From: Galerina marginata
Lineage: Eukaryota; Basidiomycota; Agaricomycetes; Agaricales; Galerinaceae
Length of the DNA stretch: 64,000 nt
NCBI GenBank assembly: GCA_023014335.1
Contig: JAECYW010000021.1
Location: 62,001 to 126,000 of the forward strand
Direction of reading: 5' to 3'
Shown: positions 1-64,000 of the stretch, piece by piece
Numbering within the stretch: position 1 is the stretch's first letter
Layout of the letters: each line of letters opens with the position of its first letter
Translations under genes and position numbers: made by a program
The notes under the pieces: model-generated
What the model saw: the letters and a program-made list of their open reading frames with translations, nothing else
Database searches by the model: none
What the model was told of the DNA's origin: nothing

Positions 1-1
1 G

Positions 2-946
2 GGTAGTAAACTCACTTACCATCAACAGTTGTCGATCATTCCGGAACCGCACGTTTGGAACAGAGATCTTTTGGACTACGGAATCTTGCTTCTCCCGGAT
101 AAGCGAGCAGAGGTCCGTCTCCGCTACTTCGCGAACTGTAACCGGGACGTTAGGACTGTTCGAGACGTCCTCCGCATCGCGATCGAGCATAGAATGTCTT
201 TCCGAATTGCGATACCGAAAGATAAGCTATCTAAATTCGCCCCAACCGAACCACTAAGACTCGCGGATCGCATCGCCTATAACGCTCTCTACAGCAAAGA
301 CTACGTCGAACCACCTTTGGTATTCACCACCATCGAAGCCTTCATCGTGATCTACGCCGCAAGAGTCACGGAATTCCTCCGCCGCCCCCACGCCATCATC
401 CTCATAGCAATCGGAGGGGCTTGCAGCTGGCTCGCACACCACTGGGGAGGAATAGAACTCTTTTACAGGTATATGAAAGGTCCTTCGATACAAACGACGG
501 TTTTCAACAGTGGTGCTTCGGACATCAAATCCAAATACCCTCAGGATCTTCACTGGGACGACGTCTCGGCTCAGGACATCGCCCTACTTTTCGGCAACAT
601 TCCAAACCTCAAGGACCGGCGTCACGACTTGTGGCTCTACCCCCCTCCCCACTTCCTCGAAAGCTTTTGCGATCATTGGTCTGGCGAGTGGAACGCAACG
701 CTCGACGGCATTTTCGACTACATCTCCGAAGCATACACAGCAATGCCGGCCAGACTCACGCCGATGGGCCGTACCGGCTGGAAAGACTGGCTCCGATCTT
801 ACAACAGGGGACCGTACCGACCAGTTTATCAGCTCAAGGATGAGGACGTCACTAATATTTTCAAAGGGATCGCACTAGCGGGGTTGCCAACTACTTGGGA
901 CAAAATGCCGCTCGATGAAATCGTCTGCCCCGAATACGTCGATTAA
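2..946 (+). CDS. Uncharacterised agaricomycete protein, 3' part
   Basis: An open frame runs from the window edge (base 2) to a TAA at 944-946, giving about 314 residues with no ATG near the start, so the gene or its last exon begins upstream. The protein is globular and rich in W, R and aromatic residues (LRRPHA, HHWGGIEL, FCDHWSGEWN, GWKDWLRSYNR). It resembles a multicopy uncharacterised family that I associate with mushroom genomes, though I cannot name a domain. A hydrophobic stretch (AIILIAIGGACSWLA) could be a buried helix rather than a membrane segment. The frame is intact and its GC content is higher than that of the Helitron beside it. Function unknown; coding status is fairly sure from the long intact frame. 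Confidence 0.6.
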   Translation, partial: GSKLTYHQQLSIIPEPHVWNRDLLDYGILLLPDKRAEVRLRYFANCNRDVRTVRDVLRIAIEHRMSFRIAIPKDKLSKFAPTEPLRLADRIAYNALYSKDYVEPPLVFTTIEAFIVIYAARVTEFLRRPHAIILIAIGGACSWLAHHWGGIELFYRYMKGPSIQTTVFNSGASDIKSKYPQDLHWDDVSAQDIALLFGNIPNLKDRRHDLWLYPPPHFLESFCDHWSGEWNATLDGIFDYISEAYTAMPARLTPMGRTGWKDWLRSYNRGPYRPVYQLKDEDVTNIFKGIALAGLPTTWDKMPLDEIVCPEYVD

Positions 947-1452
947 ACCGCCCGCCAGAACCCGCCGCCTCTCGAACTCTGGGAAATCATTTCAACCACA
1001 CGATCCGAACTTATTTCCGATACTCGTTTTCTCTCCCTCTCATGCTCTATCTTATGCAACTAGAAATTAGGGGGGCTCTGTAAGATATCTTTTGCAGACA
1101 GCCCTCCTCAGGATTCAACTCCATTCGGATTCAACTCCAAGACGAAGGCTGTAGGTAATTTCCAGTCGCATTTCGTCATTCAAAGTCGTTCGTCTTGTGA
1201 TCGCATTATATAAGTAGATTATATAAGTAGATTACGTAAGACGACTCCCTTCTTTTAAATGCCTCATGTACGCCTCGAGGAATATTATCTCTTTAACATC
1301 CATCATCTGTTAGCTTCAAGAGCAAGAGCGCTGTACTACCAGCCTCTTTTCTCGAGAACTAAGAGTGAGGATAAAAGACTTCTGACTCTCCTCTCGACGT
1401 TCCTCGAGGATAACCTTGAGAGCGGAGAACGCCGAAACTCTGGGAACAGAGC
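947..1452. other. Intergenic stretch with a short AT-rich direct repeat
   Basis: No convincing gene. Around 1204-1240 an AT-rich unit (ATTATATAAGTAGATT) is repeated twice and partly a third time. A 65-residue open frame at 1259-1456 has no recognisable motif. This GC-richer DNA continues to about 1550, where the Helitron homology stops, so the Helitron was probably broken against it. Confidence 0.4.
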
Positions 1453-4400
1453 TTAAGGGGTTCTCGACTGACGAGGCTGAGACTCAGGTCCTCTCACCAA
1501 CGTCCGCTTGTGCACCATCGTAAGACTCGCCGCCCACGTCTGACATGAACTAGCAATATTGGGCTGATCTTTTCTTTTTCCAGCTATTCTTGTTCTGAGA
1601 AACTGAATATCAGAAGCTGTACAGGCTGCATAGCGCATATTTTCTAAAGCAGTGCGAAGTTTAGTATCTGCAGGAGATTGGAATCTTTGTCTCATGTTTT
1701 GTCGCAAAATCACAACTGTAGTTATCTGATGCCATAAAGCTTTGCCTATTGCAGTTTGCTGGCCAGGTTCTGTCATAGCAGCATTAATTGTAGTACCAAC
1801 TCCTCCACTGTAAAGAGAAGAACCTTTAACAGGTGCTAATTGAGCAAAATCTCCAGCAAAAATCATATTCATACCACCAAATGGATTATCAACAATATTT
1901 TTAAGTTTAGCAAGCTGAGCACTGATTTTATAAAGATCAAGACATGATAACATTGAAACTTCATCAAGAAAAATATATTCAACACCTTCAAGTCTAGCAT
2001 AAACCTGAGCTAAATTGGTTTGTTCATTTTTTTTCATTGCCTCAGTTTGAATACCTAGAGCTGAATGATATGTAGATCCTTTGAGTAAAGCAGCTGCTGA
2101 ACCAGTAGGAGCCAGAATCATAATGCGATGTTTTTCTTTTCTTAGTTCAAAAAAAGCAATTAAAGCTTTAATAACCTGAGATTTACCAGTTCCACCCATT
2201 CCACCTAGATACATTTTAAGAGGTTCAGTTTTATGAAGAGTTGCATGATTAGCCACAATGCGGAATGCACACTCTTGTTCTGTATTCAAACTAAATTTAC
2301 TAACAGTATCATCAATGAATTTCTGTTCATTCAATTTCTCAGCCTGGAAATCCTTATTAATATATGATATATCTGATACTACAACTTCATCATGAGACTC
2401 ATGGTTATCAGTAGATTTATTAATACCTGATGGCAGATCCTTCATTCTTTGAGCAATGACATCTTTTTTAGCAGCATCAACTATAGAATTCCATTCACTG
2501 CTATTGAAATTCTCAGTAGGTTTAAAAGTGCTATCAGGTTTTATAGTATTGTCTTTGGAGCTATCCAGCCAGCCTATATTTTGAACTACTTTTTCAATCT
2601 GAGCCATTTCTTCAGTTTTAGCTGCATCATTAATAAGAAGTTCAGACATGTCTTGTTCATTATCAAAAGATGCTAGTGGACCATCATCTGTATAGTCCAA
2701 TGCTGTCTGATCTAGTTCATTAAGAGTTTGTTCACTATCAATCCAAGATCCAAATATACTATTCTTTTGAGCTGCACCTTTTTTCAGTTTAGCAGAGTAA
2801 TCATCTCTGGCATCATTGCATTCATATCTTAAATTGAAATTCTTCATCAACTGGTTTTGATGTTTAGCAAATTTGAAAGCATTAAAAGCTTCATCCCAGG
2901 TTTGATTTTCAAGCTTAAGATCTCTTCCAGTTCTCCATGGTTTAAAAAGTGTTAACATTGTTGAACAATAATATTCTCTATCACCTTGATCACTTCTAGG
3001 AAGAATGCCACCTAAAAACACTGGAACTACTAAGGGATCATTGGTTTTATAAACTACCTCATGTGTTCTATACAAAGGATGACCAGGTAAGAAGTTATAC
3101 TTTATATTAAGACTTGTTTCAGCAGGTTTATTGATAGTACTATTTTGAATATTTAATTCATCATCTGACTGGCTGGATTTGCCACCACCAACTTGTGAAA
3201 TAATATCTAGCTCATCATTTGAATCCAGTTCCTCATTTAATTCTTCTTCTTCAATATTATCAAGCTGTCCGTTAAGAATATCTTGCAAGGAGTCAAATTT
3301 TTTCAAGTTCTTTTTTGACCGTCTTATAGTTTCTGATCTGCGAATCCATTCATATAAAGTGATATTTTTGTGTATATTTGGGCGATAAATATAATCATCA
3401 ACTTTAGAAAGACCAACATAGTCTCCAAGATTCTTATCAAGAACAACTTTTTCTGGACTTTCTTCTTTATCATTATCACCCCATGCATCTCTGGCTTTGC
3501 GGACATAGAGTCTCCAGTAAAACTTTATAAATTTGTGCTGAGTATAATGATCTGGATTTCCTAATAGATATAAAGATGCCATTGGACTTCCTATTTCCAT
3601 TTTAGATGTAAGTGAGTTGACCATTTTAGTCATTAAAGCTCTAGCAGTTTCTTGGCGACTACTGCTGCCACCTAGTAACTCTGAATTTTTAGAGAATATT
3701 TGGCGCACAGTATCAAAGATCGAATAAGTTGTAAGACCTGGTTTAGTAACATAATCTGTAACATAAGCAACAACAGCTTTGACTGAAGTTCCAGACAAAA
3801 GACTTGTTACATCTGTATTTGCTCTAATAAGATAAGACAGAGCTGGTGTAAATGTATTCATCCAACTTTCACCTTTTTTCAATTTTAGAGCACCTGTAAG
3901 AGGTTCAACCATAGTATTCTCAACAATATCTCTAGGAAATCTTGCTTTACATTCACCTTTGCTATTTTTGCAGCCTTTTCTTACAGATCTACCATCTTTG
4001 GTTTCAATATCAGTTCTACAGTCATGTCTATTAGATCTTGCAAGTATATCATTGGTCTCTTCTTCAAATTTGACCCACCATTCATTTAATTCCTTGCATT
4101 TAGAACAATCTGTACAGTTTTTTGATTTACATAACTCAGGTGGAGGTTTTGGCATTGTTTTTGTTGGATCTGAATAACCAGTCTGTTCTTGCTTAGATTT
4201 AAAAGATGCAAGGATATCAGCTAATGGCTTTTCATTTAATAATTCACCTTGGTGAACACTCTCCAAATATTCAACAATTTGTTTTTGAAAGTCAGAAGTA
4301 CTATCCATGATGCGATCTCTGATCTCCTGAGGTGAAAGTGAATTTTTAATCCATAATAGAAGATGTAGATGCAAAGTTAAACGGCCTTGCTGTTCAACTG

Positions 4401-7400
4401 TTCCATAGTAAGCATTTGTTTTACCATACAAGCCTGGAGAGTTATTGCCAACACCCAATACATGTTTAATAAAGGTTTCACACATAAAATGAAAGAATCT
4501 TGCAGCTGCCACAGGGTTTTGAGCAACAAGGCGGTAAGCTTCATCAGGCAGACAAATCTCAGGTTTGAACTCAATATCTTTATCAGCAAAATAAAGACAG
4601 ATTGGATGTTTACTATCTGCAGGAGAAAGTGTAATAAACCAAGAAGGTGCACCTATATAGGAAATCAAAGACCATATTTCATTGCGCATAGACTTTTTAC
4701 CTGCTAAAGAACCTTCAACATGACCGCCAATTGTATCCAAATCTTGTATGACTTTATAGCATAGTTTTTCTTCTTCAGTTTCAGGTTTTACACGCTCACC
4801 AAGAGAAAGGCGCTTGCTAATATTAGATAACACTGAATGATTAAGGTTTAATAGGCGATTAGCCATTTCAGAAAAATAAGATCTTTGTACTACTAATCTT
4901 CCTCGACTTGTGCTTTGAGAAATCTGTTCATGATTAAATGCAATCAAAGGAAAATTAGGATCAGTTTGAAACCTTTTATCATGATACATTAATAAATGTC
5001 TTTTCTGGACCAAAGGTGAATGAATTTTGTTCATTATTGATTGACCTATGCCACCATGACCATATGGAAAAAGCCATGGAAGCATAGAAGGAAACAACTG
5101 GGGATTCTTAAATATTGAGCAAGGTTTTTCAGAATGGCCTGCAAATAAAATTTTTCCATTGCTCATAAGATGTTCCAAAGCTTTAGCCTTTATAGTATCA
5201 ATAGAAAGCTCTGAAAACTCTTGTCCTGTAAGACCTTGAACAGTAAATGAGCAAGGACCTGATTCTACACCATCTTCTTCTTCATTATCATGTACACTAG
5301 TGGCTTCTGGATCTTTATTTATAATAGACTCCCTATAGTCAATAACAACAGGACAGTCACTTTCAGGATATTGCATTAAATTGTCTTTTGAGATACCAAC
5401 ATCAGAATAATCAGCATGATTTAATTTAAGCCAATTTAAAGCATTAGCTACATGGTTGCGACGGACAAGTAAAGGAGTGCGTTTAATATCATCTCTGGTG
5501 GGTCTGCAAGGTCCAGTAAATATAAATGCAAGAACTTCATCAAGCTCTTTTACTGGAGGTGGTAAAACATCATATATTTTTGGGACTGGATTTTGGAAGG
5601 TAATAGCATTGGCTCTCATTTTATATCTACCTGATGCCACTTTGACTATGCATCTGTTGTGTCTTACACGTGCAATTAAAAGCTTTTCAACATAAGTCAG
5701 ATTTTTAAGCACATCTGGTATTTCACCGACCCAAAAACCTGAAGCTAAAGCAAATGAGGGTATTTTGTTTTTCTTTAAACTAGCACAACAGGTTTTACAT
5801 GCATGAGTACATTTTGAATCAATAATTGGACCAGTAATATCAGAAATTGGATCTTCAGGAGTTTTTCTTTCTTTGCGAGTAATACCTGGGTTTATTAACA
5901 CCTTTAATCTATCTTTTATTTCATTTAATGGTATTAGATTTTTGAATGGTGTTAATTTTCCACAAACTGCACAGCCTGCTTCAACAAATTGAGAGGGACT
6001 TGTATCTTGTATAAAGCCTGAAATTATTTTATGAAGTAAACTTTTAGATGGTGGCTGAGGAGGAAAAACTTTATTTCTTTCTTCAGACTCAGATATATCT
6101 TTCTGTTTCTTTAGATTATTTTGGGCTACTTTATTGTTGATATGATTTGCCTTTTCAACTTTATCAAGCTTGTTGTACCAAGTAGTCTGACGTTCAGCAG
6201 GTGTTAATATAGCTGATGGAGGGGAAAAAATAGTGCAAAAGCCAGCACAGTTTCCAATACACTGATGAGAAGATAGTACATTCATTAAAGCTGGTAAAGA
6301 ATGTTTACTTATTTTACAAATATCATGACACTTTGCAATCGCGCGGGCTTGTTTTAGAGTAACCTTATCACATAATAGCTCCAAGGGTACACGAGCTAAA
6401 AGGATGTCATTCTTATTCCTATATTTGTCCAAAGCTTCCTTAAATACCATCTGACCACTATATTTTAATGTTGTATTATCTTTGCAGATTGAGGAATTTT
6501 GAAAAAGAATATATTTTGAAATAGAAGCATATGTTAGAGTTTTTTCAGTACCAGCTCCAAAGAAAGAAGAGTTATCAGGTTGAATAACACAATCACTTCC
6601 ATCCCAATTATGTGCTATTGAACATTTTATTTTATTTATTGACGATTCAGAACAAAAATTGGCGGTACAAAAATTAGATAGAGGCTGCTGATAATTATAC
6701 CAAGCCTCCATAGATTTTATTTCCGTATATATACTAATTATTGGAATTCTGGCCAAAACAAGAGTTTGAATTGCCGAAGATACCAATATTGGAGATACAT
6801 CATAAGTAAATAGAGCAAGCTGATGCAAGGCCAATAAAGAAAATTTAGAGTTAAGCCGCATAAAGTTGGAATATTCATGTTTCAAGAGCAGATTTCTAAT
6901 AAGTTGTAGATATACTTTGTGTGCCTGATAAAAGGTATCAGTCTCTAATGAAGCCATATATACATATGAAAATAGCCTGTTTAAAGAATCACTAGTCAAG
7001 TAAATATATTCCACTAAAGCTTCAAATATTTTCAATGGACGAAGAAAGACCTTAAATTTGGTAACTAGATAGGAAATGTCAATATTGGAGATGATATTCA
7101 ATTTATGAAAGGTTTTGGTAATAAATATATCAAATAGACATCGAGGTCTAGTGCCAGAAATATCAGAAATATCAGAAATATCAAAAGTACGCTGAATGCT
7201 AATGCCAAAAATGCCAGAGGAATTTTGAATATCATTTGTGTTGTGAACGCAAATTGCCTTTTGCAAGAGTAACGTGTCAGCTTTTAAAGTCAAATGAGTC
7301 AGTCTTGAATTGAAACCTTGAAGTATATTAAAGACATACACAAAGCAAAGTTTTGCGGTGGCTGAGATAGAAGGTTGATTTGATTGAGCTCTCCAAGTAT

Positions 7401-7491
7401 AAGCAAGAAGAATACTAGTAGGATAATGCGTAACTTCATGTGAGGTGAAGATAGAGATAGATGGGGAGTAGCAAAAAAGAATGGTTGTCAA
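1453..7491 (-). CDS. Helitron Rep-helicase (RepHel), C-terminally truncated
   Basis: Rolling-circle transposon protein, 2012 codons without a stop. Seen in order: an atypical N-terminal extension (residues 1 to about 350, probably not all translated; an ATG near residue 180 is another start); the conserved Helitron N-terminal region (DKRFQTDPNFPLIAFNHEQ, about 837); the HUH nuclease motif LTLHLHLLLW (about 1037-1046); the Rep tyrosine motif AYVTDYVTK (about 1240); and a Pif1-type helicase with Walker A GGMGGTGKS (about 1760), Walker B FLDEVSM (about 1841), GDFAQLAPV (about 1878) and LRQNMRQ (about 1926). Homology stops after DQPNIASS (about residue 1980), followed by some 30 unrelated residues, so the last helicase motifs are missing. 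HUH nuclease nicks and joins single-stranded DNA and Pif1 unwinds it, both needed for Helitron movement. As it stands this copy is probably not autonomous, unless an unseen intron supplies the end. Confidence 0.93.
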   Translation of the reverse strand: MTTILFCYSPSISIFTSHEVTHYPTSILLAYTWRAQSNQPSISATAKLCFVYVFNILQGFNSRLTHLTLKADTLLLQKAICVHNTNDIQNSSGIFGISIQRTFDISDISDISGTRPRCLFDIFITKTFHKLNIISNIDISYLVTKFKVFLRPLKIFEALVEYIYLTSDSLNRLFSYVYMASLETDTFYQAHKVYLQLIRNLLLKHEYSNFMRLNSKFSLLALHQLALFTYDVSPILVSSAIQTLVLARIPIISIYTEIKSMEAWYNYQQPLSNFCTANFCSESSINKIKCSIAHNWDGSDCVIQPDNSSFFGAGTEKTLTYASISKYILFQNSSICKDNTTLKYSGQMVFKEALDKYRNKNDILLARVPLELLCDKVTLKQARAIAKCHDICKISKHSLPALMNVLSSHQCIGNCAGFCTIFSPPSAILTPAERQTTWYNKLDKVEKANHINNKVAQNNLKKQKDISESEERNKVFPPQPPSKSLLHKIISGFIQDTSPSQFVEAGCAVCGKLTPFKNLIPLNEIKDRLKVLINPGITRKERKTPEDPISDITGPIIDSKCTHACKTCCASLKKNKIPSFALASGFWVGEIPDVLKNLTYVEKLLIARVRHNRCIVKVASGRYKMRANAITFQNPVPKIYDVLPPPVKELDEVLAFIFTGPCRPTRDDIKRTPLLVRRNHVANALNWLKLNHADYSDVGISKDNLMQYPESDCPVVIDYRESIINKDPEATSVHDNEEEDGVESGPCSFTVQGLTGQEFSELSIDTIKAKALEHLMSNGKILFAGHSEKPCSIFKNPQLFPSMLPWLFPYGHGGIGQSIMNKIHSPLVQKRHLLMYHDKRFQTDPNFPLIAFNHEQISQSTSRGRLVVQRSYFSEMANRLLNLNHSVLSNISKRLSLGERVKPETEEEKLCYKVIQDLDTIGGHVEGSLAGKKSMRNEIWSLISYIGAPSWFITLSPADSKHPICLYFADKDIEFKPEICLPDEAYRLVAQNPVAAARFFHFMCETFIKHVLGVGNNSPGLYGKTNAYYGTVEQQGRLTLHLHLLLWIKNSLSPQEIRDRIMDSTSDFQKQIVEYLESVHQGELLNEKPLADILASFKSKQEQTGYSDPTKTMPKPPPELCKSKNCTDCSKCKELNEWWVKFEEETNDILARSNRHDCRTDIETKDGRSVRKGCKNSKGECKARFPRDIVENTMVEPLTGALKLKKGESWMNTFTPALSYLIRANTDVTSLLSGTSVKAVVAYVTDYVTKPGLTTYSIFDTVRQIFSKNSELLGGSSSRQETARALMTKMVNSLTSKMEIGSPMASLYLLGNPDHYTQHKFIKFYWRLYVRKARDAWGDNDKEESPEKVVLDKNLGDYVGLSKVDDYIYRPNIHKNITLYEWIRRSETIRRSKKNLKKFDSLQDILNGQLDNIEEEELNEELDSNDELDIISQVGGGKSSQSDDELNIQNSTINKPAETSLNIKYNFLPGHPLYRTHEVVYKTNDPLVVPVFLGGILPRSDQGDREYYCSTMLTLFKPWRTGRDLKLENQTWDEAFNAFKFAKHQNQLMKNFNLRYECNDARDDYSAKLKKGAAQKNSIFGSWIDSEQTLNELDQTALDYTDDGPLASFDNEQDMSELLINDAAKTEEMAQIEKVVQNIGWLDSSKDNTIKPDSTFKPTENFNSSEWNSIVDAAKKDVIAQRMKDLPSGINKSTDNHESHDEVVVSDISYINKDFQAEKLNEQKFIDDTVSKFSLNTEQECAFRIVANHATLHKTEPLKMYLGGMGGTGKSQVIKALIAFFELRKEKHRIMILAPTGSAAALLKGSTYHSALGIQTEAMKKNEQTNLAQVYARLEGVEYIFLDEVSMLSCLDLYKISAQLAKLKNIVDNPFGGMNMIFAGDFAQLAPVKGSSLYSGGVGTTINAAMTEPGQQTAIGKALWHQITTVVILRQNMRQRFQSPADTKLRTALENMRYAACTASDIQFLRTRIAGKRKDQPNIASSCQTWAASLTMVHKRTLVRGPESQPRQSRTP

Positions 7492-7628
7492 AATTCAACT
7501 TTCAACATTGGTTGATATTTGTTTGGCAACTGATGTCATGGCTGTTATTATAAACACATTGCAAACAAATAGAATTTATGCGCGTAAAATATACAACTAT
7601 GAGTAGGTACGCCAATGAAGCCCAGAGA

Positions 7629-10600
7629 CTAAACTGAAGGTGACAATGGAGGTGACTGCAGTATCTTGGCATGTGATATCTTGCGACGCTTTGAGGGCCT
7701 TGCAGCTGCATTCTGGACTTCCTCCTCCTCTTCCTCCTCCTCCTCTTCTTCTTCTTCTTCTTCTTCTTCTTCTTCTTCTTCCTCCTTCTCCTTCTCCTTC
7801 TCTCTTTCCTTCTCCTTCTCTTCCTCCTCTTCCTCTTCCTCCTCTTCCTCTTCCTCCTCTTCCTCTTCCTCTTCTTCCTCCTCCTCCTCTTCCTCCTCCT
7901 CCTCTTCCTCTGTATCGCCATCTTGTTGATCTTCTTCATAAGCCTCTAGAACTGCAGAATATGCCTTGTCAAACTCTTCCTGAGAAAGCTTCCAGTCCAA
8001 CAAAGAACCCCTCTGATATTTGCGATCTCCAGCAGTTTCACCCCAGAGCATTATGTCCTTGTCAACTGCATGTAATAAGGTAATTAGTTTATATAAATCA
8101 ATAAAAATTCAAAACTCACCTAAATCTGACTGTAAAAATTCTCGACGATGTGTGGTGTATTTTTCGGGGCTGGGAAATGCTAGAATACTATGCTTGGCTT
8201 CAATAGCATCATTCACCGAAGCTTCCAAGTCAGTGCCCTCAAAACATAGAAGTATTTGTCGCTTTAGCCATAAGGCTGTACATCCTGGAGCGCCTTTGAG
8301 TTTCTTCTTCTCTGCAAGTCTTTTGTAGTTCAAAAGAGCCGACGCTTGCTGGGAAATGTAAGGAACCCATAAGCTGGAATATGGATCTTCAAGGATTTCT
8401 CCAGTGGCAATTTCGATGATATCAACTGCTTTAAAAAGCCAGTCAATGAGAGCGTACACAAGTCCTCTGGCATGTTGATATCTTTGACGATCCACTGGAG
8501 AAATGGCGTTAAAGTCAAATGCTTCAATAGATGCAAGACGCTCGTGGGAAAGGCTTTCAAGGTCGTCGATGTCGATACTGAATGGGCTACTTGGATATTG
8601 ATAGGTTTTGAAGTCCAGAACGTTGATAAATATAATGAGGTTGCAAAATGCAATCAGATCAAGAACAGAGGAAAAACTCTGGAGATCGGGTAAGTGTGCA
8701 TAGGAGTCCTCTATAATAGAAGCTATATTAGAATACAGAGAACAACTAGAAAGAAACACCTACCATCTTCATTATATTTATTCAATACCAGACCATGATA
8801 GTAGAATGTTGCAATCCGACATAAAATCATACGTGTAGGAGGGTGGTTGGTGTTTGAAATAAAATCGTCAAGAATGAACGTATGCATCATGCCCAGCATA
8901 GTATGCTGCATGGTGCACGAAGCGTAGTGATGGCCACCCCCACAGATGGTATGAGTTGCAGTATACACCAGGTGAGTGGTATCTGGCATCATATTCCTAA
9001 CCAACAGTCATTGGTGAACGTAGATTTAAATTAAAGGCAGACTTACAATTGAACTTTATTCGTGAGTAAAACACCTTCAAGAATCCAATATTTGAGCGAG
9101 GGTAGTTCCAGATTAAAGTTGAGAAACAAGCGAATATTAGCAAGCTCAAGGGAAGCTGCTGCATGGAATTCTTCACTCTGATTGCCAGTTTTGATAGGAG
9201 ACGCTATAATCCAGTATTTAGACCCCTCAGGATTGAGGACTTCAATATGAGTGCCTTGACCATCGCTGTCGATATGAGCAAAATGCAAAGCGCCTTTTGT
9301 GGCTACAAGACGCCACCGCATGTCACCAGTTGGAAATCTTTCATCTTTATGGCAATAAAGTTCGTTGAGAGTCGCATTCCAAGCCACTAGCTCACTGGAG
9401 GGATGTCTGACAGGTTGAAGAGAAGCCAGGGTGTTAGGAAGGTCCAGAACGTTAAGGATTTTCCCATTGTCCTGTAGCGCGCAATCCAAAACTTGCTGCA
9501 AAGTTCCCGTGCGTATGCGTAAATTTGGGTTCTTTTTGCATTTGATCGAGTAGTCTGACAAAATTCCAGTTAGACTAAAATTTTCAAATTAATTGGTCCA
9601 ATTTTACCTTGGACTTCTATAGCCGCAGATAAAGTAGAAATCTTACTGAGACCACGTCAAGTGAAATCGTAGTTTTGATAATCGCAGTTTGTCTCGATGA
9701 TTTGCTTGTGACGCATCAGCCGCTGAATCTCGCTAGGTGCTTTGGCGTTAAACTCCTTTTCATCAAGAATCACAAAGGCACTATTCCCGTTGGGTAAAAC
9801 ATGGCGTGGTTTGCCATCGATATAGCAACTTTCAATAGCTGCATGAATCCGATAGAATTTCTGGGCATAAGCTTTGCTCTAAGAGAAGGAATGCAGCCAA
9901 TTAATATCTTGATAACTCAAAATAAATAAGTGGCGTACGTGAAAAGAGGGGTAAATAGTTCTCGCATTTCCCAGAGCATCATAGACGACGACTGATGATT
10001 TGTCTTTATAAGACTCTATTTTCTATAAGCCTTGGTTAGCGCGCCAAGTCAGAAGCATAAATATAACATTATCTTACAGGTCTCTCTTCAGTAACCAATT
10101 TATTGTCAGGAAAAGTCATCTTGATGTCGCTGGGTCGAACAAAAGTCTTCTGGTCTTCCTGTAAGGGAAACAAGTTGACCTCAGATTCTACAATAAATTG
10201 AGTGCTTTTCGGTTTTGGCTTGGGCTTGGGCTGCCTCTGGCGCGGAGGTTTCGGCTTGCGTTTTTTCTTGTTCTTTTCAGCAGGTTGTGACTCAGCTGGG
10301 GTTTCAAGTTGCCGTTTATTGGTATTGCGGGATGATTTGCGGAGGCCTTGCTCAGGTGCTGAGGTGTCTGCTTAAACATGTTGAGAGGCAAATAAATGGT
10401 TAATATTGATCAAATTTACCTTGAGTCACGGGAATTGGATTAGCGATAGCTTGCTCATTGTCCACAGGAATGGTTCCAGCTTCCTGCTCAAGCCCAGCAA
10501 CAGGCTCTTGTGCTGGCTCTGTTGTATCTGGTATAATTGCGGGTTCAGGAAGAGAAGGCGGTGGCTGGAGTAATGGCCGTAGACTTGAAGCCCTTGGCCA

Positions 10601-12115
10601 ATATTTGGAAACCTGGCCTTCAAGATTAACCTCTCCAAGAGAAGGCAGTTGAGAATGAGAATGAGGATCTGGTAAATAGGATCAACTCCATAAAGAGGCT
10701 CATAGGGAAAGAAAAGAGAAATTAATACCAGGCTTGAAATATTCTAGAGTGAAATCGTCCATTTCTTCAATCTCTGACCAAGGGAGATTCTCTAGCAGAA
10801 CTTTCATTGCAGTATATGGCTGTTTAGTGCCTGTCGCTATTTCCAATATAGAAAACCAAATTTCTTTTTCGATTCTCTGTAAAAGCTCGGGCTTTTGATT
10901 TCCCAATGCTTTTGCAAACTAGATAACTTGAATGAGAGGATGTCTAATAGAAGTAGCTTTGAGGTTTAAAACTAACCCGTAAAATCTCTTCTCGGTCCCA
11001 AGACGCTGACCGTAGCTTGACTGGAATGAGTAAAAATATTGGTGAAATGAACAGTGCGATTTGTAGAGGCAGACGAAAGCCATTAGATTCACAGTTCTTG
11101 ATCAGGACTTTGAATTCTTCTAGCTCAATGTCCGTTACATCCAGATTTCTATCATAAGAAAGGTTAAGGTTGTGTTGAACAAGGTCTATAAAAGACATAC
11201 CTTTCAGAAGGCAAGTAAAGAAGCTTCATGTCGTCAGGAATGTCCGGCATTTTAGAGACCTGAGAATCCGAGTAAAATTCATTCGTCATGAGGTAACGAA
11301 CATGTGTAGAGGCATCCAGCAAGTTCCAAAAGATTTGAGATCCCTTATCCGATTTGTTGAGCAGGTTTAAGAAGCGAAGGGATTGAATGCGAATATCGCC
11401 AGTATCAAAAGTTAAGCTTTCCACTGCTTTGTAACTCTCAAAATATTGTCGACCTTGGATCAAAAGCAATCGAGAATCATTAAAATGGGCAGCTCTCTGA
11501 ATTTTTGTTAATTAAAATTGCGAACTTTGAAAATATCAAGAACTTGCTTTAAAAGTCAACTGGGGGAAGTTCTGCCTTTTATGCAAAGGGATTGGGACCT
11601 CTACCTCCTTTTCCTGCATTTTTAAGGCTACATCCATCAGACGAAAAAGAGAGAGAAAGATTGCCATGTCCATATAAGTCTGGCGTGTGCGATGTGATTT
11701 GCCCTGGTAGCGCACTACTGCAGTGCTTTCAGTGGGTAAACCCTCTAAGAGAAGGTGGCGCCCAAGTGCATTTTCATCCAATAGAATATTTGGACTGAAG
11801 ATATCTTCACTGAAGTGGCGTTCAAAGCGGTCTATAGTCTGAGCCAAAGACTAAAGTTCCAACCTGCAATTAGTAGCTGCCTATAGATTTCTGGGGTTCA
11901 AAATCCTACCTTGAATAAAGAATCCTCCTCAAAAAGCTCTGAATAAGAACTTTTAGCTAAACCGTCAGTCTCCCAAGGATAGCCTGCCAAAACCAAGGAT
12001 CTGGTTCTAACCAGAGCCGGCGCATCTAGAAAGTAAGGGTTATAAAGCTAACAAACCTAGAACCCTTGTAAATACCAGAAGAATTTGGTTCAGAGGAGCT
12101 AGAAGCCTCAGCCAT
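7629..12115 (-). CDS. JmjC-domain-like protein, many exons, poly-Glu C-terminus
   Basis: Exons with GT..AG introns chain in frame from an ATG at 12115 (MAEASSSSEPNSSG) to a stop at 7629. The middle matches the fungal JmjC/cupin pattern: IRTGTLQQVLD, then DMRWRLVATKGALHFAHIDS with the metal-binding H-x-D at about 9265-9280, T and K positions for 2-oxoglutarate (GTHIEVLNPEGSKYW), and the later MMPDTTHLVYT / CGGGHHYA / LGMMHTFILDD block (8880-9000). A basic KKKRKPKPPRQRQPKPK tract precedes it (about 10230) and a Glu run of about 55 residues with a KRRK motif ends it. JmjC proteins are Fe(II)/2-oxoglutarate dioxygenases, usually demethylating histones; that activity is inferred. One in-frame TGA (9659-9657, plausibly from CGA) interrupts the chain before the JmjC part, so the gene may be decaying, or an intron is misread. 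Exons 1-7 could be a separate gene. Confidence 0.75.
7719..7911. repeat. TTC/TCC microsatellite coding for poly-Glu
   Basis: About 190 bp of pyrimidine-only TTC/TCC triplets. Read on the minus strand it encodes the long Glu/Lys-Glu tail of the JmjC-like protein. Long serine, leucine or arginine frames in the other readings are artefacts of the repeat. Confidence 0.9.
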
Positions 12116-12254
12116 ACTTAGAAGTGTAGATGAAAGAGCGAAAGAAAGAGAAAGTATAAAAGAACACCAAGTTGACGCAAGGTTGAGGCCACGCGTTAGA
12201 GGCCGCGTTAGAGGCCGCGTGTTTGACGCTTTTGGCTGAAAACCAACCAAAACA

Positions 12255-12333
12255 TTGGGTTAGGGTTATGCGGTGGCTGTGAGACCTCCTTCGTGACGGA
12301 GGTCTCACAGCCACCATATAAACCCTAACCCAA
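12255..12333. repeat. Palindrome with telomere-like arms (copy 1)
   Basis: An inverted repeat of 79 bp. The inner arms are GTGGCTGTGAGACCTCC and its complement around a short loop. The outer arms are TTGGGTTAGGGTT on the left and AACCCTAACCCAA on the right. It lies about 140 bp upstream of the JmjC-like start codon. The same core recurs at 19617, 19687 and 26541. Confidence 0.9.
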
Positions 12334-13000
12334 TTCAAAACCTCCGGCACATATCTAAAACTACGATATTATCTACAAAACTAAAACCTCCTCATCTAAA
12401 TCTAAAGCAAAAGTGGATGTAGTACAGTAATAAAATAAAAAATAAAAAATAAAAAATTCAACACCAAAAAATAGCCGACGCGCCAAGCATATAAAGGCAA
12501 ATAAGAACCGATACATTAAAGAAACAAAAAACAGCACTACATCTGAAGAAAAGAGATACCCACAGGGGTAATAATTAATACCAACAGAGGTGGGGAGAAG
12601 AAGGCAGCTCACCGAGTTGGTGCAGGTGCGTTGGTGCAGGTGCGTTGGTGCAGGCATTGCAGGTGCGTTGGTGCAGGCATTGCAGGTGAGGGTGCAGGTG
12701 TTGCAGGTGACTTAGCGATTGCAAGTTGAGATGGCGACTGTTGAAAATCCCAGCAGACGACATCGGATGGCCATCACAGCCAGAGCCTTACATCTGCTGA
12801 AATTCCTTCAGTGCCTCCCAGGGGCAAAGGCTGGGTAAAGCTCCAGGTAGCATGCATTAACATCTTCATACACTCAGAGGTGAAGGCAGTCCTCCCCGGA
12901 GGGGGTGCTCTATCCGCCTATCCGGAAGGACACACATGAGGTAGAGGGAGAGTGGTAGCGCATACAAACAGTGTCAACGTTTATACAAACGTGAACCGTC
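12334..13000. repeat. Intergenic region with a GGTGCAGGTGCGTT minisatellite
   Basis: AT-rich DNA to about 12600, then a minisatellite (about 12612-12711) built from GGTGCAGGTGCGTT and GGTGCAGGCATTGCA variants, followed by unremarkable sequence with a few short GC hairpins near 12890-12930. No gene supported; reading frames over the minisatellite are repeat artefacts. Confidence 0.6.
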
Positions 13001-14870
13001 CAGGAGTTGTAAATACCGCCACCTCGTCAACTGAGTGGGCCCTAAACCCTCGTGCGTGGACCTGGAAAGTCGAAACCCACAGATGTTCGGCGCCGTTTGC
13101 AAATGGGTGGGTGGGCAAATGAAAAACGGGGGTGGAGGCGGAAACGGGGACGCCGAAACCCTGTGGTCGCGGGAATACCCAGGCAGGTGTTGTCCGTGAA
13201 TCAGGTGGCTGGCGAGAGTCCGAACGCCGGTGCATTTGGGGTCGTTGGCTCCACAGGAGGGCCTAGAGAGGGCGGGCCAACCGCCGCGGGAGGCGTCGGG
13301 AGGCGTTGGGTTGACTGGCTGTGTTCGCGTCACCGTCACAATCGGCCTCGCTACGTGTTTCAGGGGCAGGATGGCTTGTGGGAACCATGGGGTGGACTCC
13401 TCGCGTTGGCAAAAAGCACCAGCGGTGGTGCACCAGTAGAGGCAGATTCAGGAGGGTCTATAGGCAGCAGTGGCTGCACCAGGAAGCAAGGGAGAGGCGG
13501 GTGGGGACTCGCAAGGCTGTCCGAGCCCCGATATCCTGCACTGAACAGATTAGCGGGGCGGGGGGAGTGACGATGTGGCGGTTTACCTTGTGGGCTCTCC
13601 CATTTTCCCTCAGTAACACCTGCACTGAACGGGTTAGGGAGGCAGGGGAGTGACGACGACGTGGCAACGTACCTTGTTGGCCCTCCCGTTCTGCCTCCCT
13701 GCGTCGCTTTTCCCTCCTCGTTCGGTCCTCGATACCGTCGTGGTGGCGTACAGGCACGAGTGCGACCACGTCGGGGTGGTGACGAGCGTCGCGGGAGTGG
13801 ACACGACCGTCGTGGTGGTTTCTTCGGCCACTGTCTGCCCATCGTGGTCGACGTCGCGGGAATGGGAAGGGGTGGTCGCACCCGCAGTTTGGGCTGGCGA
13901 CGGGTTAGCGATGGTGGGGACGATATGTAGCGTGCTTACCTGCTACTGTTGTCCCCTCCCCTTATGCCTGCTGCGCGCCTCGTCAAACGACGAGGCGACC
14001 GTGATATCCACGGTATTCACTGCCCGGTCCGCGCCACGCCTCCCACCTCAACGAGGTCGCGTCGTCCTGTCAGTCTCGACACCGCCCTCGCCGCTCGCTG
14101 TCTCGTAGGTCTTAACTGCGCGTGTTCGTGTTGACCGCGTGTCTTCGTGTCGTTGACCGCGTGTCTTCGTGTCGTTGCCCGCGTGTCTTCGCGTCGTTGA
14201 CTGCGTGTCTTCGTGTCGTTGCCCGCGTGTCTTCGCGTCGTTGACTGCGTGTCTTCGCGTTGACCGCGTGTCTTCGCGTTGACCGCCACGGTGGGTGCTC
14301 GCGTGGGATGTGGGAGGTACAGCAGCTATCCGGCCCACATCTCTTGCAGGAGGGGCACGCGGAAAGCGGAGAGTCGAGGTGAGGGCAAGGGAGGGGCGGG
14401 AGGGAATGTGATGGAAGGGGGAAGAGAGAGAGTGCCACCGTGGCATCAGTCCTTGTGGTTCCGGCGGTCCGCGGAGTCACGTGCCAGTTGAACTTCACGT
14501 TGAAGTTCAACTTCGCGTTTCTCCGTTTGCCCACACGCCTGCCACCACTCTCCCTTCCCCCTCTCCGCGGTCACCACCACCGCGCTATTTCTCACCCGCT
14601 CCCCCACCTCCTCACCGCCCCTCCTTTGCGCACTTCGCCACCCGCTTTCTAGCCCCTCCTTCAAGAGATGTGGGCTGGGCGGGCTCCCCTTTCTCACCCA
14701 CTTCGCCACCGCTCCGGAGCCCCTCCTTCAAGAGATGTGGGCCGGGCATCCAGCACCTCGGCGCCCCGGGAGGAAGAACGGCAGGACGGTGGGAGAAGGG
14801 AGGAGGGAGAGGGGAGGAGGGAGGAGGGAGGAGGGAGAGTGAGCCAGCGCAACCGGGGCTCCTCGCCGGC
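13001..14870. repeat. GC-rich non-coding block with a 22-bp tandem array
   Basis: Strongly GC-rich sequence that opens long frames on all six readings, none with a recognisable domain, so I call no gene. At about 14118-14285 a 22-bp unit (GTGTCTTCGTGTCGTTGACC plus GC) is repeated seven to eight times with CGTC/TGTC variants. A segment CCCACATCTCTTG (about 14334) reappears inverted twice near 14665 and 14735 (CAAGAGATGTGGGC). A short palindrome lies at 14486-14515. Confidence 0.7.
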
Positions 14871-16170
14871 TGCGCTTGCTCGCTCGAACGACGATAACGA
14901 GGCACGAGGGATCGCCATCCCTCTGGCCTTCGTCTTCGTTCGACGGCTCACAGGCAGACTGCCTGGTGGGGATTCACGGGCATCGTGCCGGGAGGGGTTA
15001 AACCCTCCAGCACTGTGCCCTCGTCGTCACTCGATGGCTCGCGGGTGGGTAGGGAGGGCGGGAGGAGGGCGGCGAGCGAGCCAGCGCAGCCAGCGGGTGG
15101 CTGCGCTCGCTCGCTCAAACGATGACGACGTGGCAAGAGGATCCCTCTTGCCACCGTTCGTTCGACGGTTTGCGGGCATAGCGCCAGAAGGCGCTATGCT
15201 TTCGTCGTTGCCCGCGGGTAGAGTGCCCAGAGGGATAAATCCCTCTGGCCTCTGTCTGCGTCGCTGCCGCTGTTCGAGACAGCTCGGGGGTGGATTTGGC
15301 AGGGAGGAGGGTACCGAGCGAGCGAGAGCAGCCGCTGGGCTGCTCTCGCTCGCTCTTAGTCGTTGCTGCTCGAGAGGGCTCGGGGGTGCGTTGGGAGGGC
15401 GGGAGGAGGGCAACGAGCGAGCGAGAGCAGCCAGCGGGGAGCAGAGGCTGCACTCGCTTGTTTGTTCGACGGTTCGCGGGCATAGCGCCCATCGTCGTGG
15501 CCCGCGGGTAGAGGGCCCAGACGGATTATCCGTCTGGCCTCTATCTGCGTCGTCGTTGCTGCTCGAAAGGGCTCGGGGGTGGATTTGGCAGAGAGGAGGG
15601 TACCGAGCGAGCGAGAGCAGCCCAGCGGCTGCTCTCGCTCGCTCTTAGTTGCTGCTGAGAGGGCTCGGGGGTGTGTTGGGAGGGCGGGAGGAGGGTAACG
15701 AGCGAGCGAGAGCAGCCAGCGGGGAGCAGAGGCTGCACTCGCTCGTTTGTTCGACGGTTCGCGGGCATAGCGCCCATCGTCGTTGCCCGCGGGTAGAGGG
15801 CCCAGACGGATTATCCGTCTGGCCTCTATCTGCATCATCGTTGCTGCTCGAAAGGGCTCGGGAGGTGAATTGGGAGGGCGGGAAGAGTGTACCGAGTGAG
15901 CGCAGCCAGCGGAAGCAGCGGCTGCTCTTGCTCGCTCAAACAATTACGACGTGGCGAGAGGGATTCGGAATCCCTCTCGCCACGTCAAGATTTGTTTGAC
16001 GGTTCGCGGGCATAGCGCCGCGAGACGCTATGCCTTAGTTGTTGCCCGCGGGTAGAGTGCCAGGGATGATCCCTCTGGCCTGTGCCCACGTTGTCATCAC
16101 TGCTTGATGGCTTAACAACTCGCGGATATAGTGCCTGGAGGGTTAAGTCCTCTGGGCCTCTGCCTGCGTT
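14871..16170. repeat. GC-rich satellite of nested palindromes, ~260-300 bp period
   Basis: The marker CCGCGGGTAGAG recurs at about 15208, 15501, 15786 and 16045, giving a period of roughly 260-300 bp. Every unit is built of hairpins: GAGCGAGCGAGAGCAGCC facing its complement, CAGACGGATTATCCGTCTG, GCGGGCATAGCGCC with a GGCGCTATGC partner, and a near-perfect palindrome at about 15948-15984 (CGTGGCGAGAGGGATTC and its complement). Loop sequences vary while the stems stay paired. Long frames here are alternative readings of the repeat and are not called as genes. Confidence 0.8.
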
Positions 16171-16411
16171 GTCATTATTGTTGTTAGCGTGTCAACTCCT
16201 CTGACACTGCCTGTGCTGACAATATTATTGTTCAATGGCTTGTGGGTGCTACTGGGCTACTGGTATTGTAGAAATAGCTAGAATACTATGTAATATAGAA
16301 TAGATTTCAATAAAACTAACGAGAGAGAGACCACATGACTGCTTTCAGGTGCGAGATTGGATGACATCCTGAGAGAACATAGCTTTATCTCCTTTGTTAA
16401 CATCTACCATC

Positions 16412-19400
16412 ATGTCCTCCTTTGCTCCAGTTCTTGTGCCCATTTCCAAGTTCTCTCAGGAACTTGGTACTCTATTAACTGCCTCCTTGGTTGAATTGAG
16501 AAAAGGACCAGAGGATAGAGTCAAAGGAGCCTTGTGGGAAAAAGAGATAATGGCCAAGATTGTCGGTAAACCCAGATTTGTGAGTAGAATCTGCTGTCCA
16601 GACAAGATCTGACAAAAATCTGTGATGCTGGGTTAGATTCAACCTATCAGAGACTGGCTTCAAAAGAGCATTGTCATGAAAGTGGACAACATTCCCTCTG
16701 TGGATATCATTTCTTTCTTTATTGGAATTCAATATCTACAGGAATATGATCCTGAATCTGCAATTGACTACTTGGGTCAATTCCAGTACTCTCTTGATCA
16801 AATGCGTGTAAGTTAAATCTTAGACTGAAGATTCAACTAATTACATTTAAATAGTTTGGAACCAACCAGGCCCAGCATCATCAATTGAATTTCCTTGAAC
16901 ATATTACGCAAACCAGCTTGATAACTGTAGAAGATGCGGCGGAGCTAAATGCAGATAAAGATGAGATTAATATAGAAGAAGACCATCAGAATTCTTCAGT
17001 AACCAGCTCACCCCCTAGGAAAAGATCTAGAAAAGCCCCTGAAAGGACATTTCAACAGGAAACTAGTGTTTCTGCGGACATTCCAGTGCCTTCAGTAAAG
17101 TTTCAGGAATTCAACCAGATGCCGATTCTTTCAAAAAACCAAATTGACTGGAATAATATCCTACAAGCAAATCCGGATTTCTGGATATTGAAATGTCAAA
17201 GCTGGAAATCTTTATTGGATAGTGCTTATCAGTTCAGAGAAGTAAGCCAATCACATAGATTCAGCTAGAGTCTGACTTTATCGAATTATAGACACCTGAT
17301 CTTTCTGAAGAGATCAATAATCAACAATACCTGAATGTTGTTAGGCTTTTAAGGGAAATGAGAAGAGTAAAGTCTGGTATCTATTCACAGGTTTCCTGGA
17401 AGAAGGCTGTTAAGGTAAAATTGATTGTTTACTTGAACTATACTACTTTTAACCCAACTATCTAGAACTCACTTCTTCCTGGAAGCATTCAGCTTTGGAG
17501 TACTCCGGATATGCTTTTTCGATCCAAAGCACCATTTTCAGTCCAGCTCTTAAGGAAAAATAGAATAATGGAATCCCTCAGTTTGATTCTGTATTCTTGG
17601 ATACCAGAAGAAGAAGCGCATACTTGGAATGCTATAGAAAGATTTCCCAATCTTGTAAGTTTTGTTTTCTGAATTTTCTTAGCTTAATATCTTAGAAACT
17701 TTAGATAAATGGACAAAAGAAACTTACGGGAAAACTACTTTTACGATTCATCAAGGATCATCCAGATGTAATTCCTCGACAAGCTTATCCTTCCTCAGTT
17801 TACTGCTTTTTCAGCAGTAATAACTTTCAGTTGGCCATCCGCCAGTGGCTCGGCTTCATTTTAAATGAAATAAACCAGTCCGCAACACCTACCAAAAAAT
17901 TTAATGTCAGATTTTACTTTTTTAACTATTTCTATACTTATTTTGTCTTTCAGCTTGAACCCTTGACTATAGTTGACAGTGCCCACCAGATATATAATGA
18001 CTTTATGCAAATTTTAAAAGGCATTTACAACTCGGGCTTTCTCAAAAAATATGAAGACAAAGAGCTAGAAACTATTCTTCGCAGAACCGTTGAGTATCGT
18101 GACATGAAGAGAGATCTAGGTGACAGAATACTGGATGGGCGTACTGTGAGTTTTTTAAGGTGATTTATAAATGTTGGCTAATGACTGTATAGACTTTCAA
18201 TGCTCCTTGCCCTCGTTGTGCTTCTCTTGGGGAAGACCAAAAATGCAGAAAGAATATTTACATAAAGAAAAACCCTCTAGATCCTTCTCTAATTGGACAA
18301 GGGGTTTCATTTGCAAGCCCAGAAAATCAAATTGAGGCTATTCCTGTATGCTAAATCTTTTTATTTGAAGTTTTACTGATCTATTCAAAAGGGAAATGAT
18401 CTTAAAGAAGGACAGAAACCTGTAATTCTTCATCCATCCGATCCTAGACTTCAATTAGAAGAAGTTACCTATGATGAAGACATTATCCAGCGATGTGGTA
18501 TCCAGATTTTCAAATTCTATAATCAGGATGAACCCACAGAATTGGTATAATTTGACTATCAATTAATAGTTAGTTGCTTATCCAAGTTTTGTTGCAGATG
18601 GATTTTTGGGTGTATAATATCTACCCTCCAAAGGCTTATGACCGTTTAGTATCTCATCACCAACGCCTCCAAGAACTCAATCTTAAGAAGATTAAGCGAG
18701 GTTCTCAGTTTCAATATTTTTCCCAAGGATCTATGGTTACCCGTGGATTTCGCGCTGCAATGGGTGGTGGACTTGGTGATGCCTATACTATGTACTCTGG
18801 AATGGATGCTTTGGATTGCGATGGAATTGAAATACTTTTCAATGATGCAGAGGTACCAAACTTACAAAACCTCTTTTTTATGCTGACTTTGCAATTTTTA
18901 GACATCTATGATTCTTTCAGAAGGAGCTAGAATGATTTCATTCGAACATTTTGCAAAACTAGATCAAGCAACTACCGAAGGAGACAGACTTGGGACTTCA
19001 GGAGCCACAAGCTATTCATGCAACAATTATACGGCACCTTTGCATAGCGATGACGATATAGTTCCAGGTATATGTGCTCAATATCAACTTCAAGCTCGCA
19101 AGGACTTGAAAGAATACGCGTTTATCTATGGTGACTATCGGAAATACGTGGTTGCTAGATCTAACTCCTTATGGTATAAAAAAATTAAATGTCATGGAAT
19201 TTTATACTGATTCTAATTTATACAGGTCATTTAGTGGATCCACAATGCATGGAACAATGCTTCCTTCAACTCTTCCTTTGCGGTCTGAAGATATTACTCT
19301 TTCAAATCTGCCTAATGCAAATGAAGAATCAATGCTGGCTGCTTTAGGAGATAGAGATGGTGGTGGTGGTGGTGGTGGACCTCCTAGGGTCTCCAATGGT

Positions 19401-19499
19401 GATCATAGAACCAAAACTCGCAAAAACAATATTGCAGCACAGAAATATCAAAAGGTTCGTGCCTGTCACCAAGAAATTTTTAATTATTGGGATCAGTAG
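16412..19499 (+). CDS. TET/JBP-like 2OG-Fe(II) dioxygenase candidate
   Basis: Twelve exons splice in frame from ATG 16412 to TAG 19499, about 860 residues, with no internal stop. Exon ends I could place: 16412-16579, 16637-16808, 16856-17241, 17292-17414 and onward. Seen: a short Cys cluster (APCPRCASLGEDQKCR, about 18200-18245); the block SEGARMISFEHF; then SCNNYTAPLHSDDD with an H-x-D metal motif (about 19020-19050); YGDYRKYVVARSNSLW; and SFSGSTMHGTMLPS, whose His is a fitting distal iron ligand (about 19227-19265). The order HxD...(W)xFxG...HGT fits double-stranded beta-helix dioxygenases, and the NNYTAPLH/HGT form resembles fungal TET/JBP relatives, which are reported to accompany KDZ elements. 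Oxidation of 5-methylcytosine is family knowledge, not shown here. A Gly run near residue 820 is encoded by a GGT microsatellite. Confidence 0.6.
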
Positions 19500-19596
19500 A
19501 AAGGAAAATTGACTTCTTTATGCATGTTATTTAAACTTTAGTTTTGTATTGGATGAATTCATTTTGAAGCAGTCTAAACTTACCTACTGTGAAACC

Positions 19597-19752
19597 CTAA
19601 CCTTATCATAATTATTGTGGCTGTGAGACCTCCGTCGCGACGGAGGTCTCACAGCCACATATAAACCCTAACCTTAGAATTTTTAATGTGGCTGTGAGAC
19701 CTCCGGCGCGAAGGAGGTCTCACAGCCACATTTAAACCCTAACCTTAGAAAA
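19597..19752. repeat. Two tandem hairpins with telomere-like spacers (copies 2, 3)
   Basis: Positions 19617-19658 form a perfect 42-bp palindrome (21-bp arms, GTGGCTGTGAGACCTCCGTC...). Positions 19687-19728 form a second with 17-bp arms and a variant centre. AAACCCTAACCTTA follows each one and a third copy precedes the first, so the pair is a two-unit direct repeat of hairpin plus spacer. It lies between the convergent 3' ends of the dioxygenase-like and acidic genes, where it could act in 3'-end formation, but it could equally be a small mobile repeat. Confidence 0.9.
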
Positions 19753-19915
19753 ACCACTACTCCAAAAAAAAAACGACATTGAATCTGAAATGAGCTTGTT
19801 GATTATAAGCTACAAAATACACGAGGACTAGATATAATGCAAAATACAAAGTGGGCAATTGAATATCATTAGTTGAATAATGATACAGCTGCTGTTGAAG
19901 CGAGAAGACATTCGT

Positions 19916-22396
19916 TAATATACAAACTCTGACAATCGTTGACCTAGCATGACAAATAAAGGATCGTCATGCCACATAGATCTAGGAAAATCATCAAATG
20001 TTCTACCTGGTCATATTTTATCAAAAAATGATATCTTTCCCAAAAAAAACTAAACTCACGCTTTTGGGGTTGCCAAGACCACAGCCCAACAAATATTAGT
20101 ACCGATAGTAAGCTCATCTGGGGATTTCTTTGAATTGTAACCCAAGGTAGTATATCCAACAAGTGTTAAAGATCCTGGAGGAATTTCTTCTGTAAAGGCT
20201 GGAAGAGTCTTGACAACCTTGCGTAAACCTTTGGGAAGATCAATCTGAATAGATCGCCCATCTAGAATTGGAACTATAGAAAAAAATCAACAACTTTTAC
20301 AACAAACAGGAAGTAGGATAAACTTACTATTTTCATCACTGGTATAACCGATTTTCCATCTAGAACCTTGAGATTGTGGTTGACGAGTATTAGCTGGACT
20401 CAGTTTCTTTGAACCAGCAGAGCGAAAGGAAGTTGGACGATTGTAGGTATCTATTAAAAATTTCAGTACTCAGTGATATTTAAATCAAAAAAACTTACTC
20501 TGAGAATTGCCATTGGAGCTTCCAGGACGTGATGAAAAAGACCAACGGTTGTTGGTCATTAGCGTTTTGATACCTGGCACTTTATAAACCAGGCAAAGTG
20601 TAGCTATCAATCTTTCATACTCCATGGTCTGAATAACGCCTGTCAAAATCTTGTAAGAAGAACCATTGATGTCCTTGGGATGTCGCGTATAGTCTTCATC
20701 AACAGAAATGATGCTAAGACAAAGAGCAGGAGTCTTCTGGTGACGTAAAAATACCAGAGGATAAATAGATCCGGTATCTGGTTTTTTTGCGATAAGATCG
20801 CAAGGCTCAATTCTTGACAAATTGACAGTACTGGTGCCATGGTCGGAGACAAATGTAAATAATTCAAGCAAGTATCTGTTAAGCCCATTAGAATTCAGGA
20901 GAATAATTGAAACTATAAGTTAAACCATACTTTTTGCTGATTTTCGACAATCCTGGAAGCAATTCAGATATATACATCATTGGTTCGGGGGCTTCTCCAG
21001 CTGGGAGATAACGGTTATTGGTATATCCACTAAAACTTTGTTAATAATATATCAATTTAAGTAAATGTTGTTTAAATACCTGGGTAGTTTAGGAAGGTTC
21101 TTGTAGGTTTTGGCAAGAAATATATCCACCAAGTCTTTGTCAAATAACTGGCAAGATCGAAGCTTTGGGCGTCTATATAAAACTTAATAAAAATCATTAA
21201 AATGAAAGAAAAAATACATACGTGATAACAGGATCCTTTGTCAAATCTTCCAAATACACTTCAGTATCTTTTGATGTAGACTTCTTGTTATTATTGCCTT
21301 GACCAGCCTTGGATTTGGACTTTAAAGCATTGCCACTAAAAGACTGTTATAATTAGAAACACAAAATAAAAATAAAAACATACATAGCAGCATCCACTAT
21401 TTTCTGACGCTTCTGATTGCTTCTAAAGCACTGCACTTAAGAAACTGTAACAAAAAATAAATAGTAACAACTTACTTTTTCCTAGATTGCTCATAAGAAC
21501 TGTCAGCATTGTCCGAGCTTTGTTCTTCACTAAAAAAAAGTTTAGTTTGTTTCAGTTGAAAGCCATTATAAATAATCTTACGCTTCTAAATCCAAAAAAT
21601 CTTCAATTTGGCTATCCGTTTCGGCTTCCTCCTCTTCCTCCTCCTCCTCCTCCTCCTCCTCACTTTCATCATCTGGATCTTCACATTCATCAACTGTTTC
21701 ATCATCTGTTTCGTCATTGCTTTCATCATTCTTGCTATTGTCACTGTCTGCATTCTTGACAAGACTCTTTGATGATATCTTCTTTTTGGATTGTATCAAA
21801 ACAATTGGATGAGCAAGGTTGGGCCGTTTAGTTGGAGAAGATTTGGAAGATGGAGTAGTTGAACTGAGATCCAGAATCTGCCTGCGTTTTTTTGGAGACT
21901 TGGCCTCAGGACTTTTTTTTTCTTGGTGAATATAATATCAAAAACTTAAGATTAAACTGAACATACCTAGGGGAAAAGGAAACATTGCTTGAAGTTTTCT
22001 TAGTTGACTTGAATCTGTTTTAAAAAAGTCAAATAAAATCCTCCACATTATTGGGCCAAACACATACGGGCTAGCGCTTGAAGTTTTATTTATTCTTTTA
22101 GATTTTCTAGGCGTTACGCTGTAACAAGAATCAACTTTAGAATCCTGGAGTAGAAAATCCCAGCAACTCACGGTGGTTCTGGACAATCAGATCTATAACA
22201 AAGTTTAATACAGCAAAAAACCAGTAGGAAAAACCAATAAATCATACAAGACTGTATCAAATTGTTCTTTCTCACTATTAATACAATAGAAAAGTTGTTA
22301 GACTATATTGAAATGAAATAAGAACCAAGATCTCACCTATCACTAGTACCTCCAGACTCGGAAGATGCTTCTTTTTTAATCTTGCGTTTAACCATA
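19916..22396 (-). CDS. Uncharacterised acidic, Lys-rich multi-exon protein
   Basis: ATG at 22396 (MVKRKIKKEASSES), then about twelve short exons to a TAA at 19916 if the last intron is spliced to give ATPKATFDDFPRSMWHDD..., ending MLGQRLSEFVY. The N-terminal half is low complexity: basic blocks (TPRKSKRINK, SPKKRRQ) and a Glu run coded by a TCC microsatellite at 21629-21662. The C-terminal half looks folded (RYLLELFTFVSDHG, YPLVFLRHQKTPALCLS, YKILTGVIQTMEYERLIA, GTNICWAVVLATPK). No domain recognised. The basic/acidic makeup suggests a nuclear or chromatin-associated protein, as inference. It converges on the dioxygenase-like gene. Confidence 0.5.
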
Positions 22397-22904
22397 TCGT
22401 TGAAGAGGAGGGAATAAAGAAGTGCTTGAAAAACATGGAGACTTTATACCTTCTGGTTTCATTGAGGTTGCCCAAAATGAATCAGATCATCCGGATCATC
22501 CATATGATCCGGCTGCAAATTCATTTAAGTCTAGAAGATGGTTTTTACATCATATTCGAATTTCTCTAAACTTTTTGGGGCTAACCTGAGAGAATGATAC
22601 GTAAAAGTGCCTGAGGATGATTTTCGGTGAAACATAATCTGTCAAAATTGAAGCTGAAGCCAAGAAAAAGAAGCATCTATTACGTCCTAAGCTCCAGGAA
22701 CTTATTACGGTTCCGAACAAAAAAGAAAGAGAAGATCCTTCCATCGGCTAAAATAGGATCACAAAGACAAATGAGGAAATGCAAAGACTTGACTGACCCC
22801 TATTCAAAAAATCAATTGGTCTAGAAGAGAAACCAATTTAAGAGCACAGACAACGTTCACGACCATCCTTTCCTTACATCTATCATCCCCCAATTACTAT
22901 CATA
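22397..22904. other. Divergent intergenic region
   Basis: About 500 bp between the divergent starts of the acidic-protein gene (minus) and the next gene (plus). It contains a short CCGGATCATCCATATGATCCGG-like palindrome near 22489-22512, split by one mismatch region. No gene supported; it presumably holds both promoters. Confidence 0.4.
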
Positions 22905-24085
22905 ATGGACCAATTTTTTGATATTCAAGCTACTGGCAAGTAAAAGTCTTGAAATTTTAATATGGAACACTCATCATATTGCAGGAAGTAAAGTTGAAAA
23001 GTTGGCCAATAGCCAGATAAACAAAAAAATGCAGCTATGTAATTTCAATTTGGTATGTTGAGGACTTGTTTTCACATATACTATATACGCCAAACTAAAG
23101 CCAAGCTAATAGGACAATGGCATTAAAAACAAGATTGAGGTTACGTCTCTAGAGCAAAGCAAAACTTGGAAACTTATTCAGGCGATGGACCATTACCATG
23201 CTGAAGAAGTTGTTCTACGCTTACAAGGAGTATTATGCCAAAAATCACTTCCACCAATATCGCAGACTTTTCAAATGTAAGCCAATGTCTTATTACAGTT
23301 TTTATAAACTCAAGCTGATGGTATACAGTGAACCAAGACAGCGCCATTTTTTACGGCAATCAGTTACTCTCACCGGACTTGGCAGTGATAAATTTGATCA
23401 GGCAATACAAAATGTTCAAGAAATCCACCAGATATTTGGACGCAACCTTCCTCAAGGAGCTTTAGAAGACTGGAATTCTACAACCTTTGAAGGATATATG
23501 GCAATTGACATGAATAACCGATTTTTTACGATTCGCAAACAAGCCACTATTGAAGAAATAGTACCTTTTTCCAGCGTGGTCGATCCTCATGGAATTCTGG
23601 AGGGAGCTATCAGTAAAGACGACCAATTCGTTCATACCATCGAAAACAAGGTTGAATATTATGAGCTTGTTGATCATCATGAACAAGAATTAAGGTAACT
23701 GATGTTTTTTGATTAGATTTATCTAACCACTAATAAAATTTATCAGATACGAAGAAGTCAATCCTATTAAATTTCGATGTGGAGATATAGTCGAAGCGCA
23801 ACTTTCCTTTGTTTGCATTCGCATGAAGAATGAAAAGCATAGAATGCTAACAGTCCTTCGAGCACTCACAATTCTTGACACCTCACCACTGCGAGTGAGT
23901 ATTTATTTGATCTATTGACTATCTATCTAAAAAGGTACTTTGACATTTAGGAAGCTAGCATTTCACGCAATCGGTCTAAAAACCAGATAGTAAGACAAGT
24001 TTCATTGAAAAGGAAGGTTGGATATTCAGCAGATGAAATTGCCGATGCTAGAGATCGACTAAGCCATATGAAATTAGATAACTAA
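22905..24085 (+). CDS. Uncharacterised protein of a repeat-associated fungal family
   Basis: ATG 22905 (MDQFFDIQ), about six exons, TAA 24083-24085. Conserved-looking blocks: MDHYHAEEVVLRLQG, SLPPISQTFQ, GSDKFDQAIQNVQEIHQIFGR, LPQGALEDWNSTTFEGYMAID, FFTIRKQATIEEIVPFSSVVD, and the hallmark FRCGDIVEAQLSFV followed by MLTVLRALTILDTSPLR. I associate this pattern (GDIVEvQ.sF...vLRsi.lLD) with multicopy genes in mushroom genomes, with no assigned function. Joining the SLPPISQTFQ frame to the FYKLKLMVYSEPR frame needs removal of only 22 nt at 23278-23299 (GTAAGC...TTACAG), too short for a normal intron, so either a deletion broke the gene or the splice sites differ. Confidence 0.5.
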
Positions 24086-24498
24086 TCGATAGCGTAAATT
24101 GTTTCAGGTCATTTAAAATTTGTCTTATAAACTAGAACCAACTAGAACCAACGAAACAGCCATTGTCAATTTAATAACAAATTGAGAAGATTCCAAAGAG
24201 GCAAATGCAAGGCAACGCTAGAGTGAAAACGGATCCTGTGGAATGTCGGAACCTAGCTTCGGATCTTAACTAATATTCATGTCAGGAATTGATACATACA
24301 GATCTTAAAATATATTATTCGGATCTTGCGGATCTTGCGGATCTTGCTAAACCAAACCCTAAACACGGAAGGAACCAAGACTACAAATCTTATAAAGAGT
24401 GTAAGGCAATATCGCTTTTTTCTCCCCAAGTTCAACTACTTTTCACTTTTTGCCTGTCCTCTAAGCTTAACTCTACTTCTATTCTGCTTGATATCATT
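24086..24498. other. Intergenic region with a GGATCTTGC repeat
   Basis: No gene. Three tandem copies of GGATCTTGC lie at about 24321-24347, plus a doubled AACTAGAACC near 24133-24150. Probably the upstream region of the next gene. Confidence 0.4.
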
Positions 24499-26366
24499 AT
24501 GGGCAAAAGTGAACGCAAAAAGCTAACATATTGTGGTGAGATTTTGTATCAAATACTTGATAGAAGCTAACAATAGTAATAGATGTTCCTTACCGTCGTC
24601 GGTCTGCAAGACTTCAGACAAACAGTCAAGTGGATGATATACAGGATGATATACAGGACGATATCAGTATGTTGATCAAAGGTATGTTGGGCTTTTGTTT
24701 ATTATATGATTCTAATTCAAATACTTTTTTTAAGATGATATTGAAGACCAAAATGACAAAATTGAAGAAGAAAGTAATCCAGATGGTAAGCACTTCAACT
24801 AAAAATCACATTTTTAACCAATAATTTGACGCTTTTTGTACCTACAAAAGATACAATTCTGCGAAACTATCTTTCCAATAACACCAAAACTGGCCAATAT
24901 GACAATCAATTCCTCCTATCGTTATGGAAGGGGAACATTCAAACAATTATTGATAAATCTCTGGATGAAAATGAAGAAACCCGTCGTCATGCTCTTTGCG
25001 TTGTCCGCCAAATAGCCAGTTGCCTTAATATGGACTTAGGAGCAACTGTACCACTACCTGTGGGCACAAAAAGAGCACTGGCCAAACCTAGCTACCAGGA
25101 GATTCAAAAGAGCACTCCACTTCTGTCCAAAGATCTTGCTTGTCTATCCAAAGAACTCTGGGACATATGGGGCACTAGCAAAAGCCTTTTCGAACTTCTT
25201 TATCTTGCAGAAGAAGAAGCCAACGAAGAAAATGTTCAGGCTTTTGTTCGGATTCTTGCTAAATCTGTAGGTATATTGAATTCTGATATCAGTAAGCTTT
25301 TTTCTTTCCTTCTCATTTATAAATCTTCTAACTAAGTAAAATTATAGTCAATAATGTGACATATGCAGTTCAGAGCACTGCTATATTTGCCCTTCCAACC
25401 AGTATTCAAGCAAAGATCTTTGATCACCTTTCTGGTCTTGATCATTAGTCTTTTGCAGAGACCTGCAAAAGCCATTTTTTGGCTATGAATCAATACCATT
25501 GTGACTTGCTTGCTGATATGTTGGCAAACTTTGGTTTTAGATTGGAAACGTTCATGTCAGCCTTACAGGACTGTCATGCTCTTGTCACTGGATCCTTTGC
25601 CCTTCAGCCTTTTCTTCCACAAACTCAGCGCTTCTTTACCAACAACATCGATATTGTTATGTCTATCCAACATCTTCATTTGTTTCAAACAAAGGTTCTT
25701 GCTGGATATGAACCCTGCATCCCAATGACCAAATTCCACACTTATAACCCCATCATTTCCGACCGCATCATTTTCAAACCGCAGAATGTAAAGGCTTCTG
25801 TGTGTATTCTTCTTGTCAAAGAGGAACACACTCCTTTGGAGTCAATCTTCTATCAGCCAACAACTGCTATGATGAACGCAATTACTGCTGGTGGTCTATT
25901 TTCGGCTTATCCTTCACTCCTTTCCTATCAAATCACTCTACACAACCCATGGATAGCCTTCGAGACCAACAGAAACAGTTCATCTCTTGGAAGATACGAA
26001 GCCAGTCAAATTTCTTCACATATCTATGACAAATACATCCGAAGAGGGTTTCTCGCCACATCCGATTTACACAATGTCAAAACAAGCATGGACTCAATGA
26101 CACTTAGGCATCGATGCCGTGTTGATCCAGTCTGTCCTATGACTCCACGCGTAGTTGGCGATTCTGGCTGCATCAATCTGCCACTTCTTAACGTCAAATG
26201 CATTGCTACTGAAAATATGCAATATCTGATGCCTGGAGTCAATTTCAACCATATTCAACCACCACTTGACAGTATTTATTGGACTATTGGAGCAAGTACA
26301 TGTGGAAATCCTGGTATTGGAAGGCCATCTGCATTGGTAAGTTATCAGAAAAACTTTGTTAATTAG
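24499..26366 (+). CDS. F-box-like plus nucleotidyltransferase-like protein
   Basis: ATG 24499 (MGKSERKKL), several short exons, then a long one to TAG 26364-26366. Seen: an acidic N-terminus with DDIQDDIQDD repeats; a helical middle (SLDENEETRRHALCVVRQIASCL); an F-box-like segment (ALPTSIQAKIFDHLSGLDH...SFAETCKSHFLAM); then CHALVTGSFALQPFLP with FFTNNIDIVMS downstream, fitting the G-S...D-x-D pattern of minimal nucleotidyltransferase folds; and a late Cys motif DPVCPMTPRVVGDSGC. This F-box then GS/DID layout recalls lineage-specific agaricomycete families. Substrate unknown; only one clear acidic pair is visible, so catalysis is doubtful. An in-frame TAG at 25446-25448 sits inside the F-box segment, so the gene is probably a recent pseudogene or needs readthrough. 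Confidence 0.5.
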
Positions 26367-26522
26367 AAAATCGTAAATCATGTTTGAATAGATATTTCTG
26401 GCAAAGTAGAATCATATTTTTGTTATATTCATGTATATATGTAGATTTATAGTTATAATCAGTCAACTGCCATGTTAATTATAATGCCATCTGAGCTTAT
26501 TAACGAGCCACCATCCAAATTA

Positions 26523-26609
26523 TAAGGTTAGGGTTTATATGTGGCTGTGAGGGCTCCGTCGAGACGGAGGTCTCACAGCCACAACCAAAATTATAAGGTT
26601 AGGGTTTTC
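26523..26609. repeat. Hairpin with telomere-like flanks (copy 4)
   Basis: Core 26541-26582, GTGGCTGTGAGGGCTCCGTC against GACGGAGGTCTCACAGCCAC, slightly decayed. TAAGGTTAGGGTTT lies on both sides in the same orientation, the complement of the spacer next to copies 2 and 3, so this unit is inverted relative to them. It lies just 3' of the F-box-like gene. Confidence 0.88.
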
Positions 26610-26706
26610 TGAAACTTGTTTTTATCACGTCTTTTACATTTTTTGTCTACATGTTTTAATCAATATAAATAATCAGAGTATAATATTATTTTCTTTTTCC
26701 AAGCAA

Positions 26707-26970
26707 TTAAAGTTACATTCAATATGACATCATATATCTACTTGGACATTTTCTTATTACGATCAAGACTTATTGATTTATAGGTTTTTTTGGCTCATAG
26801 ATGTTGTTGTTTAGGTTAGCCACCCCTCCTTCGCAAAGCTCAGGGGGGCCCCCAAGATGCTAACCTAAACAACAACATCTATGAGCCAAAAAGACTTATA
26901 AATCAATAAGTCTTGATCGTAATAAGAAAATGTCTAAGTAGACATGATGTTCAAATATAATGTAACTTAA
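26707..26970. mobile_element. Foldback element between TTAA sites
   Basis: Two arms of roughly 110 bp (26711-26822 and 26860-26967) are near-complementary. Matching landmarks are GTTACATTC, TTTTCTTATTACGATCAAGA, TGATTTATAGG and GATGTTGTTGTTTAGGTTAGC. The centre is a short GC-rich loop with a run of G and C. TTAA flanks both outer ends (26707-26710, 26967-26970), the target duplication used by piggyBac-type transposases. It has no coding capacity, so it would be a MITE moved in trans. Confidence 0.75.
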
Positions 26971-27089
26971 ACTGTTAAAAAAATAAAATAATAGTGTAGA
27001 CTGCTTTTAAAACTGTCACATTTTGCATGTTACTTCATTCATTGTAAATGCTTATTGTTTTAGCATGTAAGTACAGCCATTAGTATGAC

Positions 27090-27285
27090 GTAGCTGAATA
27101 TTAAAGCTATGTAAGTGGCATAAAGCTATGCATGTCAGTATTGCACAGCCTCTAAAGCTATGCATGTATCACGCAGCCTGTAAAGCCAAGAAAGTAGTAT
27201 TGCGCAGCCCTAAAGCTATGAACATAGTATTGTGCAGCCTGTAAAGCCAAGAAAGTAGTATAGCATAGCCCTAAAGCTATGAGAG
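27090..27285. repeat. Imperfect ~45-bp tandem repeat upstream of the SET gene
   Basis: Units of the form TAAAGCTATG(n)AGTATTGCRCAGCC and TAAAGCCAAGAAAGTAGTAT alternate about five times, ending some 55 bp before the SET-domain start codon. It may contain promoter elements or simply be a minisatellite. Confidence 0.6.
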
Positions 27286-27290
27286 TATGT

Positions 27291-27300
27291 CTATATAAGA
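27291..27300 (+). promoter_or_regulatory. Probable TATA box of the SET gene
   Basis: CTATATAAGA stands about 42 bp before the ATG at 27341, giving room for a start site near 27320-27330 and a short leader rich in CAA. Position and sequence fit a core promoter. Confidence 0.45.
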
Positions 27301-27340
27301 TTCCAGGATACAACAATAAACTTCAATTTCTTTCACCTCA

Positions 27341-28420
27341 ATGGCTGACACTGCACTTACTTACACCTCTTATCATGCTATGGCATGGAATCAAGGCGAT
27401 CTCAACAAATCTTCTCTTGTGAATGACTTGTCTCTTTTTATCCTTCCCTCTCAGGCTATACTTCACATTGACCCTCTTATTATCAATGCTCTTTTTGGTC
27501 AACAAAAGGAAAAATCCAAGAACAGAAGTCATAATATCCAAACTATCTCTCTCAATACAAATATGGAACCTTTTGATCATTCTATCATTTGGTCTATGTT
27601 TGAAAAGGTCAAGGACAACCTTAATTTTCAAGATCCACTTGGATATATAGCCACTGTGGAAAAGCTTGCAACCGGTATTCTTCTTCATTATCCTGCACTT
27701 GTCTGGGAAAACAAGAAAAAAGAAAGTTTGGAAACTCTGTCTTGGTGGGTTTTAAAATATCTATCTATCTATATACTATTAATATTGCCTCACAGGTGTA
27801 TCACCGCCTATAGTTTGGTTATTAATCCAGCAGCCATAGTGCATCTTAAGGTCAAACCTCTTGGCCATGCTAAACAAAAAGGTTTTGCAATCTATGCCAA
27901 CAAGGACATCATACAAGGAGAATACATCCAAGAACTCCTTGGTTTAATGCCAGAGGATCGTGCTGAAAAGTATACTGATCTGTCCACAATCACTCCTCAT
28001 GAAAACAACCGCAATGATGGCTCCTTTGAAGAAAAACTCTTGATTGGACCTATTAGGTTCATTAACCATCGCTGTGTTTCTTATAATGTTGAGGTGAGTT
28101 TCAATTCTTGTTTACAGGTATTTAATATTAATAAAATTGGACAGTTTATTGCTATTCGAGACACATATGCTTTTACCATTATGGCAACCAAGAATATCAA
28201 AGCCAAAGAAGAAATATTGCTTTGCTATGGGGTTGACTACTTCAAGGAGAATGGATCTGAATGCTTATGTGAAGATTGCAGGGAAATACCAGATGAGGAG
28301 GAGGAGGAGGCAGAAGTATCTAAGAAGGGCAAAGATCAGATCAACATTGAGGAGCGAGACAAAGCCAAAAAGAACAAAAGAGCGAAACAAAGAGAGCAAC
28401 GCAAGCTGGGACCAAATTAA
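27341..28420 (+). CDS. SET-domain protein
   Basis: ATG 27341 (MADTALTYTS), TAA 28418-28420, about 335 residues. The whole reading frame is open, but two internal segments look like introns: about 27745-27796 (GTGGGT...CACAG) and 28093-28119 (GTGAGT...TTTACAG). SET motifs: GFAIYANKDIIQGEYIQELL (start of the fold), IRFINHRCVSYNVE (the RFINHsC pseudoknot block that binds S-adenosylmethionine and lysine), then IKAKEEILLCYGVDYF (GEE...YG motif) and a post-SET-like CLCEDC. A Glu run and a Lys-rich tail follow. SET proteins methylate lysines, usually on histones; the target here is unknown. The frame is undamaged, and the gene ends the island before the transposon-rich region. Confidence 0.85.
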   Translation: MADTALTYTSYHAMAWNQGDLNKSSLVNDLSLFILPSQAILHIDPLIINALFGQQKEKSKNRSHNIQTISLNTNMEPFDHSIIWSMFEKVKDNLNFQDPLGYIATVEKLATGILLHYPALVWENKKKESLETLSWWVLKYLSIYILLILPHRCITAYSLVINPAAIVHLKVKPLGHAKQKGFAIYANKDIIQGEYIQELLGLMPEDRAEKYTDLSTITPHENNRNDGSFEEKLLIGPIRFINHRCVSYNVEVSFNSCLQVFNINKIGQFIAIRDTYAFTIMATKNIKAKEEILLCYGVDYFKENGSECLCEDCREIPDEEEEEAEVSKKGKDQINIEERDKAKKNKRAKQREQRKLGPN

Positions 28421-29334
28421 TGTAGCTACATATGTATTTGACTATACAAACAATGAATATCTTTATTCATTTGCTTTGAAAGACAAGCTCAAAGAAGTAG
28501 TAATTTAGAGAGCAATATATGCTATTAGAGAAGTTAAAGAGAGAAAAAAACCTCTAAACTGCAATGCTTAATAGCGCTATCAAGAAGCTCTAACCCTAGT
28601 TTAGGTTTCTTGGCACACAAGCTAAAAATAGACCATAGCAACCGGCATCAAACAACCATTCCCATGCTCAATAAAAATTTCCCACTGTTACAAAAATTTG
28701 TAGACTTTTAATTCAGGGTCAGTCACAAAAAATGAAGCAGTGGGAAAATTTCCAACGTTCGCGTTAGGAATCATTTCTTTCCGCAACCGAGTATAGAAAA
28801 CGAGTTCTTTTACTACGTAAGAACTCGTAAAGGAGCATATATTTATTTGGTATCTGATGGCATCAATTTAGATCACATGACTTTGAATTTGCCTCTATTT
28901 ACATGCTTGTCGCACATTTATGTAATTTTATGGCCTCAAATGCAAACAAATGTAAATATAAGATCTCAGGGCCACTGCACCCATGATATAAAAGGCAATC
29001 AAGATGCAATTGCCTAAAATGGCAGTATTTAGTCAGCCAGCTAATTTTGGACTTAGCAGCATTTCTGCTAAGTTCTTTAATTTATTAATTAATACTAAAA
29101 GGCTTATATCTCAATGAGGAAGGTAGCTAGTCATGTGATTTAAATTTTAGTAGGGTCTAAAAATAGATTGCGTTCTTTTGAAACCCACTTTCCTTTTTGG
29201 GAAATTTTCCCGTCAGCCAAAATTTCTCACCGCCGGCTTTTTTTCACTTTTTTGCATTTTTCTCTGTGGAAAAAATAGCTAGGCACAAAATTTTGATGGA
29301 TTCAGGGTCAAATGGCTTGGCAGCACATTTTTTG
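28421..29334. other. Non-coding; contains an isolated HINE-like tip
   Basis: No gene. A reverse-oriented copy of the palindromic tip found on the HINE-like family lies at 28802-28830 (...TTACTACGTAAGAACTCGTAA), preceded by GCGTTAGGAATCATTTC, which also precedes other tips. The matching 3' end is not visible, so this is a truncated copy. The rest is AT-rich and unassigned. Confidence 0.6.
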
Positions 29335-29457
29335 TCAGAGGCGCAGCCACATCAGAGCATATTCAGGGATGGCTTGGTAAACTGTCCAAACTGTCAAAAA
29401 GTAATGCGGTTTTGCCGAGCCTTTCCAGGATGTGCTCGGATGTGGCTGCGCCTCTGA
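29335..29457. mobile_element. Small stem-loop MITE-like element
   Basis: Perfect 19-bp inverted repeats (TCAGAGGCGCAGCCACATC at 29335-29353 and its complement at 29439-29457) extend inward imperfectly to about 44 bp (AGAGCATATTCAGGGATGGC against its degraded partner). No coding capacity and no clear target duplication. Confidence 0.6.
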
Positions 29458-29669
29458 TAAAAAATGACGTAATTATGTAGGCGACCCTGAATCTACCAGA
29501 ATTGTGGCTGTGCTTCCCGTTTTCACTGAGATATAGGCTAGACATATATTTGTTTATATAGGTAAATTGACCTGTTGGTCAACTGACCAAGTGGTTAAAT
29601 TGCCTTTCTGATGCAACATCCTCTTTGGACAAGTTACCTTTTTTCATGTATAAATGTAACAGCTACAGG

Positions 29670-30117
29670 TGTTGCAGTAGGGACAGTGCTCGCAAATAGT
29701 GTGCAGGTAGGATAGTGAGACTTCTTCATGGTTTAGGTAGGTATGCCGGGGCCCATAACCTATTAGTATGAGTGCCGGATCTGTAAGATAAGAATACACT
29801 CAGTTTGCACTCGTTGTAGTGATGAAGTCTAATATATTGAATATACCTGTAAGATAAGAATACACTACAGGTATGTGAGTAAAGAATGGAGGTACATAAA
29901 GTAGACTAATGCTCACCTCAGTTCGCACTCATTGTAGTGACGAAGTCTGAGGGGAGCGTGGAACAAATGTCCAGGTATATGTGTAACTACGAGCTATGTT
30001 GAGAATCATATGATAAAAGGAAACGGGGAACGAGAGTGACTGTAAACCGGAAAGGAAAGTGATAAACAAAGATAAGATAAGATAAAATTGCATACGGATG
30101 GATTGTCTATTCCAACA
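29670..30117. mobile_element. Candidate solo LTR (TGTTG...CAACA)
   Basis: The segment starts TGTTGCAGTAGGG and ends GTCTATTCCAACA, matching LTR ends. It holds an internal duplication of GTAAGATAAGAATACACT and of CACTCRTTGTAGTGAYGAAGTCT. No flanking duplication found, so the call is tentative. Confidence 0.35.
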
Positions 30118-30259
30118 GTAACCCGTGGATTTTGGCGGGTTTTTTAGTAATCAATGTGTAGAGCAAAATCTTCTGAAAATTTTGCAATTTTTTTTGGACA
30201 AATCCGTTAAGAAATGAGTGTTCTACAGGCCTGCCAAGTTTTAGCACCAAAGACCAAGT

Positions 30260-30475
30260 TTTGATGCTATTAAATAGGGGAGTTCAGAGTGCTCGGTTCT
30301 GGGCCGGTCCTGAGTCGGTTTTGATTTCGGTTCTGGAGATGCTTTTCAGAATCAGAACCATGAGAAAGCACAGAACCAGAACCGTCGCAGAACCGTCTCT
30401 GGAGTTGGTTCTGCCACAGAACCAGGTTTTGGACTTGTCAGTTCTGCTCACGGTTCTCCTCTTACTCTCGTTATT
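30260..30475. repeat. GGTTCTG-rich low-complexity stretch
   Basis: Repeated GGTTCTG and its complement CAGAACC occur more than a dozen times with short spacers on both strands, so the region could fold on itself. A 72-residue frame over it is an artefact of composition. Confidence 0.6.
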
Positions 30476-30581
30476 TTAGATAATTGATTTTTATGTAATT
30501 AAAAATAAATTTTATTTGTAGATTCCTTTTGAGACATGAGCTTTTGCCAATGTGCTTCCTTCTCCTAGAGACTCAAAAACC

Positions 30582-31630
30582 ATGGCTCCTAAGAAAAAAA
30601 ACACTCCAAAAGCAAAGACAGCACCAAAAGAAAAACCTGCAAAGAAGGACTTGGTCAGAGGCCATTGCTGCGCATGGCAAAAACAAGTTCTTACTTTGGG
30701 GTGAGGCAGTGCCTGAAGACTTACACTGTTATTAAATAAATACATATTAAATATGTAAATAATATGTAGTACGCTCAAATCTGAACTGATTGGGATGATC
30801 TTATACTCAAAAAAAGCAGAAAAATGAGGCGGATCTAACAAGCCTAAAATCAGCCCTGATTTTTACAAATTTTTTGATACCAAGATCATAAAAATTGGCC
30901 CAGTAATGGCTGAGATACAAAAACCATGCAGGGTCACTATAGCAGTGGGAGAATTTCGAACGATCGCGTTAGAAACCATTTCCTTCTGCTATCAAGTGTA
31001 GAAAACAAGTTCTTTTACTACGTAAGAACTTGTAATAAAGGAAAGAAGAAGGCTGATCCTAAGCCTGAGAGTGACAAGGAGGAGGTTGAGGTTGTAGATG
31101 AAACTGGGGCATACCAGAAAGTGAAGTACATCCTGCTGCTACTGCTGCTCTTGCTTGAAGAAAGTTTAACCGCAGTTTCTAGCTGGAAGGAGGGATTTGA
31201 ACTTTCTGAGAAGCTGATCAGCACAATTACCAACGACCCTAAGATCAAGCAGGGGTTGTTCCCAGCACCAGGCGGCAACGCTTCATCAGCTAAGGGTGGA
31301 GGTGCCAAGAAGACTCACTGGCACTGGAAGGTAGCTGAGGCACTCTTTCCTAAACATCCCAACTATGCTCAGGCAATATCTTCAGCTCTGGATGAAAAGG
31401 ACACCAAGGTTCACGGAAAGTTGCAGAACGTATGGGGCAAGAAAATCAAAAACCAAATCAAGGCGTGAGTGTCAGTTTGTGGGCAGTTGGTACCAGTAAT
31501 ACTCACTTCAAATATTGTCAGGATGATGCTAATAACCCGGGAGTATATTGCAGTGCTTGGTATGACTGGAGAAGGGATTATTAGAGAGAAAGATATCAAC
31601 ATGGAGGCCAAAAATGAGTTTACGAACAAA
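30582..31630 (+). pseudogene. SANT/Myb-like fungal gene, split by an insertion and 3' truncated
   Basis: ATG 30582 begins MAPKKKNTPKAKTAPK. The frame is cut at 30649 by the HINE-like insertion 30650-31035 and resumes exactly in frame at 31036 (joining ...PAKKD to KGKKKADPK...). The later part has W-x-x-x-F-E-L-S-E-K-L-I-S-T-I, then KIKQGLFPAPG, GGGAKKTHWHW, VAEALFPKHPNYAQAI and VWGKKIKNQIK. I recognise this as a helical, Trp-spaced SANT/Myb-like layout seen in agaricomycete multicopy genes, probably DNA binding. An intron at about 31467-31520 leads to a short exon (MMLITREYIAVLGMTGEG). The gene is then cut at 31630 by another HINE-like tip and its end is lost. A further small intron may lie near 31117-31162. 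Confidence 0.6.
30650..31035 (-). mobile_element. HINE-like element, short type, complete (386 bp)
   Basis: On the minus strand it starts TTACAAGTTCTTACG, has a 10-bp-stem hairpin tip, and ends with GTAAGAACTTGT (complement of the tip), a GCCAT/ATGGC hairpin and an 11-nt tail ending CCAAG. Removing it restores the host reading frame exactly (GGA|TAAAGG), so there is no target duplication. It also shows the empty TA sites of both MITEs described below. Confidence 0.85.
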
Positions 31631-31898
31631 TTACAAGTCCTTACGTAGTAAAAGGACTTGTTCTTATCCAGAGAACAAGCCAAATTGCTTGCAGTGCGAC
31701 CACAGATTTCATTCATTTTCTCTCATGCTGTCAAACTTCACTAAAATTGTGATATCTTGGCCATTTCTTGACCATTTACAATGATTGATATCATAAAGAT
31801 CACACAATTCAGGGCCAACCTGGTCACGTGACCAGGCCATTTTATTACCAAAAAATGTGCCTTTTTATTCCCTTTCCAATGAATCCAAGATCAGCCCA
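31631..31898 (+). mobile_element. HINE-like element, 5' part only
   Basis: Starts with the tip TTACAAGTCCTTACG and continues with CCAAATTGCTTGCAGTGCG, matching the 5' part of the long subfamily in the next, oppositely oriented copy (landmark at 33110-33135). No 3' hairpin end is present; it stops where that copy begins. Confidence 0.7.
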
Positions 31899-33179
31899 CT
31901 TGTGAAGCAGCCATTGCTGCGCATGGCAAATACGAGTTCTTTATGTTTTTATTGTCTAAATAAGTTCATCAGTATCAAATACCCAGCTATTGATTATAAT
32001 TTTTACACTAAATAAAAACAGCATAAAATATTTAAAGACTCAAAACAAATCACACAATTCCTTAGCATTTACAATTAGTAATGAAATCATTCATTTGAAT
32101 AATAAATTGAAGTATTTAAGGAATGGTGCAAATATTTGTCAATATTTGTGAGCATAAATATACTCAGCAGATAACCCAGAAATTTGCAAATTTCACAATA
32201 TGAAATTCATGATATTTGAACAAGAATCCAGAAAGCTATGATATTATAATATATTTAATCTCTTATCTTGAGCAGTTTCTCAGCATATAAGTTATCAGAT
32301 TGCATGGTATAAGTATATTTGGACTCAGAAAAAATTTCTCTTATTTTACAGTTTTTTTTTCGCTTTCCACAACTTTCCCACACTTGGATACAAAATGCTT
32401 ATTTCTTGAATAATACAAACAGAGCCAAATATTTGCAAATAATTATCCACCTATTTTATTGCCCTGAATTTTCTGGATTTTCTGATATTAAAATTATGTA
32501 ATTTGAGTCAGAACTGAGCATGTTAGAGCCTGATTACTGATTTGCAAACTCGTGTCCAAAAGTCATTTCTCAATGAGGAAATTACCTGGTCACATGATTT
32601 TAATATATTTGTAATCAAAAAAATTCAGGCTATTTTCCAATATTATTTCTGGATTCATTACATAACATTCTCACCCCACAGATCAGATCTGCATGCTAAA
32701 AGTCTAATAATCCGATCATGATCGACATTGTGCACAGCATGATGCACGCCAAGATCAAAAATGGGTTTAGTCGACCCACTTTTGATCTCGGCATGCGTCA
32801 TCAGTCAATTAATGATGTGTGATGTCATTAATGTGCAATATCCATACATTTAAATATTTATTTTAGGCATATCTCCATCAAATCTTCACGGATTCTGATG
32901 AAATAAATTGTAAGATATTCAGAAAATTCAGGGCTATAAATCATACTAAATGCGCGTTGCAGGAATCGGACTATTTGGTCACGTATGGGCATTATAAGAG
33001 TTGTTGACAGCATATCAGAGTATTGCATCATTGGTTATCAAGGGAAGTGATGGATCTGATGTCATAAATATAGCAATGTGATGTCATTGATCCCATCAAT
33101 AAATCTGTGGTCGCACTGCAAGCAATTTGGCTTGTTCTCTGGATAAGAACCAGTCCTTTTACTACGTAAGGACTTGTAA
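31899..33179 (-). mobile_element. HINE-like element, long subfamily (1281 bp)
   Basis: On the minus strand: tip TTACAAGTCCTTACG, about 1.2 kb of AT-rich non-coding body, then GCCATGCGCAGCAATGGC and an 11-nt tail ending CACAAG. The body matches 43850-45051 in inverted orientation over about 1.2 kb (e.g. GATGCAATACTCTGA, TGACCTCGGCGTGC-type and TAGCTGGGTATTTG landmarks). No coding capacity. Confidence 0.8.
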
Positions 33180-36100
33180 AAAAAATTTAGAAATAAAGTT
33201 TCCACCTAATTCATTATCATCTTCTCTTTAAAATATAATAGCTTCAAATTTCTGTAAAGATACTTCTTCAAATAAATTTGAAGAAAGTGGATGTGCTGTA
33301 TGTGGAAAATTGACTGTACTCAGTGAACTTCAGAAATTGTCAGAACTTAAACTCAATTTAAATGTTTTGATCCAGACTGGAATAACTCAACCTGAAAGAC
33401 AAACTTCAAATGACTTCCTCAATGATATTGATGGACCTATTCTTGAAAATGACTTGGATAGTATTTGTAAATCATGTCACAATTCAATCTCAAAAGGAAA
33501 AATGCCATTATTTGCATTAGCAAATGGAAAATGGATTCGAAAAGTACCTAATAAACTTCAAAATCTATCTTTTGCTGAGCAACTTCTTGTGGCTAGAGTT
33601 TGTCATAATAGAGGTTTAGTTAGAGTGTCATCTGGAATGCATAAAATGAGAGCAAATGCTATTTCTTTTGCAAATCCAACACCTAAAATATATAGCATAC
33701 TTCCACCACCAGTTGAAGAAATGGATGAAGTCTTAGCATTTATTTATCCTGGTCCATGTAAATCCACTAAGTCAGACTTTGAAAGAATTCCACTTTTAGT
33801 CCGTCATAAAAAGGTTGCAGCTGCACTTGAGTGGTTAAAGTTAAATCATAAAGATTATTTTGACTTGGAAATTTCATATAAAAATCTTAAAGCCTTATCC
33901 AGAAGATACTCCTCCAGTGGTAGTTGACTTTAAAGAATCAACTTCAAACAGAGATCCAAAATCAATTGCTATAAATGATATGGAAGATGAAACTGGAACT
34001 GAAAATGGACCTTGTCCATTTGTAGTACATGGATTGACTGGTAAAAAATATTCAACAAAAAGTCTTAAAGCTTTAAAAGCCATTGCTCTTAAACATTTGA
34101 CTGATAATAAAAAAATTCTTGCAGTTGAACATGAAAAAAATCCACAATCTATCTATAATAATCCACAGCTTTTCCCTCAAATGATGCCCTGGTTATTTCC
34201 ATATGGACTTGGTGGAATTGGTAACAAACTTCAGAAAAATCATATCTCAGACTTAGCTCATAAAAGACATTTACTGATGTATTATGATAAAAGATTTCAA
34301 ACAGATCCACAATTTCCACTTATTGCTTTTAATCATGAACAAATTAAAGAAAGTACAACAGCTGGATATTTATTAGCAGACAAGCCAAAGTTTGATCAGA
34401 TTTCTAAAAGACTAATGGAAGTTGATATTGGAGTTCTGACAGATTTAATCAAGTGGATGGAAGAAGGTGAAAGAGTTAAGCCTGATTCTGATGAAGAAAA
34501 ACTTTGCTTTCAATTAATTAAATAAAGACTTAGATCATGTTGGAGGATTTGTTAAAGGTTCAACTACTACTAAAAAGTATATGCGGAATGAAATCTGGTC
34601 TTTAATTTCATATCTGGGTGCACCTTTATGGTTTATTACATTTTCTCCAGCTGACAATAAACATCCAATAAGTTTATACTTTGCAGATACTCAAGAAAAA
34701 TTTAGTCCTCTTTTAAGAGATGAAAATGAAAGGTTTAGATTAATAGCTCATAATCCTGTAGCTGGTGCAAGATTTTTTCATTTTATGTGTGAAATGTTCA
34801 TTAAACATATACTTGGAGTTAAAGAAAGTCATTCTGGAATTTATGGAAATACAAATGCATATTATGAAACTGTTGAGCAACAAGGAAGATTGACTTTACA
34901 TATGCATATGCTTTTTTGGTTAAAAGGTGCATTATCACCTCAGGAAATAAGGGATAAAATTATGGATCCAACTTCAGAATTTCAAAAGCAAATAGTTGAA
35001 TATTTAGAGAGTGTTCATATTGGAGAATTTATGACTGGAACTCAGGAAGAAGTTGGGCATAAAATTGAGCTTGAAAAAACTCAGAATAAGAATTACCAAG
35101 ATCCAACCCAGACTTTACCTGATCCACCACCACCAATCTGTAAAAACAAATCCTGTGATAATGAGAACTGTCCTGAGTGTAAAAACCTTGAAACTTGGTG
35201 GCATAAATTTAAAAATATTACAGATGACTTGATATTCAGATCTAATGTTCATATCTGTAGAGGTTTTAAGTCAGATAAAAAAGCTGTCAAAAAAGATAGA
35301 CCTGGTTGTATTAAATTACTATTAATAAACATGGAAATTGTAAAGCCAGATTTCCTAGAGAACTTTTTGAACAGAGTGAAGTTGATCCTAAAACTGGTGC
35401 ATTAAATATTAAAAAAGGTGAAGCTTGGATTAATACTTTGACTCCATTAGTAACATATCTTTTGAGATGTAATTCAGATATAACAAGCTTGCTTTCTGGA
35501 ACAGCAATTAAGGCAATTGTGGCCTATATTTCAGATTATGTTACTAAACCTGGTCTTAAAACTTATAGCATATTTGATACTATTAAAAGTGTCTTTAATA
35601 GAAATTCTGAAATAATTGGTGGGTCATTGAAAAGAAAAGAAAAAGCTAGATGGCTTATTACTCAAACTGTAAATTCTTTGACTTCTAAGATGGAAATTGG
35701 TGGTCCAATGGCTGCGTTATATTTATTAGAAAATTCTGACCACTATATTAGCCACAAATTTATATCTGTTTATTGGAAAAATTATGTTAGAGAGGTTTCA
35801 AAGTCTTGGAGAACTGAAGAAGATTGAGAAGAAATAATTCCTGAAAAGCTTGTGATTCAAAAAGATAAAGATGGAAAATATATTGGATTCTCAGCAGTAC
35901 ATGATTATATATATAGGCCTAAGATTTTTGAAAACAAAACTTTATATAAATGGGTCCAAATGGCATCCAGAATTAAATCTTCAGCTTCTAAAAAGCCAAT
36001 ATGACCAAATCTGATGATGAACTTGATTTGTTTAACCATGAATCATCTGAAAATATCAAGTCCAAAATATCTGAATCTAAAAAATGCAAAGCTACAGTTG

Positions 36101-36316
36101 AAACTGAAGAATCTGAGGATGAACTGAATATTTATTCAGATGAAAATGAATACTTTGATGAACTTGTTTCAGATAAAGATACTGAATCTGAAGTTGAAGA
36201 GGAAGAGGAAGAAATGTTAGGCTCAAAATTACATTTGTTTTTGAAAGATCATCTACTTTATAAAACTCATAAAGTCCAGTTTGATGAGAGAAAGAAAAAT
36301 ACTGTGCCTAATTTTG
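33180..36316 (+). pseudogene. Decayed Helitron RepHel fragment
   Basis: Aligns by eye to residues of about 480-1500 of the 1453-7491 protein, clearly diverged. Motifs kept: ESGCAVCGKLT, DKRFQTDPQFPLIAFNHEQI, MRNEIWSLISYLGAP, the HUH motif LTLHMHMLFWL (about 34893-34925), AYISDYVTKPG (about 35522-35555) and TLYKWVQ. Frameshifts or stops lie near 33220, 33890, 34523, 35320, 35825 and 36001. The helicase half is absent. Both ends abut HINE-like tips exactly (33179 and 36317). The divergence points to a different Helitron lineage from the one at the left. Confidence 0.9.
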
Positions 36317-37495
36317 TTATAAGTTCTTACATAATAAAAGAACTTGTTTTCCAGCTTGCATAGCAGGCAGAAATGGTTCCTAACAGAACCAATGGAAATT
36401 CTCCCACTGATATAGCGACCCTGCATGGTTTCTGTATCTCAGCCATTACTGGGCCAATTTTAATGATCTTGGTATTAAAAAATTCATAAAAATCAGGGCT
36501 TTCATGTGGAATGTGTATCCAGGGATGATTAGGTCATGTGAGTTGTTCACACGAGCCAAAAAGCAGAAATTTGCGTAAATTTACAGTTGAAACATATTTC
36601 AGTAAGCTAGATATGCTAAAATATGTTGCTCAGACCAATCTAGAATAATGTACAAATATTTACATATGTTTTGCAATGATGTTATGGTGTTCAAATCAGG
36701 CAAACAGTCAGAGTGACTGGATAACCCATAAAAGGCACACCAAACATTGCAAAACATGACCAAATAACTTGGAAATAATGTTTTAGAACCTTACATAATC
36801 AAACTCACAGCAGGACTTTGTGCAATTGTCTTGGGATCAGTGAGACACCAACTTGGACCAAAATATTCTCAGGGATATATCATGTGATATGTGTGCACAG
36901 ACCATCTCTTAGGTAAAAAAACATAATTAGTATTTTTATTTTATTTCAATGCCTTTAAAATCTCTCAATATAGCTTATTTACTGTGTCTCTCAAATAATA
37001 TTCCGCATTTGGTGAGTCACATAAAGATGCGACAATATGTATGTGATATCATCTTTTAGCCCTGACTTTTCTGATAATTACACACTGTATTTCAAGGCAA
37101 TCTGATAAAAACTAAGCGACATATGAATTAATCTTATTACAAGTTCTTACGTAGTAAAAAAACTTGTTTTCCAGCCTGCATAGCAGGCAGAAATGATTCC
37201 TAACGCGAACATTCGAAATTCTCCCACTGCTATAGTGACCTTGCATAGTTTCTGTATCTCAGCCATTACTGGGCCAATTTTTATAATCTTGGTATCAAAA
37301 AATTCGTAAAAATCAGGGCTGATTTTAGGCTTGCTAGAATGGCCTCATTTTTCTGCTTTTTTTAAGTATAAGATCATCCCAATTGGTTCAGATTTGAGCG
37401 GACTATGCATTATTTACTTATTTAACCTTTATTTATGACTTATCTTGAAAGTAAGAACTTGTTTTTGCCATGCACAGCAATGGCCTCTGACCAAG
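36317..37495 (+). mobile_element. HINE-like composite with two 5' tips (1179 bp)
   Basis: Tips at 36317 (TTATAAGTTCTTACA) and 37137 (TTACAAGTTCTTACG), one 3' end at 37495 (GCCATGCACAGCAATGGC plus an 11-nt tail ending CCAAG). The first part matches 39478-40332 and the second matches the short type. The 3' end directly abuts the first base of the copia LTR. No coding capacity. Confidence 0.8.
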
Positions 37496-37818
37496 TGCTA
37501 AATATGAGGAACTCAGTGTAAAGGACAGATGGGCTATGAAGAGCTGAAGTCCAGAGTGAGTAACTAATAATATTGTGAAATGACTATATACTTGCCTGAA
37601 GTCCCCAGTGAGTAACTGGGGACTTCTGGCAACTAGCTAAGCCTTTATATATGAAAATGAGCAATATACCCAAATGAGGAAAGAAGTGATAAGAATCTGA
37701 TAAAGATCAAATGAAGAACTACATAAATGAAGTATGTTTTGATAAGGATCTAATCTAATCTGATAAGATAAGATAGAAAGAATAGAATGTTGTGGAGAGT
37801 GGGAAAGCAGCTTTAACA
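37496..37818 (-). repeat. Copia 3' LTR (323 bp)
   Basis: On the plus strand it begins TGCTAAATATGAGG and ends GCTTTAACA, giving the TG...CA ends of an LTR. The polypurine tract on the minus strand touches it. The start and an internal part (GAGCTGAAGTCC..GAGTGAGTAACT) recur at 42867 and 45052, which fixes it as a repeat. Confidence 0.8.
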
Positions 37819-37863
37819 CACCCTCCTGATCTGGCCAGTCTCCAGAACACAAGAAATATTGGC

Positions 37864-38466
37864 CTAAGGCCTAAGACCCATTTGTTCTCTGCAAAATGCA
37901 ACTTTGGAAGGTGAAAGGGGTTTTGTCAGAAGATCTGCCACTTGTTCATCAGTTGAGATGAAAGATGGTGAAATAAGTCCAACAGCAACAGCATCTCTGA
38001 GCCAGTAAAACCGCAAGTCCAAGTGCTTCATGCGCCCATGGTGTTCAGGATTTTTAGAAACACTGAGAGCACCTTGGTTGTCAACATGCATAATAGAAGG
38101 CTGGATAACAGTGTGCCCAAATTCGTGAAGAATATTGTGCATCCAACATATCTCCTTGCCAGCCTCTACTGCAGCTACATATTCAGCCTCTGTTGTAGAC
38201 AATGCAATAATGCCTTGAAGCTTGCTTAACCAACCAATTGAACCACCAGCCATAGTGGTAATATAGCCACTTGTGGACTTTCCAGTATCAACAGAATCAC
38301 CATGAGCAGAGTCAGTAAATGTAATGAATGGTTCTTGACCATGTTCACCACAATACTGTAACTTGTACTCAAGAGTGCCTTTAAGATATCTGAATAGGTG
38401 CTTGACAGCAGCCCAGTGTTTGGGGCCAGGATTAGAGTTGAAGTATGCCAAATAGGCCACAGTGTA
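37864..38466 (-). pseudogene. Copia RNase H domain
   Basis: Reads YTVAYLAYFNSNPGPKHW, VKHLFRYLKGTLEYKL, FTDSAHGDSVDTGKSTSGY, GIIALSTTEAEYVAA, HVDNQGALSVSKNPEHHGRM, KHLDLRFYWLRDAV, and DLLTKPLS before the stop: a textbook copia RNase H. The N-terminal side is cut at 38466 by the HINE-like insertion that separates it from the RT. Confidence 0.92.
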
Positions 38467-38717
38467 TTGGTCAGAGGCTATTGCTGCGCATGGAAAAAAC
38501 AAGTTCTTACTTTGGGGTGAGTCAGTACTTAGAGAACTGTGATTAAATAGTGGATATTAAATGAGGAATTAAATAAATAAATGATAAATAAGCAAATAAT
38601 GAACAGTTTGCTCAAATCTGAACCAATTGGGATGTTCTTATACTCAAAAAAAGCAGAAAAATGAGGCGGTTCTAACAAGCCTAAAATCTGGCCCTGATTT
38701 TTATGATTTTTTTGATA

Positions 38718-39444
38718 AGATAGGGAGCGTCAGGAACCAGCACCCTTATGTAAGCAAGAAATGACACTCAACGGCAACCTCAATTGCTTCCACAACAATT
38801 CTCTTAACCCATTTTTGGCTTCATGGAAAGGTGTAGGACAGCCTTAGGAACAGTTCTATGGAAAAAAATTTGCTCAAAGTGAGATACAAGTTGCGAAATT
38901 TTGGTTGGAAATATTTTCACCCGAAAAGCTTCAAAAAGCTTCAAAACGTTCAGAAAAATAACAGACAGAAAAAGTTCAAAATCCGACCTCAACATTTTGC
39001 CGCTTATATAATTAATGCACGTGACCTCCTGCCTAACCTGGAACATGTATTGGCGATGGTGAGGGCATACAAAAAGGCCACAAAAAGCATTTAAACACAT
39101 TGATACACAATTATACAATATTTCTGCACATCTGAGTACATAGGTCAATGTTCTGTAGCAATTATCACTTGATATGCGGTCAGAAAGGTATCTCTAACAA
39201 CACGGCCAAATAATGATGGCGGTTTAATCACCTCCGATCGATCAAAATCACCTACTTGCACCCAGTGCTCTTGCGGATTCGGAACGCGGGGTGATGGTAA
39301 AAAAATATAAATTGAATCTGATCTACCAACACCAGAATTATACGCAAAAAAAACTTTTTGGATTTTCCGAAGGCAAGATTTTGCCAGGCTTGGCGCTTAC
39401 TAAGCAGCTTATATAAGGGTGCTGGTTCCTGACGCTCCCTATCT
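38718..39444. mobile_element. Tc1/mariner-type MITE (727 bp) with TA duplication
   Basis: Terminal inverted repeats start AGATAGGGAGCGTCAGGAAC and run about 35 bp to CTTATGTAAGC. TA flanks both ends (38716-38717, 39445-39446). The unoccupied sequence TTTTGATACCAAGAT occurs in other copies of the host repeat (e.g. near 30874). No transposase domain was found in its frames. Confidence 0.85.
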
Positions 39445-39477
39445 TACCAAGATTATCAAAATTGGCTCAGTATACAA

Positions 39478-40729
39478 TTACAAGTTCTTATGTAGTAAAA
39501 GAACTTGTTTTCCAGCCTGCATAGCAGGCAGAAATGGTTCCTAACACAATCATTCAAAATTCTCCTACTCATACAGTGACCCTGCATGGTTTCTGTATCT
39601 CAGCCATTACTAGGCCAATTTTGATGATCTTGGTATCAAAAAATTCCTAAAAATCAGGGCTTTCATGTGGCATGGGTATCCAGGGATGATTAGGTCATGT
39701 GACCTGTTCACACAACCCAAAAAGCGCAAATTTGTGTGAATTTACACTGAAAGCAGATTTCAGTGAGCTAGATATGCTAAAATGTGTTGCCCAGACCAAT
39801 ATAGGATAATGTACAAATATTTACATATGTTTTGCAATGATGTCATGGTGTCCAAATCAGGAAAACAGTCAGCTCAACTTGGTGAAAATCCAAAAATTGG
39901 TGTTAAACTGACTGGATAACCCATAAAAGGCACACCAAACATTGCAAAACATGACCAAATAACATGGAAATAATGTTCTAGAAGCTTACATAATCAAACT
40001 CACAGTAGGACTTTGTGCAATTGCCTTGGAATCAGTTGATGCACCAAGTTAGAACAAAATATTCTCAGGGATATGTCATGTGATATGTGTGCACAGACCA
40101 TCTCTTAGGTAAAAAAAACCATTATCAGTATTTTTTTTTTATTTTAATGCCTTTAAAATCTCTCAATATAGCTTATTTACTGTGTTTTCAACAATATTCC
40201 GCATTTGGTAAGTCACATAAAGATGTGACAATACACATGTAGCACCATCTTTTAGCCCTGATTTTTCTGATAATTACACACTATGTTTCAAGGCAATCTA
40301 ATAAAAACTAAGTGACATATGAATTAATCTTGTTACAAGTTCTTACGTAGTAAAAGAACTTGTTTTCCGGCCTGCATAGCAGGCAGAAATGGTTCCTAAC
40401 GCAATCATTCGAAATTCTCCCACTCATACAGTGACCCTGCATGGTTTCTGTATCTCAGTCAATACTAGGCCAATTTTGATGATCTTGGTATCAAAAAATT
40501 TCTAAAAATCAGGGCCTTCCTGGTCACATGACCAGGCAATTTTAGGTTTACCAGATCCACCTCATTTTTCTGCTTTTTTTGAGTATAAAATCATCCCAAT
40601 AGCTTCAGATTTGAGTGGACTACATATTATTTACTTATTTAACATGTATTTATGTAATACTCTTGGTATGTCTCCATCCCCAAAGTAAGAACTTGTTTTT
40701 GCCATGCGCAGCAATGGCCTCTGACCAAG
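39478..40729 (+). mobile_element. HINE-like composite with two 5' tips (1252 bp)
   Basis: Tips at 39478 and 40333, one 3' end at 40729. Same architecture and similar sequence as 36317-37495, with an extra stretch of about 70 bp near 39870-39925. Flanks are A at the 5' side and T at the 3' side. Confidence 0.8.
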
Positions 40730-40896
40730 TTTTTTTGATACCAAGATCATCAAAATTGGCTCATTAATGGCTGAGATACAGAAACTATGCAAGGTCACTG
40801 TATGAGTGGAAGAAATTTGAATGCTTGTGTTAGAAACCATTTTTGTCTGCTATGCAGGCCGGAAAACAAGTTCTTTTACTATGTAAGAACTTGTAA

Positions 40897-41825
40897 AGCA
40901 ATGTCTGGGTGGGTCATTGTAGCCAAGTACTGCAAAGAGCCAACTGCACTAAGGTATGGGACATTGCACATTTGTTCCACCTCTTCAGCATTTTGAGGAC
41001 CCATGGTAGCCATTGGTGTTTGGACAGGGTGGCAGTCAGACATACCATACTTCTCCAACATGTCCAGAATGTACTGGCGTTGATGGAGTGTGATAGTCCT
41101 GGTTTGACAGTCTCTGCCAACTGCAACACCAAGTAAAAACTGTGTGGGTCCCAAATCACGAAGTGTAAAATGTGCAGCCAGTTGCTTTACAGCTTTGTCA
41201 ATAGCAGCATTAGACTTGGATGCATAGGTAATGTCATCAATGTAAATGGGAACAATGATCTTGACAACTCCATCTGAATAGATGTAAACAGAGCGATCAG
41301 ATTCAATGTGTTTATAACCTATTTTAGTGAGTGCTTTATGCAGTTTGATGTTCCATTGATGTCCAGCTTGTTTCAACCCATAAAGTGGTTAGCAGAGCTT
41401 GAGTACCATATTAGGACCACCTTGGTGGAATCCTTCAGGTAGAAGCATGTAGATGTCTTCCTCAAGGTCACCTTGGGTGAATGCAGCAGAAATGTCAACA
41501 GAACAAAGTCCCAAGTCACCAATTGCAGCCAGAGCAATAATCAAGCGCAAAGTGGCAGAACGGAATGTAGGAGCAAAAACCTCATTGAAATCAATACCAG
41601 GACATTGACTGTATCCTTTGGCAACAATTCAGGCTTTGTAGCACTCTATAGTACCATCTGCATTATGCTTGACTCTAAAGACCCAACCAGAACCAATTGC
41701 CTTTTGACCAGGTGGGAGTTCAACTATTTCCCAGGTTTTGTTCTGCATCAGAGTGTTGTACTCTGTGACAGTAGCCTCTTCCCAATATTGTGCATCATCA
41801 CCTTTCATTGCCTGTTTGTATGTTT
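40897..41825 (-). pseudogene. Copia reverse transcriptase domain
   Basis: Reads WEEATVTEYNTLMQNKTWEIV, IGSGWVFRVKHNADGTIECY, IVAKGYSQCPGIDFNEVF, SVDISAAFTQGDLEEDIYML, LYGLKQAGHQWN, the catalytic VPIYIDDITYAS, FLLGVAVGRD and SAVGSLQYLATMTHPDIA. Two nonsense codons: TGA at 41631-41629 (YKA*IVAKG, most simply CGA to TGA) and TAA at 41391-41389 (before PLYGLKQAG). The 5' side ends at about 41825 against the LINE poly(A). Confidence 0.92.
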
Positions 41826-42866
41826 TTTTTTTTTTAAAAAATCAATAATTTATATACCGGTGCGCGAAAGCAGTCCAGTTGCCTAACTAATACAAATCCC
41901 CAGTCGAAAGCGCACAATAAACTACTAATCCCCGAACCAGACCTGAACTCATCTGCTTCTTCCGAATCCTTCCAACGGCGTCCTTTGTGCGCCAGGCCTT
42001 TGCTAGAAGGGACGGACCACCTAACCGCCCAGTCCTGCGAGGGAGGGACGGCCCCCATCGCTATGCCAATACCACGTAAGGACCGAAGCCCAAACATCTC
42101 CTGGCAGCTGCAGCTGCTGCACTCTCTCCGCCTTCCAAACCTGACACCCACTTTCAGATCCGGACCCAACCCGAAAACCTTCATCCACCCATGCCTTGAC
42201 GACCAGAAAACTCATACCAGCAAAAGGAATAAGCAGGTGCGGGGATAAGGCCCCCAACCAATCCGACGTGCCAACGCCTGACCGCGCAAGCCAAAAACAC
42301 GGCTACCATTCGAGATATGGGTTGGAAAGTAACCACTGGTCGTAGCAAATGCAACCGGGTACGAAACGCGAAGAATGCACGGAACAACACCACCCCATCC
42401 TTGGCCTGTCAACCTTGTCCGAAGGAGGGATTGACCCTCCCCCAACTGACGCGACCCGGGAGAAGGTATTAAGGTCTCTCTGAGTGACGTGCCCGCATGG
42501 AACGCCTTACCCAATGCCCTGCGGTGCTGCCGCCTGGCAGGCGAATAAGAACGCCTTGGGGTTCTCAAGTAAAAACATCAACAATTTGACAACAAACCAT
42601 GTAAACGATCGGTTGGGGATTGTCTATCATACCGCGGACAGTACTTTAGGATGTGTGAGCGGGTCTCGCAAGAAGCGCCGCAGCGGGAATGCAGCGGGGG
42701 CAGCCATGAGGCTCTTGGATGTTAAACTGGTTGTAGTACGAACCAATTGGCGCATGATTCAGTATACACCTGCACAAGCGCGCAAAGGAAGTGGCATCGC
42801 CTTCGGATTCGCGAATATAAGGCCCTGTTAAAGCAGGCGAGCATGGGAACATGTGAGGCAGCAGAG
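41826..42866 (-). mobile_element. 5'-truncated Tad1-like LINE, 3' end
   Basis: GC-rich segment inside the AT-rich copia element. On the minus strand it carries the C-terminal end of a LINE ORF2: TSFARLCRCILNHAPIGSYY, NQFNIQEPHGCPRC, then after a frameshift CETRSHILKYCPRYDRQSPT and LLENPKAFLFA before a stop near 42510. This matches the GHAPxGxYY..F...CxC...TRxHIL..CP.Y end of Tad1-type elements. About 650 bp of 3' UTR ends in a poly(A), seen as T-runs at 41824-41838. No clear target duplication found. Confidence 0.75.
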
Positions 42867-42896
42867 TGCCAAATATGAGGAACTCAGTGTAAAGGA
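42867..42896 (-). repeat. Copia 5' LTR, first of three pieces
   Basis: TGCCAAATATGAGGAACTCA and the next ten bases match the start of the LTR at 37496. The LTR continues after a solo LTR at 43042-43050 (AAGGACAGA) and after a HINE-like composite at 45052-45111 (TGAGCTATAAAGAGCTGAAG...), then stops. Confidence 0.8.
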
Positions 42897-43041
42897 TGTT
42901 GGAGTTTGTGATCCCGATTCGGGTATTTACAGTTGTTATCACCAGATACTTTGTCCTTCCTCTTGTTTGTTCTCCTCCTTTACCTCTTACCACCATGTTG
43001 TAGCACGCTTATGCGATACCTCTGCCTTTCATATTCCAACA
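42897..43041. mobile_element. Small solo LTR (145 bp) with a 5-bp target duplication
   Basis: Begins TGTTGGAGTTTGTG, ends CATATTCCAACA, and is flanked by AAGGA on both sides (42892-42896 and 43042-43046). The paired LTR at 37496 shows the uninterrupted AAAGGACAGAT. It is short for an LTR, fitting a TRIM-type or other small LTR element. Confidence 0.85.
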
Positions 43042-43050
43042 AAGGACAGA

Positions 43051-45051
43051 TTACGAGTTCTTACATTAGTAAAGAACTTGTTCTTATTCTGACTTCCACT
43101 CATTTTCCTTGCAGTGCGACCACATTTTTTGTTCATTTTCTCTCACAGTTTCATTTTTTTTGTAGTCGTTGTTCCTAGCTACTACAAATTTTTGTAGTCT
43201 TTTAATTCAAAAAATGAAACTGTGGGAACAGTTTTGATGCCATCATTTATAAGTGCCTTCTTTTTGATCAATCAATTTCCTTAGCAACCTCGGTGATCGG
43301 CTTCATCGGGTCAATGTTTGAATCAACTCCGAATCAAATTAATCTAAATTTGGAATTAGTCTGCTTACAGACTGTGCCTGCTGATTGATATCTATTCCTG
43401 TCCTTCACACAGTTACGAGTTCTTATGTTAGTAAAAGAACTCGCTCTTATTCTGACTTTCCGCTAATTTGCTTGCAGTGTGACCACATTTTTCGTTCATT
43501 TTCTCTCACAACTTCACTTTTTTTGTAGTCTTCGTTCCTAGTTGCTACAAATGTTTGTAGTCTTTTAATTCAAAAAAATGAAGTTGTGAGAACACATTTG
43601 ATGACAACTTTGATTGATTGGTGATGCATCATTTTCCCTAGTAACCATCTGTTGCATGTTGCCAATGTGATTGATTCCCAAATAATACATCATGCAATTG
43701 CACAACTGCTAAGCCTTCTTAATAAAAACTGATCCCATTAATTTTCCAAGTAATATCTTTTTTTTTTCAGGAAAATTGGTGCAGAATAGCATAAAATACA
43801 TCAATCCTCAGTATTGATTGCTTAAAGTAACACATTCTAAATTTAGCTTGATTGATTGATGGGATCAATGACATTACATTGCTATATTCATGACATCAGA
43901 TCCATCACTTCTCTTGGTAACCAATGATGCAATACTCTGACATGCTGTCAATGACTCTTATAACGCCCATACATACGTCACCAAATAGTCCAATTCCCAC
44001 AACGCACATTTAGTATGATTTATAGCCCTGAATTTTCTAAATATTTTACAATTTATTTCATCAAAATCCGTGAAGAATTGATAGAGATACGCCTAAAATA
44101 AGTATTTATGTGTATGAATATTGCACATTAGTGACATCACGATCCTTAATTGACTGATGACGCACGCCGAGGTCAAAAGTGGGTCAACTATAGTCATTTT
44201 TGACCTCGGCGTGCATCATGCTGTGCACAATGTCAATCAAATTATTAGGCTTTTAGCATGCAGATCTGATCTGCAGGGTGAGAATGTTATGTAATAAATC
44301 CGGAAAAAATATTGAAAAATAGCCTGAATTTTTCTGATTACAAATGTATTAATATCATGTGACTAGGTAATTTCCTCATTGAGAAATGACTTTTGGACGC
44401 GAGTCTACAAATCAGTAATCAGGCTCTAACATGCTCAGTTATGACTCAAATTACATAATTTTAATATCAGAAAATCCAGAAAATTCAGGGCAACAAAATA
44501 GGTGGATAAGTATTTGCAAATATTTGGCTCTGCTTGTATTATCCAAGAAATAAGCATTTTGCATCCAAGCGTGGGAAAGTTGTGGAAAGCAAAAGAAATC
44601 TGTAGAATAAGAGAAATTTTTTCTGAGTCCAAATATATTTATACCATGCAATCTGATAACTTAATTGTCAAGTAAATGCCCAAGATAAGAGGTTAAATAT
44701 ATTATAATATCATAGCTTCCTGGATTCTTGTTCAAATATCATGAATTTTGTATCATAAAATTCGCAAAATTCTGTGTTATCTGCTGAGTATATTTATGCT
44801 CACAAATATTGACAAATATTTGCACCATTCCTTAAATACTTCAATTTATTATTCAAATGAATGATTTCATTACTAATTGTAAATGCTGAGGAATTGTGTC
44901 ATTTTTTTTTTGAGTCTTTAAATATTTTATGCTGTTTTTCAGTCTAAAAATTATAATCAATAGCTGGGTATTTGATACTGATGAACTTATTTAGACAATA
45001 AAAACATAAAGAACTTGTATTTGCCATGCACAGCAATGGCTGCTTCACAAG
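43051..45051 (+). mobile_element. HINE-like composite, long subfamily, two 5' tips (2001 bp)
   Basis: Tips at 43051 and 43413 (both TTACGAGTTCTTA...), one 3' end at 45051 (GCCATGCACAGCAATGGC plus a tail ending CACAAG). Flanks ACAGA|TGAGCTAT join to match the other LTR (ACAGATGGGCTAT, 37525-37537), proving insertion between A and T with no duplication. The body from about 43850 is an inverted relative of 31899-33130. Confidence 0.85.
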
Positions 45052-45111
45052 TGAGCTATAAAGAGCTGAAGTCCGGAGTGAGTAACTGATGATATTGTGA
45101 AATGACTATAT

Positions 45112-45153
45112 GCTTCCATGGCTTTTTCCATATGGTCATGGTGGTATAGGTCA
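45112..45153 (+). pseudogene. Helitron ORF scrap, continued after an insertion
   Basis: CCATGGCTTTTTCCATATGG and on encodes PWLFPYGHGGIG, matching the 1453-7491 Helitron. The match resumes at 46003 (ATCAATAATGAACA, SIMNN) after the HINE-like insertion and fades by about 46060. Confidence 0.8.
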
Positions 45154-46002
45154 CTTGGTCAGAGGCCATTGCTGTGCATGGCAAAAACAAGTTCTTACTT
45201 TGGGGTGAGGCAGTGCCTGAAGACTTACACTGTTATTAAATAAATACATATTACAGCGGTTTGCAAAAAGCTTGACAGTAACGGCCCGGGAAAGAAAGAA
45301 AATAAGATTAACCCTAGATTAGCACTTAGCGCTAATTTAGCGCTCCTGCCCTTCCAAATGGACAGAAAAAAAGGATATGGCTCTGGGAGTGTATCCTAAA
45401 AGCAAACGGAGGTTTATGAGACCGTTTTGCCGCACCAGAATTGTCAAATGATGCGTGAATGGGTGGGAACTTGATTTAGGGTTACTTAGGGCTGCCCATG
45501 TATCTCATGGCCGCAACACGTATAGAAAAAATGCAAAGCTCGTCTGAAAAAGCTTATAGATTGATACAGACGGCCTATCTAAAACATTCTACAAAATTTG
45601 GTAGGTGTTTTTACCAGCCAGAAGTATGAGAACCGGCCAAACCCTATGGCGGGGTTTCTTTTCTTTTCTTTCTTTCCCGGGCCGTTACTGTCAAGCTTTT
45701 TGCAAACCGCTGTAAATATGTAAATAATATGTAGTCCGCTCAAATCTGAACTGATTGGGATGTTTTTATACTCACAAAAAGCAGAAAAATGAGGCGGTTC
45801 TAACAAGCCTACTAGGAAAGCCCTGATTTTTACAATTTTTTTGATACCAAGATCATCAAAATTGGCCCAGTAATGGCTGAGATACAGAAATCATGCAGGG
45901 TCATTATAGCAGTGGGAGAATTTCGAATGTTTGCGTTAGAAACCATTTCCTTCTGCTATCAAGTGTAGAAAACAAGTTCTTTTACTACATAAGAACTTGT
46001 AA
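45154..46002 (-). mobile_element. HINE-like element, short type, carrying a MITE
   Basis: The 3' end CTTGGTCAGAGG is at 45154 and the 5' tip ends at 46002. Without the MITE it is about 388 bp, almost the same as the 30650-31035 copy. Flanks GGTCA|ATCAATAATG join to the sequence found uninterrupted in the left Helitron (complement of 5032-5050). Confidence 0.88.
45254..45712. mobile_element. Tc1/mariner-type MITE (459 bp) with TA duplication
   Basis: Terminal inverted repeats begin CAGCGGTTTGCAAAAAGC and extend about 47 bp to a GGCCCGGGAAAGAAAG tract. TA flanks both ends (45252-45253 and 45713-45714). The empty site ACATATTAAATATG is present in the host-repeat copy at 30745-30760. No transposase encoded. 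Confidence 0.9.
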
Positions 46003-46059
46003 ATCAATAATGAACAACATCAGAAAAAGGACCTTTGGTCCAGGGACGCTTTAGGTAAT

Positions 46060-46659
46060 TTCAACTTTTGCAAAGAAACTTTAGCTCTCTTTGAGCACTT
46101 CAGTGACCCACCAAACATAACCTACTAGGTTGATTAATTTCTGATAGAAAATACAATCTAGAGGAGGCTCAGAAAGATTTTGTAGAAACATATTTCAGCC
46201 AAATATTCTTTTTTCTCCCGAAACATTCCTCTATACTGAAAAGATTATTTTTCAAAAATGAATAATGTTTCTTGCTATAAATATTTTGTACATAAATATA
46301 GAAATATTTATGTGACGGGCAGAAAGGTTTTCTTGTTTCAGAATATATTTCTTCTTAGAGAATATATTTGTTGCTGAAGGGGTGTCAGGGGTCCTTTCAG
46401 TGCCAAAAGTTTTCTGGGCATTTCTGGTCCTTGCTAGGATAGGTAAGAGCCCCACAGGTGTAATACAGCAAGTAATACCAGGAAGAGCAGGCTAAAAAAG
46501 GAATAAAGCAATGTACTAAATTATAATTATCAGAAGAGCAAAAAATATTACCATTTAATTTGTTACTGCTGTATATTAATAGTAACATGACAATTAAAGT
46601 AACTTAGTTTACAATGAGATTAATACAAATATGAAAGAGAATTAATTCCCTTATGTCTT
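46060..46659. other. AT-rich unassigned stretch
   Basis: No gene and no clear repeat, apart from a few AATATATTT runs near 46341-46370. It separates the transposon cluster from the ubiquitin-derived array. Confidence 0.4.
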
Positions 46660-49640
46660 ATATGTTTGCTTTGATATTGTCTATGACATTTGAAAGCTGA
46701 CAGCTATATTGTCCTGGATCTTTGCTTTGCCATTGTCTATTTTCCTTGACCTGGATCTTAGCCTTGACGTTATCAATGGTATTGGAACAGTCGCGGCTAT
46801 ATTGTCCTGGATCTTAGCCTTGACGTTATCAATGGTGTCGGAAGACTCAGCTTTCTTGTCCTGGATCTTAGCCTTGACGTTATCAATGGTATTGGAAAAG
46901 TTGCGGCTATATTGTCCTAGATCTTAGCCTTGACGTTATCTATGGTGTCGGAAGACTTGGCTTTCTTGCCTTGACATTGTCAATGGTATTGGAAAAGTCG
47001 CGGCTATATTGTCCTGGATCTTAGCCTTGACGTTATCTATGGTGTCGGAAGACTTGGCTTTCTTGCCTTGACATTGTCAATGGTATTGGAAAAGTCGCGG
47101 CTATATTGTCCTGGATCTTAGCCTTGACGTTATCAATGGTATTGGAAAAGTCGTGGCTATATTGTCCTGGATCTTAGCCTTGACATTATCTATGGTGTCC
47201 GAAGACTCGGCTTTCTTGTCCTGGATCTTTGCCTTGACATTGTCAATGGTATTGGAAAGTCGCGGCTATATTGTCCTGGATCTTAGCCTTGACGTTATCT
47301 ATGGTGTCGGAAGACTTGGCTTTCTTGCCTTGACATTGTCAATGGTATTGGAAAAGTCGCGGCTATATTGTCCTGGATCTTAGCCTTGACGTTATCTATG
47401 GTGTCGGAAGACTTGGCTTTCTTGCCTTGACATTGTCAATGGTATTGGAAAAGTCGCGGCTATATTGTCCTGGATCTTAGCCTTGACGTTATCAATGGTA
47501 TTGGAAAAGTCGTGGCTATATTGTCCTGGATCTTAGCCTTGACATTATCTATGGTGTCCGAAGACTCGGCTTTCTTGTCCTGGATCTTTGCCTTGACATT
47601 GTCAATGGTATTGGAAAGTCGCGGCTATATTGTCCTGGATCTTAGCCTTGACGTTATCTATGGTGTCGGAAGACTTGGCTTTCTTGCCTTGACATTGTCA
47701 ATGGTATTGGAAAAGTCGCGGCTATATTGTCCTGGATCTTAGCCTTGACGTTATCTATGGTGTCGGAAGACTTGGCTTTCTTGCCTTGACATTGTCAATG
47801 GTATTGGAAAAGTCGCGGCTATATTGTCATGGATCTTAGCCTTGACGTTATCTATGGTGTCGGAAGACTTGGCTTTCTTGCCTTGACATTGTCAATGGTA
47901 TTGGAAAAGTCGTGGCTATATTGTCCTGGATCTTAGCCTTGACGTTATCAATGGTGTCCGAAGACTCGGCTTTCTTGTCCTGGATCTTTGCCTTGACATT
48001 GTCAATGGTATTGGAACAGTCACGGCTATATTGTCATGAATCTTCGCTTTGACATTGTCAAAACATTTTCACACTGAGGTCTAAAAATATTTTCAGGCAC
48101 AAAAAATATTTTCCCACTTAGTTCTGAAAATATTTTTTGGTTCTTAGCCTTGACATTATCTATGGTATTGGAACAGTCGCGGCTATATTGTCCTGGATCT
48201 TAGCCTTGACGTTATCTATGGTGTCGGAAGACTTGGCTTTCTTGCCTTGACATTGTCAATGGTATTGGAAAAGTCGCAGCTATATTGTCCTGGATCTTAG
48301 CCTTGACGTTATCTATGGTGTCGGAAGACTTGGCTTTCTTGCCTTGACATTGTCAATGGTATTGGAAAAGTCGCAGCTATATTGTCCTGGATCTTAGCCT
48401 TGACGTTATCTATGGTGTCGGAAGACTTGGCTTTCTTGCCTTGACATTGTCAATGGTATTGGAAAAGTCGCGGCTATATTGTCCTGGATCTTAGCCTTGA
48501 CGTTATCAATGGTATTGGAAAAGTCGTGGCTATATTGTCCTGGATCTTAGCCTTGACATTATCTATGGTGTCCGAAGACTCGGCTTTCTTGTCCTGGATC
48601 TTTGCCTTGACATTGTCAATGGTATTGGAACAGTCACGGCTATATTGTCATGAATCTTCGCTTTGACATTGTCAAAACATTTTCACACTGAGGTCTAAAA
48701 ATATTTTCAGGCACAAAAAATATTTTCCCACTTAGTTCTGAAAATATTTTTTGAATCTTAGCCTTGACATTATCTATGGTATTGGAACAGTCGCGGCTAT
48801 ATTGTCCTGGATCTTAGCCTTGACGTTATCCATGGTGTCGGAAGACTTGACTTTCTTGCCTTGACATTGTCAATGGTATTGGAAAAGTCGCGGCTATATT
48901 GTTCTGGATCTTAGCCTTGACATTATCAATGGTGTCCGAAGACTCGGCTTTCTTGTCCTGGATCTTTGCCTTGACGTTATCTATGGTGTCCGAAGACTCG
49001 GCTTTCTTGTCCTGGATCTTAGCCTTGACATTATCAATGGTATTGGAAAAGTCGTGGCTATATTGTCCTGGATCTTAGCCTTGACGTTATCTATGGTGTC
49101 CGAAGACTCGGCTTTCTTGTCCTGGATCTTTGCCTTGACATTGTCAATGGTATTGGAACAGTCACGGCTATATTGTCATGAATCTTCGCTTTGACAAAAC
49201 ATTTTCACACTGAGGTCTAAAAATATTTTCAGGCACAAAAAATATTTTCCCACTTAGTTCTGAAAATATTTTTTGAATCTTAGCCTTGACATTATCTATG
49301 GTATTGAAACAGTCGCGGCTATATTGTCCTGGGTCTTCGCTTTGACATTGTCTATGGTGTTGGAGGACTCAACATTCTTGTCCTGGATCTTAGCCTTGAC
49401 ATTATCTATGGTATTGAAACAGTCGCGGCTATATTGTCCTGGATCTTCGCTTTGACATTGTCTATTTTGTTTGTCCTGGATCTTAGCCTTGACATTATCT
49501 ATGGTGTCAAAACAGTCGCGGCTATATTGTCCTGGATCTTCGCTTTGACATTGTCTATAGTATTGGAGGACTTGCCTTGCTTGACATTATCTATTGTATT
49601 GGAAAAGTTGCAGCTATATTGTCCTGGATCTTCGTCTTCA
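46660..49640 (-). repeat. Ubiquitin-derived tandem satellite (54-bp units)
   Basis: On the minus strand almost every 54-bp unit reads S-(D/N)-T-I-D-N-V-K-A-K-I-Q-D-(K/N) plus four linker residues, which is residues about 20-33 of ubiquitin (SDTIENVKAKIQDK) and nothing else of the protein. Roughly fifty units. Many carry a shared 13-nt deletion (after GTCAAGGCA) that shifts the frame, so no long ORF survives. An 80-90-bp spacer with ACATTTTCACACTGAGGTC occurs three times (about 48061, 48673, 49195), giving a higher-order repeat. It spreads as DNA, not as a protein gene. Confidence 0.9.
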
Positions 49641-49780
49641 AATAGAAAAAACATTTTCATAACAAGCTCTAAAAGTATTTTCATTCACACATTTCTTGTT
49701 ATCACTAAATAAATAGTTTTTTCTTTCATAAACAAATTTTACAATTTATTATATATATTTATACCACCTATTATTTTATT

Positions 49781-52700
49781 TCACAATCTTTCAGCCCTAA
49801 AATCATCCCTAAGTGCATATGACTCCATATCATCAAGAACTTCTGCATTGTCATCATCCTCATCACCTTCAGACCATTCAACTTCATCTTCTTCCCCAAT
49901 AATATTCAGATTATCTGTCTGAAACATGTCACTTTCTTGAACACTTTCATTGAACTCGTAAGCCCTTGCTTTTGCCAATTCTTCATCATTAGGACCCCAT
50001 GACATATCTGCTTTAGAGGAAATAATCCTAACATCTGGCTCCCAAGTCACACAAAGTCTTAACAAGTGACTTTTGCGGCCATTAAGTTGAAATACAATAT
50101 CAGGATCTTTTTCAGACCATGTAATTGCATTTATTACAACAGCCCACTCTTCACGCATCCATTGAATCATTGAGAGCTTCTCTTCTATAAGTCTTCTTTC
50201 TTCCTCAAGACAGCGATAATAGTCAAGCAATGCCTTAATACCAGATCTCACATCATCATTGCCTAGCCATGCAGGGACTTCAAGTTCATTGTCATTATCA
50301 TCGGTTAGACCCACATCCTGCCAAATATCATCATCCACATCAAGTTTGAACAATCCATCCATTTGAATTGGCAAAGGAGCAATAGCACCTCTTGGTGCCT
50401 TTTTTGAGCTGATCAATTTAGCCAGATCAGAGCACAACTTATTATAATTCCTTGTCAAAGTTTGGATACCAGGCTCCTTCCTTTTTAGCTGTGTTTCAGA
50501 ATGTTTTTGAAGCTTTGAATGATTAAGTGTATTTCTATATGCACGTTCCAGATTTTCAATTTCAAACTTGCGATGTCGTAAACGATCACGAATTCTTTGC
50601 TTTAATGCTAAAGCATTCATACGCATTTTTAAAAATTCATTTCCAACAAGTTTCTCCAGACTTAATCTTCCATCAACAGATAACTTGGCTTTTTTAGCAT
50701 TGATGGATTTCTCAGCCTTTTTAACCTTGTTTTCCAGTTCCTCCATTAACTCTGGAATGACAATTGCAGTCAAATCATCCTCGTATTCTCCAGTTATAAG
50801 CATCATTTCCAATCGCAAAAGTTCTTCCTTATAATTGGTTACATTTTTAGAAAGTGCCAGTATTTCTTCAATTGCTTTATTTGCAAGGTTTTTTGACTGC
50901 CGTTTTAGAGGTTTGGTCTGCTCAATAACCTGAGCATCCCATTGTGCTTTTAAATACTCTTCAGTATATCCATTTTCATAGACTGCGCCTAAGACCTCCA
51001 AAGCTGAGTTTTTTTTGGTTATTGTAGCTATCCATTTTTTTCTCAACCAGTTTCCCAGACCCAGCAGAGATTTTTGATCCAGATGTTTAACCTTGGTATC
51101 AATAGTGTAAATTCGGTTATAATATCCAGAGACCCGGCAGGATGGAATCAGAGCTTTTATTGCACTCCAAAACCTTTCACAACCTTCACCATCTGTTAAC
51201 CCAAACCCTTCACACTTTCGGGGATGGTAAATAATTTGACAAGGCCACTGATGCCCATATGCATGAAACACCGAAATTCCAAAAACCAGACGATCAAGAA
51301 AGTCATCCAAGAAGCCATATTTAGCACAACTCCGGTGCAGTTGACAACCAATATCATAAAGCACACCTATCCGCATAGTAGCAGGTATATGTTCAAAAAG
51401 CTTATTCAGCAGCGACAGCGCATAGTGCTGCTTTTCTCCTGCTGAGGTCATGTTTACCAGCCACAAAACACGATCATGTCGACACAGTAGACCCATAAGC
51501 CCAGTGTCCGCAAAAAAAAGAGTACTGGCTTTGGCTCGGCGCTCATCAGCAGATATAAAAGACTCATTACAGCCATCCAAAACCGAAACAGGAACCCGCA
51601 TTCCTGGCTCAAAATCAGGATCATCAGCATTACTACTGTTAGTCTCCTGATTTTTGTCCTTGTTACTTGATTTACTTTTGTTTGGTTTAATTTTAGCAGG
51701 TCGAATTTCTTCGACATGTTTCTCCATTACTGCCACATCTTCTTGTGGAACAAATATGGTTTCTGGATGTGTGTGTGGAGCCTGCCAAGCATTTCCCTGA
51801 GACTTGCGGCGCTTTTGAGTAAAACAAGCATCAATGCAGACAATTGCATCAACTCTGAGAAAAAATGAGAAAGTATAAATATTTATAAGAAACTCCAAGC
51901 TCACAAATCATCTTTCTTTTGCCAATTTTCCCCACCAAAGCAAAGTGGACACCTTTCCCGAAGGTACTCACTTGGTCGGTCATGAAACTGAGGTTGATCT
52001 GGATTTGTTGCTTGATATATAATTAGGCTAAAGTCCATGTATTAGGTAATAGCAATACCTGACTCTGACATATCCACCATTTCAACATCAGGGATATTTT
52101 GTGGCTGATAGTGCAGGTCTATAATCAAAGATAAACAATACAGCCAGAGAATTATGGAAATATACATACCATCAGTCATAGCAATATCATCATCCTCATC
52201 ATCCATTGACAAGATACTTCCCCGCACACGATCCAAATAATCCCGCAACATTAAGTTTTTGGTATTCGTCAATGTTGCATACCAATGCATTGCACTTCCA
52301 AAGCGAGCCCGAAGATTGTTCTAATTGTGTGTCAATCAACCAAACACAAATCAAACCCAGATTTGTAGGCAAAAACTTACACGAGTGGCAAGCTTGAACT
52401 TGCGTGCACTCAAAAATCCTTCAAGTGTTTCACACCAAGCAGTCGTATTAGGAGCTGCATTAACAAACAGCTCCTGCGCATATTCCAAAACATTCAAGTC
52501 AATAGCCAAAGAAGGTAAGGAAGGAGCACATGGAAAAAATCCCCGTGAGAGCAATTGCAAAGCTGGTTCAGTGCAGGTGCATAGTTCAATCTTCTCAAGT
52601 TCTATAATAGGGTTGAACAATATATTATAAACTGAAGTATAAAGTCTTACTTTCAAAATAAACACAGGAGACCTTAAGGATTCGGCCTCTATCACATCCC

Positions 52701-53149
52701 CTACAGCCTTGTGCCTTCCTTGAATCATTCACATCACGTAGTCCTGATGTATCACACAGGAGGCCAAGATACGGTTTGAGTAAAGCAGGTATAATATCTT
52801 CGCTCCATTTACGCCATAGTCGTTGTTTTTTCAATGCCCGCTGCTCTGCACCTTGATCAACACCTTCAGCTGAAGGCAGACCATCAGCTACATCAAATGT
52901 GTTCTCAGGCAAGTTTTCTTCCATCCCTGGAGACACCTGAGAGTAAATCCCTGATGGTGCATAGACCAAGCCACTAGGACCAGATTTAGTGTTAAAGCCA
53001 TAATAAGCCCTAGATTTAGACAAGTCATTAACTGGGATCAAGGTCCCAGCAACAGGTTGCTGCTGAGGAACAGACCCAGACACTTTCTTAGATGCACGAC
53101 GGAAAACTGAAGTCATGGTGGTAGCAAGAAGCAGGAAAGGAAGAGTCAT
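49781..53149 (-). CDS. KDZ-type transposase with CxC1 cysteine cluster, apparently intact
   Basis: Six exons splice in frame: 53149-52651, 52601-52381, 52320-52170, 52118-about 52060, about 52012-51906, about 51857-49781; about 1,050 residues. The start is the ATG at 53149 or 53116. Seen: CxC1-type N-terminus (CRGCDRG, CTCTEPALQLLSRGFFPCAP, NTTAWCETLEGFL); zinc-knuckle-like CPLCFGGENW; the RNase H-fold acidic residues in DAIVCIDACF (about 51831), LYDIGCQL (about 51350) and GLTDGEGCERFWS (about 51180); FHAYGHQWPCQIIYHPRKCEG; then a long coiled-coil-rich C-terminus and an acidic tail (EEDEVEWSEGDEDDD). KDZ transposases cut and paste DNA. It lies directly beside the ubiquitin-derived array. Confidence 0.92.
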
Positions 53150-53182
53150 CTTTCAAACAGACCATGTTATATACCTTATGAT

Positions 53183-53218
53183 ACATCACATCTGTCAAGT
53201 GTTTGACAGATGTGATGT
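53183..53218. repeat. 16-bp-arm palindrome upstream of the KDZ gene
   Basis: ACATCACATCTGTCAA, a 4-nt loop, then its exact complement, about 35 bp upstream of the first candidate start. The arms extend imperfectly outward. It could be a terminal or transposase-binding site, or a promoter hairpin. A second small inverted repeat (AGTTAGTT/AACTAACT) lies near 53284-53306. Confidence 0.7.
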
Positions 53219-53428
53219 GATATGTCATTAACTTACTGAGATCATACCTTAAATATCCGGTGACCAAAATAAAATTGAAGCGCAGTTAGTTCACAAAAAA
53301 CTAACTACGCAGTATATACAACAAAAAAACCTGCAGTAAGTTGATTAGTAGTGATAAGAACTCAACAATGATGAAAAGCTTACGTGATGGCAGCGTGCAA
53401 GAAGGCGTATGTATGATGCATGTATTCC

Positions 53429-55845
53429 TCATTGACGAGGAAGCTGGTGTGGAATCGAAGGCGCCCGACCGAAGTACTCGAAGAAAGTTTGGCAGTAGAA
53501 AGGATATGCAATACCCTCAACTGCCGAAACTTGATTGGACGTTGAACCGAAGGACGACGACGAAGAACGAGTGATCGCGGACATTGACCTCAGGCGGCCA
53601 GCTGCAGATCCCGGCCATGTGCTCAAGAGCGCGCGGAAAGCCTCAACATATTCCATACGGTCCTCCCAAGCCCGTGCTCCCAGCCCTTCATCACTGCCCG
53701 GAATGTCAACGCGTACAAAAGACTTGCCATAAAAGCAAGCTGCGACCATCAAGTCTCGGTCAAGAGCCGCATATTCCGAAAGTCCTTCGCGCGGTACGAC
53801 ACATCGGTCAAGGGCGAGCACCTCGAGGCGGAAGTTGACATCGTAGAGATCCCAAATGATCTCCCTTATCATCCGCAACGTGAACCTCACATCGCCCTGC
53901 TGAACCTCCTGTGCAGTCGCGATGACTGCTCGTTTCCACACCAAACGGACCGGACCAGTGATATTCGCGAGATCCAACACAAAGACCGACTGCTGAAGCT
54001 CCTGCGGCAGCAAAGTACGATCGGACGGGTTAGTCTGTACCGCGGGGAAACCGAGCCTGGGACCGACGCAATACAGGAGATAATTCTTCCACTCTTGCGG
54101 GCTGGGAACTCGATCCCGCTTGGATAAACGCGACGTCGTTCGGTAGATCCACGCCGCGCGAATAGCCAACCAGGAAATGACGAAGACATTCATCCGGGCT
54201 TCGTCAAGCCGCGGATTGGCGAAGACAAAGGGGTCGAGAACAGGGTATCCTCGAAGGAGGAGGAGATCCTCGTGGTCCCAGACCAGCTGCCAATTTGACT
54301 TGACGCGGTTCAGCGCCTGCGACCAGACCTGGTTTGCGAGTGGAAATCGTTCCGAGATGACGACGCTGAACTTCGGTTTATTGATAGAGATTTGGCTGAT
54401 GATGTGCCTCGTCAGGAGCCTGGGCACAAAAGTGGTAGGCTGAGCAAATCGGGCTGGCAAGGCGGGGGGCGGAGGAGGTGCAGCTGGCGCCTGAGTTGAC
54501 GTCGAAGCAACGCGTGCCTTCGGAAGGATCGGAGCACCGTTGTCGTCACTGATTAGTGATGCAGCTAGAAAACTAATTAGAAGAAGGATTCACTAGAAAT
54601 GCAGAAAAACTTACTGCCGTGATGGGAGTAACCCACATCATCTGGCCGAGCCTCATTGTACGCACTATGGCCCAGGCGCACGCAATACTGACGGAGGCCT
54701 TGAGATGCGCGATTGCGAGTGGCGGAAGCAGGGCCATGATAGACGAACATGCTGCCATTTGGCAACGGGTCGAGGACAATGTGGGCTGGAACCGAAGGCT
54801 CGACATGACCCAATGTAGTCATGCGCTTCGAAATCTGGTCGGGCGTACGAACGAGCCATGTGGGTATGCCGTCGAGGAAGCCTTGGATCGCGACTTCGGC
54901 ACTGCAGGTGACGAAGCCGATGATTCCCTTGTCCACTGGGTGGGGTTTGTCGTCCTCCAGAGGACGTCGGTCCTTCCACTTCGTGAGGTATTCATAACAA
55001 GCAAGTGTTTCAAGATAATAGCGTTGAAAGGTGGTAACGGTGAGGAGTGTGAGGATGTAAGACTGGGGGGCACAGTTGAGGGTGACGTTGGCCAGACGCA
55101 TGCCCAACTCGCAATACCGCAGCTCTGCAATTTGGGTAGGCAGAAGTTCCTTCCTAGCAAGGAAAGTCTTCACCGTCTGCTCGAGCTTCTTCCTCATTTC
55201 CAGGAACGCCTTCCCCAGATCCTCCCGAATTCGACCAATGTCGGCGATGGCAGAGCCTTGTTCAGGCACGAAGTCGGAGGGCTTGAAATCGTACCAGGCC
55301 CAGCCATGCTCATGACCGGGAATTTCGTCTTCGGAGGGCCTGATGCGGATGTAGGGAATGTAGTAAGTACCCATAAATCTCCACTGGGGGAATAGTGTGA
55401 GGTCCCCAAGGGCAAAACGACCGTCAGATCGGGCAAAAACCGACATGGAGTCCGCGCATAGGTTCGGGATCCAGTCCATATTAGGGGAAGTAATGATGAG
55501 GTTCGTAGGGCGGGGCATCCCATTCTGGTCGACGGTGTTCGGGGCCAGGTATTGGAGGCCGGGCACGGTGTAGTTGAGGTCCTTGGGGAACTCGGCCATG
55601 ACGAGAGCGTCGACCCCCGAAAATGCTATGAAAAATCAAAACATGTTGGCTACATAAGAAAGGAATGGACGTACGGCGCGTTGAGCTGACAAAGTTCTCA
55701 ATGAGGGCCCTATGTGTGACCCTATCCCGCTTCCATCCATAGCAATCAACGTAGTAGGTGTCTGTCTTTCAGTTAGAAAAATTATGAGATGAACAAAGGA
55801 GCAACAGAACGTACCGGTCATCGTGCGTGTAGCCCTGAGTTTCCT
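53429..55845 (-). CDS. Uncharacterised multi-exon protein of a TE-linked family
   Basis: At least four exons. About 55845-55815 (ETQGYTHDDR); about 55768-55678 (YYVDCYGWKRDRVTHRALIE); about 55625-54617 (SGVDALVMAEFPKDLNYTVP to GYSHHG); about 54560-53429 (SDDNGAPILPK..., stop at 53429). More 5' exons may exist. About 770 residues visible. Blocks: LQYLAPNTVDQNGMPRPTNL, WAWYDFKPSDFV, LDPLPNGSMFVYHG, RLGHSAYNEARPDDVGYSHH, a Pro/Ala linker, LNRVKSNWQLVWDHEDLLLL and FFEYFGRAPSIPHQLP. No domain recognised; I associate the family with multicopy genes in mushroom genomes. The large antisense frames are shadows. The GC-rich coding body differs from the AT-rich KDZ gene. Confidence 0.65.
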
Positions 55846-55984
55846 GTAGAGAAGAAGGGAAGAGGGAATAGTCAGCAAGACGGCCGCAGGTCAGGAAGCC
55901 CAAAAGATGTGAATGAAGCAACAACATGGTGAGCCACCAAGATACACGTCGTCCCGATGAAAGGAGGATCGCAGACGACAGTAC

Positions 55985-56110
55985 TGAAGGGCGAGCATGG
56001 CAGCCCAACATACAAGCATACCGAACATGTCAGGCATGAAAAAATCGAACAAGTGAAGGGCGAGCATGTCAGCCCAACAGACCACCATACCGAACATGTC
56101 AGGCATGATG
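55985..56110. repeat. ~65-bp tandem duplication
   Basis: AGGGCGAGCATG(G/T)CAGCCC...CATACCGAACATGTCAGGC occurs twice (55988-56035 and 56057-56105). It contains complements of the CTGACNTGTCG-like motif found further right. Confidence 0.75.
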
Positions 56111-56129
56111 AAGGCGTCGAGGTAGGCCG

Positions 56130-58190
56130 CCCCAACAAGGGCTACGTCGTTGAATCAGCAAGTACAACTCACCTTGGAAGCAGACAAAGGAGGTATTGAC
56201 CTGGCGAGGGTGCGGTTGGGCGAGTTTTGAAGGGCGTACGCAAGATCGATATCGATGGGCGACACGAGGTTCCAATGAGGTGGCGGTAACGAAAGCGAGA
56301 GTTGAAAGTCCAGCGACAGGCCAGCCGAACTTAGCGAGCGACACGTCAGCCCTTCTGAGAAAGAAGACGCGGAGAGCTAAGAGGTCGATGGTGAATGTTG
56401 AACGTTGAGGACGAAGAAGGAGGAGGAATTTGAACACGAAGGAGTAATTCGAAGTCCGCTTGAAGAACTGAGAAACGTTCTAAGTTCATTTTGGGGGGGT
56501 GAGGTGTCTTGGGGCATTATGATTCTTGAAAATAAATATTCGTTTGGTATATCGGTAACGATCACCGAAGCTGTGAACTAACGCTTCCGGGTCGGACCGC
56601 TAGGTGATTTGCAGACGCTCGGCGTTCGATTCGCGTCCATGACATTTTATTTTTTCTTTGCTTTTAATTACCTACTCCTCTCCTATACGTTGAACTTTAT
56701 CTACGCGATGACCTTCCTTCAAAGGTCAGCTTCCTTCTTCGCCGTACTTTCGGTATCACGTCTGAGGTGAGTGCGAAGTTCTCAGGATGACCAAATACTA
56801 ATAGGCGCTAGCTGATCTCATCACTTTGATCTTATCATGATCACTTTCCTCGATCCTCGCCTTTCCTCCCCTTTTCCTCCCCCCGTCTACGAGTCCACCA
56901 AGGCTGACATGTTCGCCTTCCCTTCACGAGAGTGGGCTGACCTGTCGCCCCTCTTACTCTTAGTCTATCGCTGGGCGAACTTGTCGCCGGACCCTTTGTT
57001 TATTCGGCCATCGCTTCTCTCATCGACAACGCCTCAATTCGTCTGCGTTAACCTCCCCACAGTCCACACCTCGCCCTTCAACGCCGTCGACAACAGCGTT
57101 CGTCGTCGGCGTTCTCCCGCCTCAGCCTCCTCGTCAGCACCGACACCACCATACCTCGAGCGTGCACCATGTCAGGCCCATTACACACCGCCTCGACACC
57201 GTCGACTCTGACTCGGACACCGTAAAGGCTGACTTGCTCACCTTTCTGAGTGTGAGCTGACTTGTCGCTCACTCTTTATATCCATGGTGGGACTGACTTG
57301 TCGTTCCACCACCGTCATCTGGCCCTCACCGCGTACCCCGGCGGCCATCGCGAACGGTCTCTTCATCGAGCGAGACCTCTCGGAAAGGTGTGTCCCCATA
57401 TCAGCCAATAGGTTTTCGGAGCGCTGAACTCGGACATTATCTCTGATTCCCAGTACACCGGAGGCCTTCGCAAACTGTCGGTTTTCTTGATCAAGGCCCT
57501 CCGAAACTTCAAAACGGCACTTAACTATCAAATGATATACAGGAGGTACAAAATCTCACCCATTCATGCCAGAAATAATCCAAAGTACTGACACACTATT
57601 GTAGATTTGGATAACTGGCTATGGATCAAATCATATACACGAGGTACGAGTCTTATACATTCACGCAGGTCGAAATACTCAGCATTACGGTAGATTTTGA
57701 AGGTAACAGTCTCTTCCGAAGCCAACTACCCCAAAGTGTCTACGTACATTCATTTTTTTTTTATGACAGTGTATTTACCCAGTGCAACGCCTCACAGAAA
57801 CCACGGGAATTCATGTTCGGGGTTGCAAACGCGGTACCGAAGCCCCACGACATCGGAAATGGCGATAAATACTCTTTTGGGATGTCACCGATCAAAGTAA
57901 TGCCGTCCGACTTCTATTAATATATTTTCATCAACTCAACGTCTCATGGACAGAGCAAACTTGAGGGTTTTCTAGACAGCCGTAGATTAAGGTATGTTAT
58001 TAGTTATCACCCGTTCTCTGTGCTTATTGAATCTTCCATCCGTTCCAGTGAATTGTTGTTAGAAATGTGAAATTACGTTTTTGTTTTCGAAATCCGAATT
58101 TTTGAGGTTTACGTTTTCGGGTAATTCCTTTTTCGGTTTGTTTACTTCTTGCGTGTCCGCTTTACACTGCTCTTTCCACTCAACCACAAC
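56130..58190. other. Intergenic region with scattered CTGACNTGTCG motifs
   Basis: No gene I can support; a 124-codon frame at 56837-57211 is compositional. The motif G-C-T-G-A-C-N-T-G-T-C-G or close variants occurs near 56904, 56936, 56976, 57229, 57255 and 57293, and inverted near 56343. A diverged direct duplication lies at about 57526-57612 and 57628-57702 (CAAATNATATACA-GAGGTAC). The B-box-like GTTCGATTC near 56626 is not enough for a tRNA. Confidence 0.45.
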
Positions 58191-61100
58191 ATGCCACCGA
58201 AGCGAAAAGCAACGGACGAACAACCCAAGAATTCGAAAGGGAAGAGGTCGAGGAAGAACGAGGTGTGCACCCATTCCCCCTTTCTCTATTCCGCCAGCGA
58301 GCTAACTTTCCATTCTCGAGGAGGTCGCGAATGATGCCAACGTCGAGCAGGCGGCGACGGCCCCCATGAAAGTAAGTAATCTTTACATTCATTTTCTTCC
58401 TTTGTTCGTGCTGACCCTTTCTACAGAAGAAACGAGGTCGTCCTCCGAAACGGCCCCAAGGCCATGTATCAGCCAGCCACGTCAAGTAAGTCATATTGAA
58501 GACGCTTACCCTTCGTGGCTCCGGGAGTTGTAGAGGGCATAGGCTGACCTGTCGTCTATGGTGCAATGAGGACTGCTGACATGTCGCAGTCCTCTCGTTT
58601 CGACGCTGACATGTCGCATCGAGACTTGCCCCTCGTTCCCGTGCTGCGGAGGTTTGAAGATGTAGCCCTGACACCATATCCAGCACGCCTTCTACACTGA
58701 ACACTGCGATGGACTGTGCCCCTTCCGCCTCCGAGTCTCAGGCCACGCCACTGCCCGCAAATCCCACCGAGTAAGTCTGTTCGCATAACAAGACTCGCTG
58801 ACTGGTCGCAGCCCCCATCCTTTCCCTTTCCCTTTCCCCTTTTTGTATTGAAATACGAACTTACGACTGCTTCTTTTAGGTTACCGCCAGCTGTTGGCCA
58901 GCGTCCTGGACATTCCGCGCTCGCACATAGGTATGTATTAATCTTCTCTTCAAACATTTACTCGTCCTAATTGATTCCTTTAGCTCTGAGGAGGGCATAC
59001 GCCCTCGAATTACTCGATCTCGGAAGAAGCAGGAGGCGGCGGCAGCAGCAGCAGCAGCCGCTACTCCTCCTACAGCCTCGGTTACGGTACCGAGACCGCG
59101 ACCTGTTCCGATACGTCGCGACGACAGCGACCGCGAAAGCCCCCTCGATGACAGTGACCATGGTCACAACAAGGCTAAGAACAAGGCCAAGGCGAAAGCC
59201 CGCGAGGCCAGGAAGAAGGCCAAGGAAGTAGTTCGTCAGACTTTGGGCTCGCCCGCTTTTCGCCAGGAGCTCGTAGCTTCCGTCGGGAAGCGACGACGAG
59301 AAGAGGACTCCGCGGACGAGCGTGAAATTGCTCCATCGCGCAAGAAGCATCACGCCGAAGCAAATCTCGAACGTGAATCCCGACCACTTGCGGTTCCCAA
59401 GGAGTCACCCCGTTGCCGCTTCACCATAGACAACAAAACGCGTGCGGAACGGAAGGCCAAGCTCGCCCAGCTTGCTGCGAATAAGGCCTCCGCTGACCAA
59501 TTGTTGGCTGCCGCGTCTGGACCTCGCAAGAAGCTCGCGGCGGCTATGAAACCCAAAGGTGGAAGGACAGTCAGAACGGGCGGTCTGAGGTTCGACGGCG
59601 TTGTAATAACCCGCCGTACTCCTCCCGTGCGTACGAAGGGCGCAGATATCGAGGAGGGTACTGACGACACAACCGACGACGAGAAGGAGGATACTGACTC
59701 AGGCGAAGAGACTGAGGAATCGGATGACGGCAAGAAGGACGACGACAAGGACGACGACGACGACGACGAGCATCGTGGTGGGGTCTATGATCCCATCAAA
59801 AGCGGCCATACAGAGGACGAGAGCGACGGGCCAAGCTTTGAGGATGGTGAAGCACACGATGGCGGGCTCGACGAGGTTACAGAGGCACTTCCCCGGCGTG
59901 GAGCAGATAATATATTCATTGCTCCCCCTTCGCGTCCTCTCTCAGCTTTCAGCCAGCTGCTTATACATGGCAAATCTGTCAAAACCGGACCACCGCGCAG
60001 GAAATCAACAACCCCAACTGAGAGTGGGACCAGTGGGTCTGACTTCGAAGACCTTCGCCATCAGGCGAAGGTGACGCGGGCCTTCCGTGATCGTCGAGAG
60101 GAGCTTTCAGAGACAATGGACTCCGATGATGCAGCATTGGAAGATGATGTGGTTGAGTCGAGCCCAAGTCGCCCTGTCCGTGCCAAGCTTGAGAAAGGGA
60201 AGCAGAAGAGTATCCCCCAGGGTGTAGACGAAAACTGTGGCATCACTGATGATGAAGATGATCAATCTGACGAGGAGGTTAGCCCGAAGGGGGATATCAA
60301 AGCTGGTCGCATCTCGCAGGCTGCTGAGGCTGGGGCAAAGAAGATAGGAGAGGATTTTGTCCGCTTGGTTACGAAGTACGCTAAGGCCAACAATATGACA
60401 GAAGACAAGGTTTTACAATATGCCAATGTTGTGAATCCTCTCATGCGGGCAGTCAACTTCTGGAACAAGTTTCAACAGTGGAGGGCCAGGAATGCAACAG
60501 ATGCTGAGATTGAAGGATGTAAGTTATCAGTCTTTTATTATATTCACTCAACTGATTATTGAGTTTATAGTGGATGATTTTCGACGAACTGTCAAGCGGG
60601 AGTATCGTGACTACAAAAAGCTTCCAAAGGATGAACGTCAAGCGTTTCGGGAGAAAGTTAACAAGGACTTGGAAGAGCTTGCGTCCGATGATACAGCTAC
60701 ACTGAACCCTGCTCGTCGGCTGCTAGCAGCTGAAAGACAAATCCAGGCTGTTGTATGTTTTGTTTTAAATTTATCTAATAAATTTTATGCTAACTGTAAC
60801 TTTATTAGCTGACTGCTGTTAATCGACTGAACAAGGATTTTCTGGCTTTTGGAGCAATTGTTCATGTTGGTACCAATCCAGTAGCCCGTCAAAATTCAGG
60901 AGTCATTGCAGGAAGTGATGCTGGACAGAAGCTAATTCATGATCACAAATTCCACGTTCAAAGTCTAGTTGACACCATCGCTGACAAGTATAGGTTTGGA
61001 CCATTTTTTTTGTTTATAAGTAGATTGTTAACATTTTTCTAGGTCTGGGCTGGTGGATGCTCGACTGAAGGCTATGTTGACCAAAAACAAACCAGGTGAA

Positions 61101-62426
61101 CACAAGGATATAGTTTCGGAGAAGGCCACTTCACCAGCTGAGGCTGATGGCAAGACGAAGCCACAATATAGGCAGGAATTTGCCAGTGAAGTTCGAAGGC
61201 AGCTTTGTACGTTGGTTTTTTGATTCTTATTTTTTGTATATAACTTAATGATTTCTATCAGATGCTGCTGCTCCTGAACTTGCTAATCGCAAGACAGTTC
61301 CCTGGGGCAATTTGACTGAGCGAGCTGTAACCTATTGTTTTCGCATTGTGGGATGGCCTGATCTTATCGTTCCGACCTACCCTCACCAAGGTCTTTTTGA
61401 TCCTGCAAAGCAATCGTTACAGGCATGGAAGCATCTTGTTAACATGCTTCAGATTGGAAGTCTTAAAGTAGTTCCTTGGACTAAAGGTATGTTTATTTGT
61501 CTTCAAATTGGATTACTACTTATAAATTCCGGAATTTAGAGGAGCGGAAAATTCCTGTCGGTTCAGTGGAATACTTCAAAATTCCACTGCTGGTATCACT
61601 TGACGACAAAGTCCTTATTATGGTGCAAGACATCAAGCAAGCCTCTGTCAATAATGGCAAGTCGGTCTCTATTTCGGCTCCAAATGCGAAGGCGAAGTCA
61701 ATGACTGCTCCTGTGGCTCCTGCTCCTCTTCGTTTAAAGTCAAAATCGACAAATCATGTGGCTGTACCATCTGATCGTACCCTCCATATTTCCTCTGCTG
61801 TCAATCATTCGTCTCCCTCTCAAAACACCTCTTTGGCCAAGAATTCGGACATCGCAGAGTATCAGAAGCAAATCCGCCATTTGGAAGCTCAAATCGCAGC
61901 AGCTGGTCGGCCTCCTCCTCAAGATGGATCATTCACTGGATATGAAGTTCATGGCCCCAAAAGTGTTTCTGTGGGCAACAAGGACGACCTCTTTGACTTT
62001 GATTATCCTGAAGTCACTTTGCGCCAGAAATCAGTCCTCCCACTTGACAACAATTACCGATTTCCTTATCGAAGTGAACTTGGATCTACTCAGCCTGCAC
62101 AACATCTTAAACGTCAGCCACAATCTATCACCTCCTCTCGGCCTGCAGTTTCACCTGGTTCCTTCTATTCCAAGAAGAACACTGTTGCCCCATCGAAACG
62201 CTGTTTACCTTCCCATAATCCGACTTCCCGATCTATTCCAAAGAATTCGTCTGCTCCAGTTTCAATTGCTCATCCTCGTTCTGTTCACTTTGTGGATTCA
62301 GAAGATCAGGAAAATGTGGATGATTCTGGCCATGCTTCATATGATCGGTTTTACATGACTCGGCACAGCAGGCCAGGCCAGGAAGGACCAAGCAGAGAAG
62401 TTTACCTGCCTGAAGATACTAATTAA
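58191..62426 (+). CDS. AT-hook-containing, charged multi-exon protein of unknown function
   Basis: ATG 58191 (MPPKRKATDEQPKNSKGKR), about eleven exons, TAA at 62424-62426. Exon 3 encodes KKRGRPPKRPQG, an AT-hook (R-G-R-P) that binds the minor groove of AT-rich DNA. The long exon (58983-60519) is low complexity: Ala/Lys-rich, then acidic (DDDKDDDDDDEH). The downstream part is folded and conserved-looking: VNPLMRAVNFWNKFQQWRAR, LDDFRRTVKREYRDYKKLPK, LTAVNRLNKDFLAFGAIVHV, VPWGNLTERAVTYCFRIVGW and EERKIPVGSVEYFKIPLLVS, ending in a Ser/Pro-rich tail. Early introns contain copies of the CTGACNTGTCG motif (58541-58803). A nuclear DNA-associated role is inferred. The first exons are the least certain. 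Confidence 0.6.
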
Positions 62427-63700
62427 CACATTTTTTGGGACTATGATTTTGCTGACTGGTTGAGTAGTGCAATGCCTTTTTTCATTTTTGTTTTGATGCC
62501 TTTGTAGATATTGCTTTTGGTTTATATTTCTATAGTTGCTTGTTCCATGGGCTTTTGGTTCTTTTAATTTACTCTAAGTTTCCACTTTATTTCCTTCTAA
62601 TTTTGAGCCTTAGTGCTTGTCCATTCCTTTTGTAGATAGACTTTGTCTTTTTACGATCACATTCTTTTTCTACATTCCTTTGCTGTCCAAATTACCTTGT
62701 GGTTATTCCTTCCTTTGGTATATAGACTTTGTTCATTTACTGTCACATTCATTTGACATTCATATTACTTAGGCATCAAATCTTCGCGGCATCCTCTACT
62801 CAGCACTGTTATGCTTTCTGTGCTCCTTTCATTAAAGTACATGCTTTTGCTGGTATTTACTACCTTCTGTCGTTACATTTTATGCATTTGCATCTTTGAT
62901 CTACTTGTTAGGACTTCTTTGGGCTGATTATCACTGCATGTTTATTATCATTGCATGCCTGCTATAACTCCTTTGATATCCTTAAACAATATATAGATGA
63001 TTTTGTTGCACTTTCTCTGTGAGCTGAGTAGCTTGATAACCAAACTGAGTCAAAAACATGAATATTGGCTGACAATTAAAGAAGATAGACTTAAATGTAT
63101 CTGATTCAATTAATTTCCCAAATTTGATGGAATTCTTATCAGGTGTACTTTAAAATTAGAATCTTGCAGGTGTCAGACGGGTATAGTGTTTGGAAGTCCG
63201 GTTACAGAACTGCAAAAAAAGCATAACTGAACTGGACCCAGACCAATAAGGACCACAAAATTTGAGGACCGATGAAGATGGTGAACCCATATTCGTGAAA
63301 ATCTGAGGAGCAATGGGAAACCAGTTTTAACTGGTTCCAACCGTTCATTCAGGCTATAATTTTACATGTGGATAGCACCAATTTATATCTTGCCAATGAC
63401 CCTAAGATTGTAATTTTAAACAAAGATCTGATAATGTTGCAGTCAAATTTGTGAAAGCAATCGAATTCAAATATATTTATGTCTAACTTCATTAATTGTC
63501 AGTCAATATTTGTGTTTTTGACCTCATTTTGGAGGATAAAATAGTTGTATTTTGACTAGATAGCTTAGATTAATTCTAATGGCCTCAATGCAGCTTAATT
63601 TCACAAATTAAATGCTTAGGGACTCATTTAAAACTGTAAAAGGAGGACAAAACATGTCTTTAACCAGTTTTGAGCTGGTTTTAAGTGTAACTGATCAAGA
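62427..63700. other. AT-rich non-coding stretch
   Basis: T-rich downstream region of the AT-hook gene with recurrent TTTGTAGATA / TTTGGTATATAGACTTTG phrases near 62500-62740, then AT-rich sequence. Around 63320-63345 and 63660-63685, AACCAGTTTTAACTGGTT-like short palindromes recur. No gene. Confidence 0.45.
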
Positions 63701-63704
63701 CTGG

Positions 63705-64000
63705 TTCATAGACTCTGACGCAATCAACAATGTCAAAGAAAAGGTCAAGCACAAGATAGCCATAAATTTTCCAATACTAAATCCGATGTGAAGGCCAAGA
63801 TGGAGAAGGTGAAAGTTGAGTCCTCTGACACCGTAGACAATGTAAAGGAAAAGGTCCAGAACAATAGAACCCTGAATACTCAAATAGTAACTCCGACACT
63901 ATAGGCGATGTGAAGGCAGGGATCTAGGTAAATATAATCATGAATTTTCCAATACTACAGACAACATGAAGGCCAAGATCCAGGACAAGGAAAGAGAGTC
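63705..64000 (+). repeat. Degenerate ubiquitin-derived repeat, plus orientation, runs off the window
   Basis: On the plus strand, four or five diverged units read S-D-A-I-N-N-V-K-E-K-V, S-D-T-V-D-N-V-K-E-K-V-Q, S-D-T-I-G-D-V-K-A-G-I and S-N-T-T-D-N-M-K-A-K-I-Q-D-K-E: again the ubiquitin 20-33 segment. Linkers differ from those of the 46.7-49.6 kb array and the orientation is opposite. The repeat continues past 64000. Confidence 0.75.

Follow-up and report, generated by a model that had tools for sequence, protein, structure and literature searches.

Helitron2-like elements in Galerina marginata: small non-autonomous copies and giant Rep-helicase elements with matching ends

The 64,000-nt stretch of Galerina marginata DNA analysed here (the window) contains numerous short elements, which very probably represent non-autonomous rolling-circle transposons of Helitron2 structure. 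Judging from sequence, the enzyme that moves them is most likely the Rep-PIF1 protein encoded by giant autonomous elements, which span about 33 kb unless later insertions have enlarged them. A preliminary description of this DNA had proposed a non-autonomous family of rolling-circle type with asymmetric inverted repeats, a 3′ palindrome, and no target duplication. The ends of the copies, the closures of their insertion sites, and the presence of a Rep-helicase partner support this proposal.

The 5′ tip of the elements is composed of TT, a 10-bp arm, a 9-nt loop, and a second 10-bp arm. As was described earlier, it folds on itself: the predicted fold of the single-stranded DNA has −7.8 kcal/mol (z −4.8), with z values of −3.8 to −5.5 for three tips. 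With at most one mismatch, the tip motif AAGAACTTGT occurs 36 times in the window versus 7.5 expected, the maximum of 100 shuffles being 15. The exact arm is present 1495 + 1602 times in the whole genome and its reversed control 180 + 182 times. TT directly precedes the arm in 78 of 80 tips, these 80 being the subset of 160 raw matches that passed the orientation filter. A third copy of the arm precedes the 3′ end by about 33 nt, close to the 34 nt noted initially. The GCCAT/ATGGC palindrome, which had been considered a hairpin, shows sequence conservation without being predicted to be more stable than shuffled sequences (z −0.14 in family A and −0.90 in the giant family). The tail ending in CAAG is general among the copies, with one exception in the window.

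The arms read exactly ACAAGTTCTT / AAGAACTTGT / GTAAGAACTTGT in 39 of 46 elements, and three of the others possess mixed arm forms. Arm changes in the hairpin and the 3′ repeat covary between the main families; this support comes from few families only, the same 39 of 46 elements being identical in all three arms. In one autonomous family, the 3′ repeat AAGGACGAAT pairs poorly with its own tip ATGAGTCCTT. Two or three 5′ tips were present in 15 of the 46 complete elements.

The elements insert at D|T: they start with TTA, end with CAAG, and are followed by a host T, with neither duplication nor loss of host sequence. This boundary slides by one T, so that the element could instead begin with TA and include the 3′ T. 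The reported constancy of T in the 3′ flank holds genome-wide for all 436 exact family A 3′ ends (A, C, and G: none), and T was also found after 77 of 78 3′ ends in the DNA examined locus by locus (80 matches minus two chance palindromes). The base before the element was A in 20, G in 13, T in 5, and C in none of 38 outer tips. The 5′ flank of “A or T” given previously was therefore too narrow, and should read A, G, or T. A spanning paralogue was available for 19 of 61 joined flank pairs, whereas the DNA compared yielded none for the other 42. Eighteen of the 19 were informative, and none was gapped at the junction in the best matches listed (at most two per pair). Insertion without target duplication, as originally proposed, was observed at four window sites, in 18 further flank pairs, and in three giants.

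All four window insertions for which precise closure had been claimed do close, one of them by reading frame only. This is the family A element A1 (30650..31035, minus strand, 386 bp), an A|T insertion in a host-like reading frame, whose removal gives the open frame MAPKKK...AKKDKGKKKADPK. Here closure relies on the frame, since the minus-strand frame is open as well and the DNA compared yielded no paralogue. Closing of the family A element A2 (38467..40896, minus strand), which lies in a copia gene and carries nested insertions, restores the copia frame PDIAYTVAYLA, and the paralogue at locus L073 matches with 0 gaps. A2 is the copy with the deviating tail, CCAA instead of CCAAG, one base short. 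Element A3, also of family A (45154..46002, minus strand), is inserted in a Rep gene fragment. It carries a nested inverted-repeat insert (about 45252-45713), so A3 proper comprises about 386 bp. Its joined flanks align with the Rep gene of the window over 63 bp at 5086-5024 (junction at about 5042; 96.8% identity, 0 gaps). The family B element B1 (43051..45051, plus strand, 2001 bp), an A|T insertion, closes at AAAGGACAGA|TG, where three paralogues provide the empty site: window position 37529|37530, L066, and L041. This closure was at first missed by BLAST because of a solo-LTR-like insert just upstream (about 42897-43045; 5-bp duplication AAGGA). Another family B element (31899..33179, minus strand) has the tip variant GTCCTT/AAGGAC at 33149-33177, the palindrome at 31910-31927, and the tail TGCTTCACAAG; the segments 31893-33105 and 43850-45057 share 91% identity. 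Additionally, two composite family A elements with two 5′ tips and one 3′ end each are present on the plus strand: 36317..37495 (tips at 36317 and 37137) and, nested in A2, 39478..40729 (tips at 39478 and 40333).

The check suggested in the preliminary description, a survey for a Rep-helicase partner with the same ends, revealed elements with matching ends and a gene for a DUF6570-Rep-PIF1 protein (about 2,600 aa); one of them begins in the window. The element at L069 codes for a protein of 2,665 aa and has the same palindrome and a CAAG|T end. Beyond this one, three more autonomous families (four copies) possess such ends. Five giant copies with long open frames measure 30,724-33,331 bp from tip to end. 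Over their first 100 bp, four family A copies agree with the giant at 77-84 positions, and the 3′ ends are 85% alike. The exact family A 3′ end (CTCTGACCAAG) was absent among the autonomous 3′ ends examined, the nearest one differing at about 15% of positions.

It could be argued that the giants are not units, and that small elements and Rep genes are merely neighbours in repeat-rich blocks. These blocks are indeed dense with copies, and a tip on the same strand lies within 80 kb upstream of the giant-family 3′ end in 20 of 28 cases, but the flipped-strand control also gives such a tip for 14 of 28, in some cases at 30.7-35.5 kb. This explanation is nevertheless very unlikely given that three giants (32,888, 32,616, and 33,329 bp) close exactly on paralogous empty sites without duplication. 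Two of these empty sites are inside the window itself, and one closure of about 33 kb restores the copia frame ALSTTEAEY. Two giant copies on C6, of 33,331 and 33,329 bp, sit in different flanks. The distance from Rep to the 3′ end is fixed at 5,622-5,623 bp in 10 giant copies (70 of 120 Rep matches were entered in this analysis). A same-strand Rep was found within 15 kb upstream in 24 of 28 giant-family 3′ ends, as compared to 1 of 28 in the flipped-strand control.

The 5′ part (28.8 kb) of a giant copy of 46 kb occupies positions 1..28830 of the window (minus strand). The tip of this copy is at 28800-28830 (match at C14:90796-90830), and its 3′ end lies outside the window at C14:44774-44802, both oriented as the Rep gene. 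Parts of the giant copies on C14 and C39 match this copy at 98-100%, and its size of 46 kb apparently reflects enlargement by insertions. The Rep-helicase gene (1453..7491, minus strand) encodes DUF6570, Helitron_like_N, and PIF1 domains (PF14214 match at C14:66354-67001); its C-terminus is shorter than in other copies, whose frames comprise 2,626-2,661 aa. In the first 13 kb, no hairpin resembling a tip was recognised; the matching tip, at 28830, and the Rep domain downstream of it are 23.8 kb apart. The giant also carries a SET-domain cargo gene (27341..28417, plus strand; 359 aa; PF00856, E 6.5e-9) with 87-90% matches at 14 other places and a dN/dS of 0.31 over 356 codons versus L074. A decayed second Rep-helicase copy (33556..35953, plus strand) displays 67-68% identity to the Rep gene; it has a PF14214 match with 5 stops, PF14214 being located in the piece 34581-35402.

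By structure, both small and giant elements conform to Helitron2, as their termini fit the definition in PMC3627910 (this and the other sources are cited for the parts of their text that were available). Namely, the 5′ repeat lies 0-2 bp from the 5′ end and forms a hairpin, an inverted copy of it is located upstream of the 3′ hairpin, and target duplication is absent, as is mostly the case in Helitron2; a 5′ T is shared as well. Unlike in that definition, the distance between the 3′ repeat and the end (about 33 nt) slightly exceeds 20-30 bp, and the elements have a CAAG end and a D|T target instead of TTTT before T/C. They also differ in having autonomous copies of about 33 kb and a protein that contains DUF6570 and whose C-terminus is USP-like. 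The ends TTA and CAAG with a 5′ hairpin agree with the earlier statement that they are not canonical 5′-TC/CTRR-3′ ends. Helitron1 is ruled out by these ends and by the lack of RGLPHxH; the genome has this motif at four loci (L009, L012, L025, and L026), outside the giant's clade.

The label of Helentron or HINE, given initially, could not be retained. Palindromic subterminal repeats, a 3′ palindrome, and short relatives of an autonomous element inserted without duplication do match HINEs as described in PMC4067079, and a true Helentron might have had its AP endonuclease lost or overlooked. We consider this improbable. The 2,665-aa protein gave no Pfam match to an AP endonuclease even at E up to 1, and none was present in the precomputed domains of the 120 relatives listed of 547. 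All 120 contain the Rep motif [V/I]EQQGR[L/V][T/A/M]LHxH (in the window, VEQQGRLTLHLH), and the Helentron residues, with S in RGSxHxH, occur in none of them (motif forms of Helentrons and Helitrons according to PMC4067079). The target is D|T, and the flank composition given above is not the T-rich TT of Helentrons. Finally, the C-terminus of the Rep-PIF1 protein appears instead to resemble a USP-type protease, according to fold evidence from a weak model. Short, numerous elements with inverted repeats could also be MITEs derived from a cut-and-paste transposon, their duplications having escaped notice through shortness or erosion, and a 1-bp T duplication is formally equal to none. The probability of this reading is negligible: the repeats are asymmetric with a 3′ tail outside them, 18 closures contain no duplication longer than the ambiguous T, and Rep-PIF1 is encoded between matching ends. 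Of the two findings named beforehand as contrary evidence, target duplication was absent at the closed sites, and no cut-and-paste transposase family was matched in the scanned L069 protein. A cut-and-paste origin was rejected.

For these Helitron2-like elements, the following mode of transposition may be envisaged. Rep would nick at the 5′ tip, and the helicase would peel off one strand up to the 3′ inverted repeat, palindrome, and CAAG; the peeled strand would then be circularised or transferred and inserted beside a T. The 5′ arm may pair either with its hairpin partner or with the 3′ repeat and, in this way, may mark element start and end for the enzyme. With three copies, the terminal arm provides a natural experiment on how both ends are recognised by the enzyme. 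Multi-tip composites may arise after one element has jumped into a relative, if the enzyme begins at the outer 5′ tip and terminates at the first 3′ end.

Several features are shared with other fungal elements. FoHeli of Fusarium oxysporum (PMC5148889) displays asymmetric repeats, a 5′ hairpin, self-insertion, several 5′ termini with one 3′ end, and a boundary ambiguous by one T, but is about 5-11 kb in size and ends with ATTTT or CTCCTGT; the target of FoHeli1 and FoHeli2 is TNAT|A, and a circular intermediate has been reported for FoHeli1. The HELPO Helitrons of Pleurotus (PMC4289320) have a 3′ hairpin followed by CTTG or CTRR and A|T insertion, but the available text describes no 5′ hairpin, proteins are about 1,400 aa, and elements are 1.5-13.7 kb long. 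In Agaricus bisporus, another mushroom, a Helitron2 also carries an extra gene, which codes for a TET/JBP dioxygenase (PMC12730594).

Fungal Helitrons are typically 6-7 kb and up to 14 kb in size, maize Helitrons with captured gene fragments reach 39 kb, and whole-gene capture is exceptionally rare (PMC6431247). Our literature search, largely confined to freely accessible papers, revealed no autonomous fungal Helitron2 of about 33 kb, no paper with DUF6570, and no USP domain in any Helitron. While rolling-circle elements are known, a fungal one so large with its own enzymes looks unusual. The exact closure on empty sites of intervals that span about 33 kb and include a transposase frame (about 2,600 aa), together with the recurrence of the SET gene at many places, renders a rolling-circle counterpart of large cargo-carrying transposons testable. 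Tentatively, a giant (about 33 kb) cargo-carrying Helitron2 lineage might exist, in which a USP-type deubiquitinase end replaces the AP endonuclease and which, with hundreds of satellites in one block per chromosome, builds centromeric repeats, including tandem 5′-tip arrays. All but 1 of 112 giant-family ends fall within one block per contig. This distribution suggests a centromere-like pattern, and, in a genome lacking annotated centromeres, a family limited in this way could mark regional ones.

The analysed genome comprises 69.3 Mb in 43 contigs, and the window corresponds to positions 62001-126000 of contig C14. The motif, tips, palindromes and tails read from the window in the preliminary description were all found where it had placed them, at a frequency far above chance. 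Family A, one of the two families of short non-autonomous elements (A and B), starts with TTACAAGTTCTTACGTAGTAAAAGAACTTGT and ends with GTAAGAACTTGTTTTTGCCATGCGCAGCAATGGCCTCTGACCAAG. The assertion that T flanks the 3' end in element orientation holds genome-wide for this family: all 436 exact AGCAATGGCCTCTGACCAAG ends are followed by T and none by another base. Two of the 80 palindrome matches in the window and the extracted loci were due to chance (tails ATCAACAAATC and CAATTGCGTCG); T followed 77 of the other 78 ends, the sole exception being a window copy with the tail CCAAT. An orientation filter retained 80 tips from 160 raw matches, and 78 of these were preceded by TT. The base before this TT was A in 20, G in 13, T in 5 and C in none of 38 outer tips (of 46; tips within a fixed TTAATCTTG context were omitted). 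The 5' flank had been described as A or T; both occur, but G has to be added (13/38). From these counts of flanking bases, the junction rule is D|TTA...CAAG|T (D = A, G or T), with the usual one-T ambiguity.

For 61 element records (46 outer and 15 inner tips), the two flanks were joined and searched against the window and the extracted loci, with no more than two best matches inspected per joined flank. A spanning paralogue was present for 19 of the 61 and absent for 42 in the sequences compared. Joined flank no. 8 was uninformative because its 3' neighbour is another element. In the best matches of all 18 informative joined flanks, the junction was free of gaps; two of these closures had a small gap away from the junction, one had many gaps elsewhere, and one showed an identity of only 70.7%. 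Several closing paralogues are further copies of these element families or sites within the same locus. The four window insertions for which precise closure had been claimed all close, three of them on paralogous sequence and 30650-31035 by an open reading frame across the junction.

Two tips were present in 14 and three tips in one of the 46 complete elements, and many internal tips were preceded by one shared ATTAATCTTG context. Direct junctions of the form CAAG|TTACAAG occur at C12:3615925 and C4:1117197. For FoHeli, a mechanism has been proposed in which elements insert into one another and reading starts at the outer tip and stops at the first 3' end (PMC5148889). By analogy, self-insertion followed by such reading would yield multi-tip composites and would explain both these and the direct junctions. 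A satellite-like array of 5' ends is located at C1:338685-343140 (locus L008), with six tip-arm copies at an exact spacing of 891 bp; no 3' end was found in its first 891-bp unit.

When the genome was searched with the Pfam model Helitron_like_N, the 120 matches fell into two score classes. The RGLPHxH Rep motif was present in all four loci inspected from the higher class (19 matches, at least 150 bits); the Rep matches of the partner elements belong to the lower class. Autonomous Rep-helicase partners with such ends, for which a search had been proposed, were identified in the families of loci L069, L083, L085, L087 and L088. L069 encodes a 2,665-aa product with DUF6570, Helitron_like_N and PIF1; its element starts with TTATGAGTCCTTTGATTTATCAAAGACTCAT (three copies aligned) and terminates in GCCATGCGAAGCAATGGCCCACTACACCAAG, followed by T. 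Among five further 3'-end stretches, the ends were CTCTAAACAAG in L083 and L085, TGCTTTGCAAG in L088 and TTACAAACCAAG in L087, all four with a similar palindrome before and T after; no such end was found in the stretch from L086. The nearest relative of family A is the CTCTAAACAAG family (85% at the 3' end; 77-84 matching positions in the first 100 bp); for family B it is the TGCTTTGCAAG family (83%, compared at the 3' end only).

Relatives of the Rep-PIF1 protein numbered 547. All of the 120 listed contained Helitron_like_N, DUF6570 and the motif [V/I]EQQGR[L/V][T/A/M]LHxH, and none of these 120 contained an AP endonuclease. Downstream of the Rep motif, the L069 product carries a two-tyrosine motif, AYISDYVTK, with a putative role as in other Helitrons. 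The C-terminal part was alignable in 96 of the 120 relatives and displayed invariant C, H and D as well as two CxxC pairs in nine sequences; among 85 long relatives, the searched Cys motif was found in 69 and the His motif in 36. A fold search on a weak model favours a USP-like protease domain at L069 residues ~2405-2665. Helentrons with VTD or OTU deubiquitinases are reported in PMC9741609; the predicted USP-type protease would differ from these in type but may perhaps serve a similar purpose.

The CTCTAAACAAG end is also that of the giant family, the autonomous Helitron2-type elements of ~33 kb. It was matched 28 times, and the giant 5' tip TTACGAGTTCTTACGTAGTAAAAGAACTCGTTTTC 84 times, each with at most one mismatch. 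In an analysis with 70 of the 120 Rep matches, a same-strand Rep occurred within 15 kb upstream of 24 of the 28 ends (1/28 with strands flipped), and the Rep-to-end distance was 5,622-5,623 bp in 10 of the 28. Five copies have longer frames than the rest (2,626-2,661 aa); counted from their 3' ends, the nearest tips upstream are at distances of 30,724, 32,616, 32,888, 33,329 and 33,331 bp. A tip was found within 80 kb for 20 of the 28 ends, but flipping the strands still gave one for 14 of them; tip-to-end distance alone is therefore weak evidence for giant units. Strong evidence comes from closure on empty sites. Copia sequences provide the empty site for the 32,888-bp interval on C12; its closure brings ALSTTEAEYVAA back into frame and has a match at window 38096-38295. 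The empty site of the 32,616-bp interval on C23 is represented by window 42326-42517 and L068, and that of the 33,329-bp interval on C6 by a repeat of its own flank (88-89%). For six of the nine copies with joined flanks, no spanning site was found in the window and extracted loci.

Giant-family tips and ends fall into one block per contig in 111 of 112 cases, on 15 contigs; the block limits were set by these same sites, and the blocks sum to 4.4% of the genome. With blocks widened by 50 kb and a C5 block added, two of the 19 canonical (Helitron1-type) Rep matches lie inside and 17 outside. Among the first 100 listed of the 436 family A ends, contigs C1, C4, C5, C6 and C9 are represented and C2, C3, C7 and C8 are not; on C4, some of these ends form a second, small cluster (718-725 kb). 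In Agaricus bisporus, a single large repeat cluster per chromosome was taken as the likely centromere (PMC7473861). By analogy, the giant-family pattern is centromere-like, and we infer that the blocks may be centromeric. Same-type Rep families outside the blocks, e.g., at C34:875247, C6:199057 and C23:3900160, argue against a one-block rule for the whole clade. That a giant Helitron2 with a USP-type protease is confined to these blocks and builds centromeric repeats is a tentative and somewhat doubtful reading. Two observations lowered its rating: the His motif occurs in only 36 of the 85 long relatives, and the clade has other families that are not block-confined.

The window copy of the giant family measures 46 kb, from the tip at 28830 to a 3' end that falls outside the window (C14:44774), with the Rep gene at 1453-7491; parts of this copy are 98-100% identical to other copies (C14, C39, C12). 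Its SET-gene region has matches of 87-90% at 14 other places. At several of these, it lies 8.5-10 kb inside the giant-family tip versus 0.4 kb in the window copy, so cargo order varies between giant subfamilies. Compared with L074, whose copy has one stop, the SET gene shows a dN/dS of 0.31 over 356 codons. Within this otherwise AT-rich element, window 12001-16000 is GC-rich (0.54-0.65) and includes direct repeats at 15033-15937. A palindrome with perfect 18-bp arms is located at 12272-12315; its outer flanks, GGGTTAGGG and CCCTAACCC, resemble the telomere repeat.

Other transposon types in the window include copia sequence and a 707-aa KDZ (Kyakuja-Dileera-Zisupton) transposase ORF at 49781-51904 (PF18758, E 4.7e-62). 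Judged by these two types, the genome belongs to a eukaryote, probably a fungus of agaricomycete type. A dense tandem-repeat array of ~3 kb, with self-matches at many offsets, occupies 46654-49690. Two family A copies carry nested inserts: A2 an inverted-repeat insert at ~38717-39445 (ATAGGGAGCGTCAGGAACCAGCACCCTTAT), and A3 one at ~45252-45713 with ~50-bp inverted repeats starting with TACAGCGGTTTGC. The family B copy B1 is adjoined by a solo-LTR-like insert at ~42897-43045 (TGTTGG...CCAACA), flanked by a 5-bp duplication, AAGGA.
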